Positions 1 through 59,207 of a stretch of 59,207 bases of DNA are shown piece by piece. Under the pieces are notes generated by a model that searched no databases, was not told the origin of the DNA, and saw only the letters and a program-made list of their open reading frames with translations. The DNA is from an uncultured Haliea sp. (GTDB taxonomy: Bacteria; Pseudomonadota; Gammaproteobacteria; Pseudomonadales; Halieaceae): the NCBI GenBank assembly GCA_913062625.1, contig CAJXWP010000011.1, positions 1 through 59,207 on the forward strand, given 5' to 3'. Positions within the stretch are counted from its first letter, which is position 1; each line of letters starts with the position of its first letter. The translations under genes were made by a program, and so were the position numbers.

Positions 1-129
1 CTCAACAGGGTCTTTGGTGCTGCTGTCTTGTGCCACCTGTGCCAACACACTGCCCGATAGGGGCATTGAGAGCATTAATACTGCAGGAGCAAGTAGATGG
101 CGTTTGAGGGCTATTGTAGTGTGGGTCAT
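1..129 (-). CDS. N-terminus of an exported protein (possible TonB-dependent receptor), cut by the window edge
   Basis: On the minus strand an open frame begins at ATG 129 (an in-frame ATG at 138 is possible) and runs off the left edge after 43 codons. The start at 129 has a weak GAG ribosome site about 9 bases upstream. The visible part is a clear signal peptide: basic start, hydrophobic core and an SVLA/Q cleavage site near residue 30, followed by a polar QDSSTKDPVE stretch. Such a leader followed by a short acidic linker is common in TonB-dependent receptors, but the plug domain is not in the window, so the family is a guess. It is divergent from the hydrolase gene at 357. Confidence 0.55.
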   Translation of the reverse strand, partial: MTHTTIALKRHLLAPAVLMLSMPLSGSVLAQVAQDSSTKDPVE

Positions 130-356
130 CGGAAGCATCTCGTTAACTGTCAATTTCAATTTGCCCGAACCATACCAAGATAGCGATTAGTGTCAAGACG
201 GCACCGCGAGTGCTGCGGGGTGGGGTGCTCTCTTGTGCCGATTGGACTCAATACTAGACCCCGTCGTCTTTAATCACTTGTGAATTGCCCTTGTCATAGT
301 TTTACACGAGGTTGCTGCGCTAAACTAGTCGGCCTGATATTTAGGTGAGAGATACA

Positions 357-1211
357 ATGAAGGAGCTGGAATTTACGCTCTCCAATGGTATTCGGTTGGC
401 GGCACACGCCTATGGTAATCCTGAGGATCCCCCCGTATTACTTTCACACGGTGGCGGCCAGACTCGTCACTCCTGGGGCACCACGGCTGAAGCATTATCT
501 AGCAAAGGCTGGTATGCCGTTGCTTACGACCACCGGGGACACGGCGATTCCGCATGGTCTGAAGACGGCGATTACAATATTGATCGCTTTGCGGAAGACC
601 AACGCGAACTGGCGTCAAGGTTCAGGTCACCCCCCGCTCTGGTTGGCGCTTCGCTAGGCGGTATTGCGGCGATGGTGGCCGAAGGTGAAACTAGCGACAC
701 CGTGTTCCGGGCCATTGTGCTGGTCGATATCGTCCCGCGAATGAACCCCGAAGGTGCAATGAATATCGTACGTTTTATGGGGACGCATGTGGAAGAAGGA
801 TTTGCCGATCTCGAAGAGGCGGCCGACATCATTGCTCAATATACCGGTCGGCCGAGGCGAAAGGACGTTAGTGGCCTGCGCAAGAACCTTCGACTCGATG
901 AAGATGGTCGCTACCGCTGGCACTGGGACCCGAATTTTTTTAAAGAGCGCGCCACTCCTGAGAATTTTGCCAACGCCGATCGTCTGGTGGTGGCAACACG
1001 CAATATCGCTATACCAATGCTGCTGGTGCGAGGGCAAATGAGTGATCTTGTCACCCCGGAGCTGGCTGAAGAATTTCTGCAGTTGGTGCCTCATGCACAC
1101 TGCGTTGACGTCAAAGATGCCACGCACATGGTCGCGGGAGACCGCAATGATATATTCAGTCAGGCTGTTGAAGGTTTTCTTGCCGACCTTTCGAGCGACG
1201 TCGCCACTTAG
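357..1211 (+). CDS. alpha/beta hydrolase
   Basis: This is a 284-residue alpha/beta-hydrolase-fold protein of the epoxide hydrolase/lactonase/esterase type, without a signal peptide. HGGG at residues 31-34 forms the oxyanion-hole region. The nucleophile elbow GASLG places the catalytic Ser at 99, Asp230 (in MSDLVTPE) is the likely acid and His257 (in DATHMV) the base, so the triad is complete. I chose ATG 357 over GTG 345 because AGGTGAG sits 6-8 bases before it. It stands alone, divergent from the exported protein at the left edge. The substrate cannot be read from the sequence. Related proteins act on esters, lactones or C-C bonds in catabolic pathways. Confidence 0.85.
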   Translation: MKELEFTLSNGIRLAAHAYGNPEDPPVLLSHGGGQTRHSWGTTAEALSSKGWYAVAYDHRGHGDSAWSEDGDYNIDRFAEDQRELASRFRSPPALVGASLGGIAAMVAEGETSDTVFRAIVLVDIVPRMNPEGAMNIVRFMGTHVEEGFADLEEAADIIAQYTGRPRRKDVSGLRKNLRLDEDGRYRWHWDPNFFKERATPENFANADRLVVATRNIAIPMLLVRGQMSDLVTPELAEEFLQLVPHAHCVDVKDATHMVAGDRNDIFSQAVEGFLADLSSDVAT

Positions 1212-1550
1212 TTTGGATGACCCAGCCGCTGATGCGTTTCGCCAATCGCTGTGTGTTCAAAAAGGTCAAGGAATACACTGAAGCACAGGTCGCCAGTGCG
1301 GGTGCAGCGGGCTAGGGTTGTCTGTTGTCTGCAGCGATTGGCTTTGGTGGTTGGGCAGCCTAGTTTAGAAGAAGATCCAAAGAGGAGTTGTGATCTGAAA
1401 GCCTAACCACAGAGTGCTATACAGTGATTTGATGGTTTAGAGGAGCGCTGTATACGCCGAAAAATTGATACTCTGCCTCTATTCATTTTTGCAACAGGTT
1501 AAAAGTAGGCTACACTTGTCGCAGTAAAATACCTTAAACAGGATGAGAAT
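1212..1550. other. intergenic stretch
   Basis: No coding region is credible here. The only structure I can support is the promoter close to the right end, listed separately. I saw no strong terminator after the hydrolase. Confidence 0.5.
1489..1516 (+). promoter_or_regulatory. candidate sigma-70 promoter of the Gln/Glu-rich protein gene
   Basis: TTGCAA (1489-1494) and TACACT (1511-1516) are separated by 16 bases and lie 35 bases before the start codon at 1551. An AGGATGAG ribosome site (about 1540-1547) follows. The match is moderate and read by eye only. Confidence 0.4.
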
Positions 1551-1835
1551 ATGATCAAGCAAATTGCAGTAGCCGCAGCCATGGTAGCAGCACTGTCAGC
1601 GACACAGGTGAGTGCTCAGGGATACGGATCTTCTGAGCAGTCGGCAGAGGAAGTAAGCCGCAGCGAAGAGCGTGTCCAGCAGAACGTGAATGAAGCAGAA
1701 CAGCAAGCTCAGCAGTCTCAGCAGCAACGTGAAGAACAAGAGCGTCAGCTCGAGCTGCAGAGTGAAGCACAACAGGGTCAGCTCGAAGAAGATCAGCAGC
1801 AAACTGACGCGATTATGAGCGGCGATGACGACTAA
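1551..1835 (+). CDS. small secreted Gln/Glu-rich coiled-coil protein
   Basis: This 94-residue protein has a signal peptide of about 22 residues (hydrophobic AVAAAMVAAL core, VSA/QG cleavage). The mature part is almost entirely Q, E, S, R, A and L in a pattern that suggests one long amphipathic helix or coiled coil, ending in an acidic GDDD. It has no cysteine after the signal, no metal motif and no enzyme motif. Its own promoter and ribosome site suggest a monocistronic gene. I do not recognise a named family. A periplasmic structural or lipoprotein-like stress protein is possible, but no function can be assigned. Confidence 0.75.
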   Translation: MIKQIAVAAAMVAALSATQVSAQGYGSSEQSAEEVSRSEERVQQNVNEAEQQAQQSQQQREEQERQLELQSEAQQGQLEEDQQQTDAIMSGDDD

Positions 1836-1842
1836 ACCAATC

Positions 1843-1866
1843 AGCGCATGGACGTCCTCCTGCGCT
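1843..1866 (+). terminator. weak hairpin after the small secreted protein
   Basis: AGCGCA (1843-1848) can pair with TGCGCT (1861-1866) around a 12-base loop, 8 bases after the stop codon. No clean T run follows, so this is only a weak terminator candidate. Confidence 0.25.
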
Positions 1867-2076
1867 TGCTTAGTCTACACCTCTATTCAGTTTTAGATTT
1901 TCGGGGATTGTAAAATCCGTTAGCGTGATATGGCTAGCTTTTTGCTGCGCATTGCCGTTAAGCTGCAAAGCGGCGGGCAACAGTATTACTGCGGTTCTTC
2001 ATGCGACACCGATTCAAGTCAGATGCCGTTCTCTTTTCTGACGAGATTTACGGTCGGCCTGATGCAAGCTCAGACA

Positions 2077-3222
2077 CTATTGAGCGGCTTGAGGGATGGG
2101 TTTGACATCAGCCTTTGGGATATCTAAGGTCATCGTGGTGAAGGCAATTTCAGCGTCGTGACGATAAATGATCCGGCCTATATCCATCATGATTTTGTCC
2201 TGAATGGCTTGAAATTTTCTCCAGTTGGTCACTTTCGTAAAGGTATAGACTGAAAAGTTTAGAGAGGACCCTCCGAAAAACCCTTCTGTCGTTGAGCCCA
2301 TATCGGTACTGCCATTCACCACATTGACGAGGGTTGTACAACTTTGGTCAATGTCTGGGTGCTCACCGAGAAAGGCATAAATGTCTTTTTGAATAGCTTC
2401 AAATTTATCAAAATCGTCATACCTCAGGCCGATGTATTGCAATATTCTACGATTTAACATCCTTGAGGCATTGACGACTGCTTGTGTAATTAAGATATTA
2501 TTCGGCGTAAAGATCAATCGTGCATCAAACGTCCTAATATGGGTCAGACGCCAACTAATTTGCTCAACTGTGCCTTCAATCTGACCGTCTATAGTGTAAA
2601 TCCAATCGCCAACCGCATAAGGGCTGTCCAAATAAATAATGAGGCCACCAAAAACGCTCGAAATAGTATCCTTAAAGACCAACGCGACAATTGCCAATCC
2701 CCCACCTAAGTAGGCGACACCCTGCGAAACTTTAAGTCCAAGAATTGAAGCAATCATAAAGACCATAATGGCAAGCGTCAGCACTTGCCCAAGTTTATGT
2801 ATTTGCTCAACTTTGGCAAAGTTGTCATATCCGCCGTCTGTTCGCGTTGTTTTGGTAATCGAATAGGCTTTCAATCGCGAGAGAAACGTATTCATTAGCA
2901 TAAAGAAACAAAACGCCAAGCCAATATTAACCCCGGGTGTTACAACCTGATCGAAAAAACTGGTGAACTTAAACCACGTCAAAACATGCATGGCTATGAA
3001 GTAAAGACCAATAACAATGGTTGCCAGCTGTAATGGCTTGTCAAACGACGCATAAAACAAAGTCTTAATCGTTTGTGAGGGAAGTGTTGCTTTTTTATAG
3101 CGTTGAAAAAAAAAGCGAACTGAGAGGTACACCGCTATGGTCACGAAAAAAATTATCGCGACAATGAGTAGCTGTGATAGTGAAATATCATAGGCCTTAA
3201 AAAAATCGAATAGCTTGTCCAT
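2077..3222 (-). CDS. MscS-family mechanosensitive ion channel
   Basis: This 381-residue inner-membrane protein has about four or five hydrophobic segments in its first 190 residues, including a Gly/Ala-rich pore helix (GVAYLGGGLAIVALVF). The MscS beta domain follows, with YAVGDWIYTIDGQIEGTVEQI and the TPNN-ILI motif, then a cytosolic alpha/beta tail. MscS channels open on membrane tension and release solutes during hypo-osmotic shock. It is larger than E. coli MscS (286 residues), in the range of YbdG/YnaI-type members. It converges on the small secreted protein gene. The start at 3222 lacks a strong ribosome site but gives a normal first membrane helix. Confidence 0.9.
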   Translation of the reverse strand: MDKLFDFFKAYDISLSQLLIVAIIFFVTIAVYLSVRFFFQRYKKATLPSQTIKTLFYASFDKPLQLATIVIGLYFIAMHVLTWFKFTSFFDQVVTPGVNIGLAFCFFMLMNTFLSRLKAYSITKTTRTDGGYDNFAKVEQIHKLGQVLTLAIMVFMIASILGLKVSQGVAYLGGGLAIVALVFKDTISSVFGGLIIYLDSPYAVGDWIYTIDGQIEGTVEQISWRLTHIRTFDARLIFTPNNILITQAVVNASRMLNRRILQYIGLRYDDFDKFEAIQKDIYAFLGEHPDIDQSCTTLVNVVNGSTDMGSTTEGFFGGSSLNFSVYTFTKVTNWRKFQAIQDKIMMDIGRIIYRHDAEIAFTTMTLDIPKADVKPIPQAAQ

Positions 3223-3390
3223 AATTCAGTAGCTTGCCTCGATAGAATATTCTTAGGGTTTTATACGTTTCAGCTGTAATAAATGCAACTCAAACCTAAA
3301 CGGCTCACGACGACATAGATAGCCCAGAGCCACAATTTTCGGATGTGCATGCGGCGGTTAGTAATCGTGTCGATTGGGGTAGGCGTCCCA

Positions 3391-5070
3391 TCACACTTCT
3401 AAGTATTTGTCGGTGACAGCGCCTTCACTGGCGGAGCTGACGAGTTTGGCATACTTGGCCAGTGTGCCGCGGGTTGCATAGGGCGCAGGTGCGGTCCATG
3501 CCGCGCGGCGAGTTGCCAACTCGGTATCGTCAACATGCAGGGTAATCTCGGCACTCTCTGCGTCAACTGTTATTTTGTCGCCGTCTTGCACCAGTGCAAT
3601 AGGGCCGCCTAGATGAGCCTCTGGCGTGACATGGCCGATCACAAACCCTCTTGACCCCCCGGAAAATCGTCCATCAGTGAGCAGCGCCACCTCCTGAGAA
3701 AGACCGCGGCCATTGATGGCACTGGTGGGGCTCAGCATTTCACGCATGCCTGGCCCGCCCTTGGGGCCTTCGTAACGAACGATCACCACGTCACCCGCCA
3801 CGATATGGCCAGCCATAATCGCGGCCATTGCCGCCTCCTCACCCTGAAAACAGCGCGCAGTCCCGGTGAAGATTAGGCCTTCATGCCCGGTGATTTTAGC
3901 GACCGCCCCTTCTGGTGCCAGATTACCGCGCAGTATGACTAGGTGGCTGTCTTTTTTAATGGGATCTGACAGGGGGCGAATAATTTTTTGGTCGGCGGGA
4001 TAATCCTGAACCAGCGCGAGGTTATCCGCCAGCGTTTTACCGGTCACAGTCATGCAGTCACCGTGTAATAGACCCTCTTGAAGTAACATTTTCATCAGCG
4101 GCAGAATGCCCCCTATCGCAATCAATTCACTCATTGCGTACTGTCCGGCAGGGCGCATATCAGCCAGTACGGGAACACGTTTACCGACGCGACTAAAGTC
4201 GTCCAGAGACAGAGGAATATTGGCAGCGTGGGCGATGGCAATGAGATGCAGTACCGCGTTGGTAGACCCCTCGAGTGCGATGGTGATAGTGATGGCATTT
4301 TCAAAGGCCTCGCGGCTCAGCATGTCACTGGGTTTGAGTCCCAGCTTGATGAGATTTCGAACCGCGGCCCCGGCGTTGTAGCTGTCCTGTTTTTTATCTT
4401 CACTGATGGCGTTTTGAGCCGAACTGCCCGGCAGCGATAGACCGAGTGCTTCCATCGCAGACGCCATTGTGTTGGCGGTATACATCCCACCACAAGAGCC
4501 AGGCCCGGGGATGGCAGTGGTTTCAATTTCAGCCAGTTCAACGTCCGATACCCTGCCAGCGGCGTGTCCGCCTACGGCTTCGAATACAGAGACGATATCA
4601 CGTCGCTCGGCACCCGGTAGAATCGTGCCGCCATACACAAAGACACTGGGGCGATCCATGCGTGCCATAGCAATTCCGCACGCAGGCATATTCTTATCGC
4701 AGCCACCGATGGTCACAAACCCGTCAAAGCCTTGAGCGCCAACCACGGTTTCGATTGAGTCTGCAATAACCTCACGCGATACCAATGAATAGCGCATGCC
4801 TGGAGTACCCATAGAAATGCCATCTGACACAGTAATGGTGTTAAACAATACCGATTTTGCACCCGCCTCATCCGCCCCTGCAGCCGCGGCGTCAGCCAGT
4901 TTGTTGATGTGCATATTACACGGGGTCACCATGCTCCAAGTGGAGGCGATGCCGATCTGCGGCTTATTGAAGTCCTCACGTTTGAATCCAGTTGGGTAAA
5001 GCATCGCTCGACTCGGTGCCTGCTCGACGCCGTCGACGATGATAGAACTGTAGGGGCGTTCGTTGGTCAT
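3391..5070 (-). CDS. ilvD: dihydroxy-acid dehydratase
   Basis: IlvD converts 2,3-dihydroxy-isovalerate and 2,3-dihydroxy-3-methylvalerate into the 2-keto acids of the valine/leucine and isoleucine pathways. At 559 residues it belongs to the shorter IlvD group (E. coli is 616). Iron-sulfur and active-site landmarks are visible: Cys51 (TPCNMH), Cys124-Lys125 ([11 protein letters not shown]) and Cys193 ([14 protein letters not shown]), with PGSSAQNA following. The start has AAGGAAT about 6 bases upstream. It appears monocistronic, with no other ilv gene nearby. Assignment is secure. The cluster type ([2Fe-2S] or [4Fe-4S]) cannot be told by eye. Confidence 0.97.
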
Positions 5071-5236
5071 GGATATTCCTTACTTGTTATGAGGTTTCTT
5101 TTGGGGTGCAGAATAAAACGCTGGGGCCTTGGGAGTCAAATTGCGGACCACTCCTGCTGCGATGTCCTAGGCCTCGCCAGCAATGCTAATGTCAGGATTT
5201 TTTAAATTAGCCTGTGCGGCGCATTCGTAAAGCTGT

Positions 5237-7204
5237 TTAGCCTGGCTCGGTACCTAAATCAACGGGGAAGGGCATTGGGCAATCCATCACCGCGGCCACG
5301 CTGACGATAATGTCTCGTTCCGTTGGATTTAGTGTGCCATCGCTGCTGGCGACCAGGGTCATGGCTTTTAATAAGCGTGGCTTCTGCAGGGGGTAACAGT
5401 CTGCTAATTCATGCACCGCTCGGCCGAAGGCCTCAACGCTGGCGTGTTCCCGCGTCACAATGGTCATATCGGTGAAACCGAGGGTATTGGCTCCCAGGCA
5501 GAATAGCGCCTGTGATTCCCCGTCGCCTTCATAGGCCAACACTGACAATACTGTCCGTATCGGGCCTGCTACCGTTTGCAGCTTGCGATAGCGCGCTCGG
5601 CTGGGTTTAACGCGGATGAATTCCGGCTCCAGATAGTGCCGCACTAATTGAAATAAGCACCATTCGTGTAGCTCTATTTGATCATCGGCTTGGATCAGCT
5701 TGACTAGTGTGTCCTTAAATGTCTGATATTGTTCGGCGGACATAGACTTCAGTGCAGGCAGGCACATCTCCAGTAGAGGCAGTCGATGTGAGGCATCCAG
5801 TGCACGGACGCCAGGGTGGAGTGTGGCGACAAGGGTGTCCAGACCGCTTATGTCTGCAGCTGTGATAATGTTTAATTGGACCTGTTGCAGCGGTTTCTGT
5901 TCGCCTATCAGCAGAGAATAGACCAACGCATGTGCACCTAAAGGCTCGTGACTGTGGCGTATAAAGACTAGCGGGATTGCCTGCTTGTTGGCAGTGTCCT
6001 GATCCAGCTGGTCGGGGCCAGCTTCAAAGTCCGCATCCTCTAGCAGATCTTTAGGTCTGGATTCGTCAGCAAGCACTCCGACCATAGCGGCTGCAACGAG
6101 GGCTGATCGCCCGACGCCCGCCTCTGCTGATGCCGACCCAGAAGTGTGCTGCGCGTAGCGCACTGCTTCGCGCTCGATGTACCGGCCGTCCCATTGCGGA
6201 TCTACCCGCTCAATGCGTTTATGCAGTGGTGGATGGGTGGCAAAGGCCTGCCACAAACGGTGCTCGATCTGCCCGAAAAAAATATGTGACATCTCGGTAG
6301 CGCGAGCGGCGTGAACTAGGGTACCGGGTATGTAGCCGCCGATCACCTTTAGGGCATCGCCTATACCATCAGAACTGCGGGTAAATTGTACGGCGCTGGC
6401 ATCCGCCAGATATTCTTTTTGTCTGGAAATGGCAGCCTTGATAAAACCCGCTGCAATGCCGCCCAGCCAACCCAATAGCCATAGTGCCAGCCCGATGAAG
6501 GTTAAGCCTCCACTGAGTTTGCCGCTGCGAGCACTTGCCCCCGTGCGCACCCGGCTGCTGCGCAGCAGAACATAGCCTACGTCGCCGATAAAGGTGATGC
6601 CCTTTAAGAGTGCGGCGAGGCGAATATTGAGGCGCATATCGCCGTTGAGGATGTGACTGAATTCGTGGGCGATCACGCCCTGTAATTCATGGCGTTTAAG
6701 ATGCTCGATGGTCCCCCGGGTGACCGCCACTACAGCGTCGGCGGGGCTTATACCAGCGGCGAAGGCATTGATACCCCGTTCGCCGTTCAACACATACAAC
6801 GGCGGCACAGGCATATTCGCTGCCAGCGCTATCTCTTCAACGACATTGAGACAGCGACACTCGGCGGCATCCCGAGACTGCGGCAGGATCCGCGTGCCAC
6901 CCATACTTTCGGCAACAGCCTTGCCACCGGTGGATAATGCTATCCACTTGACCAGGACAACCAGTGCGACGGTGGTGGTTATTAGCAAGCCAATATTCCC
7001 GAAACGTGCCCAGCTGAAATAGGACAAAAAGTCGGTCATTGCTTTTGGGTTGCCACTGTAAACATTGTAGTCTTGGCCGAAAAACAGGAATGCCGCGACG
7101 GCGAAATTGGTAAGAATGACCAGCAGTAGGACCGCAAGCAAAAAAAATAGCGTTAACAGGCGCGTATTGCGCCGGGCGAGATCCTGTTGCGCAAAAAAAT
7201 CCAT
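5237..7204 (-). CDS. M48 family membrane metallopeptidase with C-terminal extension
   Basis: This 655-residue protein has two N-terminal membrane helices (about 17-42 and 66-90) and an M48 (HtpX/Ste24-like) zinc protease domain with HEFSH at 180-184. Two more hydrophobic segments follow (about 235-258) and the third ligand Glu264 lies in KEYLADASAVQF. The remaining roughly 350 residues are a soluble region seen in large M48 proteins paired with LemA. Its end contains a TerB-like helical pattern (LVASSDGTLNPTERDIIVSVAAVM), which is an inference. It sits 20 bases downstream of lemA on the same strand. HtpX-like enzymes degrade damaged membrane proteins; the substrates of this subgroup are not established. 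Confidence 0.92.
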   Translation of the reverse strand: MDFFAQQDLARRNTRLLTLFFLLAVLLLVILTNFAVAAFLFFGQDYNVYSGNPKAMTDFLSYFSWARFGNIGLLITTTVALVVLVKWIALSTGGKAVAESMGGTRILPQSRDAAECRCLNVVEEIALAANMPVPPLYVLNGERGINAFAAGISPADAVVAVTRGTIEHLKRHELQGVIAHEFSHILNGDMRLNIRLAALLKGITFIGDVGYVLLRSSRVRTGASARSGKLSGGLTFIGLALWLLGWLGGIAAGFIKAAISRQKEYLADASAVQFTRSSDGIGDALKVIGGYIPGTLVHAARATEMSHIFFGQIEHRLWQAFATHPPLHKRIERVDPQWDGRYIEREAVRYAQHTSGSASAEAGVGRSALVAAAMVGVLADESRPKDLLEDADFEAGPDQLDQDTANKQAIPLVFIRHSHEPLGAHALVYSLLIGEQKPLQQVQLNIITAADISGLDTLVATLHPGVRALDASHRLPLLEMCLPALKSMSAEQYQTFKDTLVKLIQADDQIELHEWCLFQLVRHYLEPEFIRVKPSRARYRKLQTVAGPIRTVLSVLAYEGDGESQALFCLGANTLGFTDMTIVTREHASVEAFGRAVHELADCYPLQKPRLLKAMTLVASSDGTLNPTERDIIVSVAAVMDCPMPFPVDLGTEPG

Positions 7205-7224
7205 GAGACCTGCTGATCAGTGCG

Positions 7225-7821
7225 TTAAAACGTGACTTGAGGTGCGGCCTGTATTTGAGCAGAGTCGTCGAATGTCAGCAGCGAGGCATCCTCCGGGTGG
7301 CCGAATTTTCGTGCCAGCAATACGGGAGGGAAGCTTTGCCGATAGCTATTGTAAGCCATGACGGCATCATTAAAGCCCTGTCGCGCAAAGGCGACACGAT
7401 TTTCTGTGGTGATGAGTTCCTCAGAAACCTGCATCATGTTTTCGTTGGCTTTTAGATCTGGATAGGCTTCCATGGTGACATTGAGCTTGCCTAGGGCACC
7501 ACTCAGTGTGCCTTCAGCAGAGGCCAATTTGCCCAATTCAACTTTGCTCAGATTGCCATTGCTCATCGCCTTCAAAATCGTCGCCGCATCGTTGCGGGCA
7601 TTGATTACGGCCTCTAGTGTCTCGCGCTCGTGTGCCATATAGCCTTTAGCCGTCTCCACCAGATTGGGTATCAGGTCATAACGCCGTTTGAGCTGCACCT
7701 CAATTTGGGCAAAGGCGTTGAGATACCGATTTTTCAGTGTCACCAAGGTGTTGTAGATGGCGATGGAGTAGATCACTAGGCACAGTAATAGTAGCCAGAA
7801 GACGATGGTCGATAGGTCCAT
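7225..7821 (-). CDS. LemA family protein
   Basis: This 198-residue LemA-type protein has one N-terminal membrane helix (residues 5-25) followed by a helical bundle. Hallmarks are LKNRYLNAFAQIEVQLKRRYDLIPNLVETAKGYMAHE and the later NRVAFARQGFNDAVMAYN segment, each of which is diagnostic. LemA proteins are found across bacteria, often next to an M48 protease as here, and their role is unclear. The gene lies between the DUF1080 protein (57 bases upstream) and the M48 protease (20 bases downstream), all minus strand, so the three may be co-transcribed. Confidence 0.93.
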   Translation of the reverse strand: MDLSTIVFWLLLLCLVIYSIAIYNTLVTLKNRYLNAFAQIEVQLKRRYDLIPNLVETAKGYMAHERETLEAVINARNDAATILKAMSNGNLSKVELGKLASAEGTLSGALGKLNVTMEAYPDLKANENMMQVSEELITTENRVAFARQGFNDAVMAYNSYRQSFPPVLLARKFGHPEDASLLTFDDSAQIQAAPQVTF

Positions 7822-7878
7822 ATAGCATTTCCCAGTTAATAGGTCGTTAATTACGATCTCAGGTTTCGAGGTGCTGTT

Positions 7879-9459
7879 TTACAAATCACGCACACGAATA
7901 TTACGATACCACACAGGATCGCCATGATCCTGCAGCACGAGGTAGCCCTCCTCGAATTTACCATAGTCGGGCATGTCCGCGAATTTGCTGGCCGCAGCCA
8001 ACGCGTTCCATTCATCGCTACCGCGCTCAATACTGACAACCTTAACCCCGTTTAGCCAGTGCTCGATGTGATTGTCCTTTACTCGAAGTAGCACATCATT
8101 CCATTCTCCCGGCGCTCGCACGGTCTCAGGATCCGCGGCGACCATACCATACAGGCTGCCCGCTCTGTGGGTTTTGATCTGTCCATCGCGATGGCCTTCG
8201 TTGTCCAGTACTTGCATTTCAATGCCGGTGCGCCAAGAGATATTTTCCGTTTCATCTTTCACGAGATAGAAAATACCGCTGTTACCCCCAGGGGAAATCT
8301 TCCATTGCAAACTGAGCTCGAAATTTTGAAATGTCTCACGGTAATAAACGAGGTCGCCGCCAGGGCCGCCGAAGACGGCGCTTTTGATCATATCCCACAT
8401 GGGGAACGGGCCACTCTGCACCAGAGCGAGTATGCCATCGTGCGCTTCCCATTTGCGCACAGCATTGGTATCGCCCCCATAGTTGCGCCACCCCGCGAGT
8501 GTTTCGCCATCAAAGATATCTCGCCATCCGTCTTCGGATGTTGCGCTTACCGGTGCGGCGGAGACTCTTTGAGGAATTGCATTGAGTGTGTACCACGCTT
8601 CCGCGGTCCAAAGTGACTTGCTAGTGTCGGAGCGAAGTCGATCGTCGAGTCGTAGGTAGATAACGTATCCCGCCTTCAGACTAGGAATCTTCAAGCGCAG
8701 ACTGCGCCGATCAGTGGCGACTTCTAGGGCGGAAACAGTCAGCACGGTTTCATCGTACTTAGGGTCGCCATACTCTTTGTCGGGGCGATAGAACCACCGC
8801 TTTATGAGTATATCCGGGGGCAATACGTTCTGATCGGCTGCCAGCGGTTGCGTCAGCTCGATAAGAAAGCCATATTCGTGACCGGGATATTTGACGGTCG
8901 CGGGTATAGCCTCTCCCTCGACTTCGATAAACCATTTAGCACCCTCAGTGTCGCGAAGGTACCACGCGCCTTGGCTGATGGGTTGCGGTCCATGCTTGTA
9001 ATCGTAGGCTGCACCCTCGAACAGTACATCACCCTCCCAAGCCTGATAGAGCGATTGTGTTTGTGTGTCATACGCCGCCCATAGCCTAGGCGCGAGAGCA
9101 AACTGCAGCATTCGAGGACGACCATCAAGATCGCCGCGGATTACCCAGGGTGCATGGCCACGCCCTGCGATGTGTGTCCTGCCAAAAGACGGGTCAGGGT
9201 CGGAAGCGGAATCCACTTCGTAAACCTTGCTTGGGATAACCTCGACGATCGCACTTGCCCCATCGCGCTGCCCAAGGTCGACTAGAAAACGAAGGTCAGA
9301 TTTGGACATTTTGTCCTGCTGTAGGGCGACCCCGATCAGGACTGCCAGCAGCAGCATGAGGAGGATGGGAAATAGCGTCAGCGTGATGAGTGTTTTTTTC
9401 GTGTTTTTCTCTCCCCCAAAGCGCAGTACCAGTTTCCGAGTACTCCGCGAGAACCCCAT
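7879..9459 (-). CDS. membrane-anchored DUF1080 (LamG-like) protein
   Basis: This is about 526 residues from ATG 9459. An upstream in-frame ATG at 9522 would add 21 residues. I prefer 9459 because a basic stretch then precedes one membrane helix (about 24-46), the usual signal-anchor layout, and CGGG lies just upstream. The middle (about 60-290) is a beta-rich region I do not recognise. Residues from about 310 to the end match DUF1080 (3-keto-disaccharide hydrolase-like jelly roll), with FDGETLAGWRNYGG, GNSGIFYLVKDE, EMQVLDNEGH, GEWNDVLLRVKDNHIEHWLNG and LQDHGDPVWYRNIRVRDL. The family binds or cleaves sugars. Its position before lemA may be coincidental or may mean a shared envelope role. Confidence 0.82.
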   Translation of the reverse strand: MGFSRSTRKLVLRFGGEKNTKKTLITLTLFPILLMLLLAVLIGVALQQDKMSKSDLRFLVDLGQRDGASAIVEVIPSKVYEVDSASDPDPSFGRTHIAGRGHAPWVIRGDLDGRPRMLQFALAPRLWAAYDTQTQSLYQAWEGDVLFEGAAYDYKHGPQPISQGAWYLRDTEGAKWFIEVEGEAIPATVKYPGHEYGFLIELTQPLAADQNVLPPDILIKRWFYRPDKEYGDPKYDETVLTVSALEVATDRRSLRLKIPSLKAGYVIYLRLDDRLRSDTSKSLWTAEAWYTLNAIPQRVSAAPVSATSEDGWRDIFDGETLAGWRNYGGDTNAVRKWEAHDGILALVQSGPFPMWDMIKSAVFGGPGGDLVYYRETFQNFELSLQWKISPGGNSGIFYLVKDETENISWRTGIEMQVLDNEGHRDGQIKTHRAGSLYGMVAADPETVRAPGEWNDVLLRVKDNHIEHWLNGVKVVSIERGSDEWNALAAASKFADMPDYGKFEEGYLVLQDHGDPVWYRNIRVRDL

Positions 9460-9654
9460 GTTATACCCGTAATCATGCGGTGCAAGCGGCCTCATTAATA
9501 GTGGGGCGATTCTGTCGCCCATTTACACGCGATTGGCGAATTATTTGGTCTGCTGAAAGGAAAAGTGGGCTTCTCACGTGCCTTGCGCTCGTCCATCTGG
9601 TATACATTATGGAGAAGATGTGACACCACGCTATTGATTATAAGGATTACCCGT

Positions 9655-10122
9655 ATGACAGACTCCATTCAGCCCTTCACCCCAAAGCAGGAAAAAATCG
9701 GCAGCTGGATTATTAACAAGGTTGGGCGCTGGCAGACAACCGTCTACGAGCTCACTGGTGGGCGTCTGTGGAACACATTTTTAGGCGGTCCAGTTGCAAT
9801 TTTGACGACCGTTGGGCGCAAAACCGGCGCCGTTCGAAAAGTCCCGTTGTTGTTTTTGAAACACGGCGACAGTGTCGTGATGACGGCTTCCAAGGGAGGG
9901 ATGTCCAAATTGCCGATCTGGTACCACAATGTGGTGGCAGCCAGCACAGTTGACATCCAGGTGGGCACGGAAAAGAAAACCTATCGCATGCGCGAGGCCA
10001 ACCTCGAGGAAGAAACGACGCTTTGGCCTCTGCTGGAAGCGATGTATCCGGACTATAAAGACTATCGCGCGCGCACCGAGGGCGTGCGGACCATTCCAGT
10101 ACTGATTTTCGAGCCAGTCTGA
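9655..10122 (+). CDS. deazaflavin (F420)-dependent nitroreductase family protein
   Basis: This 155-residue split-barrel protein belongs to the Ddn/DUF385 group. Recognisable parts are the N-terminal helix with WQTTVYELTGGR, the core TTVGRKTGAVRKVPLLFL, a GG followed by PIWYHN, and a C-terminal RTIPVLIFEPV. In actinobacteria these enzymes use cofactor F420. Proteobacterial homologues may use another flavin, and nothing here decides that. The start ATG 9655 has TAAGGAT 8-10 bases upstream, better than the longer frame from 9565. It abuts the DUF1653 gene (TGA then GTG), so the two are translationally coupled. Confidence 0.85.
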   Translation: MTDSIQPFTPKQEKIGSWIINKVGRWQTTVYELTGGRLWNTFLGGPVAILTTVGRKTGAVRKVPLLFLKHGDSVVMTASKGGMSKLPIWYHNVVAASTVDIQVGTEKKTYRMREANLEEETTLWPLLEAMYPDYKDYRARTEGVRTIPVLIFEPV

Positions 10123-10371
10123 GTGAAGTCTGACGTGGACGATCTGGTGCGAGACAGCGCGGCGGTGTTGCCGCCGGGAAAATATCGGCACTTTAAAGGG
10201 GGTGAGTATCAGGTGCAGGGCATCGCCACACATTCTGAGACCGGCGAGCAACTGGTGGTCTATACGCCACTGTACGGAAAGGGAGGGCTGTGGATTCGAC
10301 CGCTGTCGATGTTTCTCGAAGCGGTTGATCGAGATGGAAAGCAGCAGCCGAGGTTTGTCTATATCGACTAG
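10123..10371 (+). CDS. DUF1653 domain protein
   Basis: This 82-residue protein has the DUF1653 core: PPGKYRHFKGGEYQVQGIATHSETGEQLVVYTPLYG, then LWIRPLSMFLE and a final QPRFVYID, a compact beta fold of unknown function. GTG 10123 directly follows the TGA of the upstream nitroreductase-fold gene with no spacing, so it depends on translational coupling rather than its own ribosome site. There is no signal peptide. Confidence 0.85.
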   Translation: MKSDVDDLVRDSAAVLPPGKYRHFKGGEYQVQGIATHSETGEQLVVYTPLYGKGGLWIRPLSMFLEAVDRDGKQQPRFVYID

Positions 10372-10475
10372 CGATCCTGCAGGTGGTCAGCTGACTTGAT
10401 CATAATGTAACGGAGATGTTCCGGCAGTTGGTCTAAACAGAAGAGTTGTTCGTATGCAGTGATCAGGAGAATAGA

Positions 10476-11123
10476 ATGCAATTCGAATCGTCAGACATCA
10501 AGGCAATGGACCCGCGGCGGCGGGCGGCGTTTATTAATTCAGTATCGGGGTTTAAATCTGCAAATTTGGTAGGCACCGTGAACGCAAACGGCCAGACCAA
10601 TTTAGCAATTATGAGCTCAGCCGTACATTTGGGATCAAGTCCTCCACTGCTGGCGCTCATCATCAGGCCCAGTAGCGATGAACACCAGACACTGGCCAAT
10701 ATTTTACAGAGCGGTTGCTATAGCCTCAATCATGTTACGTCATCCATCGTGGAGCAAGGCCACCAGACGGCAGCACGGTACCCTGAGGATATGTCTGAGT
10801 TTGACGCCACGGGTCTTTCGCCCGTCTGGCATGCGGGTTTTGGCGCGCCGATGGTGGCCGAGGCAGGCATCAAATTAGGCCTATTGCTGCGAGAACATCA
10901 TGAGCTGGCGATAAACGGCACCAATCTGGTCATTGGCGAGGTGGTGCTGGCAGACGTGCCGGCTGGGTGCATGGCCGAAGATGGCGCCCTCGATTTGGTA
11001 TGCGCGGGTACTGTTGCACTCAGCGGTGTGGACACTTATTGTCAAGCGGTCACATTTAAGCGCATGGGTTATGCTAAAACGCATTTACCCCCTCAGGTGC
11101 TGTGGGATGCGAGTGCGCAGTAG
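10476..11123 (+). CDS. flavin reductase-like FMN-binding protein
   Basis: This 215-residue protein has the flavin reductase-like split-barrel fold. An N-terminal segment (VSGFKSANLVGTVNANGQTNLAIMSSAVHLG) is followed by PPLLALIIRP, and a Leu/Gly-rich strand region precedes the basic end VTFKRMGYAK. Relatives either reduce free flavin for two-component monooxygenases or bind FMN for other redox work. The start ATG 10476 has CAGGAG (10464-10469) upstream; the frame upstream of it has none. The HsaA-like monooxygenase gene follows 128 bases later on the same strand, so this may be its reductase partner (inference). It is longer than classical HsaB/HpaC (about 165-190 residues). Confidence 0.8.
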   Translation: MQFESSDIKAMDPRRRAAFINSVSGFKSANLVGTVNANGQTNLAIMSSAVHLGSSPPLLALIIRPSSDEHQTLANILQSGCYSLNHVTSSIVEQGHQTAARYPEDMSEFDATGLSPVWHAGFGAPMVAEAGIKLGLLLREHHELAINGTNLVIGEVVLADVPAGCMAEDGALDLVCAGTVALSGVDTYCQAVTFKRMGYAKTHLPPQVLWDASAQ

Positions 11124-11251
11124 GGATTATCAGGTAGGCTGCTAAAGCAGCAGGTTCTGATTTGAATGAGCCGCTTTCCCCCATACAGGGGATGTGTCTT
11201 TATTTTTAAGGGGTAATCTAAGGCCTTGGTGCAAATAACCGGAGAAAAGCC

Positions 11252-12439
11252 ATGAATATATCTGTAAATACTGAAACGCTCCGCGTCGCTGATGAAGGTG
11301 CCGCTATGCTGCAAAGAGTAGAATCTCTGCATCCGCTTCTGCGAGCCAACACAGGCAAGGCACTTGAGGATCGGCGTGTGCCCGTTGAAAACATTGATGC
11401 GCTACAAAAAGCAGGGTTTTTCCTCGCGCTGCAACCGGCGCGTTGGGGCGGCTATGAGCTCAACCCCCAGGACTTCTTCCGTATGCAAATGTCCATTGGT
11501 GAAAGCTGTATGTCCACCGCCTGGGCAGGCGGCATTGTGGCTGTGCATGCCTTTCAGATTGCGCTCATGGATCCGAGAGCTCAAGAGGATGTATGGGGAG
11601 AGGACATTCATACGCGGGTATCGTCCTCTTATGCGCCGATGGGCAAGGTTGAAAACGTGGACGGTGGTTTTCGGTTCAGCGGACGCTGGGGCTGGAGCAG
11701 CGGTTGTGATCACTGTACTTGGGTGCTGCTGGGCGGCATTTTACCGGACGGCACGTACCGTACATTCCTTCTTCCTAAGAGCGATTACCGTATCGAAGAC
11801 ACATGGAACTCCATGGGGCTGACCGGAACCGGATCCAATGATATCGTGGTGGAAGATGTCTTTGTGCCGGATTACCGCACCCATAAGCAAACGGATGGCT
11901 TTGAAGGGACTAACCCCGGTGTGACTCACGATAGCGCGCCTTTGTACCACTTGCCGTGGGCACAATTATTTATTCGAGTGGTTTCCACGCCTGCCATAGG
12001 TGCTGCGAGGCACGCCCTGTCCCTCTACACAGAATTGGTTAAGGGCAAGGCCAGTGGAGATATCACCAAATTGGCGCAGGATACTGGCACGCAGGTGCGA
12101 ATCGCTGATGCTAAAAACAGCATTGAAGAGATGACTACGATTCTTCTGTCGAACTTCGATAAGATGATGGATACCATGCGCCATGGAGGAGTCATTCCTC
12201 TGGACGATAGAATTCTCTACAGATATCAAGCGTCGCTGGTGATAGAGAAGTCCATCGGTGTTGTGGATTCGCTGTTCTCCTCTGCTGGCGGTTCGTCCGT
12301 GTTTCATGGCAGCGCTATTCAACAGTGTTTTTTGGATATTCATACGGCTAGGGCGCACGTGGCAAATAACCCTATTGGCTTCGCGCGCAATATGGGGGCT
12401 GTGGCACTGGGTGCCGCCAATCAAGACTTCTTCCTTTGA
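11252..12439 (+). CDS. HsaA-like flavin-dependent monooxygenase (acyl-CoA dehydrogenase fold)
   Basis: This 395-residue protein belongs to the class D two-component flavin monooxygenases built on the acyl-CoA dehydrogenase fold. It resembles HsaA, the 3-HSA hydroxylase of steroid ring degradation, in successive segments: GFFLALQPARWGG, SCMSTAWAGGIVAVHAFQIALMD, VWGEDIHTRVSSSYAPMG, GRWGWSSGCDHCTWVLLGG, MGLTGTGSNDIVVEDVFVP and a C-terminal HTARAHVANNP. The WSSGCDH motif lies at the flavin/substrate site in that group. CCGGAGAA precedes the ATG. The likely reaction is ortho-hydroxylation of a phenol using reduced flavin from a partner reductase. No extradiol dioxygenase or other hsa gene is nearby, so a steroid role is not shown. 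Confidence 0.85.
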   Translation: MNISVNTETLRVADEGAAMLQRVESLHPLLRANTGKALEDRRVPVENIDALQKAGFFLALQPARWGGYELNPQDFFRMQMSIGESCMSTAWAGGIVAVHAFQIALMDPRAQEDVWGEDIHTRVSSSYAPMGKVENVDGGFRFSGRWGWSSGCDHCTWVLLGGILPDGTYRTFLLPKSDYRIEDTWNSMGLTGTGSNDIVVEDVFVPDYRTHKQTDGFEGTNPGVTHDSAPLYHLPWAQLFIRVVSTPAIGAARHALSLYTELVKGKASGDITKLAQDTGTQVRIADAKNSIEEMTTILLSNFDKMMDTMRHGGVIPLDDRILYRYQASLVIEKSIGVVDSLFSSAGGSSVFHGSAIQQCFLDIHTARAHVANNPIGFARNMGAVALGAANQDFFL

Positions 12440-12651
12440 TGCGAAAATATCCGCACCTGCGGGTACTGTAATACGCCAAAGTGATTTGTTTGTGCTTAAC
12501 GCTGCTGGATCTAGTATCCAGTGGCGACTTGTTGGCGCAGGGGAATTACCTTTAGGCCGCTCAATGTCCATTTGTGGCGCAAAGTAATCCAAAATTACCG
12601 CGCAGGCGTATATTTAGGTAATTCAAATAGATCAAAAGGCGGAGCCTGATC

Positions 12652-12882
12652 ATGATCGAACGTAACCTAGGTAATATTGAACGCGTAGTGCGACTCTTCA
12701 TCGGCGTCGCTTTCGCCGGCTGGGCATTCATGCAGCCGCAATTGAACGGGGTAGAGTGGCTGGTAATAATGACCTCCCTCGCACTTATTCTTAACGGAAT
12801 CTTCTCGCGATGCTATGTCTGGTACTTGTTCGATGTGAGCACCAATAAAAAAGCTGGTCCTAGCAGTACGTCTATCTGCTAA
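12652..12882 (+). CDS. DUF2892 (YgaP-type) small membrane protein
   Basis: This 76-residue protein begins MIERNLGNIERVVRLFIGVAF, the signature of DUF2892. It has two predicted membrane helices (about 12-30 and 37-55) ending in NGIFSRCYVWYLFDV. The family includes the membrane tail of rhodanese YgaP; free-standing copies have no known function. Its ribosome site (AAAAGGCGGAG) lies some distance upstream. The glutathione peroxidase gene follows 68 bases later. Confidence 0.85.
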   Translation: MIERNLGNIERVVRLFIGVAFAGWAFMQPQLNGVEWLVIMTSLALILNGIFSRCYVWYLFDVSTNKKAGPSSTSIC

Positions 12883-12949
12883 AGCGAAATAGTGGGGGGC
12901 TACTATTCCCTCTTCCTGCGTTGATCGCCAAACTTGGATTAAAAGAGCA

Positions 12950-13486
12950 ATGTGTATGATGCGCGCAGCAGTGCTACTGACCGCCTTTTTCTTCACGGGA
13001 ACTGCAGCAGCAGTGTGCCCTGAATACTTGGACCATGACCTCCGTAAATTACATTCACAGGAGTTGATTAACCTTTGTGAAATCAGCGCTGGCCAGCCAC
13101 TTCTCATTGTTAATACGGCAAGTCACTGTGGCTACACAAAACAATTCAAAGGCTTGCAAGAATTGAATGACCAGTACCGTGAGCAAGGCCTCACGGTTGT
13201 TGGCTTTGCCAGTGATGATTTTCGTCAAGAAGCCAACAATGAGGAAGAGGCGGCGAATGTCTGCTATGTCAATTATGGTGTCACTTTTACAATGTTCGCA
13301 CCGAGCCACGTGCGCGGGGACGACGCTAATCCAGTGTTCCGCGAGCTGGCTCTTCAAACCGAGGCCCCGAGTTGGAACTTCAACAAGTATGTCGTCGATT
13401 CCACGGGCAAGGTTGTTATGCATTTCGACAGCAGCACGTCGCCCGACAGTCCAGCACTGAAGAAAGCTATCGAGAGCGTTCTCTAG
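12950..13486 (+). CDS. exported glutathione peroxidase-family protein
   Basis: This is up to 178 residues, with in-frame Met at 12956 and 12959 as alternative starts better spaced from AAAGAG. A signal peptide (cleavage near AAA/VCPE) sends it to the periplasm. The peroxidatic cysteine is Cys60 in NTASHCGYTKQF, and Trp142-Asn143 (SWNFNKYVVD) complete two of the usual tetrad positions. The canonical PCNQFG loop is replaced by GFASDDFRQE, so both the Gln of the tetrad and the resolving Cys of thioredoxin-type enzymes are missing from it. Several proteobacterial periplasmic members share such a change. It probably reduces hydroperoxides; the electron donor is uncertain. Confidence 0.9.
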   Translation: MCMMRAAVLLTAFFFTGTAAAVCPEYLDHDLRKLHSQELINLCEISAGQPLLIVNTASHCGYTKQFKGLQELNDQYREQGLTVVGFASDDFRQEANNEEEAANVCYVNYGVTFTMFAPSHVRGDDANPVFRELALQTEAPSWNFNKYVVDSTGKVVMHFDSSTSPDSPALKKAIESVL

Positions 13487-13539
13487 CGTTATGAACGCCG
13501 TTGGGTTCAAGGCATCTGTGCCAAATGTAGAGAGATGAT

Positions 13540-14169
13540 GTGACCGCACCGATGTTTACACCGATCAAAAACCCGAATCCGCAGGGAAAAGGCGTTGTCC
13601 CAGTCCTGAGGGATTGGTCGATGATGCAGCCCACAGTGGCTGGCCCTAAAGACGCCGGAGAATTCCTTCGAGATTATGCGATTTCTTCTCTGATTCTTAC
13701 CGCAAAATTCGGTTTTAAGCCGGTTGTGGGAAACACCTACTACCTCTATACCGGAGAGAAAGGGTGGACGTTGTCGCTTATATCGCCCAAGGAATGGGGT
13801 CGCAGTAGCCCCGGAGAATTTTTGGCGAGTTGTCGCTTGCGCATTGATATGACTTGGGAAATGAGTATTGACGAGCTGGCCGAAGACTCCGATGCGTTGG
13901 TAAGAGCACGAGAGTTTATACATGGCTTTGTTGACGCCCTGTCAAATCAAGACTCGATTTCTACACATCTCCCTTTCTACGAAAGTCACTTGCCGTACTA
14001 TCAGCGAATGCTCGGTACTGCTCTGGCATCTTCCTTGAAAAAATCTCTGCCCGCATCTGGGGACAGCATGAAAGCGCTCATGGCGCAGCAGTCTTCGTCG
14101 CGTTATCTGCTTCCTGCCAATGCGTCGGGTGCCAGAGTTCTCCAGGGACGGCCGTCGCAAACTGTATAA
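13540..14169 (+). CDS. DUF2452 protein
   Basis: This 209-residue cytosolic protein has the DUF2452 pattern: NPNPQGKGVVPVLRDW near the N-terminus, then AGPKDAGEFLRDYAISSLILTAKFGFKPV, GNTYYLYTGEKGWTLSLISPKEWG and a helical C-terminal half. The function is unknown. The start is GTG 13540 (AGAGAG 5 bases upstream); ATG 13552 would remove only four residues. It converges with the carotenoid oxygenase gene. Confidence 0.8.
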   Translation: MTAPMFTPIKNPNPQGKGVVPVLRDWSMMQPTVAGPKDAGEFLRDYAISSLILTAKFGFKPVVGNTYYLYTGEKGWTLSLISPKEWGRSSPGEFLASCRLRIDMTWEMSIDELAEDSDALVRAREFIHGFVDALSNQDSISTHLPFYESHLPYYQRMLGTALASSLKKSLPASGDSMKALMAQQSSSRYLLPANASGARVLQGRPSQTV

Positions 14170-14181
14170 TTTTTACAATCG

Positions 14182-14199
14182 CTGCCGCAGCCGCGGCAG
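14182..14199. terminator. short GC hairpin between convergent genes
   Basis: CTGCCGC and GCGGCAG pair perfectly around an AGCC loop between DUF2452 (plus) and carotenoid oxygenase (minus). T-rich sequence follows only on the minus-strand reading and is interrupted, so terminator function is plausible but weak. Confidence 0.3.
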
Positions 14200-14379
14200 G
14201 GTAGGCGCGGATATAGATTGTCTGATGCTTTTTTAGACGGCTTGCCTAGCTCTCCATCGGGTTCATTGCTCATTCGTCTAGGTCCTTTATTTGCTTGTGT
14301 CTTTTGTGTCATTCCAGAGCGTGTGAGGCAAGAAGTGCCGTCGACTGTCGCAGGTGCCATATTCAGCGTTGAGACGCTC

Positions 14380-15720
14380 TTAGTCAGTTGAGGGTACCCA
14401 GTTGCCGTGGAAGCCAAACGGCACTCGTCTTGGCAGGTGGATAGTGGCGGTGGGGCCGGCAGCTATATCCTTCGCTTCAAGGATGACGATGTCACTGGAA
14501 TCAGTCTTGGCATCATAAACGAAGGACATTAACCAGCCGTCGTCTTCGGATGTTGAGTCTTGTCTCGGAACAAAAACGGGCTCCATAAACTGTCTCGCCA
14601 TTCCTTCGTTGTAGGTCTCTTTTCGACTCTGCTGCAGGTCATGTTTAATGAGTCCACCCGTGGAAAACCCCGCGCCCAGTGCAACAGTGTACCCGTAGCG
14701 GTAAGGCTTGCCGGTAAGTTGTTCCGCGATACGGGGAAACTCTTGGCTTTGGTCATCGAGCCGAGTTTCTTGCACGCGTGTTTTTAGTGGATCAATAACC
14801 CATCTCTCCAAGGTCACAGTGCCTTCATTCGGCCCTCGCATGTCTGTTGCAAACATCTTTGGATGGCGTAATACGTCCAGGACTACGCGTCCCATGGCAT
14901 CCTCATGGCCATTCATTGGATGAAAGACATAGCATGGGTTGACCTCATGCCATGTGACCTCCTCTGCCCCTCCGTACCGAGGGAGCAGTCCAACCCTGGC
15001 GCCATAGTCAGCGCTCCAGCGGTAAGGCAGGCTGGCACCAGCCACTGCAGCTTCCATATTCAGTACTACTGGCAGATCCAAAAGTATGAAGTAATTTTTG
15101 GTAATCATACAGTCATGCACCATAGGCTGGCCCGGAACAGGGACATTGACCGTGCGAATGACGTCGCCCTCGGCGCTAATGACGACATGTTGTATATAAT
15201 TCCACAATGGAGAATAAACAGCGGCATGCAATTCACCGGTGTCCGCATCAAGGTGGGGGTGTGCCGACAGGCCACCGGGCAGAGTTCCACCGAGATTGGT
15301 GCGCGTGACTGTTTCAAGCGATGAATTCAGCTGCACGGGGAGATTTCCACCTTCGACCAGCGCCAGTCTTTTTCCAGCATGAAATATAATGTTGGTATTG
15401 GCGACCCCGCCGCCCAGTTGTAACGCATTGTTAGGCCCTTGCACCGGCGGCCAGCCTTTGGCCGCAACAACCTCATCATCGCGCACGTAACGGCTTCGGA
15501 ACCATTCGGCTTTTCCGTCGCGCAGCTGAAGACCGTGTACCATCCCGTTACCTAGGAACCAATGATGCGTGGCGGGGTCTGGATTCACTGGGTTGGGACC
15601 TATGCGCAATAGCTGACCAGCCAAGTCGGACGGTATTTGGCCGCTAACTTTGAGTGTGTCGACCGTGACCTCAGTGTCCATTGGAGCAAAGTTTTCTACC
15701 AGGTAAGGGTTCTCTGTCAT
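14380..15720 (-). CDS. carotenoid oxygenase (RPE65/lignostilbene dioxygenase family)
   Basis: This 446-residue seven-bladed propeller enzyme cleaves C=C double bonds of carotenoids, apocarotenoids or stilbenes with non-haem Fe(II). The four iron-ligand histidines are visible: His156 (SAHPHLD), His202 (MVHDCMITKNYFIL), His267 (VFHPMNGHED) and His438 (FGFHGNWVP). RIGPNPVNPDP and FLGNGMVHG near the N-terminus are also typical. I chose ATG 15720 (MTENPYLVENFAPM) because it matches the family start; the frame could extend to 15804. No carotenoid biosynthesis gene is in the window. It is divergent from the SDR at 15899. The substrate is unknown. Confidence 0.92.
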   Translation of the reverse strand: MTENPYLVENFAPMDTEVTVDTLKVSGQIPSDLAGQLLRIGPNPVNPDPATHHWFLGNGMVHGLQLRDGKAEWFRSRYVRDDEVVAAKGWPPVQGPNNALQLGGGVANTNIIFHAGKRLALVEGGNLPVQLNSSLETVTRTNLGGTLPGGLSAHPHLDADTGELHAAVYSPLWNYIQHVVISAEGDVIRTVNVPVPGQPMVHDCMITKNYFILLDLPVVLNMEAAVAGASLPYRWSADYGARVGLLPRYGGAEEVTWHEVNPCYVFHPMNGHEDAMGRVVLDVLRHPKMFATDMRGPNEGTVTLERWVIDPLKTRVQETRLDDQSQEFPRIAEQLTGKPYRYGYTVALGAGFSTGGLIKHDLQQSRKETYNEGMARQFMEPVFVPRQDSTSEDDGWLMSFVYDAKTDSSDIVILEAKDIAAGPTATIHLPRRVPFGFHGNWVPSTD

Positions 15721-15898
15721 GTCAACGCTCGCGTAGTTGTACTCATTACGGTGTGTAAGGTTATATAATGTACACACTACGTCCACCGGTAAAGCGCCGA
15801 TCACAAAAACCTGAGAAACTTGTCCAAATCATCCGATAGGGGCGCAAGAGCGTATGACTGGTAGGATCTAATAAATTGCACTCGGAGATGCCCGATAA

Positions 15899-16897
15899 AT
15901 GGCCAGTAGTAAGCACATTGTTACAATAACCGGCGCTACCGGTTTTGTAGGCAGACGTTTTGTTGAGCGTCTTGTCAGCGAAAAAAAGTATCGCATTAGA
16001 TGTCTCGTTCGCCACACTAGTGATGTCGCCCCACTGCGGGCTTTGGACCCAGACATTAGTTTCCATTACGGCGACATTACTCGGAAATCAAGCTTATCCG
16101 CTGCCTTCGAGGGCGCGTGGGGTGTAGTAAATATAGCGGGCTATCGAGAATTTTGGAATCGCGACAAAGGTCATTTTTATGCGCTCAATGAGCGCGGTGC
16201 AGCGAACGTGTTTGAGGCCTGTCTTGAAGCCGGTGTAGAAAAAGTGGTTCAGGTGAGTACTCCGTTGGCTTTTGGCGTGCCGGATACGATACCTTTTGAT
16301 GAACAGACGCTGCCCGGCCGGCATCCCAGCAATTATGCGAGAAGCAAATATCTGGGTGACCAGGCGGGATGGACAATGCACGAAAATCAGGGCTTGCCGC
16401 TCACTATTGTCTATCTGGCGGCGGTCATAGGTGCGGGGGATGACAAAGAGACCATGGAAGTGAAGAGAGCGGTTGATGGGAAGCTGCCCGCATTGATTGG
16501 CGCAGACACTACCTACACCTATGTTTATGTCAAAGACGCTGCGGATGCAATTGCGCGAGCGTTAATCAAAGAAGATTCTGTCGGGCGTAGTTATCTCATT
16601 GGGGATCAGCGCGCGACTACACGCGACTATTTTAAAATTATTGGCAGAATCGCGGATGTGCCGGTGCCAAACTGGAACATACCTGAGTCTTTTCTGTGGC
16701 CACTGGCTATGGGCATGGATATCCTGGCTCGCAAGACCGGTAAACGTCCTATGATGCCGTTAGATGTATTGAAGACAACAGCGGCGGGTTCTCTGCTGTT
16801 TGATCCATCTCGAGGGATCAATGAGTTAGGCATGTCGTATACGGCATTGGAGACCGCGCTGGCCGAGTCCGTCGCAGAGATCCGAGAAGCGGGGTGA
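15899..16897 (+). CDS. extended SDR, NAD-dependent epimerase/dehydratase (3-beta-HSD-like)
   Basis: This 332-residue extended short-chain dehydrogenase has the nucleotide-binding motif TGATGFVG at 11-18, an Asp-Ile pair at 59-60 and catalytic Tyr146-xxx-Lys150 (YARSKYLG), with a Ser/Thr near 120. The overall layout resembles 3-beta-hydroxysteroid dehydrogenase/dihydroflavonol reductase relatives, but the substrate cannot be assigned. GGAG lies about 10 bases before ATG 15899. The next gene, another NAD(P)-binding protein, follows after 81 bases and may be in the same transcript. Confidence 0.87.
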   Translation: MASSKHIVTITGATGFVGRRFVERLVSEKKYRIRCLVRHTSDVAPLRALDPDISFHYGDITRKSSLSAAFEGAWGVVNIAGYREFWNRDKGHFYALNERGAANVFEACLEAGVEKVVQVSTPLAFGVPDTIPFDEQTLPGRHPSNYARSKYLGDQAGWTMHENQGLPLTIVYLAAVIGAGDDKETMEVKRAVDGKLPALIGADTTYTYVYVKDAADAIARALIKEDSVGRSYLIGDQRATTRDYFKIIGRIADVPVPNWNIPESFLWPLAMGMDILARKTGKRPMMPLDVLKTTAAGSLLFDPSRGINELGMSYTALETALAESVAEIREAG

Positions 16898-16978
16898 TTA
16901 TTTAATCGCACCAGCGGCGCCGCTTAGCGTTGCCTCTATTCTATGAAATCAGTAATGAAACGATAAGGAAATAAAGGC

Positions 16979-18058
16979 ATGTCATACAGGGTTGTTACTT
17001 GGGGTACCGGAAACGTGGGTAGCTATGCTGTTCGGGCAGTGCTGGGCCACCCAGAGCTAGAGTTGGTTGCACATATTGTCAGTTCGCCTGAAAAATCGGG
17101 TCGCGATGTGGGCGAGTTAATTGGTTTTGGGCAGCTGGCCGGTGTCCTGGCCACAGACAACGTCGATCAAGCCTTGGCGACCAAGCCTGACTGCGTTATC
17201 TATACCGCGCACTCAGAGACGCGCATGATGGAGGCGGCGGAGGATCAGGCACAATGCCTTCGCCAAGGTATCAATGTGGTGTCTAGCTCATTGTTCATGT
17301 TGCAGTATCCTCATAATCCAGGGATTGCATTTTTGGCAGATCCTTTAAAGGCGGCTTGCGAAGAAGGCAAGTCTACCTGCTTTAACAGTGGTATTGACCC
17401 GGGCTTCGCTAACGACACTATGCCGCTCGTTTTTACCGGCTTGTCGGAATACTGGAGCAGCATTCGCATGCGTGAAATTGTCAATTATGCGACCTATGAA
17501 CAGGAGCACACGATTCGCGAGGTGATGGGTTTCGGCTACCCAATAGATCATGACTGCATGCTGTTCAGAGAGGGCATGCTGTCCTTAGGCTGGGGTGGTT
17601 CGGTTCATTCGGTGGCGGCGGGTTTAGGCATCACCTTGGATAAAGTTTACGAAGTACATGAACGGCTTCCTCTAACAGAAGATATTCATAATGGTATGGG
17701 GACGTTTAAGGCCGGCACGACTGGCGCCATGCGCTTTGAGGTCAGAGGCATCATGGATGGCAGGGAAGTCGTCGTGCTGGAGCACGTGACGCGCCTCACC
17801 GACGATATTGCGCCCGATTGGCCCAAAGGTAAGGGTTATCGAGTCATTATCGAGGGTGAGCCGCGGATGGAAATATCCATGGATATGGAGGATCGTAATG
17901 GCGATCATGCTGTGGCAGGTGTTATTCAAACGGCGACCGCTATCGTAAATGCGGTGCCGGCGGTGGTCGAACACAAGCTTGGTTTGGTTGCGGCAATGGA
18001 GCTTCCCAAAATAACCGGGAAGGGACTCTACAGACCGCATGACATGGACGCGAGCTAG
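16979..18058 (+). CDS. dihydrodipicolinate reductase-like NAD(P)-binding protein
   Basis: This 359-residue protein starts with a Rossmann motif (WGTGNVGSYAVRAVLGHPELELVA) and continues like the DapB-like family also found in 2,4-diaminopentanoate dehydrogenase. FNSGIDPGFANDTMPLVFTG lies at the mid-part. It lacks the DapB lysine-pathway signature and is longer than DapB (about 270), so it is not the lysine enzyme. Similar proteins occur in actinobacterial and proteobacterial catabolic loci with unknown substrates. AAGGAAATAAAGGC precedes ATG 16979. Confidence 0.8.
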   Translation: MSYRVVTWGTGNVGSYAVRAVLGHPELELVAHIVSSPEKSGRDVGELIGFGQLAGVLATDNVDQALATKPDCVIYTAHSETRMMEAAEDQAQCLRQGINVVSSSLFMLQYPHNPGIAFLADPLKAACEEGKSTCFNSGIDPGFANDTMPLVFTGLSEYWSSIRMREIVNYATYEQEHTIREVMGFGYPIDHDCMLFREGMLSLGWGGSVHSVAAGLGITLDKVYEVHERLPLTEDIHNGMGTFKAGTTGAMRFEVRGIMDGREVVVLEHVTRLTDDIAPDWPKGKGYRVIIEGEPRMEISMDMEDRNGDHAVAGVIQTATAIVNAVPAVVEHKLGLVAAMELPKITGKGLYRPHDMDAS

Positions 18059-18074
18059 CGTCGTGCTACCTGCA

Positions 18075-18896
18075 ATGCGCAGCGCATGCCTCTTTGTCTG
18101 TGTTTTCATTGTTGCCCTGTTGCCAGTGACGCAGCAGGCCTATGCACAAGAGGTGAACGTTCACGTCATTGGCGAAGCTTTTGCCTTGGACAGCGTAGAA
18201 CTTTTGTATACGGAAACGCATTGTGTCAGTGACAAGGCGCTTACGCATGACGTGCTTTATAGAGACATGGAGCAAGAGTTGATCGCACATAAGGTGCTGA
18301 ATTATGCATCTGGATTGGTGACGCCATCTTTTGTACAGCACAATTTTTACTCTCAAGAGGTGATAGCTGTTGAGCTGAGGCAGGATCAGCTAATCATGGC
18401 CGTGAAGACAGCGAACAACCCGGAACCGCAAGAATTTCTGTTTCCGATTTCACAAGCCAGTATGCCGATTGTGATCGATGCCGGCTTCGACAACTTTGTT
18501 ACACAGAACTGGGATGCTATTGTCGGTGGTCAAAGTAAACAGTTTCAATTTCCGTTTGCCGCCAGAGAAAGCCTAGTGGATTTGCGCATCAGCGCCGCGC
18601 GGTGCAGTTATGATAACGAGACAGACCAATGTTTTATTTTAAGGCTAGACAATTGGTTGATCGGCAGGTTTGTCGCCTCTATCGAACTTGGATATGACGC
18701 GAGCTTGAGGCGTCTCACTCGGTTTCGGGGCCTCTCTAATATCGGTGATGCGAAAGGCACTGGGCAGTCGGTTGATATCCGTTATCGCTACGACAACAGC
18801 TCCACGCTCGCCTGTTCCTTGGGTGACCTTAAGTTGACGGGCAGTGCCGCAAATAACGACATTGGGATTACACACGCTGAGGAGGGTTCATCATGA
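18075..18896 (+). CDS. exported protein of unknown function
   Basis: This is about 273 residues from ATG 18075 (GTG 18063 is also in frame). A signal peptide (CLFVCVFIVALLPVTQQAYA) predicts cleavage just before QEVNVHV. The mature protein is beta-rich with three conserved-looking cysteines (SAARCSYDNETDQCF and a C-terminal LACSLG). I do not recognise a family. It begins 16 bases after the dehydrogenase stop and overlaps the DUF3833 lipoprotein by four bases (ATGA), so it is translated with that lipoprotein and probably acts with it in the envelope. Confidence 0.7.
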   Translation: MRSACLFVCVFIVALLPVTQQAYAQEVNVHVIGEAFALDSVELLYTETHCVSDKALTHDVLYRDMEQELIAHKVLNYASGLVTPSFVQHNFYSQEVIAVELRQDQLIMAVKTANNPEPQEFLFPISQASMPIVIDAGFDNFVTQNWDAIVGGQSKQFQFPFAARESLVDLRISAARCSYDNETDQCFILRLDNWLIGRFVASIELGYDASLRRLTRFRGLSNIGDAKGTGQSVDIRYRYDNSSTLACSLGDLKLTGSAANNDIGITHAEEGSS

Positions 18897-19426
18897 AAGC
18901 AAAACCCGTAGCATGGGTTTGCACTGTGTTACTAATAATGCTTAGTGGCTGCTCAGCGGTTCCTATTGAGGACTATGCCGAAAATAGCCCCATTCTTATC
19001 GCCGAGACGTTTTTTAGTGGACAGCTGACGGCAAGTGGCATCGTTAAGGATCGCAACGGCCGGGTTATTCGCTACTTCAACGCTACCATTGATGCGAGCT
19101 GGGAGGGTGGCGTTGGGACCCTCGATGAACGGTTTGTGTTTGATGATGGCGAGCAACAGACTAGGGTATGGACCTTAAAGCGGACAGGCAATGGCGCCTA
19201 TACCGCGACAGCGGGTGATGTCATCGGTGACTCCATGATGAAGGTGTCGGGCAATAGTCTGTTTATGCACTATGTTCTGCGTATTCCCTATGGTGACGGC
19301 ACCATAGACGTCAATGTTGATGATCGGATGTATCAGGTCTCAGACACGGTACTGTTGAATGAGTCAGTGATGTCTAAGTGGGGCGTTAACGTTGGCCAAA
19401 TTACATTGGTCATCCAGAAGAAATAA
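18893..19426 (+). CDS. DUF3833 lipoprotein
   Basis: This 177-residue protein has a type II signal peptide ending LLIMLSGC, so it is lipidated. The rest fits DUF3833: AETFFSGQLTASGIVKDRNGRVIRYFNATIDASW, TLDERFVFDDGE, RVWTLKR, and YVLRIPYGDGTIDVNVDDRMYQV. The family is a lipocalin-like envelope lipoprotein of unknown function. ATG overlaps the TGA of the preceding exported protein (ATGA). It is often seen near SDR and fatty-acid-type genes in gammaproteobacteria, consistent with this setting. Confidence 0.88.
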   Translation: MKAKPVAWVCTVLLIMLSGCSAVPIEDYAENSPILIAETFFSGQLTASGIVKDRNGRVIRYFNATIDASWEGGVGTLDERFVFDDGEQQTRVWTLKRTGNGAYTATAGDVIGDSMMKVSGNSLFMHYVLRIPYGDGTIDVNVDDRMYQVSDTVLLNESVMSKWGVNVGQITLVIQKK

Positions 19427-19548
19427 CCGCCTGCTCGCAACTGATTGCCCTATGCAGCGTAGGTCTAGAAAATCCGTTATGATGTTCTCCTCGAACGCTG
19501 TTCTCCTAAGATAGCGTGATCTAACCGGTGACTTCTGGAGAAAAGAAT

Positions 19549-19992
19549 ATGACACTCGCTCTTAAAGGCCCTTGGGAGAAGGCAGAAGTAGACACTTTCT
19601 TGCAGCAAAGTACGTTTCCTTTGCGGCTCGCATGCGTCGGTGAGGACGGATTTCCCCGTGTTGTGTCTGTCTGGTATGAATTCGATGGTCAACATTTTCG
19701 GTGTGTCTCGCACCAAGCCTCTCAATTGATCAGGTTGCTTGAGCAAAGCGACCGTGTTGGCTTTGAGTTGGCGCCGAATGAGCCTCCCTATTACGGCGTC
19801 AGGGGGCAGGGCATTGCGCGGTTGAGCTCTGCCGCTGACGGCAAAGTACTTCGCGGAATGCTGCAGCGCTATCTCGGTGGTACAGATTCCAAGTTGGGTA
19901 GCTGGCTGCTGTCTCGCGTCGAAGACGAAATTTTGATCACCATCGAGCCTGTGCGTTTATTTACCTGGGACTATCGAGAGCGGATGGGCTAA
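19549..19992 (+). CDS. pyridoxamine 5'-phosphate oxidase-like flavin-binding protein
   Basis: This 147-residue protein has the PNPOx-like split barrel: a first strand region LRLACVGEDGFPRVVSVWYEFDGQHFRCVSH, then RVGFELAPNEPPYYGVRGQGIARL, and a C-terminal ITIEPVRLFTWDYRERMG. Such small proteins bind FMN, F420 or haem and are mostly uncharacterised. TCTGGAGAAAAG precedes ATG 19549, a better start than the longer frame. It converges with the sirtuin gene (4-base gap). Confidence 0.8.
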   Translation: MTLALKGPWEKAEVDTFLQQSTFPLRLACVGEDGFPRVVSVWYEFDGQHFRCVSHQASQLIRLLEQSDRVGFELAPNEPPYYGVRGQGIARLSSAADGKVLRGMLQRYLGGTDSKLGSWLLSRVEDEILITIEPVRLFTWDYRERMG

Positions 19993-19996
19993 TGCG

Positions 19997-20842
19997 CTAA
20001 TCCTGATCAAGATGCTCGAGGGTTTGTGTGAGAAGTGGGCCGGCCGGTGACTGCAGTTTTATCCGAGCGAGGTCGTCGGCACGCGTGACACCAGGATTGA
20101 TGATCACAACGGGCTTACCGAGTTGGCTGGCCCTGCGGCAGAAACGATAGCCGGAAAAAACCATCAATGAACTTCCTATCGCGATAAGGGCGTCCGCCTT
20201 CTCCAGCGCATCAAGGCACGTGCCCACTCGTGGTGACGGGACGCTTCCACCAAAAAAAACTACATCCGGCATTAGATCGCCGCTGCAGTCATGACACTTG
20301 GGCAGCACCAATGCATGAAACATATCATCAGGCACCTCCATGTCACCGTCTGGTCTTGAAAAATGGCTGGGTTGAACGTCGCTTAGCCACGGGTTTTGCT
20401 CTCTCAGCAAACGCTGGATGCTGTCTCTGCTGTGAAGGGCAGCGCAATTGAGGCAGCGAACCTGATCGATCCGACCATGCAGGTCAACGACACTGCGGCT
20501 TCCTGCGCACTGATGGAGTCTGTCCACATTTTGAGTGATAACCAGCTCGATAGCACCGCGTTGCTCCAACTGTGCAAGGGCAACATGCGCAGGATTGGGA
20601 CGCGCGTCCCGCATGACTGGCCAGCCGAACCATGAGCGCGACCAGTAGCGCCGTCGCGTACTTTCTTCACTCACAAAGGCTTGTTCTTGTATGGGCTTCG
20701 GGTGCAACCACGTGCCCCGCTGGTCGCGGTAGGTGGGTATCCCCGAGTCATGGCTGATGCCTGCCCCGGTCAATACCAACAGTCTCGGATGCTCGGCCAG
20801 AATACTGGCTAGGGTAAGTGCGTCCTGTTGCAGTCTTTTCAT
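19997..20842 (-). CDS. Sir2-family NAD-dependent protein deacylase
   Basis: This 281-residue sirtuin has GAGISHDSGIPTYRD at 26-40 (NAD site), TQNVDRLHQ at 102-110, catalytic His121 in LHGR, and a zinc finger with Cys129/Cys132 and Cys182/Cys185. GSSL and INPG motifs follow. The GAGIS-SGIP pattern and length place it near class II (SIRT4-like) sirtuins, which remove lysine acyl groups or ADP-ribosylate. Class is inferred by eye. It stands alone on the minus strand. Confidence 0.93.
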   Translation of the reverse strand: MKRLQQDALTLASILAEHPRLLVLTGAGISHDSGIPTYRDQRGTWLHPKPIQEQAFVSEESTRRRYWSRSWFGWPVMRDARPNPAHVALAQLEQRGAIELVITQNVDRLHQCAGSRSVVDLHGRIDQVRCLNCAALHSRDSIQRLLREQNPWLSDVQPSHFSRPDGDMEVPDDMFHALVLPKCHDCSGDLMPDVVFFGGSVPSPRVGTCLDALEKADALIAIGSSLMVFSGYRFCRRASQLGKPVVIINPGVTRADDLARIKLQSPAGPLLTQTLEHLDQD

Positions 20843-21114
20843 AACCGAAGTATACGATGAGGGGTGGGGATTGGATTAAGCATCGTATTGACCGGAGGCT
20901 AGACAAGATACTGATAATCCAGCCTCAAGTCGGGATAGTATTATGTGCGTCCTCGCTGTCCCAAGCTTACGCTTTACGGGCGTTGCCTTGACTGAGATTG
21001 CGTTATTGATGCTGGCCGGCCGGCCATTATGGTGATGTATAGCCTGTGTCTCACATATCGGTCATTCCGTTTTTTTGGCTTGTGTTTAGGGGAAATTAGC
21101 CGTTCAATAACGCC

Positions 21115-21441
21115 ATGAACAAAATTCTGCTTCGCAGCTCGACCGTGTTGAGGGTCTTTTTGATGGTGTTCGCCGTGAACGCATCCTCATCTTATGGCAG
21201 TTGTTTTTGGGGTGGAGACACGTCTCAACCCCAGCCCGATATGCCATGTCACCAGACGGAAAACACCAGTGAGGCATTGGATGAAACCTGTTGCGCTGCC
21301 TGTGTTGGCTTGCAAGGGCCATCGGAATATACGATTCTCCCTCTGGATGCTGTCATTATAGTGATATCGTCTAGACTCTCCGCACGCTCAATCAATACGC
21401 CAGAACCGCGTTATAGGCCACCCATAGCTGATTTTTCTTAG
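21115..21441 (+). CDS. small exported Cys-rich protein of a metal module
   Basis: This 108-residue protein has an N-terminal hydrophobic signal (VLRVFLMVFAVNASS). The mature part contains Cys30, Cys45-His46 (MPCHQ) and a CCxxC cluster (Cys59, 60, 63) before a second hydrophobic stretch. An MPCH...CCxxC arrangement is typical of small periplasmic proteins next to metal-transport genes (DUF2946-like). Exact family membership is uncertain. It is the first gene of a four-gene plus-strand run with MerP-like and MerT-like proteins, which supports metal binding. Confidence 0.65.
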   Translation: MNKILLRSSTVLRVFLMVFAVNASSSYGSCFWGGDTSQPQPDMPCHQTENTSEALDETCCAACVGLQGPSEYTILPLDAVIIVISSRLSARSINTPEPRYRPPIADFS

Positions 21442-21494
21442 ATTGGTGCGCCCGCGCGGCGCGTTCATATTCAATTTTAAGAGGTGACTCTGTG

Positions 21495-21824
21495 ATGAAA
21501 AATCTAACAGTATCAGTGTGTCTATTCATGCTGTTTGCAACACCGGCTATTGCCCAAAACTATATCGTCAACGTGCATGGAATGGTCTGCGAGCTTTGCT
21601 CTCTTGGCGTTGCCAAGAACATTCGCAAATTGTCTTTTGTGGACGCCGCAAAATATGATGACGGCGTGCAAGTGGATGTTGAAAACCAGACGGTCTTCGT
21701 TGCTGTAAGCGATGATGCGTCGCTCGATAAGCAAGCGCTGTTTGCCGCTATTGAAGAGGGTGGTTATAGCCCCGTCGGTATTTGGCGGCTAACCGATTCG
21801 GGAGAACGGCTGGAGCTGCAATAA
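21495..21824 (+). CDS. periplasmic heavy-metal-associated (MerP-like) protein
   Basis: This 109-residue protein has a signal peptide (cleaved near AIA/QNY) and an HMA ferredoxin-like domain whose metal loop is GMVCELC (Cys32, Cys35). The pattern resembles MerP (GMTCAAC) and copper chaperones. A GAGGTGA ribosome site precedes ATG 21495; an adjacent in-frame GTG at 21492 is possible. Its stop overlaps the next start (TAATG). As a periplasmic carrier it would pass a soft metal ion to the MerT-like membrane protein encoded two genes later. Which metal is carried cannot be read. Confidence 0.87.
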   Translation: MKNLTVSVCLFMLFATPAIAQNYIVNVHGMVCELCSLGVAKNIRKLSFVDAAKYDDGVQVDVENQTVFVAVSDDASLDKQALFAAIEEGGYSPVGIWRLTDSGERLELQ

Positions 21825-22480
21825 TGAACGGGCTGCTCATTGCATTGCTTTTGGGGATAACTTCGACAGCAGCTTTAGCGCATCAGCCCGTCGTTGATAT
21901 GGCCCCTAGGTGGAATGGCGGCTATGGGTTCCAAACGCGTGTTGAACATGCCAATTCCGATACCATTACGTGGCTAGAAGGTGTCTATACATTTAAGCCT
22001 GCAGTGCGAATGACGCTGAAGATACCTTACGGCCGCGACGGACTCGGCAACTCGATTTTCGCCGTACCGTTAAAGCAGTATAAAAATGCCGCGCAGTCCA
22101 CCTCGAACTGGGGATTGACGCCGTCGGTGCGCGTGCCCACCGGTGGTGGGAATGATTGGGACGGAGGCTTAAGCCTCAGTTATAGCTCCGAATCTGTCGG
22201 CATCTATCAGCTCTATGATGTGCACTTCCTGGGCGATCGTCGCGGGCTCGATATTAATGTAGGGACGGTGTATCCCGATGGGCGGGGTTCTGCGTGGTTC
22301 ACGCTTTGGGATGTCACTGCTGTTGATTCTGACTCTGGGCAGCGCATTCTGACGGGCCCAGTGCTGGTCTATTTTAGGCGCAATATCGCAGCTCGGCTGG
22401 AATACAAGTTGGCGGCTTATGACCACGACGACGAGTGGAGTGGTAATTATCTGAGTTTTACCCTTGGAATCGTGTATTAG
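21824..22480 (+). CDS. exported, probably outer-membrane beta-barrel protein of the metal module
   Basis: This 218-residue protein has a signal peptide (LLIALLLGITSTAALA/HQP). The remainder is built of alternating hydrophobic strands with many aromatic residues (GGYGFQTRVEH, TWLEGVYTF, AARLEYKLAAY) and ends in a strand finishing VY, as in outer-membrane barrels. I do not recognise the family; it resembles uncharacterised transporter-type barrels. It overlaps the MerP-like gene by one base and is followed 9 bases later by the MerT-like gene, so it is in the same operon and may be the outer-membrane pore for the ion. Confidence 0.7.
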   Translation: MNGLLIALLLGITSTAALAHQPVVDMAPRWNGGYGFQTRVEHANSDTITWLEGVYTFKPAVRMTLKIPYGRDGLGNSIFAVPLKQYKNAAQSTSNWGLTPSVRVPTGGGNDWDGGLSLSYSSESVGIYQLYDVHFLGDRRGLDINVGTVYPDGRGSAWFTLWDVTAVDSDSGQRILTGPVLVYFRRNIAARLEYKLAAYDHDDEWSGNYLSFTLGIVY

Positions 22481-22489
22481 GAGAACGTT

Positions 22490-22855
22490 ATGCGAAAATC
22501 TCGTCCCTGGAGCTGGGTTCTGTTGTTTACCACCTCAGGCACGCTGCTGTGCTGCGCCATTCCTATCACGCTGGTGTCACTGGGGCTGGGAGCAACTGTC
22601 GCGACTATGGTTAGCACTGCGCCGTGGATTGTTACCATGAGCCAGTATAAAGGCTGGATGTTCCTCTTGTCTGGCGTGTTGGTCGGGCTGTCGGCCTGGG
22701 TTGTTTATCGATCGGAGCGAAGTTGCCCACTGGACCCGGAATTGGCCGCAGCCTGCCAGCGTGCCGATGTGTGGAACCGAAGGTTTATTTGGGTGGCGGG
22801 CGGCATGTGGGCAGTGGGCTTTCTGGCAGCTTATGGATCACCCTTGTTACTGTGA
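22490..22855 (+). CDS. MerT-like inner-membrane metal transport protein
   Basis: This 121-residue protein has three predicted membrane helices (about 9-30, 56-73 and 99-118). A vicinal cysteine pair lies in the first (Cys21-Cys22) and two more cysteines (Cys79, Cys89) in the loop between the second and third. This is the cysteine layout of the mercuric transporter MerT (a CC pair in TM1 and two loop Cys between TM2 and TM3), although overall identity is clearly low. It closes the four-gene operon with a MerP-like protein. No merA or merR is present, so mercury detoxification is not established and copper or another soft metal is possible. Confidence 0.75.
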   Translation: MRKSRPWSWVLLFTTSGTLLCCAIPITLVSLGLGATVATMVSTAPWIVTMSQYKGWMFLLSGVLVGLSAWVVYRSERSCPLDPELAAACQRADVWNRRFIWVAGGMWAVGFLAAYGSPLLL

Positions 22856-22877
22856 TTAGTCGTTGCTAAGTCTCGGT

Positions 22878-23597
22878 CTATTGTTCGGCTATGAACGACA
22901 GGTGTTGCAGTTGGGCGAGGAACTTTGTGCTGATGTCAGCATCTTCCCCAGTGCCGCCTGCAATGCCGTTGGCGCCCAATGTGGTAACGGTGATATTGCC
23001 TTTACTTCCTCCCCACCGCGGTTCCTCATAAAGGTAGGGGCGGCCCCAGGGGTCGAGAGGGATCGGTTTAAGATAGCCTTGAGTAGGATATTTCTGCGGA
23101 TAAAGGATGTTATCTGGCGGCGCTGCCAGAGCCTGTAGTCCCTGCTCCGCTGTGGGGTAAAAAAACTGATCGTGATAATAAGATTCCAGTGCAGCTGTTA
23201 GCCTAGTCAAGTCTATGGTGACCTCTGTTAGATCTGTATTGCTGGTGCTATACGGACCAATTCCCGCGCGCTCCAACAAAACGTTGCCAGGTGTCTCACT
23301 GCAGAAGAACGCTAAGTAAAGTTCGCTAGGCCGCGCGTAGGAGACGCTTCTTGCGTAGATAAAAGTTTTTGTCGGTCCCGACTCATTGACGAGGTACTCG
23401 AGGCACACAACGTCGCCGGGGAAAGTCTGGATATTTTTGATCTCAAGCGTATCGTTCAGCCCTATGCTTTTTTTGACCATTTGCTTGGCTTCTTTAACGC
23501 CATCGCTGCAAGCGATTAGCGTGAGGGTGAGGGTGATGATAATGATGGTAAGTGACTGTAGCAATGGAAGCCCCTGAGTACATGTTAGCGCTAACAT
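22878..23597 (-). CDS. lipoprotein with a GspG-type (type II secretion pseudopilin) domain
   Basis: This is about 239 residues from ATG 23597; an in-frame GTG at 23669 is an alternative and neither has a good ribosome site. Residues 11-30 form a lipoprotein signal with LIAC (Cys30), not a prepilin leader. Residues 31-120 are unassigned. Residues 124-225 match the GspG C-terminal domain: ALESYYHDQFFYPTAEQGLQAL, KPIPLDPWGRPYLY and a GANGIAGGTGEDADI calcium-loop motif. GspG is normally anchored by a methylated N-terminal helix cut by GspO, which is missing here. No other type II secretion gene is in the window. A role as an envelope-anchored accessory is a guess. A perfect 16-base palindrome covers the proposed start. 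Confidence 0.78.
   Translation of the reverse strand: MLALTCTQGLPLLQSLTIIIITLTLTLIACSDGVKEAKQMVKKSIGLNDTLEIKNIQTFPGDVVCLEYLVNESGPTKTFIYARSVSYARPSELYLAFFCSETPGNVLLERAGIGPYSTSNTDLTEVTIDLTRLTAALESYYHDQFFYPTAEQGLQALAAPPDNILYPQKYPTQGYLKPIPLDPWGRPYLYEEPRWGGSKGNITVTTLGANGIAGGTGEDADISTKFLAQLQHLSFIAEQ
23309..23326. repeat. 18-base exact repeat, copy 1 (inside the GspG-like gene)
   Basis: ACGCTAAGTAAAGTTCGC occurs here and again at 28122-28139 in the same orientation, 4.8 kb away. This copy is coding on the minus strand (SELYLAF region). One exact 18-mer in 59 kb is rarer than chance expectation but not decisive. Confidence 0.6.
23582..23597. promoter_or_regulatory. perfect 16-base palindrome, LacI-family-type operator
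   Basis: ATGTTAGCGCTAACAT is its own reverse complement and contains TGTTAGCGCTAACA, the form of operators bound by LacI-family sugar regulators such as XylR in Caulobacter and Xanthomonas. It coincides with the proposed start codon of the GspG-like lipoprotein gene, so a bound repressor could block that gene. No LacI-family gene is in the window. Confidence 0.5.
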
Positions 23598-23854
23598 ATT
23601 ATGCCGACGAAGCAGAGTCGTGGCAATCCAATAAGGCTCGAGGTGTTTTCTAACAAGATCGGATAACACCGTGCCCGACTAAAACGCGGTCTAAACCGAC
23701 GCTTAAAGCGGGCTTTTTTGCTAAAGAAATGTCGCAGGGGTCCTGCGATAACCAGCCTAGATTTCGACTCAAAAGTGAATGTTAACGGAAAGTAAAATTT
23801 CTCGCTGCTGATGACGTCCAAACTATTTAGATACGGATTACGTTGGCAGCAACG

Positions 23855-25879
23855 CTACGGGTTGATATAGATCAGTTCCGACACTCCATTGAAATTGCCG
23901 TCTGCCCCATCGTGTGCAGAATGGGTGAGCCTATACTCGCCAGCGGGGCTGTCGGCCGGTATGTCCCAGCTGATTTGGGCAATATAAGCCCCATCTTCTA
24001 TTCGCCAGCGTATTCGTGTACTCCAGTCGGCATCATCGGCAATCGCCAGCCATCCCTGTGGCATCTTTCTCTCTATTGACAAGAAATTATTGCCGGTGGT
24101 GTAGTGGGCCGTAGGGTTGGTGGACCAGAATTCAGCGACGACTGTGTCGCCGCCCTTATAATGTGTTTTCGTTAGCGCCAAGGTATCACCGTAGCGCGCA
24201 TCCTCGGGAGGTGGAGTAGCTGAACCTGTTGGTAATGGCTGCCCCACTGATTTTGTCCGCCAGTCATCGTAAAGGATGTTCGAAGTGACGGCAGTACCCG
24301 ACTGCAGGGCGCTCGCCAGTTGGCTAGCAACTTGCTGATAGGCGGCTAGCGACCAGCGGCCGTGCAGCGTATGCGCGGCTTCATACTGCTGCAGCATATA
24401 TTCCTGTGACGTGGTGACATAACCCGCATAGCCATTAGCGTAGCCTGCTAATACGATATATTGGGCCCATTCCCCCAATTCCTGCATAACAGTGTCGCGC
24501 AAACGCCGGCCGGCCATTGTGGTCACTTCGGCGGGCAGCGCCAGTATCACCAGTTGACCGATTCGTGCAAGCGTAACTGAGTGTATCTGTGATTGCAGTG
24601 ACGGATCGCCAGTACCGGTTTCAAATAAAATGGGCTTCGGTATCTGACAGGCTTTCACCGCTTCAGTCCATTTTGGTGCACCAGTGACCAGCCGGATTAG
24701 TCCATCTCGCCACAAGCTCTGATCGGTCATACCTTCCTTGAAGAGGAAGTGCCCGCCACCATCTTCCGTTGAGCCTCCGGCGAAGGAGTAACCATAGGCA
24801 GAAGGGCATGTGTGTTGGAGACCCATTCCTGTGAAATCATTTTGTACCGGGTAGTTGCTGAGGTCGACGTAGATGCGCCGCGAATCGATAGGACCCTCAA
24901 GTGCTTCCGTCGCCTGCGCAAACAGCTGTTGCGCTACCTGCAACTGACGATCCCCCATAATGCGGGTGGTCTCCACATCAGTGGCCCCCGGGCCAGTATT
25001 GTCTAGGTTTGTATTGGGCGAGACATCACCGGGATCGGAATTTGCGAAGGCGGCCACGAAATCGTCGGCAGAGTCATAGGTCGTACCGTGGTTGCGTTCC
25101 ATTTGCAGTGAGGCATAGCCCTTGTGATCTCCGGAAATAAGGTGGTTGTAGAAGTTCATAGCGGTAGGGTGCAGCGCGTACCAGTTGAGCACCCCAATGT
25201 CGCCAGAATCGTCAACAAACTTGAGAAGGATCATTTCGGTGTTTGTGTCTTTGGCGTAGCGCGCGCGTTCTTGCGGCGGGTTTTGCAGATACGCGATTGC
25301 TGACCGATTGGCACCGGCGTTCATTACGGCTCCACTGTTAATGAAAACAGTGCCCAGCTGAAGGTCCTTGTCGGCCTTTACAATAGAGGCAGTGATGCCC
25401 GCCGCAATGGCTTCAAAATGTTCTGGGTAAAGACCCCCATCAAGTCCGCTTGCGCTGCGCGATTGCCAGTAGCCACCGGGTCCTGAATGAGTGTGAGTCG
25501 CAGTGATAATAATATTGTCCAGATTGTAGCGAGCACCAAAGCGCGCCTGCAGGCGGTCAACGACCGTCAGGAGCATGTGATGATCAATACTGCCCAGGTC
25601 TGCGCTGACCAGCACTAATCGCTTGTTGGTGTCATCAGCCTGCACAATGATAAACGCGCGAGAACGCTGACGGATATGAATGCCTTCGCCTATCTGGTCA
25701 GGGTGTCCAAAGCCCCACAGCATTACCCCCACAGCTGGACCTGTGACATCAGCAATACCGCGCCCGATAAGATAGGACTGCGCATTCTGTGCATGGACAG
25801 AAGCGGTGCACAGCAGCAGGCTGCAAAACAGTAGTAACACTTGTGTGGTCGCACGGCGATAGAATGTTGTTGCCGTCAC
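23855..25879 (-). CDS. neutral ceramidase (neutral/alkaline non-lysosomal)
   Basis: This 674-residue secreted enzyme hydrolyses the N-acyl bond of ceramide to sphingosine and fatty acid. A signal peptide (LLLFCSLLLCTASVHA/QN) begins the protein. The family's metal and active-site motifs follow: GIADVTGP, the ATHTHSGPGGYW stretch with zinc-ligand His (about 129-131), NWYALHPT, and NPGDVSPN carrying the nucleophilic Ser. A C-terminal Ig-like domain (VVAEFWSTNPTAHYTTGNNFLSIER) ends it. Length matches the Pseudomonas enzyme (about 670). It starts with GTG 25879, with GGGAGAG upstream. It appears monocistronic. Its neighbours suggest scavenging of lipids from eukaryotic material. Confidence 0.95.
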   Translation of the reverse strand: MTATTFYRRATTQVLLLFCSLLLCTASVHAQNAQSYLIGRGIADVTGPAVGVMLWGFGHPDQIGEGIHIRQRSRAFIIVQADDTNKRLVLVSADLGSIDHHMLLTVVDRLQARFGARYNLDNIIITATHTHSGPGGYWQSRSASGLDGGLYPEHFEAIAAGITASIVKADKDLQLGTVFINSGAVMNAGANRSAIAYLQNPPQERARYAKDTNTEMILLKFVDDSGDIGVLNWYALHPTAMNFYNHLISGDHKGYASLQMERNHGTTYDSADDFVAAFANSDPGDVSPNTNLDNTGPGATDVETTRIMGDRQLQVAQQLFAQATEALEGPIDSRRIYVDLSNYPVQNDFTGMGLQHTCPSAYGYSFAGGSTEDGGGHFLFKEGMTDQSLWRDGLIRLVTGAPKWTEAVKACQIPKPILFETGTGDPSLQSQIHSVTLARIGQLVILALPAEVTTMAGRRLRDTVMQELGEWAQYIVLAGYANGYAGYVTTSQEYMLQQYEAAHTLHGRWSLAAYQQVASQLASALQSGTAVTSNILYDDWRTKSVGQPLPTGSATPPPEDARYGDTLALTKTHYKGGDTVVAEFWSTNPTAHYTTGNNFLSIERKMPQGWLAIADDADWSTRIRWRIEDGAYIAQISWDIPADSPAGEYRLTHSAHDGADGNFNGVSELIYINP

Positions 25880-26264
25880 GCGGGCTCTCCCGATTATTGA
25901 ATGTGTGCCATTAATAGCAAGGGCAGTGGCTTAACACAACCACTCCACTGAGCGGACAGTGATTCCTTCGCCGCAACGGTCCCAAGACGCTGAATCTTTT
26001 GCAGGAATGCGAGGAGTGCCGATGATTTCATGGCATGTGAGTTTGTCTTTGAATGACCGCGCTACAGAAGCCGATAGTCTGGCTGTCTAGATCTGAGGGT
26101 ATAGACCTCGACGGGCGGGTGCCAATGTCATCCGTCAGTATAGCTTGGCCCGGCTTTTGGGGGCTACGCATTAGCACTGGGCATGGTATATTTGCGCCTG
26201 TTTAATCTACATTAACTTAAACTACACTGTGCAGCGGCGTATACGCCGTCTAGGCCTCTGAATT
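25880..26264. other. divergent intergenic region between ceramidase and purU
   Basis: This 385-base stretch separates the ceramidase (minus) and purU (plus). I see no credible gene. AT-rich sequence around 26190-26230 probably holds the purU promoter, but no -35/-10 pair is clear. Just before purU lies a 14-base palindrome, listed separately. Confidence 0.5.
26235..26248. promoter_or_regulatory. 14-base palindrome upstream of purU
   Basis: CGGCGTATACGCCG is a perfect palindrome lying 16 bases before the purU start codon. It could be a protein site or a small hairpin near the ribosome site, which is itself weak (GGCCTCTGAATT). Nothing identifies a regulator. Confidence 0.3.
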
Positions 26265-27137
26265 ATGAATAACATCAGCCCAAACAGCAGTTATACCCTC
26301 GTTGTATCCTGTCCGGACGCGGTCGGCATTGTGGCCGCGGTTTCTAGCTTCGTTGCGGAGCGTGAGGGCTCTCTGTTGGAGTCAAACCATCACACGGATG
26401 TTGAGCAGGGGTGGTTCTATATGCGCAATGTCATTGGTGCCGCATCGCTGGCGGTAAGTCTTGAGGCGTTTCGGGATGAGTTTGCGCATCTCGCAAAGAC
26501 GTTTGGGATGAAGTGGCACGTCAGTGATAATGATGAGCTGCAGCGCGTGGTGATCCTCGTGAGCCAAGCTTCCCACTGCCTCGCCGATATTCTCCATCGC
26601 TGGGAGAGTGGCGAACTGCCCTGCCAGATTCCCTGTGTTATTTCCAACCATGAGAATTTGCGCAGTATGGTGGAGTGGTACGGCATCCCGTTTCACTATG
26701 TCCCTGTGCCGCAGGTAGACAAGGCTTCCGCTTTTGCTGCCGTGACGGAAATTATTACCCAATACCAAGCTGATACGGTGGTTCTGGCTCGCTATATGCA
26801 GATCGTCCCGTCCACGTTATGCGAGCAGTTTGCGGGCCGACTGATTAACATTCACCATAGCTTTTTGCCTTCCTTTATTGGTGCAAATCCCTACCAGAAA
26901 GCCTACGAACGTGGCGTTAAATTGATTGGAGCTACCTGTCACTATGTGACCGAAGATCTTGATGAGGGGCCGATTATTGAGCAGGATGTGATCAGAGTGA
27001 ATCACAGCTGTGACAAGGATGACATGGTAAGGCTGGGTCGCGACGCAGAGCAGTCCGTTCTGTCCCGGGGGTTGCGTTACCACCTAGAAGACAGAGTGAT
27101 TGTGCGAGGGAATAAGACAATCGTATTCTCTTCCTAA
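26265..27137 (+). CDS. purU: formyltetrahydrofolate deformylase
   Basis: PurU hydrolyses 10-formyl-THF to formate and THF, balancing one-carbon units and feeding PurT. The 290 residues comprise an N-terminal ACT-like domain (about 11-90, LVVSCPDAVGIVAAVSSFVAE) and a formyltransferase-fold hydrolase domain with SNHENL (128-132). The catalytic Asn195 and His197 lie in INIHHSFLPSF, ARYMQI at 175-180, and Asp241 in GPIIEQD. Length and all motifs are those of E. coli PurU (280). It converges with the DUF3014 gene. Confidence 0.96.
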   Translation: MNNISPNSSYTLVVSCPDAVGIVAAVSSFVAEREGSLLESNHHTDVEQGWFYMRNVIGAASLAVSLEAFRDEFAHLAKTFGMKWHVSDNDELQRVVILVSQASHCLADILHRWESGELPCQIPCVISNHENLRSMVEWYGIPFHYVPVPQVDKASAFAAVTEIITQYQADTVVLARYMQIVPSTLCEQFAGRLINIHHSFLPSFIGANPYQKAYERGVKLIGATCHYVTEDLDEGPIIEQDVIRVNHSCDKDDMVRLGRDAEQSVLSRGLRYHLEDRVIVRGNKTIVFSS

Positions 27138-27157
27138 CGCTCGATAATGGCCCTAAC

Positions 27158-28051
27158 TCACTGCGCTAGCAAGCCTTCGCGCAGAGCGCGAGCCTGCCGT
27201 TTAATACGGCTGACATTATCGGGCCCCATGCGCAGCAGCTGCTTTTGCACGGCGGGTAAGTTTTCTAACGTGGGATCGGCAAATAGATACACAACGGACT
27301 TTGGTTGCAGCGCAATCGGTTCTCTTATTTCCGGCGTTGCCAACACCTGATCCAGCGCACGAATGATGGTATTGTCGAAGTCTTGCGGGTCGAGCCCGAG
27401 ATACTGAAAGGCTTGTTCGTACATCGGACGCAAGGCGTAAAACGCGTTTACCAGCTGTGTGCTGTCAATGGCTGTCAGGGTGTCCGTATAGCTGTCATAG
27501 CGCTGATAGCTGGAATCGCTTATATAGATTACCTCGCCCTCCTTCACTACGCTAAAGGCCTGCTTGGGCGGGTCACCTGGCAATAATTTGCGCAGCATAA
27601 CCCCTCGTCCCATTCCGTCGATGAAGGCTGCGCTTACGTTTATTGGGTGCTCGTTGTTCATGAGCTTGCTCATGATCGCATCGGTCCCGGTGGCGGCTAA
27701 TTCTTGGCGTAGCATGCTATCACCGTCCATGGGGTTAACGAGTGAAACCTCCGTCAGTTCGATCTGATTGCGACCAGTCTGGGCTGGTGGGGCGGTGCTG
27801 TCTGCGTCTGCTAATAAAGTCACAAGGCCAGGCTGCCTAGGGATGTCTGGAGTCACGGGCAGGTCGGGCTCGATTATCGCGGTTGCAATGGGCGGCACCG
27901 AGGCAACACTCGGTCTCGATTTTTTCTCCTCTGATTGGAACCAGTAAAATATTAGCCCTGCGATGACGGCCAGTGCAAAAAACAACGTGAGGAAGGGAAA
28001 TCTATTCGGTTTCGACGCCAGTCTCAAATGCTCGTCAGGATCTGCTTTCAT
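27158..28051 (-). CDS. DUF3014 inner-membrane protein
   Basis: This 297-residue protein has one N-terminal membrane helix (about 19-37, FLTLFFALAVIAGLIFYW), then a Pro/Ser-rich linker and a DUF3014 domain (INVSAAFIDGMGRGVMLRKLLP, YQRYDSYTDTLTAIDSTQLVNAFYALRPMYEQAFQYLG, PEIREPIALQPKSVVYLFADP). The function is unknown. ATG 28051 is preceded by GAGGAG at ideal spacing; the frame extends further upstream without a better start. The domain faces the periplasm. Confidence 0.9.
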   Translation of the reverse strand: MKADPDEHLRLASKPNRFPFLTLFFALAVIAGLIFYWFQSEEKKSRPSVASVPPIATAIIEPDLPVTPDIPRQPGLVTLLADADSTAPPAQTGRNQIELTEVSLVNPMDGDSMLRQELAATGTDAIMSKLMNNEHPINVSAAFIDGMGRGVMLRKLLPGDPPKQAFSVVKEGEVIYISDSSYQRYDSYTDTLTAIDSTQLVNAFYALRPMYEQAFQYLGLDPQDFDNTIIRALDQVLATPEIREPIALQPKSVVYLFADPTLENLPAVQKQLLRMGPDNVSRIKRQARALREGLLAQ

Positions 28052-28121
28052 AGGTTGTACTCCTCTAATATTCCTTAACACTAAGCAGTAGCGCGCAAGA
28101 GTAGGCTGTCGAACACAGGAT

Positions 28122-28139
28122 ACGCTAAGTAAAGTTCGC
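28122..28139. repeat. 18-base exact repeat, copy 2 (intergenic)
   Basis: This is the second copy of ACGCTAAGTAAAGTTCGC (first at 23309-23326). It lies in the divergent region between DUF3014 and the FrnE-like gene, directly before a strong hairpin. The pair may mark a short dispersed repeat. Confidence 0.6.
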
Positions 28140-28147
28140 GAGCTAGC

Positions 28148-28178
28148 CATTGGCTCGCCAAGAGGTGGCGAGCCAATG
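28148..28178. repeat. perfect 13-base-pair inverted repeat in a divergent intergenic region
   Basis: CATTGGCTCGCCA (28148-28160) and TGGCGAGCCAATG (28166-28178) pair without mismatch around AGAGG. No T run follows on either strand and the flanking genes diverge, so a terminator is not expected. A REP-like extragenic palindrome or a regulatory hairpin is more likely. Confidence 0.6.
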
Positions 28179-28323
28179 CCAGGCTTGCGTTTCACCGTGA
28201 ACGCAGGAAAAAAGAAACGCTATCGATAATGTCGCAGCCCCGGTGCTCTGCGCCTAGCCTAGAGTCGCATTTGGGAATATTTGACTCTATGATAGGGCCG
28301 GCAAACACTGTGTGGGAGAAATT

Positions 28324-28989
28324 ATGCAGCAACAGCTTCAAATCCAATCGCTACACGTTGATATTGTTTCAGACGTGGTCTGTCCCTGGTGCATCATCGG
28401 TTATAAGCAGTTGATGTTGGCGCTGTCATCAATGCCTGGACAGTTTGACGTGGTCATTCACTGGCACCCGTTCGAGCTTAATCCACAGCTGCCGGAGGAA
28501 GGACAGAACCTGCGCGAGCACTTGGCGCAGAAATATAATCGCTCTCCCGAACAAAGCCAGAAAGCGCGAACACGACTTTCAGTGCTGGGTGATTCTCTTG
28601 GTTTTACCTTTGATTACTTCGAGGGCATGCGCATGGTCAATACTTTTCGCGCGCACCAATTGTTGCACTGGGCCGGTGAGCAGGGCCGTCAGACAGAATT
28701 GAAGTTGGCCCTGTTTGAAGCTTTTTTTACCCGCAGGGAAGATGTCAATGCTCCCGGTGTGCTGGCCGCAGTGGCCGCTAGGGTAGGTTTAGATTGTGCA
28801 GAGGCAAGCCTGCTCTTGTCTGACCAGCGCTATGCGGGTGAGGTTCGCGCTCAGCAGCGGCATTGGTTGGAGCAGGATGTGCATGCTGTGCCAACATTTG
28901 TCTTCCAGGGTCAGTATATTGTCCCGGGAGCACAAGAGGCAGAGTCCTTTGTTCGGTTGCTGAAGAAGATTCACGCGAGGGCCGCCTAA
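28324..28989 (+). CDS. DsbA-family oxidoreductase (FrnE-like)
   Basis: This 221-residue thioredoxin-fold protein has an inserted helical domain and no signal peptide, so it is cytosolic. The redox motif Cys20-Pro-Trp-Cys23 lies in SDVVCPWCIIGYK. HPFELNPQLPEEG, TFRAHQLLHWA and the cis-Pro segment VPTFVFQGQYIVPGAQ are as in FrnE/polyketide-biosynthesis DsbA proteins. GTGGGAGAA directly precedes ATG 28324, so that start is better than GTG 28312. Members act in disulfide isomerisation or oxidative stress. Confidence 0.92.
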   Translation: MQQQLQIQSLHVDIVSDVVCPWCIIGYKQLMLALSSMPGQFDVVIHWHPFELNPQLPEEGQNLREHLAQKYNRSPEQSQKARTRLSVLGDSLGFTFDYFEGMRMVNTFRAHQLLHWAGEQGRQTELKLALFEAFFTRREDVNAPGVLAAVAARVGLDCAEASLLLSDQRYAGEVRAQQRHWLEQDVHAVPTFVFQGQYIVPGAQEAESFVRLLKKIHARAA

Positions 28990-29291
28990 GGCGTTTACCC
29001 TCGAAGGCCTGACTAAGATCTATCGATTGCGAACATCGACATGAGAATTATTTACCGCCATCAGTTGCTACCCATGTCGCGCGGTTGGGGTATTGAGCAC
29101 AGTGCGCTCAATCTACTGTAGTCTCGGACCGCTGCAGTTGCCGGGCGTTAGACGCGGGGCCGCACTGTGATAACGTTCGAATGGTATTATTCTCCTTTAG
29201 AGTGCTTGGATAGTCCTATGCGGTAATTTACATTCTCGGCCGCGCTAGTTAGAGTTGCACCCGTTTACGCGAGCAGCAATGCTATACTTGG
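28990..29291. other. intergenic stretch before the retropepsin operon
   Basis: This 302-base stretch has no credible gene. A TATACT hexamer at 29283-29288 lies only 3 bases before the downstream start codon and has no well-spaced -35, so I do not call a promoter. Confidence 0.4.
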
Positions 29292-30065
29292 ATGCATATG
29301 ACCAATTGCAATATCCCCCTCTTCATTGCGTCTATCGCGCTTCTTCTTTTAATAGGGGGTTGCGAGGCCATTCCGGTGACCGCGAAGGTTGAGGATTCCC
29401 GCCTCGACCAGCTCGTCTCCAGCATGGATCAAACCTTGGCAAATCAGGCGACGGTCAGTACACAGTTGCAGGAGCAGCGCCGACAGCTGGAGCTCCAGCA
29501 AGAACATTTGGCGGTAATGAGCCAAGATATTGACGAGGCGTTTAGGGGGTTTGTCGAAGATAATTGCCCTAGGGCTGAGGCCTGTCCTACGCCACTCAAT
29601 GTATCCGGCAAGATGCGAGTGGGCGCGCTGGAGACGATCTGGCTGCCTGATCTCGATTTGGCTCTCATAGCGCGAATTGATACGGGCGCTAAAACTTCTT
29701 CTATCGACGCCAGCGATATTCAACTATTTGAACGCGATGGTAAGCGATGGGTGCGCTTTCAGATTTTTGATCCTATATCAGACGAATGGGTGTCCTTGGA
29801 GCGCAGGCTCAAACGCACAGTGGGTATTGTTCAGTCGGGTACACAGAAGTCGAAAAGTCGTCCGGTGATAAAAATGAGCGTTTTAATTGGAGGCCATGAA
29901 CAGATTGCGGAGTTTAGTCTGAGCGGTCGTAGCCATAGGGATTATCAAGCGGTAATAGGCCGCAGTATTCTCAAAGACGTAATGATAGTGGATGTGAGCA
30001 GGAAAAATATTGCGCCCTACATTCGTTCTGAGAACTCATCTGCTAGCAAAGATAAAGAACAGTGA
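29292..30065 (+). CDS. lipoprotein retropepsin-like protease (COG4067, annotated ATP-dependent zinc protease)
   Basis: This is 257 residues (Met at 29298 also possible). The signal peptide ends LLLLIGGC (Cys24), so it is a lipoprotein. Residues 35-85 form a coiled coil. Residues about 107-245 are the COG4067 domain, an aspartic-protease-like fold with Asp130-Thr-Gly in ARIDTGAKTSSID, followed by KSRPVIKMSVLIGG and YQAVIGRSIL. Databases often call it an ATP-dependent zinc protease, but the motif is retropepsin-like. It overlaps the next gene by GTGA and begins a conserved trio with a 7TM transglutaminase-like protein and a glutamate-ligase-like ATP-grasp protein. Confidence 0.88.
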   Translation: MHMTNCNIPLFIASIALLLLIGGCEAIPVTAKVEDSRLDQLVSSMDQTLANQATVSTQLQEQRRQLELQQEHLAVMSQDIDEAFRGFVEDNCPRAEACPTPLNVSGKMRVGALETIWLPDLDLALIARIDTGAKTSSIDASDIQLFERDGKRWVRFQIFDPISDEWVSLERRLKRTVGIVQSGTQKSKSRPVIKMSVLIGGHEQIAEFSLSGRSHRDYQAVIGRSILKDVMIVDVSRKNIAPYIRSENSSASKDKEQ

Positions 30066-31579
30066 ATCAGAAGTGGACGTTCCACCTGATACTTATCCTG
30101 ATGGCGATGATTGGGATAGGAACCGCAGTGATGCGTCACCTGTCAGCTGGAACGCCGTTTTTGCCAGGCCAGGAGAAGTCCGTTTGGCTGGTTGAAGCGC
30201 GTGTCGACTTTGATGTTACAGAAGGCCCCGTTAGTGCCAGTCTCGGTTTGCCTGACGCTCATCCGCCTGGTTTTGAACTCTTCGAAGAGCAGGCCGCCTC
30301 ACCCGGATATGGTTTTACCGTTTTAGGGAAAGGTGATAATCGGCGTGCGGAGTGGACCAAGCGCGAGGCAGAGGGGCAGCAGTCACTGTATTACAGTGCC
30401 CAGTTGGTTGAATCAGATAGCGATGGCGCCAGCGCATCTATCGTTGTATTCCCACCAAAGGAGTACAACAATTATTGGGAGGATGCGCAGGAGCTAGCGG
30501 CCCAAGAAGTGCTTGGTCTTGCGCGGGAAAAGTCCAGTTCTCCTTTGAGTCTAACGCGTGAGCTGATTAAGTTGCTCAATAGCCCCTCGTCCCAAAATGC
30601 GGGCCTGTTGCGGTCAGACACTTTGGGCCAGGCGGAGCTGTTGATACACTTTCTCCATCGTGCCGACATTCCTGCTCGGTATGTGATGGGACTTTATTTG
30701 GAGGACGCCCGACGTCGACAGCTATTGACGCCGATGGTTGAGATTTACACCAAGCAAGAGTGGCTGCTGGTCAATCCTAAAACGGGCGATGTCGGCGTGC
30801 CACCAAACTTGCTGCTTTGGCACCGTGGCGGTGTTTCCGTGCTGGATGTGTCTGGTGGCAAGAACTCACGCGTTCATTTTTCAATGATTCGACAAACTGT
30901 GCCTGCTGCACAATTGGCCCAAGTCACTAAGAGCGATAGTGTTTTTTCACGACTCGGCGTGCAGCGTTTACCGATCGAAGAACAGAGCATGTTTAAGTTG
31001 TTGCTGTTGCTGCCGCTGGGTGCAGCGGTAGTGGTGTTTATGCGGGTGATTATTGGTTTGAAAACATCCGGTACTTTTATGCCGGTACTGATCGCGCTGG
31101 CTTTTTTGCAAACGTCTTTAGTCGAGGGCCTAATCAGCTTTGTGCTGGTCGTTGCCGCTGGTTTAGCGTTACGCGGCTATCTCAGCCGGCTAAATCTTCT
31201 ATTAGTGTCTCGTATTGCCGCACTGATTGTATTGGTGATATTCATGATTTCGGCTTTCAGTATCATCGGTTATCAGCTTGGCTATAGTGCTGGTATGACG
31301 ATTACTTTCTTCCCCATGATCATCATTGCTTGGACGATCGAACGGATGTCTATTCTGTGGGAAGAAGATGGCCCAAGCGAGGTCATGAGCCAGGGTGGAG
31401 GTAGTTTGTTGGTGGCGGTGATCGCTTATCTTTTGATGCAGATGCCACTCTTTGTCCACCTCACGTTTAATTTTCCAGAGCTCAACCTAGTGTTGTTGGC
31501 GTCTATTTTGGCAATGGGCCAATACACCGGCTACAAACTGTCCGAGCTGTGGCGCTTTAGAGCGATGGATGATTTCTGA
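30062..31579 (+). CDS. inactive transglutaminase-like protein fused to seven membrane helices
   Basis: This 505-residue protein has an N-terminal membrane helix (about 5-22) and a periplasmic transglutaminase-like domain (about 150-260, with LIHFLHRADIPARYVMGLYLED and NPKTGDVG). The expected catalytic Cys is absent: the segment reads LGQAELLIHFLHRA, hence inactive. Then come six or seven membrane helices from about 315 to 495 (LLLLLPLGAAVVVFMRVIIGL onward). It starts with GTG inside the stop of the protease gene and its TGA overlaps the next ATG (TGATG), so the three genes are tightly coupled. The domain probably binds a peptide or peptidoglycan-like ligand outside the inner membrane. Confidence 0.9.
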   Translation: MNQKWTFHLILILMAMIGIGTAVMRHLSAGTPFLPGQEKSVWLVEARVDFDVTEGPVSASLGLPDAHPPGFELFEEQAASPGYGFTVLGKGDNRRAEWTKREAEGQQSLYYSAQLVESDSDGASASIVVFPPKEYNNYWEDAQELAAQEVLGLAREKSSSPLSLTRELIKLLNSPSSQNAGLLRSDTLGQAELLIHFLHRADIPARYVMGLYLEDARRRQLLTPMVEIYTKQEWLLVNPKTGDVGVPPNLLLWHRGGVSVLDVSGGKNSRVHFSMIRQTVPAAQLAQVTKSDSVFSRLGVQRLPIEEQSMFKLLLLLPLGAAVVVFMRVIIGLKTSGTFMPVLIALAFLQTSLVEGLISFVLVVAAGLALRGYLSRLNLLLVSRIAALIVLVIFMISAFSIIGYQLGYSAGMTITFFPMIIIAWTIERMSILWEEDGPSEVMSQGGGSLLVAVIAYLLMQMPLFVHLTFNFPELNLVLLASILAMGQYTGYKLSELWRFRAMDDF

Positions 31580-32565
31580 TGAGTAAACCATGGGTCTCGA
31601 TCAGACGTTTGAGAGAGTTTGGTATGTTGGGGATGAATTGCCGCAACGTCGACTTCATTAACCGCTATAACCAACGCAAATACTTTCCTCTGGTCGACAA
31701 TAAACTCAAAACTAAACTGTTAGCGCAGGAGCATGCCGTACCCACGCCGGGGCTGAAGTTTGTGGTCCGTGAGCAGCATGAGATCCGCAAGATTGAGCGA
31801 CAGCTTGCGGACCTTGACAGCTTTGCGCTCAAGCCGGCAAAAGGTTCGGGAGGGAAAGGGATCTTGGTCGTGACCGGCCGTCAGGGAGATCATTTTGTGC
31901 GAAGCTCAGGCGCGTTGATTGAGATTACGGATATTCGGCGTCACATGAGCAACATTCTCGCGGGCCTGTACTCTCTGGCAGGCTCGGCCGATGTGGCGAT
32001 CGTTGAGGACCTTATTGCCTTTGACGACTGTTTTACGGGGTATTCCTACGAGGGTGTGCCAGATATTCGGATCATTGTTTTTCGCGGTTATCCGGTGATG
32101 GCTATGCTGCGCCTCGCCACTGCCGCCTCCGACGGTAAAGCCAATCTGCATCAGGGCGCCGTGGGTGTCGGGCTGGCACTCGATTCAGGCCGCTGCCTAA
32201 AGGCCGTGCAGTTCGGTAGGCCGATCAAGTTGCACCCCGATACAGGGCGCCCACTAAGTGATATCCGGATATCCGGATGGCGTGAGATTCTGCTATTGGC
32301 ATCACAGTGCTATGACATGACGAGCTTGGGCTATATCGGCACTGATATTGTGTTGGATAAGTTTGCAGGGCCGCAGTTGCTGGAGCTGAACGCCCGGCCG
32401 GGCTTGGCTATCCAGATCACGAATGGTCGCGGTCTATTACCTCGTCTGCGTCATATTGAGCATATGGCCGTGAATCGGCGCTTTCGCGCCGAACAGCGTG
32501 TGGAGTATTCTATGCGTCAGTTTGCTCAGGACCAGTCTCCGGCACAGAACGTCGATGCGCGATAG
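31579..32565 (+). CDS. alpha-L-glutamate ligase-like ATP-grasp protein
   Basis: This 328-residue RimK-related ATP-grasp enzyme is cytosolic. ATP-binding residues appear in ALKPAKGSGGKGILVV, DIRIIVFRGYPVMAMLRLA and the Mg site LELNARPGLAIQITNGRG. RimK-type enzymes attach glutamate through an amide bond to a protein or small peptide; the acceptor here is unknown. It is the third gene of the overlapping trio, which suggests that it makes or adds an amide-linked tag sensed or cleaved by the other two (inference). Confidence 0.9.
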   Translation: MSKPWVSIRRLREFGMLGMNCRNVDFINRYNQRKYFPLVDNKLKTKLLAQEHAVPTPGLKFVVREQHEIRKIERQLADLDSFALKPAKGSGGKGILVVTGRQGDHFVRSSGALIEITDIRRHMSNILAGLYSLAGSADVAIVEDLIAFDDCFTGYSYEGVPDIRIIVFRGYPVMAMLRLATAASDGKANLHQGAVGVGLALDSGRCLKAVQFGRPIKLHPDTGRPLSDIRISGWREILLLASQCYDMTSLGYIGTDIVLDKFAGPQLLELNARPGLAIQITNGRGLLPRLRHIEHMAVNRRFRAEQRVEYSMRQFAQDQSPAQNVDAR

Positions 32566-32568
32566 GTA

Positions 32569-33504
32569 ATGCAATCCCCCGTTGAGCCAGTATTGACCTC
32601 GCGAAAAGACATGGCCCGTCTGATGCGTTTGGCGACCTACGCCTCTATAGCCGTTGCCATCATTCTGATTTTTGGCAAAACGATGGCTTGGGCGCTCACC
32701 GATTCGGTGAGCCTGCTGGCTACCCTCATTGATTCTGTTCTGGATGGACTGGCCTCGCTGATTAACCTATTTGCTGTGCGACACGCGATCACTCCGGCTG
32801 ATAAAGAACACCGGTTTGGTCATGGCAAGGCAGAGGCGCTAGCGGGGCTGGCGCAGGCCGCATTTATTGCTGGATCCGCAGGCTTTTTGTTGCTGGAATC
32901 GAGCCGGCGCCTAATTGATCCTGTGCCATTGGAATCTTATGGTCTGGGTTTAGTAGTAATGATTATTTCTATCATCCTTACGTTGACGCTTATGGCCTTT
33001 CAGCGGCACGTGATTCGTAAGACGGGTTCCACCGCGATCAAGGCAGATGCGCTCCATTACCGTACGGATTTTCTAGTGAACGTCTCTGTTATTATCGCAC
33101 TCGTACTTGCCGTTGAGGGCTGGGGGGGATTTGACGCTTTGTTTGCCATAGGTATTGCATTTTATATCCTCTATAGCTCCTGGGGGATTGTGCGCCAGTC
33201 CCTTGATGACCTCATGGATAGGGAGCTCTCTGTTGCAGAACGCGACGCCATCATTAGTATTGCAATCGCGCATTCAAAAGTGCAGGGATTACATGACTTG
33301 AGGACTCGGCGATCGGGCATAGCCACCTTTGTTCAGTTGCATCTCGAAGTGGACGACGAGCTGACGTTATTGGAAGCTCATAAAATCTCTGACGAGGTTG
33401 AGTTGAGTCTGCAGAAGGCTTACCCCGCCGCTGAAATCATTATTCACCTTGACCCGATCTCTGTGGTGCCCTTTGAGCCGGTGCCTGAATTTCTTAAGAC
33501 ATAG
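32569..33504 (+). CDS. cation diffusion facilitator (FieF-type Zn/Fe efflux)
   Basis: This 311-residue inner-membrane antiporter exports divalent cations using proton motive force. It has six membrane helices. The metal site pairs are Asp55-xxx-Asp59 in TM2 (LIDSVLDGLAS) and His163-xxx-Asp167 in TM5 (LHYRTDFLVN), the DxxxD/HxxxD set of Zn/Fe-type FieF proteins. HRFGHGKAEAL in the TM2-TM3 loop and a cytosolic C-terminal domain (VQGLHDLRTRRSG, VQLHLEVDDELTLLEAHKISDEVE) complete it. It starts 3 bases after the ATP-grasp stop, so it may be co-transcribed with that trio. The metal TonB receptor lies convergent 22 bases downstream. Confidence 0.93.
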   Translation: MQSPVEPVLTSRKDMARLMRLATYASIAVAIILIFGKTMAWALTDSVSLLATLIDSVLDGLASLINLFAVRHAITPADKEHRFGHGKAEALAGLAQAAFIAGSAGFLLLESSRRLIDPVPLESYGLGLVVMIISIILTLTLMAFQRHVIRKTGSTAIKADALHYRTDFLVNVSVIIALVLAVEGWGGFDALFAIGIAFYILYSSWGIVRQSLDDLMDRELSVAERDAIISIAIAHSKVQGLHDLRTRRSGIATFVQLHLEVDDELTLLEAHKISDEVELSLQKAYPAAEIIIHLDPISVVPFEPVPEFLKT

Positions 33505-33526
33505 GCTCTAACGCAGCCGATACGCT

Positions 33527-35602
33527 TTAAAACGTGTAAATCACACGTGCAAAAAGGTTAGTGCCGTAACTCGGCAGGGGCGCGCCGAGCGCAATGTCGG
33601 AATTGATCGCTTGATTATAACCACCCAGATGATCTTCGTAGTGCTCGTCGAGTACATTGTCGACACCTGCGGCCAGTTGGAGGTTGCTAGTGGCATACCA
33701 GGTGGCATTGAGGTTGATCAGCCCATAGCTGGATGATTCTCGCTCATCATTGACCGCGCTGACATCGTCCTGCTTCGCGTAACCTACCGTCTCAAAGGTC
33801 GCAGTCCATGCTGGGGCAGTGTAGGTGAGTCGGACGGTGGCGTTGGGTGCGGCTATTCGATACAAGTTGTCGTCACTGGAGTCATCGCGCTTGCCCCGCA
33901 CATAGTTTACTAGTCCCGACAGAGACCAGCGCGGGTTTAGTTGCCAGGCCCAGTCCATATCAAAGCCGTATAGCTGAGCGTCTACATTAGAAAATTGCAG
34001 TGGATCTGGGTTGTTGGTGCCGTTCTGTCTGTTCATCATTCGAACAAAGGCGATGGCTGCGGTATCCTCGCTAGTCGTTCCTTGAATATAATCTTTGACC
34101 TTGCTATAAAAAATGCGCGGCGCAAGGGTTAGGGTGCTGTTGCTGTAGTTGAGCCCTGACTCAATCTGTCGGGATACTTCGGGGTTCAGAGCAATGGTTC
34201 CAGTATAGGTATAGCCGTCTGCCAGTCCCGCCGTCGCTTGCAGCGGCAGCCACAAGTAGCGTTCCTGATAACTCGGAGAGCGGTTCTTTTGCGCCACTCC
34301 AAGGTACCAATTGATATTGTCAGTGGTCCTGAACCAGGCTTTTGCTGCGAGATCTAGGTTGTTGTCGACTTGTCTGCGTTTAGAGTTATTGAAGCTATCA
34401 CGCAGGGACGCTGCGGCGGGCATCATTATTGCAGGTGTGGCATTGACTTTATCCGCATCCATCTCTACGCGATTGAAGCGTATGCCTAGCTCTCCGCTCC
34501 AATGGGCGTTGAAATCCTCCTTGCGTTCTAGGAACACGCCGAGGATCTCCCGCCTGGCATGGTTAAAGTTTTCGACAAAGAACATTGGGTTGTTCGGGTT
34601 ATCAATGTCTGAATTGTGTTTTGCGCTAAAACCGTCGAATCCAAACGTTGATGAGCCCGTATTATCGAATACGGTCGTGATGAATTTAAACCCCATATTG
34701 TCACTGGAAGCGCTGTTGCGTCTCCACTGGCTGGCCTTGGGTGCCTCGCGGAGTAAATAGTTTGTCATGGTGTGGTCGAGGTCGCTGCCGAACAGCGAAA
34801 CCGTTACGTTCAGCACTTCACTTCGATCAAAGTTGTAGCGCAAGCTGTATAAATCGCCTTTTATTGTTTCTATATCCATTGGCAGTGCTGGAGTGCCGCT
34901 ATCGCCGGTGTCGTTATAGCCATAGTCCAGCTGTACGGTGTGATTGCCGGTGCGAAAGCCGTAGCCTAAGTCGTAACGTTGGCGCTCGTATTCGGTGGGT
35001 CTAATTTTGCCATCCGGAAATTCGGCATCGTCACCATTTTCTGTCATGGCGGCGACTCTCACTCTATTGCGGTTGTTGCTGGCATAGACCGCTGACTCAA
35101 CGTGATAGGAATCGTTCACAGATTGGGCATTACCGATCAGTCTGCCCCCCAGCTCGAAGTTTTCTCCGGCGCCAAATTCACCCTGTGTCGATTTGACGTC
35201 GATGGCCCCGCCGATAGACTCCGCGGCAACACTAACGGGGACGATACCACGGTAGATTTTAAGCGACTCCAATTGGCCACCTACCGCATAAGACAGTGGC
35301 GGATCCATCCAATTGGGACCTGAAGGGGCAAGTTGAGTCCCATCCATGGACATGGCTATCCGTGAGCCATACATACCACGGTACTGGGGAATTCCTGTGA
35401 GCGGCCCATTGCTGTTGACGTTGGCGCCCGGCGCCCTCTTCAACAACTGTGCCAAATCTGAGGAAATCAGCAGTTCATCGGCGACATCGATGGTGCGCGT
35501 ATCCTGGCTGGCTGTGACCACTAACTCTTCTAGATGGTCGGCTTGCACTGGCAATGTGCATACCAGCATGACCATGATCACAGGATAGGGCTTTATTCGC
35601 AT
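33527..35602 (-). CDS. TonB-dependent outer-membrane receptor, metal (copper/zinc) type
   Basis: This 691-residue receptor has a signal peptide (VIMVMLVCTLPVQA/DH) and a TonB-box-like HLEELVVTA. The plug has LLKRAPGANVNSNGPLTGIPQYRGMYGSRIAMSMDGTQL and the MDPP segment also found in OprC/NosA-type copper receptors. A beta barrel ending in RVIYTF follows. GGAG precedes ATG 35602. The metal preference is inferred from the MDPP resemblance and from the convergent FieF-type exporter; it is not proven. It is divergent from the next TonB receptor at 35906. Confidence 0.88.
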   Translation of the reverse strand: MRIKPYPVIMVMLVCTLPVQADHLEELVVTASQDTRTIDVADELLISSDLAQLLKRAPGANVNSNGPLTGIPQYRGMYGSRIAMSMDGTQLAPSGPNWMDPPLSYAVGGQLESLKIYRGIVPVSVAAESIGGAIDVKSTQGEFGAGENFELGGRLIGNAQSVNDSYHVESAVYASNNRNRVRVAAMTENGDDAEFPDGKIRPTEYERQRYDLGYGFRTGNHTVQLDYGYNDTGDSGTPALPMDIETIKGDLYSLRYNFDRSEVLNVTVSLFGSDLDHTMTNYLLREAPKASQWRRNSASSDNMGFKFITTVFDNTGSSTFGFDGFSAKHNSDIDNPNNPMFFVENFNHARREILGVFLERKEDFNAHWSGELGIRFNRVEMDADKVNATPAIMMPAAASLRDSFNNSKRRQVDNNLDLAAKAWFRTTDNINWYLGVAQKNRSPSYQERYLWLPLQATAGLADGYTYTGTIALNPEVSRQIESGLNYSNSTLTLAPRIFYSKVKDYIQGTTSEDTAAIAFVRMMNRQNGTNNPDPLQFSNVDAQLYGFDMDWAWQLNPRWSLSGLVNYVRGKRDDSSDDNLYRIAAPNATVRLTYTAPAWTATFETVGYAKQDDVSAVNDERESSSYGLINLNATWYATSNLQLAAGVDNVLDEHYEDHLGGYNQAINSDIALGAPLPSYGTNLFARVIYTF

Positions 35603-35905
35603 AGGTGCTCCATTGTTTAAAATGCACAGGGCTGTGTGTCCATTCCACAGCGGTACCGGTTTACACCGTTAGGTGGTTCACGCAATCAAATTTTCGTCGC
35701 GACAGTGTGCGCTATTAGACCACAAGGCTATTGTAGACTCATTGAAAAAATACCGATTAGGTTACAATGCGCGCGGATTCAATGGTAAGAGTCCTAGGGT
35801 AACGCCTGCCAAATGATGGAAGCAGTTGCATCAATTGGACATCACGGAGTTGCTCTGAACAGCGTCCTATCGCTGATGATAATCGACAGTAAATGGAGAG
35901 AAGTA
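35603..35905. promoter_or_regulatory. divergent promoter region between two TonB receptor genes
   Basis: This stretch must hold promoters for both receptors. For the plus-strand gene the best pair is TTGAAA (35742-35747) and TACAAT (35763-35768), with a short 15-base spacer. No clear Fur or Zur box was recognised by eye, and no other gene is credible. Confidence 0.4.
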
Positions 35906-38200
35906 ATGCCACAAAAATTTATCCGAAAGAATCTATCGGTAGCCGTATTGGTTGCATCAGGCCTAGTGTCCAGTAATGCACTCGCGCAGCTAGAAGAGGT
36001 CATTGTGACCGCACAAAAGCGCGTTGAATCGTTGCAGGATGTGCCGATTGCCATCAGCGCTTACGATGCTGAGCAGATCCAGGCGATGGGACTTATCGAT
36101 GCGAAGGACATCGGTCTGGCTTCGCCCTACCTGCAGATGCCCGCCTATCCACTATCCAGTAACAACTTGGCGCTATTTATTCGCGGTCTTGGTAATGCGG
36201 ATTCGATCGTTATCACCAAAGACCCTACGGTGGGCTTATATTACGACGGCGTTTACGCAGCGCGTTCCACCGGGATGTTGTCTGACCTGTCCGAACTGGA
36301 GCGGGTAGAAATATTGCGCGGTCCACAGGGCACCTTGTACGGTCGCAACACAACGGCAGGGGCCGTTAACTTTATCAGCGCCAAGCCGACCGGAGAATTT
36401 GGTTTTAAGCAGAGCTTGAGTGCAGGTAATTACGATAGCTGGCGCTCAGTCACCCACCTCAACCTGCCTGATGCCTCTGGTTTCAAGGTCAAACTCACGG
36501 CCGCATTTTCCGACCGTGATGGCTGGGTAGAAAATGCCGGTGCCAATGAAGTTTCGGGCTACGATTACAACGATTATTATAAAAAGGAAAACCAAGGGTA
36601 CCGTGCTGCCGTGCGCTTTGATGGTGTCGAGAAGCTATTGGTGGACTACAGCTATGATTATTCGGACGTCACCTCCACGCCGGGCTATTTTCAATACGGT
36701 GGGCCGGTCGGCGGCGCCACCACTCTCGGCGCGCCTATTACTAATAGTTTTGGTGACCGTTTGGAAAAGACCTACACCCCTACGGGCGGTGAACAGTTCG
36801 CTTATTATCTGCCGGAATCCACCACGGAGGTTCAGGGTCATAATCTCACCGCGAGCTATGAGCTTAATGACGAGTTAACGCTCAAGTCGATTACCGGCTA
36901 TCGAGAGTTTGACGATAAGGTCTCACAGAACTTCGCCCAATCCTTCGGTGATGCCGGACCCTTTGAAACGTATACTAAAACCGACCACGACCAGTTTTCA
37001 CAGGAACTACAGCTGCTCGGTAGCTCCGGTCGACTCGAATACGTTGGTGGACTGTACTATTTCAATGAAAATGGCAATCAGGCCGAAAGTCAGTATTTGG
37101 ATCGAGCCAAGGTCGACGAACTGGGGATTTATGCCCTCGACTTCATTACGATGCTGCCCTGTAACGATGGCAGTCGAGGGGTGGGTCCAATCTGCACAGA
37201 CTTTAATGCTGCTTACCCTTATTATCTCGGTGAATTTACCGTGAAGACTGATGTGGAATCTTGGGCCGCCTACGGTGAGACGACTTGGACGCCCGATATA
37301 CTGGATGACAATCTAGATCTTACCCTGGGACTGCGCTACACCGATGACGAACGCAATGCCACCCGCACAAATGACGGCTGGTACGCTAGCTCCTTTGGCG
37401 CGGGGAAGACCGATGGTCAGAAGGACAAGGTCGATTACACGGTGATTGCAGATTATAGCTGGACCGATGAGGTCTCTACCTATGCTAAGGTCGCCACGGG
37501 CTTTCGTTCCGGTGGTTCCAGTCGTAACGGCCTAGATTTCAATAACTCTTTTGATGACGAAACGCTAACGTCGTATGAGCTGGGCTGGAAATCTGAGCTA
37601 TTGGAGCAGCGTCTTCGAATCAATGGTGCCGCTTACTACATGCAAAACACAGATATCATTCTCGACTACCTACCTGATCCAGTTAACAATCCGCAGTTTG
37701 TGGAGGCGTTCAATTCGGGTGATGCAGATATCTATGGTGTGGAACTCGATATACAGGCGGCGATTACCGACGAGTTCCTCGTTGGTCTGAATTATGCCTA
37801 CCTCAGCTATGAATTCAGTGATGTCGATTTCCCGGATGGTATCGATCACACTGATACTACGGAGTTGGTCTGGGCACCGAAGAATGCCTATTCGATCACC
37901 GCAGATTATAATTTGCCGATCAGTATCGGAGAGGTCAGATTCCACTTGGATTATTCTTGGCAGGATGATCAGTTTGCGCTGGCTAACACCGAGTTTGGTA
38001 AGGTCGAAGTAGAAGCATACGGTCTCATGAATGCCCGTGTCAGTGTCGTGGATGTTGAAATGGCAGACCATAACTGGCAGTTTGCGATCTGGGGCAAAAA
38101 CCTCACGGATGAGGATTCTGCGAACTACCTGATCGGAGCAACTGCGTCCACGTATCTGCCACCGATGATGTGGGGCGGTGAGGTGATCTTCGAGTTTTAG
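35906..38200 (+). CDS. TonB-dependent receptor (LEEVIVTAQKR type), catabolic locus
   Basis: This is 764 residues from ATG 35906 (GGAGAG at 35895-35900); a longer frame from 35813 has no ribosome site. The signal peptide (VAVLVASGLVSSNALA/QL) is followed by the TonB box region LEEVIVTAQKR, the plug (LFIRGLGNADSIVITKDPTVGLYYDGVY, LRGPQGTLYGRNTTAGAVNF) and a 22-strand-type barrel ending GGEVIFEF. This subfamily is expanded in oligotrophic marine gammaproteobacteria and sphingomonads and imports organic substrates. It immediately precedes the acyl-CoA dehydrogenase operon, suggesting uptake of that pathway's substrate (inference). A terminator follows. Confidence 0.93.
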   Translation: MPQKFIRKNLSVAVLVASGLVSSNALAQLEEVIVTAQKRVESLQDVPIAISAYDAEQIQAMGLIDAKDIGLASPYLQMPAYPLSSNNLALFIRGLGNADSIVITKDPTVGLYYDGVYAARSTGMLSDLSELERVEILRGPQGTLYGRNTTAGAVNFISAKPTGEFGFKQSLSAGNYDSWRSVTHLNLPDASGFKVKLTAAFSDRDGWVENAGANEVSGYDYNDYYKKENQGYRAAVRFDGVEKLLVDYSYDYSDVTSTPGYFQYGGPVGGATTLGAPITNSFGDRLEKTYTPTGGEQFAYYLPESTTEVQGHNLTASYELNDELTLKSITGYREFDDKVSQNFAQSFGDAGPFETYTKTDHDQFSQELQLLGSSGRLEYVGGLYYFNENGNQAESQYLDRAKVDELGIYALDFITMLPCNDGSRGVGPICTDFNAAYPYYLGEFTVKTDVESWAAYGETTWTPDILDDNLDLTLGLRYTDDERNATRTNDGWYASSFGAGKTDGQKDKVDYTVIADYSWTDEVSTYAKVATGFRSGGSSRNGLDFNNSFDDETLTSYELGWKSELLEQRLRINGAAYYMQNTDIILDYLPDPVNNPQFVEAFNSGDADIYGVELDIQAAITDEFLVGLNYAYLSYEFSDVDFPDGIDHTDTTELVWAPKNAYSITADYNLPISIGEVRFHLDYSWQDDQFALANTEFGKVEVEAYGLMNARVSVVDVEMADHNWQFAIWGKNLTDEDSANYLIGATASTYLPPMMWGGEVIFEF

Positions 38201-38239
38201 TGACGTTTGCATGCGTGCGGTGCAGCGCGCGCTTGTTCC

Positions 38240-38270
38240 AAAGGGGGGTGTCGAGAGGCAGCCCTTTTTT
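38240..38270 (+). terminator. rho-independent terminator after the TonB receptor
   Basis: AAAGGG (38240-38245) pairs with CCCTTT (38262-38267) and seven T's run to 38271. It lies 40 bases after the receptor stop. The loop is long (16 bases), so strength is moderate. Confidence 0.5.
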
Positions 38271-38314
38271 TGTGTCGACTGAGGTAGCGCGATCAATTTT
38301 GCGTCGCGTGATAC

Positions 38315-38346
38315 TTGAACACCACTAAAACATACTGTATGTTCAA
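38315..38346 (+). promoter_or_regulatory. shared promoter/operator element, copy 1
   Basis: TTGAAC (38315-38320) and GTTCAA (38341-38346) are inverted halves 20 bases apart. Inside is the perfect palindrome ACATACTGTATGT (38330-38342). Read as a promoter, TTGAAC is the -35 and TATGTT (38338-38343) the -10 with 17-base spacing, so the palindrome covers the -10. The same element, with identical spacing, lies at 46550-46581. The first acyl-CoA dehydrogenase start is 115 bases downstream. A repressor site is the simplest reading. Confidence 0.7.
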
Positions 38347-38460
38347 ATTCTGATCTGAGGTGGATTAATGTTCTGCCGTGAGTGTGTTTAACGAAGCGCC
38401 TTGCTGTCTGTGGCAGTTTCGCCCAGCGACAGTAATCCGCCCTAACTATGAGGTAAACCC

Positions 38461-39642
38461 GTGAGCGACCTTAATCAGTTTCGCCAGCAGACACGAGCCT
38501 GGCTGCAGGAGAATTGTCCCGAGACCATGCGTCAGCGAATTTTAGGATTCGGCGACTTCTATAACGGGGGCCGCAACCCCGAAATCACCCACCCGGATCA
38601 GAAACTCTGGTGTGATCGTATGGCTGATCGCGGTTGGACGGTGCCTCACTGGCCCAAGGAATACGGTGGCGGCGGTCTGAGCGCAGAAGAAGTGAGTGTG
38701 CTCGGTCAGGAGATGACCGCCATTGGGGCCCGGCGTGCACTGGATAGCTTCGGGATTTCAATGCTCGGCCCTGCGTTACTGCACTTTGGTTCCGAGGCGC
38801 AGAAGCTTGAACATCTGCCTAAAATCGTGCGCGGTGAAATCCGCTGGTGCCAGGGCTATTCTGAACCGAACTCCGGGTCTGACTTGGCGAGCCTTGCGAC
38901 CAAAGCCGAAAGCAAGGGTGACCATTACCTGATTAATGGCCAGAAAATATGGACGTCCTATGCTGATAAGTCCGACTGGATCTTTTGTCTTGTGCGCACC
39001 GACAGCTCCGGGACCAAGCATGAGGGCATTAGTTTTGTGCTGTTCGATATGGCTCAGGAGGGTGTGACGACTCGCCCCATTAAGCTGATCAGCGGAAGCT
39101 CTCCATTTTGTGAAACTTTCTTTGATAATGCGATCGCTGATAAGAAAAACCTTATCGGTGAAGAGGGTAATGGATGGACCATCGCAAAATATCTGCTGAC
39201 GCATGAGCGTGAGATGATCTCTGGTTTCGGGGCCGCCCCGAAAAAATCTGTCGGACAATTGGCACTGGAAAACATGGGAGCCGATGCCTCTGGCCGACTG
39301 TGCAACTCAATACTGCGCCAGAATATCGCCCAGTATCAGCTCGATACGATGGCGTTCGGTGCGACTATGGCACGGGTTGGAGACGAATCAAAAGCCGGAC
39401 AGGGTCTCGGTGCAGCGTCCTCCATATTTAAATATTACGGCACTGAATTGAACAAGCGGCGCAATGAATTGAATCTGGCCGTGTGTGGTGAATCCGGTTT
39501 GGGTTGGGAAGGAGAGGAATATCACCAGGGGGCGATCAGCAGAGATTGGCTGCGCTCTAAGGGAAATTCTATTGAGGGTGGCACCTCAGAAGTGCAGCTG
39601 AACATTATTGCCAAGCGTGTGCTCGGACTTCCCGACGCATAG
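38461..39642 (+). CDS. acyl-CoA dehydrogenase, subunit of an adjacent ACAD pair
   Basis: This 393-residue FAD enzyme introduces a 2,3-double bond in an acyl-CoA. The fold motifs are WPKEYGGGGLSAEEVSVLGQEM, RWCQGYSEPNSGSDLASL (substrate/FAD loop), INGQKIWTSYADKSDWIFCLVRTD and the C-terminal SIEGGTSEVQLNIIAKRVLGLP. It starts with GTG 38461, with GAGGTA 5 bases upstream. A second, shorter ACAD gene follows after 27 bases, the arrangement of heterotetrameric (alpha2-beta2) ACADs used on steroid side chains and other bulky acyl-CoAs. The substrate is unknown. It is first in the operon driven by the shared element. Confidence 0.9.
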   Translation: MSDLNQFRQQTRAWLQENCPETMRQRILGFGDFYNGGRNPEITHPDQKLWCDRMADRGWTVPHWPKEYGGGGLSAEEVSVLGQEMTAIGARRALDSFGISMLGPALLHFGSEAQKLEHLPKIVRGEIRWCQGYSEPNSGSDLASLATKAESKGDHYLINGQKIWTSYADKSDWIFCLVRTDSSGTKHEGISFVLFDMAQEGVTTRPIKLISGSSPFCETFFDNAIADKKNLIGEEGNGWTIAKYLLTHEREMISGFGAAPKKSVGQLALENMGADASGRLCNSILRQNIAQYQLDTMAFGATMARVGDESKAGQGLGAASSIFKYYGTELNKRRNELNLAVCGESGLGWEGEEYHQGAISRDWLRSKGNSIEGGTSEVQLNIIAKRVLGLPDA

Positions 39643-39669
39643 CCCCGGTTAGAGAGAGGATTCTTGAAG

Positions 39670-40809
39670 ATGGCATTGGTATTGAACGAAGAACAGGTGA
39701 TGTTAAAGGAGTCTGCCGCCGGCTTTCTGGCGGAGAACGCGACCGTGGCCCATCTGCGCGCATTGCGCGACAGTAACAGCGAGCGTGGCTTCAGCGACGA
39801 TGTGTGGGGTGAAATGGTGCAGATGGGCTGGGCGGGCATTGCGATTCCCGAAGCCTTTGGCGGCTTGGGCTATGGTTATACCGGTTTAGGGCTGTTGCTG
39901 GAACAGGCAGGCCGTAATCTGAGCGCCAGTCCCCTGCAATCCACTGTACTTGTGGCAGCAACATTGATTGGCGAATTGGGGAGCGCGCGACAAAAAGAGG
40001 CTCTGTTGCCGGCTATTGCTGCAGGCCAGAAGCTTGTCAGCTTAGCATTGCAGGAAGGGCCGCATCACGCACCACAGCAAAGCGCCTTGAGTGCGGCTGT
40101 GAATGAGGGTGACTATATCCTCAATGGCACTAAAGTGATGGTGTTGGATGCGGTTTCTGCGCACACTTTTATTGTCATCGCGCGCACCAGTGGGGCGTCT
40201 GGTGAGGAGCAGGGGTTGAGTGCTTTTCTGGTTGATGCAGATACCGCAGGTCTGACCGTCGAGCGTCGCAGTTTGGTAGACTCGCGCAGCGCAGGTGCTC
40301 TGGTGTGTGACAACGTGCGGATTCCTGCGGCCAATCTTTTGGGCGACCTCGGGGGCGCCTGGGTTGGGCTTATTCGCTCGCTGGATATTGCTAATATCGG
40401 CCTAGCGTCAGAGTTGCTGGGTGTGTCGACTGAAGTGTTTGAGAGGACGATCGTCTACTTGCAGGAGCGTAAGCAATTTGGTCGGATGATTGGTTCTTTT
40501 CAGGGTTTACAACATCGTGCGGCAGAGCTGTATGCGGAGCTGGAGCTGGCGCGATCAATTGTATTAAAGGCGCTACAGGCAATCGATAACGGCGACCAGG
40601 ATGTGTCTTTGATTGCCAGCGCTGCTAAGGCAAAGCTGTGCGAAGTGGCCCAGAGCGCGACCAATGAGGCTATCCAGATGCATGGCGGCATCGGCATGAC
40701 CGACGAGTACGACATCGGATTTTTTATTAAGCGAGCGCGGGTCGTTCAGCACACCTTTGGCGACTATAATTACCATCTGGATCGCTTTGCGCAGCTTAGC
40801 GGCTTCTGA
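39670..40809 (+). CDS. acyl-CoA dehydrogenase, second subunit of the pair
   Basis: This 379-residue ACAD-fold protein starts at ATG 39670 (GAGAGGA 9 bases upstream; TTG 39664 is too close). It has GIAIPEAFGGLGYGYTGLGLLLEQAGR, then RIPAANLLGDLGGAW, LQERKQFGRMIGSFQGLQHRAAELY and IQMHGGIGMTDEYDIGFFIKRARVVQHTFGDYNYH. It has neither the usual EGT nor the GGTSE motif at the C-terminus, so it may be the non-catalytic or FAD-contributing partner of the gene before it. That division of labour is known for heterotetrameric ACADs; here it is inferred. Confidence 0.88.
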   Translation: MALVLNEEQVMLKESAAGFLAENATVAHLRALRDSNSERGFSDDVWGEMVQMGWAGIAIPEAFGGLGYGYTGLGLLLEQAGRNLSASPLQSTVLVAATLIGELGSARQKEALLPAIAAGQKLVSLALQEGPHHAPQQSALSAAVNEGDYILNGTKVMVLDAVSAHTFIVIARTSGASGEEQGLSAFLVDADTAGLTVERRSLVDSRSAGALVCDNVRIPAANLLGDLGGAWVGLIRSLDIANIGLASELLGVSTEVFERTIVYLQERKQFGRMIGSFQGLQHRAAELYAELELARSIVLKALQAIDNGDQDVSLIASAAKAKLCEVAQSATNEAIQMHGGIGMTDEYDIGFFIKRARVVQHTFGDYNYHLDRFAQLSGF

Positions 40810-40832
40810 GCCTACAGTAGAGATGAAAACCC

Positions 40833-42560
40833 ATGACAATGAAGGCAGAACTAAAGCAGTTTGATGACGTGGTTGCCAGCCTCACCGGCGCTGGCCAAGG
40901 TTTTGAGGTGGACACTGTAGAACTTGCGGGTGTCCAATACCGCAACTTCGCTGGGTTGCCTGACAACCTTGCGCAGTACTTTACAGTGATGTTGCAGCAC
41001 TCGGAAAAAGAATTTGCAGTCTACTTAGACGAGCGTTATACCTTTGGCCAAGGCTACCAGCACAGTTGTGAATTTGGCGCCGCGTTAGTAAAACGCTATG
41101 GTCTGGTGAAGGGCGACCGAGTTGCTATTTTGAGCCGCAACAACCCGCAGTGGATGATGGCTTTTATCGGTATCACTTCTGTGGGCTGTGTGGCCGTGCC
41201 GATGAACGGCTGGTGGACGACAGAAGAACTGGACTACGGTTTTGCGGACAGTGGTGCCAAGGTTGTGGTGGCTGATCGCGCCCGTGTGCAGCGACTGGCT
41301 ACTATTGTAGAAAAACACGATCTGCAAATTATCGCGATTGACGATTGCAGTGGTCTCGGTGTTGAGCATGCGGTATTTGCGGAATTGCTGCGGGCGTTTT
41401 CGGGTGCAGGTATGCCCGCAAGAGAGGTTGCCTTAGAGGACCACGCTACGATTATGTACACCTCGGGTTCTACGGGCCACCCTAAAGGCGCACTGTCCTC
41501 CCACAGGGGCGTTCTGGCGGCGCTCTACAGTTGGATGTGTATGGGCGTCGCCACCAAGATGTCAGGGGCGCAGGCTGCCCCAGAGCAGGGACTACCGCCT
41601 TGTGCGCTGGTAACCATTCCGTTGTTTCATTGTACGGGTAGCCACTCCGCCTTCATGTTGTCTTTGGTGGTGGGTCGTAAAATGGTGATCATGCACAAGT
41701 GGGATGCAGAGGAGGCCCTGCGCCTGATCGAAGTGGAAAAAGTGACGTGGTTCAACGGTGTGCCTACTATGTCCGCAGAGTTGCAGGCAGCAGCGGTAAC
41801 CACGGCTCGGGATATTACGTCACTGACGGAGATTATGGCAGGCGGTGCTGCGCGACCCCCTGAGCAGGTAAAAAAAATCAGTGGTACGTTTAAAAACTCT
41901 ACACCGGGGATTGGCTACGGATTGACTGAAACGAATGCACTGGGGGCGGTGAATGCGGGTGCTTTCTATGTCGCCAGACCTGACAGCGCGGGGCGGGCCG
42001 TGCCACCGGTGACGGAGTTTCGCATTACTTCAGAAGACGGCCGTGAGCAACCCGCAGGAGAGCGGGGTGAGCTGTGTATAAAGTCTCCGGCCAATATACT
42101 GGGTTACTGGAACAAGCCGGATGCCACGGCAGAAGCCTTTGTTGACGGTTGGTTTCATACCGGTGACATCGCCTATCTGGACGAGGACGGATTTCTTTAT
42201 ATCGTTGATCGAATCAAGGAAATCATTATCCGAGGTGGCGAAAACATCAGCTGCATAGAAGTGGAGGCGGCTATTTACTCACACCCAGACATTCATGAGG
42301 TCGCAGTATTTGGGCTGCCCGACGAGCGTCTGGGCGAGATCGTAGGGGCTGCTGTTGTGCTTCGAGAAGGTGTTCAGCTTAGTTCGGACCAGCTCTGTGA
42401 ATATCTCACGGGGCAACTGGCAATATTCAAGATACCGACCCACATATGGTTCCCCACTGAGCAGCTACCGCGTATTGCATCCGGAAAAATTTTTAAACGA
42501 CAGATAAAGGCTGACTATACTGCTGAGTTGGCCGCCTATCTGGAAACATCCCCACACTAA
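40833..42560 (+). CDS. AMP-forming acyl-CoA synthetase (class I adenylate-forming)
   Basis: This 575-residue ligase activates a carboxylic acid to its CoA thioester via an acyl-AMP. Visible motifs are the P-loop YTSGSTGHPKGALSSH, GIGYGLTETNALGAV, WFHTGDIAYLDEDGFLYIVDRIKEIIIRGGENISCIEVE and the C-terminal catalytic Lys in IASGKIFKRQIK. It follows the ACAD pair by 23 bases, so it probably activates the substrate that those enzymes oxidise. Chain length or ring specificity cannot be read. Confidence 0.94.
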   Translation: MTMKAELKQFDDVVASLTGAGQGFEVDTVELAGVQYRNFAGLPDNLAQYFTVMLQHSEKEFAVYLDERYTFGQGYQHSCEFGAALVKRYGLVKGDRVAILSRNNPQWMMAFIGITSVGCVAVPMNGWWTTEELDYGFADSGAKVVVADRARVQRLATIVEKHDLQIIAIDDCSGLGVEHAVFAELLRAFSGAGMPAREVALEDHATIMYTSGSTGHPKGALSSHRGVLAALYSWMCMGVATKMSGAQAAPEQGLPPCALVTIPLFHCTGSHSAFMLSLVVGRKMVIMHKWDAEEALRLIEVEKVTWFNGVPTMSAELQAAAVTTARDITSLTEIMAGGAARPPEQVKKISGTFKNSTPGIGYGLTETNALGAVNAGAFYVARPDSAGRAVPPVTEFRITSEDGREQPAGERGELCIKSPANILGYWNKPDATAEAFVDGWFHTGDIAYLDEDGFLYIVDRIKEIIIRGGENISCIEVEAAIYSHPDIHEVAVFGLPDERLGEIVGAAVVLREGVQLSSDQLCEYLTGQLAIFKIPTHIWFPTEQLPRIASGKIFKRQIKADYTAELAAYLETSPH

Positions 42561-42599
42561 TTTTAAGCAACTGAACTAAGACGGGAAAGGAGAATGACA

Positions 42600-43817
42600 A
42601 TGGATTTAGGGATTAGCGCAAAACTGGCACCGCTGCTCGAAGAGGTACGGTGTTTTACTGAGAAGGAAATCCTGCCGGTAGAAGTCGAGTACTTCACTGA
42701 GATTGCTGTCGGCGATCGTTGGGAATTCACCCAGCGTCAGACCGATATTCGGGAGGGCCTGAAAGCCAAGGCAAAAGCAAAGGGGCTGTGGAATTTCTTT
42801 CTCACCGACGGTGACGCCGGCTCTGGCTTGAATACGGTGGAGTATGCGTATCTTGCAGAAGAGATGGGCAAGTCACATTTGGCCGCAGAGGTCTTTAATT
42901 GCGCTGCGCCCGATACGGGGAATATGGAGGTGCTGCATAAATACGGTACCGAGGAGCAGAAAAAAAAGTGGTTGGAGCCACTGTTGAACGGTGAGATTCG
43001 CTCGGCTTTTTCCATGACTGAGCCCGGAGTGGCGTCTTCTGACGCCACTAATATTTGCACTGAGGCAGTACTCGATGGCGACGATTGGGTGATCAATGGC
43101 GAGAAGCACTATGTATCAGGTGCTGGCGACCCTCGTTGTAAGGTTATGATTGTCATGGTAAAAACGGAGCCGGACGCGCCCAAGCATCAGCAGCAGTCGC
43201 AAATACTCGTGCCCATGGACGCGCCAGGTTTTGAAAACCTGCGGGCCATGAACGTGTTCTCCATGGATGATGCGCCTCACGGCCACATGCATCAAAAATT
43301 CACCAATGTGCGCGTACCCAAGGAAAATATTCTTTTGGGCTCCGGCCGCGGTTTTGAGATTTCCCAGGGTCGACTTGGGCCAGGTCGCATACATCACTGC
43401 ATGCGTGCCATCGGTGCTGCAGAAAAAGCACTAGAGCTGCTCTGCCAGCGGGCTGTTTCGCGGGTCGCTTTTGGCAAGCCTCTGGCGCGTCTGGGCGGTA
43501 ATATCGACATTATCGCGAATGCGCGAATGGATATTGAACAGGCCCGCCTGCTCACGCTAAAGACGGCTTGGATGATGGATCACGTCGATGCGAAAGAGGC
43601 CCGCGTGTGGATTTCGATGATTAAGACCGCGGTGCCTAATATTTCTATTCGCATCGTGGACGAGGCAATCCAGATGTTTGGCGCATTAGGCGTCAGCCAA
43701 GATACACCGCTGGCCAACATGTACATGTCCCAGCGTACGCTGCGATTAGCCGACGGTCCCGATGCCGTACATCGCATGGTGGTCGGCCGTAATGAGCTGA
43801 AACAATACCTCTCATAG
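42600..43817 (+). CDS. acyl-CoA dehydrogenase (ACAD10/11-like)
   Basis: This is 405 residues from ATG 42600, which has AGGAG 7 bases upstream; ATG 42594 is too near it. It has EEMGKSHLAAEVFNCAAPDTGNMEVLHKYGT, SAFSMTEPGVASSDATNI, GEKHYVSGAGDPRCKVMIVMVKT, ENILLGSGRGFEISQGRLGPGRIHHCMRAIGAAEKAL and the C-terminal RLADGPDAVHRMVVGR. The last motif, in place of EGT, is typical of ACAD10/11-type enzymes that act on branched, hydroxylated or very long acyl-CoAs. It closes the operon begun at 38461 (39 bases after the ligase). Confidence 0.92.
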   Translation: MDLGISAKLAPLLEEVRCFTEKEILPVEVEYFTEIAVGDRWEFTQRQTDIREGLKAKAKAKGLWNFFLTDGDAGSGLNTVEYAYLAEEMGKSHLAAEVFNCAAPDTGNMEVLHKYGTEEQKKKWLEPLLNGEIRSAFSMTEPGVASSDATNICTEAVLDGDDWVINGEKHYVSGAGDPRCKVMIVMVKTEPDAPKHQQQSQILVPMDAPGFENLRAMNVFSMDDAPHGHMHQKFTNVRVPKENILLGSGRGFEISQGRLGPGRIHHCMRAIGAAEKALELLCQRAVSRVAFGKPLARLGGNIDIIANARMDIEQARLLTLKTAWMMDHVDAKEARVWISMIKTAVPNISIRIVDEAIQMFGALGVSQDTPLANMYMSQRTLRLADGPDAVHRMVVGRNELKQYLS

Positions 43818-43900
43818 CGGGGCTTCAGCGCAATACTTCGATACGTCTGTGCAAACAACAATTGTCGCGGTCTGTCTGCACAGGCGTTTTCTAAAAAACA

Positions 43901-43928
43901 TTGCTTTAAATTAGTGGTCGACTAATGT
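43901..43928 (+). promoter_or_regulatory. candidate promoter with embedded palindrome before the third TonB receptor
   Basis: TTGCTT (43901-43906) and TAATGT (43923-43928) are 16 bases apart. ATTAGTGGTCGACTAAT (43910-43926) has 6-base inverted arms around a 5-base centre and covers the spacer and -10. It differs from the shared TTGAAC element, so another regulator may act here. Confidence 0.45.
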
Positions 43929-43966
43929 AGGTTCAGTAAAATATCAATAAGAAGGGACGCAGTGTA

Positions 43967-46429
43967 ATGAATATCGCTAATAACCGGTATGCGCCGTTTC
44001 TGGCGTTGATGGCTTTTTTTCCCGTAGCCCCTTTGGTGTCTGCAGCAGCAGTTAACTCGCTTGAAGAAATCATTGTAACGGCCAATAAGCGGGAAGCCTC
44101 GCTGATGGATACTGCCGCATCAATTAGCGCCTTTGACAGCGCCACGCTTGATCAGTTGGGCATTACGGGTAGCCAGGACCTGGTGGTACATACGCCTTCC
44201 CTGTCGATTACAACGTTTAGGGTCAGTATTCGCGGGGTGGGTCGGCCCAATCTGGCAGTAGGTTCAGAGCCAGGCATCGGTATCTATTGGGACGGTGTAT
44301 ACAACACGGAAAACGGCATATTCAATTATTCCGAATTCATGGATATTGAGCGCATTGAGGTATTGCGGGGGCCACAGGGCATCCTCTATGGCCGCAATTC
44401 TGTCGGCGGTGCCATAAGCTTTGTCAGTAAGCGACCTAGCGAGGAGTGGGAGGGTAACGTCACAGCGCAACTCACCAATTACGACGGCAGATTAATTCAG
44501 GGGCTGGCCAGTGGCCCGATCACTGACACATTGAGTGTGTTGGCGGGTGCGTCCTATATCAGCCACGATGGATTCCAAAAAAACACGTACAACGGCAAGG
44601 ACTATGAGCAGGACAAAACGCCCTACGGTACGGTGAGCCTGGAGTATCAGCCCAATGATCGCTGGAATACCGTGCTCAAGGTGATAGGTGTGGACCGCGA
44701 GTATCGGCAGGGAAGCGCCTACATACTGGAGCCTTTTGCACGCGAGTTAGCGCAACCCGTAACGAATGATACTACTGGTGCGACCATTAGCTTGCCGGGT
44801 ATGCTCCCCGCGCAGAACTTCGTCAATATGCGCCAGGGCTTGGCCATAGAGAATCCCGCGCTGCAAGATGAGGACAAAGTAACACAAGACCGTAATCCAA
44901 ATCTCAAAAACCGGCGCTGGGCGGTCTTTCTGAATAGCGAATACAGCGCAGACACTTTCACCCTCAAGTACACCGGGGGCTATAACAAATACTGGTTTGA
45001 TACCACAAATGATGCCGACGCCAGCGTTCAGGCGGACTCGGGCGTCGACTGGACCAAGATCACTACCAAAATCGGAGGCGTTGATATTCCTGTCGCGAAT
45101 CTCCCCGGCTTCCCAGGGAATCCGATTACGGGCGCCGATATGACCTTCAACGTCGACCAGGACGCGAGATTCAGCTCCCACGAATTGCAGTACTCGTCGG
45201 AATGGGACAGTGATTTCTCGTTGTTGGGCGGACTCTATTACTACCACAGCGACGAAAATCAGGTGGTGGATTTTCGAGAGTGGAATGATGAGTTAATGGA
45301 GATGTACCAGTATATCGTCGACCTTGCCAACCTCGTTGGCGTCGATGTGCCTAACGTTGTAAGTTCCGATAATTATCTTTATCGCGGGGAAGCAAGTGTC
45401 GATACTCGATCCTACGCAACCTATGGACAGCTATCGTGGGATCTATCACCCAAGACCGTGCTGACCGCCGGTTTGCGTTATTCGTATGATGAGAAGAAAG
45501 GCAGTGATAATACCTTTGTGCAGTATGTTGGCGATCCTAATGATCCTACCGTGTACAGGAATGAAGATGACAGTTGGGACAAGTGGACCTGGCGCTTGGG
45601 TGCGGACCATTACTTGACGGAGGATCAGTTTCTGTACGCCTTTATCGCGACGGGTTATCGCTCTGGTGGTTTTAATTTTCAAAAGCCCAGCGCTACTACA
45701 GATGTTGATGTGGTGAAGCCGGAAGAAATTATCTCCTATGAGATAGGCTATAAAGGGTCAACATTTGAAAACCGGTTGAATGTGGGTGCCTCTGTGTATT
45801 ACTACGATTACACCGAGTTACAGGTGATTAAGCAGGACGTGGAAAACGGCATCGCCTTGAACACTTTTGAAAATGCCAAAGATGCAGAAGCCGCCGGTCT
45901 GGAACTGGACTTTAGAGCCCTGCCGATACCGAGCATCATGCTCAGCGGAACGTACTCTTACAATTTCACGGAGTTTAAAACCTTCTCCAGCAAAGATGCC
46001 AACGCTTGCACTTTGGGGCCCTATGCAGTGGGCGATACTCAGAACCCGCTATGCACCGACGAGCAGGATCTCCAAGGCAATGAATTTGTGTTGACGCCCA
46101 AAAACAAGGCGTCTTTGAATGCTACCTATTTTTGGCAGATGTTTGATCTCGATTGGTCCGCTACCGGTACTTATGCCTACACCGGCAAACAGTGGATGTC
46201 GATTTTCAATGATCCGCAATACGATAGAGTCGACAGCTATGACCGTTGGGATGCGCGTGTGAATATGGCCGCCCTCGATCAGCAATGGGAGGTGACTGCA
46301 TTCGTCAAAAATATCACCGATGATCGGAATATCCTCAACCGAGGACGGCCCGCTACTGTGACCCAAAACGCGGGAACCACGCTGTCTGATCCGCGTATTT
46401 ACGGGTTAAAACTGCAGTACAACTTTTAA
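43967..46429 (+). CDS. TonB-dependent receptor (LEEIIVTANKR type), catabolic locus
   Basis: This 820-residue receptor has a signal peptide (FLALMAFFPVAPLVSAAA), the TonB-proximal LEEIIVTANKR, a plug with SIRGVGRPNLAVGSEPGIGIYWDGVY and LRGPQGILYGRNSVGGAISFVSKRP, and a barrel ending RIYGLKLQYNF. It lies between the two operons that share the TTGAAC element, but its own promoter carries a different palindrome. It is probably an importer of the organic substrate of this locus; specificity is unknown. Confidence 0.93.
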   Translation: MNIANNRYAPFLALMAFFPVAPLVSAAAVNSLEEIIVTANKREASLMDTAASISAFDSATLDQLGITGSQDLVVHTPSLSITTFRVSIRGVGRPNLAVGSEPGIGIYWDGVYNTENGIFNYSEFMDIERIEVLRGPQGILYGRNSVGGAISFVSKRPSEEWEGNVTAQLTNYDGRLIQGLASGPITDTLSVLAGASYISHDGFQKNTYNGKDYEQDKTPYGTVSLEYQPNDRWNTVLKVIGVDREYRQGSAYILEPFARELAQPVTNDTTGATISLPGMLPAQNFVNMRQGLAIENPALQDEDKVTQDRNPNLKNRRWAVFLNSEYSADTFTLKYTGGYNKYWFDTTNDADASVQADSGVDWTKITTKIGGVDIPVANLPGFPGNPITGADMTFNVDQDARFSSHELQYSSEWDSDFSLLGGLYYYHSDENQVVDFREWNDELMEMYQYIVDLANLVGVDVPNVVSSDNYLYRGEASVDTRSYATYGQLSWDLSPKTVLTAGLRYSYDEKKGSDNTFVQYVGDPNDPTVYRNEDDSWDKWTWRLGADHYLTEDQFLYAFIATGYRSGGFNFQKPSATTDVDVVKPEEIISYEIGYKGSTFENRLNVGASVYYYDYTELQVIKQDVENGIALNTFENAKDAEAAGLELDFRALPIPSIMLSGTYSYNFTEFKTFSSKDANACTLGPYAVGDTQNPLCTDEQDLQGNEFVLTPKNKASLNATYFWQMFDLDWSATGTYAYTGKQWMSIFNDPQYDRVDSYDRWDARVNMAALDQQWEVTAFVKNITDDRNILNRGRPATVTQNAGTTLSDPRIYGLKLQYNF

Positions 46430-46739
46430 CCTCAGGCGGAGCTGCTCTGACTGGCGCAGAGTGTCCCCATCGATGACACATTAAGCGCCGGGGCCAACCG
46501 TCGCTCGCCGTTATTCGTCCGTGAGACGGCGGGTGTGGGTATAAAATACTTGAACCCGCCAAATACATACTGTATGTTCAAATTCTTTTCTAATCTGATA
46601 TATTCGGTTCATAGCTGCCTTTGGTAGTTCTTTGACCAAAAGTATCTTTGCCATCAGCGCCCACAGCGGCGAATGAAGTAGTATGGCTCGACAACAATCA
46701 ACCGTTTCTGGCGCAGCAAAAATCGATGAGGAGCACACT
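46430..46739. other. intergenic region before the MaoC operon
   Basis: This 310-base region contains the second copy of the shared element (46550-46581). A frame from ATG 46683 runs into the MaoC gene, but the ribosome site GAGGAG lies just before ATG 46740. Nothing else is coding. Confidence 0.5.
46550..46581 (+). promoter_or_regulatory. shared promoter/operator element, copy 2
   Basis: TTGAAC (46550-46555), GTTCAA (46576-46581) and the inner palindrome ACATACTGTATGT (46565-46577) repeat copy 1 at 38315-38346 with the same 20-base spacing. The preceding ATAC and following ATTCT are also shared, while only part of the spacer and the outer flanks differ. As a promoter: -35 TTGAAC, 17 bases, -10 TATGTT (46573-46578). 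The MaoC start is about 160 bases downstream. Confidence 0.7.
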
Positions 46740-47204
46740 ATGGCAGTAAAGATCGTACCCAAGGAAGAAATGTTAGACGCTATCGGCACTAAGTTCGAAC
46801 CCGGTGAGTGGATCGAGGTGACGCAGGACCGTATCAATGTTTTCGCCGACTGCACCGAAGATCATCAGTTTATTCATGTGGACGAAGAAGCTGCAAAGAA
46901 TACGCCGTTTGGGAGCACCATCGCTCACGGGTTCTTGACCCTATCACTCCTCCCTAAAATGATTGAAGGCAATGGCGTGATTCCTGAGAACATTGTGATG
47001 GGGCTAAACTACGGGTTTGACAAGGTGCGTTTTCTGGCGCCAGTGAAGTCCGGCAAGCGCGTTCGCGCTAACTCGGAAATTGCCGACATCGTACGCAAAG
47101 ATGATAATCGCTTTCTAATCAAGCAGGTTGTTTCCATAGAGATCGAGGGAGAGGAAACGCCGGCATTAGTGGCTGAATGGCTGAGTATGGTAATCGCCGG
47201 CTGA
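46740..47204 (+). CDS. MaoC-like enoyl-CoA hydratase
   Basis: This 154-residue hot-dog-fold (R)-hydratase/NodN-like protein carries the hydratase motif FADCTEDHQFIHVDEEAAKNTPFGSTIAHGFLTLSLLP, with Asp and His as catalytic pair. It adds water to a 2-enoyl-CoA. I chose ATG 46740 for the GAGGAG at good spacing. It leads an operon with an SDR 41 bases later and a thiolase, which together would cover hydration, oxidation and thiolysis of one beta-oxidation turn. Confidence 0.9.
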   Translation: MAVKIVPKEEMLDAIGTKFEPGEWIEVTQDRINVFADCTEDHQFIHVDEEAAKNTPFGSTIAHGFLTLSLLPKMIEGNGVIPENIVMGLNYGFDKVRFLAPVKSGKRVRANSEIADIVRKDDNRFLIKQVVSIEIEGEETPALVAEWLSMVIAG

Positions 47205-47245
47205 TTAGCGGGCTTATTTATTTTTTTGTTAAGAGGGGTTGAGTA

Positions 47246-48160
47246 ATGTCTATTCGTTATGACGGTAAGGTCGCAATTGTTACCGGTTCTGGTCAAGGGT
47301 TAGGCCGCAGTCATGCTATCGAGCTGGCGAAACGTGGCGCAAAAGTTGTCGTTAACGATCTAGGTGGCGGTGTTGATGGCTCAGGTGGCTCATCCGATGC
47401 GGCCAAGGCTGTGGTGGCAGAGATAGAGGCGCTAGGCGGCGAGGCGATAGCCAACGGTGCCAATGTTGCCAAATACGACGAAGTCGAGGCCATGGTTCAG
47501 CAGACGATGGACAAGTGGGGCCGCGTTGATATCTTAGTCAACAATGCCGGTATCCTGCGCGACAAGAGTTTTGTCAAAGGCACACTGGACGACTTCAAAC
47601 TGGTGCTGGATGTGCATCTGATGGGCAGTGTCAATTGTACCAAGGCCTGTTGGGAGATTATGCGGGAACAGGCATACGGTCGTATTGTGGTCACCACGTC
47701 GTCATCCGGGCTGTACGGCAACTTTGGGCAGGCCAACTATGGCAGCGCCAAGATGGGCGTGATCGGCTTAATGAATACGTTGGCACAGGAAGGCGCTAAG
47801 TACAATATACGTATCAGCGCCCTAGCGCCTACTGCGGGCACTCGCATGACCGAAGGTCTGATTCCAGAGGAAGCATTTGCACTGCTGACCCCCGAAACGG
47901 TAACACCGGCAGTACTGTACATGGTGAGCGAGGACGCACCGACCAGAACAATTATGGCGGCTGGTGCGGGCGGTTTCTCTGTGGCCCGAATCGTTGAGTC
48001 TGCGGGTATCTGGTTGGCACCGGAAGATCAGACACCTGAGGGAATTGCCGCGAATTGGGACGCCATCAGTTCTACCGATGGTGAGACCCAGCCACAGACC
48101 GGCGCCGAGCAGACCATGAAAATGGCTGGCCTCGCGATGCAGGGGCTGGGACTCAGCTAA
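47246..48160 (+). CDS. SDR, (3R)-hydroxyacyl-CoA dehydrogenase (17-beta-HSD type 4-like)
   Basis: This 304-residue short-chain dehydrogenase is of the type forming the N-terminal domain of peroxisomal multifunctional enzyme 2. It has TGSGQGLG (13-20), VNDLGGGVDGSGGS, LVNNAGILRDKSF, SSSGLYGNFGQANYGSAK (catalytic Ser, Tyr and Lys) and ISALAPTAGTRMTEGL. Together with the MaoC hydratase encoded just upstream it reproduces, as two separate genes, the hydratase and dehydrogenase halves of that enzyme. A C-terminal tail of about 35 residues follows the fold. Confidence 0.92.
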   Translation: MSIRYDGKVAIVTGSGQGLGRSHAIELAKRGAKVVVNDLGGGVDGSGGSSDAAKAVVAEIEALGGEAIANGANVAKYDEVEAMVQQTMDKWGRVDILVNNAGILRDKSFVKGTLDDFKLVLDVHLMGSVNCTKACWEIMREQAYGRIVVTTSSSGLYGNFGQANYGSAKMGVIGLMNTLAQEGAKYNIRISALAPTAGTRMTEGLIPEEAFALLTPETVTPAVLYMVSEDAPTRTIMAAGAGGFSVARIVESAGIWLAPEDQTPEGIAANWDAISSTDGETQPQTGAEQTMKMAGLAMQGLGLS

Positions 48161-48214
48161 GACTAAATCTACTATGTTGGCCCCACTGGGGTCACGGTTA
48201 CCGGAGGAAAGGGA

Positions 48215-49393
48215 ATGAAAGAAGCTGTAATTGTATCCACCGCTCGCACCCCGATTGGCAAGGCCTTTCGTGGCGGGTTTAATAATCTTGGCGGGGCAAC
48301 TTTGGGCGCGGCATCAGTGGCCGAGGCGGTCCGGCGCGCCGGTATAGACCCGGCTCGCGTCGAAGACGTGATTATGGGCAGTGCCCTGCAACAGGGTGCC
48401 ACCGGTTCCAACATCGCGCGCCAGATTGCGTTGCGTGCGGGTCTGCCGATTACCACGTCGGGTATGACGATAGACCGTCAATGTTCGTCGGGCCTGATGG
48501 CGGTAGCAACGGCTGCGAAGCAGGTCATGTACGACGGCATGGACTGTGTGATCGGCGGTGGACTGGAGTCTATTTCGCTAGTGCAGAATGAACACATGAA
48601 CCTGCATCGTATGGTAGACGATGAGTTGATGGCGATTGAGCCTAATATGTTCGTGCCAATGCTGCAAACAGCCGAAATTGTTGCCGACCGTTACAACGTT
48701 TCGCGTGAAGCGATGGACGAATACGGTCTGCAATCGCAGCAACGCACTGCGGCGGCTTATGCCGCTGGTAAGTTTGCCGATGAATTAGTCGACGTTACCT
48801 GTAAACGCATCGCCTGGGATAAAGCGACCGGGAATTCGTCAGAAGTTGAAGCGACTGTGTCTGCTGATGAAGGTTTGCGTGGCACAACGTTGGAAGGCCT
48901 CCAAGGTCTAAAAACCGTCATTGAAGGTGGCACCATCACCGCTGGCAATGCATCACAACTCTCTGACGGGTCTTCCGCTCAGCTGATTATGGATTCAAAG
49001 GTTGCTGAGAGCGAGGGTCTGCAGCCTCTGGGAATTTATCGCGGTATCGCTGTTGCCGGTTGTGCTCCCGATGAGATGGGGATTGGCCCGGTCTTTGCAG
49101 TGCCCAAGCTGCTCAAGCAGCACGGTCTGTCGGTTGATGACATTGGCCTGTGGGAACTCAACGAAGCCTTTGCCGTGCAGGTCATTTACTGTCGCGATCA
49201 GTTGGGCATCGACAATGATAAGCTCAATGTGAACGGCGGTGCTATTTCTATCGGACACCCCTATGGCATGAGTGGCTCGCGCATGATTGGTCACGCGCTG
49301 ATCGAGGGCAAACGTCGTGGCGTTAAATACGTCGTTGTCACGATGTGTGTGGGTGGCGGCATGGGTGCGGCAGGTTTGTTCGAAGTCGCGTGA
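48215..49393 (+). CDS. thiolase (acetyl-CoA acyltransferase)
   Basis: This 392-residue thiolase has nucleophile Cys90 ([12 protein letters not shown]), catalytic His348 ([15 protein letters not shown]) and acid/base Cys378 ([15 protein letters not shown]). It cleaves 3-ketoacyl-CoA with CoA. A GGAGGAAAGGG ribosome site precedes ATG 48215. It follows the SDR in the same operon; a strong terminator comes 13 bases after the stop. Which chain it cuts is unknown. Confidence 0.95.
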
Positions 49394-49406
49394 TGTTGTA
49401 CTGGAT

Positions 49407-49433
49407 AAAACGGCGCTTAAGGGCGCCGTTTTT
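49407..49433 (+). terminator. rho-independent terminator after the thiolase gene
   Basis: AAAACGGCGC (49407-49416) and GCGCCGTTTT (49423-49432) pair perfectly with a 6-base loop, then TTTTTG. It ends the MaoC-SDR-thiolase unit, though the next gene starts only 44 bases later on the same strand. Confidence 0.8.
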
Positions 49434-49476
49434 GTTTTAGTCTCTACTACCGATTTCGATCACCTGAGGAATAATA

Positions 49477-50454
49477 ATGAAAGCAGTGACATGCAAAGAA
49501 CATGGTCTACCCGATAAGCTAGAGCTGGTGTTGGACTGGCCGGAACCCGAAGTGGGTGAGCACGATGTATTGATCGACGTTAAGGCTGCGGGTCTGAACT
49601 TCCCCGACGTGCTAATGATTCAGGGTAAATACCAGTACCAGCCTGAGATGCCGTTTATTCCAGGTGGCGAGTGTGCCGGAGTAGTGGCAGCAGTCGGGGC
49701 CAAAGTCAGTCGTTTCAAGGTAGGAGACAAGGTGCTATCCGCAGGTGGCTCCGGCGCATTTTGCCAAAAAATTGCGGTCAGTGAGTTGAGTGCATTTCCG
49801 ATGCCCGAGGGGCTCAGCTTTGAGCAGGCTGCTGGCGTTAGCATTACCTACTTTACCTCCTATTACGCTCTCAAACAGCGGGCCAATATCCAGCCGGGTG
49901 AAACCCTGCTGGTGCTGGGAGCAGCCGGAGGCGTCGGCACCAGTGCTATTGAACTGGGCAAACAAATGGGTGCCAAGGTTATTGCAGCAGCGAGTACCGA
50001 TGAGAAGCTCAAGCTGTGTAAGAAATTGGGCGCTGATGAGATCATCAATTACAGTGAAGTGAACCTGAAGGATGCCATCAAGGAATTGACGGGTGGAAAA
50101 GGTGTGGATGTAGTTTACGACCCGGTGGGTGGTGATTATGCAGAGCCGGCGCTTCGCGGTATGGCTTGGAACGGTCGTTATCTGGTGATTGGTTTCGCCA
50201 GCGGTCCTATTCCCAAGATCGCACTCAACCTTGCTTTGCTCAAAGGCTGTTCTATCGTGGGTGTGTTCTGGGGACGCTTTTCGGGTGAGGAGCCCGAGGT
50301 TAATTTAAAGAATATTGAGGAGCTGTGGGCGTTATTTGCCAGCGGTAAAATCAGCCCGGAGGTGACGGATAGCTTTCCTGTAGAGCAGTATGAAGAAGCC
50401 TTCAACTGTATGATAGAACGTCGCGCACGTGGCAAGGTCATCATCACGATGTAG
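49477..50454 (+). CDS. zinc-free MDR NAD(P)H:quinone oxidoreductase
   Basis: This 325-residue medium-chain dehydrogenase lacks the zinc-ligand cysteines of alcohol dehydrogenases. It has PFIPGGECAGVVAAVGAKVSRFKVGDKV, the nucleotide loop LVLGAAGGVGTSAIELGKQMGAKVIAAASTDEK and GGKGVDVVYDPVGGD. Such enzymes reduce quinones or enoyl/enal groups with NADPH. A GAGGAATAATA ribosome site precedes ATG 49477. It sits between the thiolase terminator and the Fe-alcohol dehydrogenase (10-base gap), so it either uses read-through or a promoter in the short gap. Confidence 0.9.
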   Translation: MKAVTCKEHGLPDKLELVLDWPEPEVGEHDVLIDVKAAGLNFPDVLMIQGKYQYQPEMPFIPGGECAGVVAAVGAKVSRFKVGDKVLSAGGSGAFCQKIAVSELSAFPMPEGLSFEQAAGVSITYFTSYYALKQRANIQPGETLLVLGAAGGVGTSAIELGKQMGAKVIAAASTDEKLKLCKKLGADEIINYSEVNLKDAIKELTGGKGVDVVYDPVGGDYAEPALRGMAWNGRYLVIGFASGPIPKIALNLALLKGCSIVGVFWGRFSGEEPEVNLKNIEELWALFASGKISPEVTDSFPVEQYEEAFNCMIERRARGKVIITM

Positions 50455-50464
50455 GGAGTCTTAG

Positions 50465-51631
50465 ATGCAAAGCTTTGAATTCACTGCGGTCGCTAGAATT
50501 ATTAATGGAGTCGGCAGTGCACTGGAACTTGCCGCCCAGTGCAGGCGCTTGGGTATAGAGCATCCTCTGCTGGTCACCGATCCTGGATTGATGTCTATCG
50601 GCCTAATACAGCCAGTTCTTGCCGCGTTGGAAAAAGAAGGGCTCGCACCGCTGGTGTTTGACCAAGTACGCGAAGATCCACCAGAAGCCACTGTACTGGC
50701 TGCCGCCGAAGTGGCGCGCCGTGGCAATGTCGATGGCGTCATAGCGGTTGGCGGTGGCAGCTCAATGGACGTGGCCAAGGTGGTGGCAGTGCTGCTCGGT
50801 TCTCAGCAAACACTATCTGAGCTGTATGGCGTGAATCAGGTAACCGGCCCCAGACTGCCATTGATTCTAGTGCCCACGACGGCAGGAACGGGTTCCGAGG
50901 TCACACCGGTGGCCGTAATCACCACTGGTGAGACGACCAAGGCCGGCGTCTCATCGCCGATATTGTTGCCGGATATAGCGGTGTTAGATGCCGCACTAAC
51001 CTTGGGACTGCCACCCGCTATCACCGCCATGACCGGAGTTGATGCGATGGTTCACGCCATCGAAGCCTATACGTCTCGCCATAAGAAAAACCCTTTGTCC
51101 GACAATCTGGCCGTTAAGGCCTTAGCACTGTTATCGCGCAATATTCGCACCGCGGTGCATGACGGTGGCAATCGCGAAGCGCGAGGAAATATGCTTTTGG
51201 GTGCCTGTTTGGCGGGTCAAGCATTTGCGAATGCCCCTGTCGGCGCGGTACATGCATTGGCCTATCCGTTGGGTGGCCACTACCATATTCCCCACGGCTT
51301 GAGTAACTCGCTAGTGTTGCCGTCTGTGTTGGCGTTTAATGCGTCGCATGCGGATGAACTTTACGCGGAGCTGGCAGAGGTTGTGATCGGAGCCACGGTT
51401 GCGGGCAGCGCCAGTGCCAAAAGTGCTGCACTGACGGAGGCACTGCGTCAGCTTGTCGACGATGTAAAATTGCCTGCTACATTGCAACAGGCCGGAGTGC
51501 AAGAAAGCGATCTGGAAATGTTGGCCAGTGATGCAATGCTGCAGCAGCGCCTGCTGATGAATAATCCGCGAGAAGTGTCGTATGAAGACGCGCTATCCAT
51601 CTATAAAGCCGCCTACGGAGCTGGCGCATGA
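50465..51631 (+). CDS. iron-containing alcohol dehydrogenase
   Basis: This 388-residue group III dehydrogenase has GGGSSMDVAKVVA (NAD site), PTTAGTGSEVTPVAVI and metal-ligand segments TGVDAMVHAIEAYTS (Asp, His) and AVHALAYPLGGHYHIPHGLSNS (two His). It oxidises an alcohol or reduces an aldehyde. An AGGGAG ribosome site precedes ATG 50465. Its stop overlaps the thioesterase start (ATGA), so the two products are made together. The substrate is unknown. Confidence 0.93.
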   Translation: MQSFEFTAVARIINGVGSALELAAQCRRLGIEHPLLVTDPGLMSIGLIQPVLAALEKEGLAPLVFDQVREDPPEATVLAAAEVARRGNVDGVIAVGGGSSMDVAKVVAVLLGSQQTLSELYGVNQVTGPRLPLILVPTTAGTGSEVTPVAVITTGETTKAGVSSPILLPDIAVLDAALTLGLPPAITAMTGVDAMVHAIEAYTSRHKKNPLSDNLAVKALALLSRNIRTAVHDGGNREARGNMLLGACLAGQAFANAPVGAVHALAYPLGGHYHIPHGLSNSLVLPSVLAFNASHADELYAELAEVVIGATVAGSASAKSAALTEALRQLVDDVKLPATLQQAGVQESDLEMLASDAMLQQRLLMNNPREVSYEDALSIYKAAYGAGA

Positions 51632-52056
51632 GTAAGGAGGCGCCGCCCACCAGAGCGGATTATAAGCTGTTCTATCCTATCTCTACGCGCTGGTCCGACA
51701 ATGATATTTATGGCCATGTGAACAATGTGACCTACTACGCTTATTTCGATACCGTTGCTAACCGCTACCTCATTGAAGAGGGCGGACTGGATATTAGTGA
51801 CGGGACTATTGTTGGCTACGTGGTCAGTTCGGGCTGCGAATACCATGCTCCTATTACGTACCCCGAGTCCGTAGAAGCCGGTTTGCGCGTGGACCGGCTC
51901 GGCAACAGTTCAGTGCAGTATGGCATTGCCATTTTTAGGGAGGGCGAGCAGGTCGCTGCTGCACACGGTTATTTCGTACATGTCTTTGTTGAGCGAGCGG
52001 AAAACCGTTCTGTACCGATTCCGAAAAATCTGCGCGTGGCACTGGAGCGCTTGTAA
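51628..52056 (+). CDS. acyl-CoA thioesterase (4HBT hot-dog fold)
   Basis: This 142-residue hot-dog protein has the 4-hydroxybenzoyl-CoA thioesterase-type motif TRWSDNDIYGHVNNVTYYAYFDT, with the catalytic Asp in SDNDIYGHVNN. It hydrolyses an acyl-CoA to free acid and CoA, possibly for release of a product or CoA recycling. ATGA overlap with the alcohol dehydrogenase gene ties the two. It is the last plus-strand gene of the locus and faces the MFS gene 18 bases away. Confidence 0.9.
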   Translation: MSKEAPPTRADYKLFYPISTRWSDNDIYGHVNNVTYYAYFDTVANRYLIEEGGLDISDGTIVGYVVSSGCEYHAPITYPESVEAGLRVDRLGNSSVQYGIAIFREGEQVAAAHGYFVHVFVERAENRSVPIPKNLRVALERL

Positions 52057-52074
52057 GTGGTGATGAGTGATTGA

Positions 52075-53262
52075 TCAGCGATCATTGATGACCAACACCA
52101 CCAGTACAATCAACAGCACGCCAGTGCTGAACAGTGGTGCCAGAGCGGTGTGGTACTGATACAACCCGCCGGCGCAGATGGGGCCGATCGCAAACCCTAT
52201 TGCAGGACATGAGCTTATCAGGCCCGCCGCTGCGCCCTGTTCCTCCGTCGATACGGCCAGCGAAGCGCCCGCGGCAATCGATGGCATGCACAGTGCCATG
52301 CCGATACCGAGAAAGGCCATGCCAACAGCCAAGACTACAAAAGTCTCAAAACCCGAAATCACCGCGGCGCCTATCAGCATGGACAGTAAGCCGATACGCA
52401 CGAATTGCGTGGGCCGCAGTTGCAGCCGCTGCATCACGGTGATCTGAGTGAGAAAAGTAAAAGTCGCACAGACCAGCAAAGCCGCACCGGTCATTTGCGC
52501 TGTTTCAATGCCGCTAAGATCAAGTTTATCCTGCAGCTGGAACCCTAGGGTTTGTTGTATGCTGGAGAATCCAATAAACAAACCAACGGCGGTGACCAGT
52601 AGCAACGCAATGCGTTTATCCGTATAGCGCAGCTTGCGGGAAGGCTTGCGATCTCTGTGCGGTATATCCGGTGTCATCGGTAATTTTCGCCATACCACCA
52701 TGGCGGCTGCAGCGGCTAAGGCGGCAGCAAAATACAGGGGGGCCAGTAGGCCAAAAGTCGCTAGGGCTCCACTCACGGCAGGTCCAAGAATGGTGCCCAT
52801 GCTGTTAGCGGTGCCAAGTCTAGCCATAGTTTTTGTGCGTTCATCTCGACTCGTATGGTCCGCAGCGTAGGCGGCACTAGCGGGGCCAGTGGCTGACATA
52901 ACAATCGATTGGGAGCAGCGCGTTACTAATAGAACGACATAAAGCAGCGTGCCGCTCAGCAGACCTGTCATTCCTGCGTAGAATACACTGGTGAACAGCA
53001 CAGTACCCACTGTGTACCCGATCAATCCGGTGATCATAATGGGCTTGCGTCCAATGCGATCGCTAAGCCGACCCCAATGCGGTGCAGCAAGTCCGAAAAT
53101 CAATGCCGAGAGTGCGATAATAGAAGTGATCTGCAATTCGCCCAGATGCACTTCTCGGCCTAACGGCGCGAGGATGGCAAATACCAGAGACTGTCCCATT
53201 CCCGTGGACATCAGCGCCAGAATGAGGACAGTCAGCTGTTGGCGGGTCAGTCGCCCTGACAA
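52075..53262 (-). CDS. MFS transporter (TetA/drug-H+ antiporter-like)
   Basis: This 395-residue protein has 12 predicted membrane helices. The MFS loop motif GRLSDRIGRKPIMITGLIGY follows TM2, and RTKTMARLGTANSMGTILGPAVSGAL lies before TM5, as in DHA1 transporters. It starts with TTG 53262, with AGGA 6 bases upstream, 21 bases after the ACAD stop. Being last in a catabolic operon with a TetR gene, it may export an intermediate or import a substrate rather than confer drug resistance. Confidence 0.88.
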   Translation of the reverse strand: MSGRLTRQQLTVLILALMSTGMGQSLVFAILAPLGREVHLGELQITSIIALSALIFGLAAPHWGRLSDRIGRKPIMITGLIGYTVGTVLFTSVFYAGMTGLLSGTLLYVVLLVTRCSQSIVMSATGPASAAYAADHTSRDERTKTMARLGTANSMGTILGPAVSGALATFGLLAPLYFAAALAAAAAMVVWRKLPMTPDIPHRDRKPSRKLRYTDKRIALLLVTAVGLFIGFSSIQQTLGFQLQDKLDLSGIETAQMTGAALLVCATFTFLTQITVMQRLQLRPTQFVRIGLLSMLIGAAVISGFETFVVLAVGMAFLGIGMALCMPSIAAGASLAVSTEEQGAAAGLISSCPAIGFAIGPICAGGLYQYHTALAPLFSTGVLLIVLVVLVINDR

Positions 53263-53283
53263 GAGAAGTCCTGTCGCGCAGTG

Positions 53284-54483
53284 CTATTTGAGTTCAGAGG
53301 AAGATTTCTCCAGTACCCGACGCGCCACGATTAATTGTTGTATCTGCTGTGTGCCCTCGAAGATGTCCAGGATCTTGGAGTCGCGCGCAAATTTCTCCAA
53401 CAGAACATTCTCGCTGTATCCCAAGCTTTGACACAGTGCAACACAGCGCAGAGTGATATGGTTGCCCACGCGTCCCGCCTTAGCTTTGCACATGGACGCT
53501 TCCATCGAGTTGGGTATTTTATTGTCTGCCATCCAGGCAGCCTTTAGCACCAGCAATCGGGCGCCGTGCCACTCTGCTTCCATGTGACACAGCTCTGCTT
53601 CTAGCGCACTCAGGTTGATCGGCTTTTTATCGAACCTGAGTTCCACGCCCTCCTCTTTGAGAAGCTCACGAGACATGTCCAGCGCAGCGCGCGACAAGCC
53701 GATAGCCATAGCGGCGACTGGGGGGCGCGTGTTGTCAAAGGTTTGCATGACACCCCCAAACGCCTTCTTGCGTCCTTCTGCATCGGTCGCCAGTTCCGCG
53801 CTGCCAAGGATATTGGTTCTGGGAATTCTGCAGTCATTAAAGCTGATCGCCGCCGTATCGGACGCTCGTATGCCGAGTTTGCGCTCTAGTCGGGTGACTT
53901 CGCAGCCGGGCGTACCTTTCTCTACAATGAACGACTTGATTGCAGCCTTGCCAAGTGACTTATCCAGTGTGGCCCACACGACCAGCGTGTCACAACGATC
54001 ACCATCAGTGACATAAATCTTCTCGCCGTTGAGTACCCATTCGTCGCCATCTGCCACTGCGGTGGTGCTGATGTTCGCTGAGTCTGAGCCGGTGCCCGGT
54101 TCGGTAATGCACATGGCGGCGTAGCTGCCGCCGTATTTTTCTACTTGCTCAGGCGTGCCCACTGCCGTAATCGCGGCGTTGCCCAAGCCGCTGCCGGGCA
54201 TGGCTAAAAACAGGCCAACATCACCCCAACAGAGGCCGAACAACCCCACTACAGCGCCCATGTTGCCCCCGTTTACGACGGTGCCTTCTGGGATAGCTGT
54301 CTTCGGGCCTGCAGGGTTTGAACGCGCACCGCCGATTAATTTGGCGACCTCTTCCATTTCTTTGGGGTAGGTGTGCTCTTCCTTGTCATATTTGCGCGAG
54401 TAGGGTCGCATCATGTGTTCAGCCAGCATCATGACCTGTCCGAAAGTGTCTTCATGCTTTTTACTGAGTTCGAGATTAATCAT
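53284..54483 (-). CDS. acyl-CoA dehydrogenase, pair 2, catalytic-type subunit
   Basis: This 399-residue ACAD has YAAMCITEPGTGSDSANISTTAVADGDEWVLNGEKIYVTDGDRCDTLVVW, then LERKLGIRASDTAAISFNDCRIPRTNILG, and a C-terminal LDIFEGTQQIQQLIVARRVLE. The Glu before GT is in the position of the catalytic base of medium-chain type ACADs. Its N-terminal domain is unusual (GGNMGAVVGLFGLCWGDVGLFLAMPGSGLG). It lies 32 bases downstream of another ACAD gene, forming the second pair of the locus. Confidence 0.9.
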   Translation of the reverse strand: MINLELSKKHEDTFGQVMMLAEHMMRPYSRKYDKEEHTYPKEMEEVAKLIGGARSNPAGPKTAIPEGTVVNGGNMGAVVGLFGLCWGDVGLFLAMPGSGLGNAAITAVGTPEQVEKYGGSYAAMCITEPGTGSDSANISTTAVADGDEWVLNGEKIYVTDGDRCDTLVVWATLDKSLGKAAIKSFIVEKGTPGCEVTRLERKLGIRASDTAAISFNDCRIPRTNILGSAELATDAEGRKKAFGGVMQTFDNTRPPVAAMAIGLSRAALDMSRELLKEEGVELRFDKKPINLSALEAELCHMEAEWHGARLLVLKAAWMADNKIPNSMEASMCKAKAGRVGNHITLRCVALCQSLGYSENVLLEKFARDSKILDIFEGTQQIQQLIVARRVLEKSSSELK

Positions 54484-54515
54484 TGTCTTTGCTCCTGAAT
54501 TCGAAAGTCATAGGG

Positions 54516-55631
54516 TCAGACGCTGGCGACGCCTTCCAGCATGGCAATGGCGCGAAGATCGCGATACCACAACTCCACGGGGTGCTCGGTACAAAAGCCG
54601 TGCCCACCCAGTAGTTGCACGCCGTCGGTGCCGATCTTCATAGCGTGTTCTGCGCAGAACACTTTGGCAAGGTAAGCGTGCTCGTGAAAATCTAAACCCT
54701 GCTCAGCGCGCGAGGCGGCGCGCCAAGTCATCAGGCGCATGGACTCCATTTCTATGGCGATGTCAGCAATCATGAACGCCACGGATTGACGGTTGGTAAT
54801 AGGTTCACCAAAGGCAATTCTCTCGTTGCAGTAGGTTTTGACGTAATCCAGTACCGCCTGACAGGTGCCCACCGCGAGTGCACATATACCGATACGACTT
54901 AGGTCAATAAAACGCTGCAAATCAAAGGGTCCTTCGCCCAACCGAGCGCTGGAAGGCAGCTGCACATTGTCTAGTGTTAGTGTCGCCAACTGCGCTCCAT
55001 GCAGTCCCATATTGTCTTCTGCAGTGCGCGTCATGCCAGCGGGTGTGCCCTCGACAATAAAAGCGGCAGGGTCACCATTTTCCATGTGCGCAATCACCAA
55101 CACAAGTTCCGCGTCTATGCCCAGCGGCACCATGGATTTGGTGCCCGAAAGGCAAAACCCTTCGCCATTGGCAATAGCGGTCGTGGCCGGCTGTGAGGGT
55201 TCAAAGGTTGCCCGCGGTTCCAGCAATGCGGTCGTGGCTGCGGTAAAATCCTGTGAGCAAAACAGCGGCAGATATTTTTCTCGTTGTGCGTCTGAGCCTT
55301 GGTCGATAACGGTGTTTACAAAAGCGGCGGGACTTATAGATGCTAGGGCCAAAGAGAAATCACCGTGCGCAAGATCCTCGAGAATCAGTGCATTGGATGA
55401 GGGTGAGCGTTCGACGCCTGCACCCCCTAGGGCCTCCGGAATGGGTAACAGAGCAATTCCCAACGCTGCAGTTTTAGGATAAAAGTCCTGCGCTGGACTG
55501 TCACCGGAGTCTACCGACTTGGCCAGTGGTCGGATCTCCGTAGCAGAAAAGCGCTGCATGGTTTCGCGATTCATACGCTGATCGTCCGTCAGGGTCAGAT
55601 CAAATATCAGGTCTTGTACTTCGTCTGTCAT
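54516..55631 (-). CDS. acyl-CoA dehydrogenase, pair 2, partner subunit
   Basis: This 371-residue ACAD-family protein has LPIPEALGGAGVERSPSSNALILEDLAHGDFSLAL, then a diverged middle (TTALLEPRATFEPSQPATTAIANGEGFCLSGTKSMVP, in place of the usual TEP-GSD loop), YCNERIAFGEPITNRQSVAFMIADIAIEMESMRLMTWRAA and a C-terminus LWYRDLRAIAMLEGVASV. The protein ends just after the Glu-Gly position, so the final helix is missing, as in some heteromeric partners. It is 24 bases downstream of the TetR gene. Heterodimerisation with the 53284-54483 product is inferred from adjacency. Confidence 0.85.
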   Translation of the reverse strand: MTDEVQDLIFDLTLTDDQRMNRETMQRFSATEIRPLAKSVDSGDSPAQDFYPKTAALGIALLPIPEALGGAGVERSPSSNALILEDLAHGDFSLALASISPAAFVNTVIDQGSDAQREKYLPLFCSQDFTAATTALLEPRATFEPSQPATTAIANGEGFCLSGTKSMVPLGIDAELVLVIAHMENGDPAAFIVEGTPAGMTRTAEDNMGLHGAQLATLTLDNVQLPSSARLGEGPFDLQRFIDLSRIGICALAVGTCQAVLDYVKTYCNERIAFGEPITNRQSVAFMIADIAIEMESMRLMTWRAASRAEQGLDFHEHAYLAKVFCAEHAMKIGTDGVQLLGGHGFCTEHPVELWYRDLRAIAMLEGVASV

Positions 55632-55655
55632 TGCGTGCTCTCTTGTTTCATGAGG

Positions 55656-56312
55656 TTAGTTAGCGGTCAGGCTGGGAGCCTCAAGGCCGCCAATTAGGTA
55701 GTCAACCAGATGGTCGAGTAAAGTGTCTTCATCGAAATAGCTTAGGTCTCCCAGTGGTGTGTTGGTGAGCCAGAAAACTTCTGCGACGCCGTGAAATACA
55801 TTGGTGCTAATAAACATAAGCCGCAGCCGTCGGACCGGAGCAGGCAGAGCGGGCAATTGTTCGGCTAAAGCATGGTCCAATCGCTGCGAGAAGGGTGCAC
55901 ATATGGTATTGACCATCTTGGCGATTTCGGCATCGCTCTCACTCAACAGTCGGGACAGAAACTTGACTCCGTCGGCGCCCCAGCTTTTTTTTGCGGGTAA
56001 TTCAATTAGCGGGCGCAGCGTATCACGACACGCACTGCGCAGTGACCGCTTCGATGACTGCTCTGGGCGCAGGGCAGTGGCAATATATCCCAGTTCATCT
56101 GCAATCATGTCTATTAGCGCTTGAATCACGCCCACTTTATTGTGGAAGTGATAATGCATCGCCGCGGAGTTTTTTGAGCCTGCCTCGATACTGATGCGCC
56201 GCAGTGAAACTGCATGCAGGCCTTCACGAGCATAGAGTCGCAATGCCATTAGCAACAGACGGTCGCGCGTGTCTGCATTTTTTCCCGATGTCGCATGCGC
56301 GAGTGTTGTCAT
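55656..56312 (-). CDS. TetR-family transcriptional regulator
   Basis: This 218-residue protein starts at ATG 56312, which overlaps the SDR stop (ATGA); a longer frame to 56384 is not needed. The N-terminal HTH (about 15-60) has TRDRLLLMALRLYAREGLHAVSLRRISIEAGSKNSAAMHYHFHNK, typical TetR. The C-terminal ligand domain (about 70-200) resembles those of lipid/acyl-CoA-responsive regulators only in a general way. It is transcribed between an SDR and two ACAD genes and is the only regulator in the window. It is therefore the prime candidate to bind the TTGAAC/ACATACTGTATGT elements and to respond to the pathway substrate or its CoA ester. Confidence 0.92.
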   Translation of the reverse strand: MTTLAHATSGKNADTRDRLLLMALRLYAREGLHAVSLRRISIEAGSKNSAAMHYHFHNKVGVIQALIDMIADELGYIATALRPEQSSKRSLRSACRDTLRPLIELPAKKSWGADGVKFLSRLLSESDAEIAKMVNTICAPFSQRLDHALAEQLPALPAPVRRLRLMFISTNVFHGVAEVFWLTNTPLGDLSYFDEDTLLDHLVDYLIGGLEAPSLTAN

Positions 56313-57133
56313 TTCAGTCGCTTGCCAGTAGTGCCCGTTCGCATCCCCAAGATTCGGGGATAGCGCACAGGAAATAGGCGGCATACAAGGGAAATTAATT
56401 TGGCATCCATGCCAATTAGAAGCCGTTTTTTGCGCTTCTCTACGGCACCAACGATTTGTGCAGCGGCTTCTTCCGGGCTCGTGTGAGCCAGTTTCTGAAA
56501 CTCACTGTTACGCTCGTCGGCATTGAGGTCAGAATCTCCGCTGCGTGCAGCGCGAGCGATGTTGGTCTTGATGCCGCCGGGGTGGACGCAGCACACGTGG
56601 ACGTTACCGCCATCCATCTCTTGGCGTAGGGCTTCGGTGTAACCACGCACGGCAAATTTGGCCGCGTTATAAGCCGATTGAGTGGGAGCTGACATTAGGC
56701 CGAACACCGAGGAAATGTTGACCAAGTGTCCCTGTTGAGATTTACGTAGTAGGGGCAGAAAGGCCTGTGTGCCATAAACGACGCCCCAGAAATTAATACC
56801 CATCAGCCACTCAAAGTCTTCGTAGCGGTGATTCTCGACGCTTGATACGAGACCGACGCCTGCGTTGTTGATGACAATATCAACATGGCCTCTGGTCTCG
56901 GCGATGTTTTCGGCCCAGCGATGGACGCTCAGTTTTTCAGCCACATCGAGAACATGCATATCGGCAAAAATCTCTTTGCGCGATAGCATTGCGAGGGTTT
57001 CATTCAGGCAATCGGCACTGATGTCGCTCAGGTACAGCTCGCAGCCCTCGCGGTTTAGTTGCACTGCCAGCGCGCGGCCGATACCTGAGCCCGCGCCTGT
57101 AAGCACGGCAGTTTTACCATTCACATAAGTCAT
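56309..57133 (-). CDS. SDR family dehydrogenase
   Basis: This 274-residue classical short-chain dehydrogenase has TGAGSGIG (12-19), VINNAGVGLVSS, NISSVFGLMSAPTQSAYNAAKFAV (catalytic Ser, Tyr and Lys) and VHPGGIKTNIARAA. The C-terminal basic tail (RYPRILGMRTGTTGKRLK) resembles acyl/steroid SDRs close to membranes. It is the first gene of the minus-strand operon SDR-tetR-ACAD-ACAD-MFS. GAGG lies 9 bases upstream of ATG 57133. It oxidises or reduces an alcohol/ketone; the substrate is unknown. Confidence 0.92.
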   Translation of the reverse strand: MTYVNGKTAVLTGAGSGIGRALAVQLNREGCELYLSDISADCLNETLAMLSRKEIFADMHVLDVAEKLSVHRWAENIAETRGHVDIVINNAGVGLVSSVENHRYEDFEWLMGINFWGVVYGTQAFLPLLRKSQQGHLVNISSVFGLMSAPTQSAYNAAKFAVRGYTEALRQEMDGGNVHVCCVHPGGIKTNIARAARSGDSDLNADERNSEFQKLAHTSPEEAAAQIVGAVEKRKKRLLIGMDAKLISLVCRLFPVRYPRILGMRTGTTGKRLK

Positions 57134-57151
57134 GCAGGAAACCTCATCGTC

Positions 57152-57202
57152 TTGTTCATACAGGTGATAATAAGCGGTTTCTGGATTAAAGCAATTGCTT
57201 TA
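57152..57202 (-). promoter_or_regulatory. promoter and operator of the SDR-tetR-ACAD operon
   Basis: On the minus strand TTGCTT (57194-57189) and TATTAT (57172-57167) are separated by 16 bases. The -35 lies inside the perfect palindrome TAAAGCAATTGCTTTA (57187-57202). Just downstream of the -10, 57152-57168 reads TTGTTCATACAGGTGAT. This resembles one half of the shared element read in reverse (TTGAACATACAG), a possible weak site for the same regulator. Confidence 0.5.
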
Positions 57203-57412
57203 GACGTTTTTTGTCATCGACATAGGTGTGCGCGCCTTGGGTCTGATGACGCGAAGTCGCTTGAACGAAAATCCAATTCCTATGAGAATCACGAGACAGT
57301 GGTCTGGACACTATGGAGCGCATCCCCTACACTCTCACGCCAGATTACACACTCCCGACTGGCGCATCGGGCGTAGTGTGCACTTGCGACTAACTAGAGC
57401 TGTATTCATGTG

Positions 57413-57449
57413 AAAAGGCGAGATGTGGTGCACCTCATCTCGCCTTTTT
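57413..57449 (+). terminator. strong hairpin-T-tract upstream of carA (probable attenuator)
   Basis: AAAAGGCGAGATG (57413-57425) and CATCTCGCCTTTT (57436-57448) pair over 13 bases without mismatch, closing on an inner GGTG/CACC, and five T's follow. It lies 47 bases before the carA start, with no promoter-like sequence between. Transcripts for carAB would therefore have to read through it. It can also work on the opposite strand. Confidence 0.75.
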
Positions 57450-57496
57450 GCGAGCGCGCGCAGCTGGCGTTACGCCACTGAACGATGGAGGTTTGT

Positions 57497-58639
57497 TTGT
57501 CTATTCCGGCCATATTAGCCCTTGAAGATGGCAGTATCTTTAGAGGGTTGGCAATAGGCGCCACTGGAACCTCCGTGGGCGAGGTGGTATTTAATACCGC
57601 CATGAGCGGTTATCAGGAAATCCTCACTGACCCCTCCTACGCACGCCAGATTGTCACCCTGACTTACCCTCATATTGGCAATACTGGCACCAACGACGAG
57701 GATGCGGAGTCCAATGCAATTTGGGCGACCGGTCTTGTGATCAGGAACTTACCTTTACTCGCCAGTAACTATCGTAATCAGCAAGGACTGTCGGAGTATT
57801 TATGCCATCATAATATTGTTGCGATTGCTGAGATCGATACGCGGCGGCTCACCCGTATTTTGCGCGAGAAGGGTGCTCTGAGTGGCTGCCTGATGGCAGG
57901 TGAAGCGATCGATGAAGCGTCTGCCCTGGCGCAGGCGCGAGATTTTGCCGGTCTTAAGGGCGTGGACCTCGCGAAAGAAGTGACAACGGTGCAAAACTAT
58001 ACTTGGCGCGAGGGTAGCTGGGCTATAGGGGAGGGCTACCGTGAGCGCGCTGAATCTGATTTGCCTTGGCATGTTGTGGCCTATGACTTCGGCGTCAAAC
58101 GCAATATTTTGAGGATGTTGGTCGACCATGGCTGCCGCCTCACAGTCGTCCCTGCCCAGACATCGGCAGCCGAAGTGCTTGCTATGAAGCCTGATGGGAT
58201 CTTCCTGTCTAACGGCCCAGGTGATCCCGAGCCATGTCGCTACGCGATTGAGGCCATTCAATCTATTCTTGCAACAGATGTTCCCGTGTTTGGTATTTGT
58301 TTGGGCCATCAGCTGTTGGGTTTGGCCAGTGGCGCAGCGACGGTAAAAATGAAGTTTGGCCATCATGGTGCCAACCATCCAGTAGAAAATTTAGATGAAG
58401 GCACGGTTCTGATTACCAGCCAGAACCATGGCTTCGCCGTGGATGAGCATAGTTTGCCGGATAATTTGCGTATGACCCACAAGTCGCTTTTCGACGGAAG
58501 TTTGCAGGGAATGCACCGCACCGATAAGGATGCTTTCAGCTTTCAGGGTCACCCAGAAGCGAGCCCGGGACCGCATGATGCGGCGCCGCTATTTGAACAC
58601 TTTATTGAATTGATCACTGCACGGGCCCGGAAGAAGTAA
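57497..58639 (+). CDS. carA: carbamoyl-phosphate synthase small subunit
   Basis: CarA hydrolyses glutamine and channels ammonia to CarB for carbamoyl phosphate, feeding arginine and pyrimidine synthesis. It is about 380 residues. The N-terminal domain starts [14 protein letters not shown] and continues [21 protein letters not shown]. The glutaminase domain has [25 protein letters not shown] (nucleophile Cys), [10 protein letters not shown] and [13 protein letters not shown] (His and Glu). I prefer TTG 57497 because GGAGG (57487-57491) is 5 bases before it and the length then matches other CarA proteins; ATG 57485 would add four residues but has no ribosome site. carB follows after 6 bases. 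Confidence 0.96.
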
Positions 58640-58645
58640 GCGACT

Positions 58646-59153
58646 ATGCCGAAGCGTACTGACATAAAAAGTATTTTGATCCTTGGCGCAGGCCCTATTA
58701 TTATCGGTCAAGCTTGCGAGTTTGATTACTCTGGTGCGCAGGCCTGCAAGGCGTTGCGGGAGGAAGGCTACCGGGTCATTTTGGTGAACTCCAATCCCGC
58801 TACTATCATGACCGACCCTGCAATGGCCGATGCTACGTATATTGAGCCCATCGAATGGCAGACCGTGGCTCGCATTATTGAGATAGAGAGCCCCGATGCT
58901 CTGTTGCCCACCATGGGTGGTCAGACCGCACTCAACTGTGCTCTCGATCTGGCCCGCGAAGGTGTATTGGAAGCACATGGCGTGGAGATGATAGGGGCTA
59001 CGAAGGAGGCGATCGACAAGGCGGAAGATCGCCAGCTGTTTGATAAGGCGATGAAGAGCATAGGCCTCGATACACCGCGTTCTGTTATTGCCCACAGCCT
59101 CGAGGAAGCCTTTCAGGTGCAGGATTCCATTGGGTTCCCATGCATTATTCGCC
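58646..59153 (+). CDS. carB: carbamoyl-phosphate synthase large subunit, N-terminal fragment (cut at adapter)
   Basis: This is about 169 genuine residues of Car[30 protein letters not shown] at the N-terminus, then [44 protein letters not shown] and FPCIIRP. Full CarB is about 1070 residues with two ATP-grasp halves, so most is missing. The frame continues into adapter at 59154 and would end in the artefact peptide [13 protein letters not shown], which must not be read as protein. The truncation is an assembly artefact, not a biological break. Confidence 0.95.
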
Positions 59154-59207
59154 CTGTCTCTTATACACATCTGACGCTGCCGACGAATAGAGAGGTGTAG
59201 ATCTCGG
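59154..59207. other. Illumina Nextera adapter sequence (non-genomic)
   Basis: CTGTCTCTTATACACATCT (59154-59172) is the Tn5 mosaic end. It is followed by GACGCTGCCGACGA (59173-59186), an 8-base index ATAGAGAG (59187-59194, the reverse complement of i5 index 502, CTCTCTAT) and GTGTAGATCTCGG (59195-59207), the start of the P5 arm. This is library adapter left on the contig end. Confidence 0.98.

Follow-up and report, generated by a model that had tools for sequence, protein, structure and literature searches.

An element that occurs twice in the window, the stretch of 59,207 nucleotides of Haliea sp. DNA analysed here, is real and conserved in the Halieaceae. One copy stands before each half of an acyl-CoA catabolic pathway. 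The single-domain TetR protein encoded further along the window is probably not its regulator. The better candidate is most likely a tandem TetR protein encoded on another contig, whose own promoter carries a related site.

Direct reading at both places confirmed the two copies of TTGAAC-N20-GTTCAA that had been described from the sequence alone. The first 32-mer, at 38315-38346, is TTGAACACCACTAAAACATACTGTATGTTCAA and the second, at 46550-46581, is TTGAACCCGCCAAATACATACTGTATGTTCAA. Both follow ATAC and precede ATTCT, and both hold ACATACTGTATGT at the same internal position, so that the shared inner palindrome and the matching outer bases also stand. The two full elements are:

38311..38351, + strand: element copy 1, with ATACTTGAA as its left part (likely −35 region), the core AAACATACTGTATGTTCAAA at 38328-38347, then ATTCT
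46546..46586, + strand: element copy 2, with the core ATACATACTGTATGTTCAAA at 46563-46582

Scoring for TTGAAC-N20-GTTCAA without mismatches returned only these two copies in the window; at up to three mismatches the window gave 25 matches against a shuffle mean of 22.95, which is no excess. Across the 3,072,711-base genome (G000) the 17-mer ACATACTGTATGTTCAA has exactly two perfect matches; the additional ones at three mismatches are scattered and similar to those of a reversed control. The sequence-only reading had also placed a promoter here. Its 17-base spacing between TTGAAC and TATGTT holds; the fit to the sigma-70 consensus is 8 of 12 positions by manual count, below the 9/12 threshold of our promoter scan, whose output does not include the pair. 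A promoter at this position is plausible, and the further claim that the element overlaps the likely −10 is supported. The ATACT of the core is repeated 21 bp upstream within ATACTTGAA (38311-38325 and 46546-46560), and this repeat is possibly a second half-site. A literature text search for ACATACTGTATGT as a literal string gave no match among 5.39 million papers.

The genes downstream of both copies are those expected from the earlier description:

38461..39642, + strand: ACAD1, acyl-CoA dehydrogenase (best NCBIfam model pimC_large, below cut-off)
39664..40809, + strand: ACAD2, acyl-CoA dehydrogenase (best NCBIfam model pimD_small, below cut-off)
40833..42560, + strand: acyl-CoA ligase
42594..43817, + strand: ACAD3, acyl-CoA dehydrogenase
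43967..46429, + strand: TonB-dependent receptor, between the pathway halves
46683..47204, + strand: MaoC-like hydratase, first gene past copy 2
47246..48160, + strand: short-chain dehydrogenase (SDR)
48215..49393, + strand: acetyl-CoA acyltransferase (thiolase), above the NF005494 cut-off
49477..52056, + strand: quinone oxidoreductase-like protein, iron-containing alcohol dehydrogenase and thioesterase, which complete the second half

Another lipid-related gene of the window, at 23855-25879, encodes a neutral/alkaline ceramidase (Pfam PF04734).

We compared 57 genomes, 36 from the window's family and 21 others, the family being assigned as Halieaceae from named loci (the 80 best of 480 relatives, those of Haliea salexigens DSM 19537 and Chromatocurvus halotolerans DSM 23344 among them). 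With up to two mismatches the 17-mer was matched in 37 of the 57, including all 18 of the window's genus. In 15 of these the two copies share a contig, about 8.2–9.6 kb from each other; in two genomes (G007 and G009) each copy sits on a contig of its own, and one genome (G003, 74% complete) has a single copy. Two such matches in G021 were taken as chance, one of them lying within a gene on the opposite strand. The degenerate core AAACATACYNNANGTYCAAA, allowing one mismatch, was found in 32/36 family genomes and, with one match each, in 3/21 of the others, and its reversed control had no match in the 57 genomes. The search of relatives proposed in the sequence-only reading found the element before the orthologous operon in all 30 first-gene upstream regions that were fetched, in one case (L051) at three mismatches, supporting a conserved regulatory site shared by the two halves of a single catabolic pathway. 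The footprint in these regions is ATACTTGAa-N-G-N5-AAAACATACTGTATGTTCAAA, where AAAACATACTGTATGTTCAAA, running from the spacer to past the −10, is conserved in 29–30 of 30 at most columns. The left ATACT, which starts 21 bp before the core ATACT in the ungapped alignment, is kept in 27 of the 30. The outer symmetry fared worse: the final C of TTGAAC survives in 19/30 regions, against 29/30 for GTTCAA. We therefore rejected TTGAAC...GTTCAA as a functional symmetry, the left stretch not being kept as a palindrome arm.

The layout of the pathway varies among relatives. In five genomes (G020, G026, G029, G030 and G033) MaoC directly follows ACAD3 and the sole site is at the front, in G030 as a three-mismatch variant; the ligase was unmatched in G030 and G033, and the thiolase in G033. 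Those fetched genomes that have genes between ACAD3 and MaoC carry a second site before MaoC, as seen in the window's genus (TonB receptor) and in G019, G022, G024, G031 and G032. In G034 the second site lies in a gap of about 520 bp with no gene called between, and G028 has one site before ACAD3-MaoC. A split of the pathway between ACAD3 and MaoC leaves the second half with its own copy of the site. Copy 2 may have arisen once or more often: in a 17-genome tree the one-copy genomes G026 and G033 fall inside two-copy genomes, with supports of 45 and 55.

A search for TetR_N domains in six element-bearing genomes found a protein with two of them in all six. In this genome it is a 431-residue protein with both TetR_N matches in one frame, encoded at C20:11351-12646, on a contig outside the window; the G020 ortholog matches TetR_N and TetR_C_24 twice each. 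The tandem TetR is present in 30/36 family genomes and 0/21 others, counts that, like those of the element set beside them, ignore kinship among the genomes. Four genomes that have no tandem TetR (G018, G021, G023 and G027) are the same four that have no core, and they also have no catabolic cluster. In G008 it was missing except for a 44-residue C-terminal piece, and in G002, an 89% complete draft, the element is present and the tandem TetR was not found. The two recognition helices, TKTSLYYYV and SKGAFYYHI, are both conserved and unlike each other; in one ortholog group T replaces the first S of a recognition helix.

Sites related to the element also stand in the promoter of the tandem-TetR gene. 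This promoter reads TAGACAACCTCACACATTATACTTAAAGTTGGAATTAT in the window's genome, where the site ends 49 bases before the called start, and a related site was present in 20/20 of the loci first fetched, as a TAGACA-like box followed by ATACTTAAAGTT or a variant. The promoters of G022, G024 and G035 have AAACATACTCTAAAGTAAAA-like forms. The G030 first-operon site, AAACATACTTAAAGTTCAAA, is one base from the tandem-TetR site of many loci, AAAAATACTTAAAGTTCAAA. The pattern ATACTNNANGTTNNAA has three zero-mismatch occurrences in the window's genome, the two elements and the tandem-TetR promoter, and its reversed control has one; since the pattern was drawn after viewing its three sites, only the lack of further matches is informative. 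A third promoter carries the site in many relatives. It belongs to an operon a few kb from the tandem TetR, ACAD1'-ACAD2', with AAACATAC-type sites and often also a luciferase-like monooxygenase, an SDR and AceK (luciferase and AceK by Pfam in G022). Across the three promoters the shared site is asymmetric, yet the catabolic copy by itself is a 13-bp odd palindrome. In place of the palindromic operator first proposed, the functional site is probably asymmetric. Nor is the regulon local, as had been suggested, because in relatives it includes other operons and the tandem-TetR gene.

We scored these upstream regions with two matrices. In the first test 62/79 tandem-TetR upstreams, 29/44 ACAD1' upstreams and 11/646 others exceeded 15 bits. 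All 11 of these others precede an ORF of 580–594 residues, which we provisionally took to lead the linked operon; this lipoprotein-like ORF leads the tandem-TetR-linked operon, with the site, in 11 named loci (L204, L205, L208, L225 and L226 among them). A stricter matrix was built from six distinct first-operon cores, with L051 left out, and its cut was set at the 99th percentile of 635 other upstreams. Above that cut were 72/79 tandem-TetR upstreams of the named loci and 39/55 linked-operon upstreams. In 300 column-permuted matrices the means were 4% and 2%, respectively, and the maxima 65% and 20%; because permuted matrices reached 65%, base composition explains a part. Where tandem-TetR ORFs were over-long their upstream windows were lengthened, a step that slightly favours matches. 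As the loci are interrelated and some are contigs of the compared genomes themselves, the counts measure conservation and not independent events. The top-scoring other upstream (L226) is one of the 11 ORF-preceding matches, missed by the sorting rule. Two loci from near relatives of the window's genome (L176 and L179) fell just below the cut, the tandem-TetR site of that genome itself scores modestly, at 14.1 of 30.9 bits, and 16 of the 55 linked-operon upstreams, some of them internal to the operon, had no match. G026 has a single core match, at its main operon.

The sequence-only reading had named as repressor of both operons the TetR encoded in the window, where the relevant features are:

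55656..56384, − strand: single-domain TetR (TetR_N + TetR_C_30), probably not the element's regulator
57187..57202, unstranded: TAAAGCAATTGCTTTA, a perfect palindrome before an SDR-TetR-ACAD-ACAD operon

That this protein binds ACATACTGTATGT in both elements has some appeal: it is encoded on the same contig 9 kb downstream, beside two more acyl-CoA dehydrogenases, its ortholog (at least 58% identity) is in 18/18 genus genomes, and ACATACTGTATGT is, as a matter of general knowledge, a good TetR-type palindrome. Outside the genus, however, the ortholog was found only in G025 (58%), and is absent from 13 of the 14 other-genus family genomes that have the element, where the best matches are 25–32% identical or missing. 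Its operon moreover has a different perfect palindrome, TAAAGC-N4-GCTTTA, in 12/12 fetched loci holding that operon and in 0/246 other loci, and no ACATACTGTATGT within three mismatches was found near it. We reject this protein as the regulator on the basis of its distribution and its own distinct palindrome. The assignment is probably wrong and such binding highly improbable, and TAAAGCAATTGCTTTA is likely the protein's own operator. Its likeness to single-domain regulators of the PsrA/AcrR type comes from its best NCBIfam model, a Vibrio-type PsrA (44.7 of 300 bits, far below the cut-off); it differs from the tandem TetR both as a protein and in its likely operator.

A third possibility is that another transcription factor controls both pathway halves, the linked operon and the tandem-TetR gene, making the tandem TetR a target and not the master. 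The evidence for the tandem TetR is all comparative, membership of the regulon would by itself place a site in its promoter, and this genome has 28 TetR domain matches; yet a self-regulated local regulator typically has, as the tandem TetR does, a site in its own promoter, a linked operon with the site and a matching distribution, and we regard control by another factor as unlikely. The element could also be just a core promoter under strong conservation, to which no dedicated regulator binds. TTGA and TATGTT stand at the −35/−10 places with a 17-bp spacing, and the tandem-TetR promoter has, by our reading, TAGACA-17-TAAAGT in the same register. The conserved stretch, however, takes in the spacer and extends beyond the −10 (AAAACATACTGTATGTTCAAA), far outside the hexamers, and the sites mark few promoters per genome, which makes a core promoter alone very unlikely.

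We thus favour the tandem TetR as regulator of both elements, and consider it probable, from these comparisons, that it represses the pathway and its own gene and is released by a ligand. In each element an operator would cover the likely −10 region of a promoter and be bound by the protein of about 431 residues through two TetR DNA-binding domains, accompanied by two TetR C-terminal domains. The single chain would fold as a pseudo-dimer, whose two unlike recognition helices may read the unlike halves of the non-palindromic ATACT-NN-A-N-GTT-NN-AA. Repression of both acyl-CoA pathway halves and of the regulator's own gene would end once a pathway acyl-CoA or acid binds the protein.

The predicted fold is consistent with this arrangement. 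An L177 ortholog, 88% identical to this genome's tandem TetR, was modelled from 49 alignment rows (pLDDT 87.2, pTM 0.85) with 18 helices. Among the 50 PDB matches listed, the only one to span both units was the first in rank, Mce3R (9b7y_A; E 2.6e-9, TM 0.61/0.67, rmsd 7.5, 437 alignment columns, 16% identity); the rmsd is large, suggesting a like architecture and not a close fit. Each half of the model resembles the folds of KstR2 (4w97), AibR (5k7z) and FadR (3whb), repressors of acyl-CoA and steroid metabolism whose regulated genes are of the same sort as those here. Binding to palindromes as dimers is regarded as the rule among TetR repressors, with few exceptions. AibR and FadR-type TetR repressors are single-domain proteins that act as dimers, and KstR2, likewise single-domain and unlike the tandem TetR, acts as a dimer according to PMC11667970. 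The same paper describes Mce3R of Mycobacterium tuberculosis (PDB 9b7y) as a single-chain double TetR repressor with a non-palindromic operator that controls its own gene and lipid-related genes, and its authors present 9b7y as the first double TetR repressor structure (PMC11667970).

Both Mce3R and the tandem TetR are one chain with two TetR units. By sequence the two match weakly, over a single DNA-binding domain (E 1.3e-6), the single-domain TetR 3dcf matching better (E 4.9e-17), and a separate fusion is therefore possible. The sites differ as well: Mce3R has two 25-bp sites 53 bp apart, whereas here there is one core and a partial repeat, ATACTTGAA, 21 bp upstream. As this distance is exactly two helical turns, the partial second site might let two chains bind. 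We raise, tentatively, the fuller picture of a separately arisen Halieaceae TetR fusion, acting as a single-chain pseudo-dimer on an asymmetric operator over a family-wide acyl-CoA regulon, with two chains side by side over the −35/−10 via ATACTTGAA. Fusion of two TetR units would free the operator from symmetry and allow it to drift between targets. A second double-TetR regulator, widespread in harmless marine bacteria and with natural operator variants by the dozen, would offer a chance to examine how an asymmetric site is read by a fused repressor. The case also corrects a common shortcut, since the regulator need not be the TetR encoded closest by. Literature searches on double or tandem TetR and on Halieaceae TetR found no paper on this regulator among the results listed.

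Further sites of this kind occur elsewhere in the family, and as a set they fit a lipid-type regulon and do not fix the substrate. G024 has them before a wax-ester synthase and a luciferase-like protein, and G022 and G035 before ACAD5-ACAD4 pairs. In G028 an exact core (L097:11459-11475) precedes a nitronate monooxygenase-like gene and an HMG-CoA reductase gene, which suggests that in this lineage the regulon is linked to isoprenoids. On other contigs, close core variants stand directly before TonB-dependent receptor genes in G026 (L096:9546-9562) and G035 (L090:136-152).
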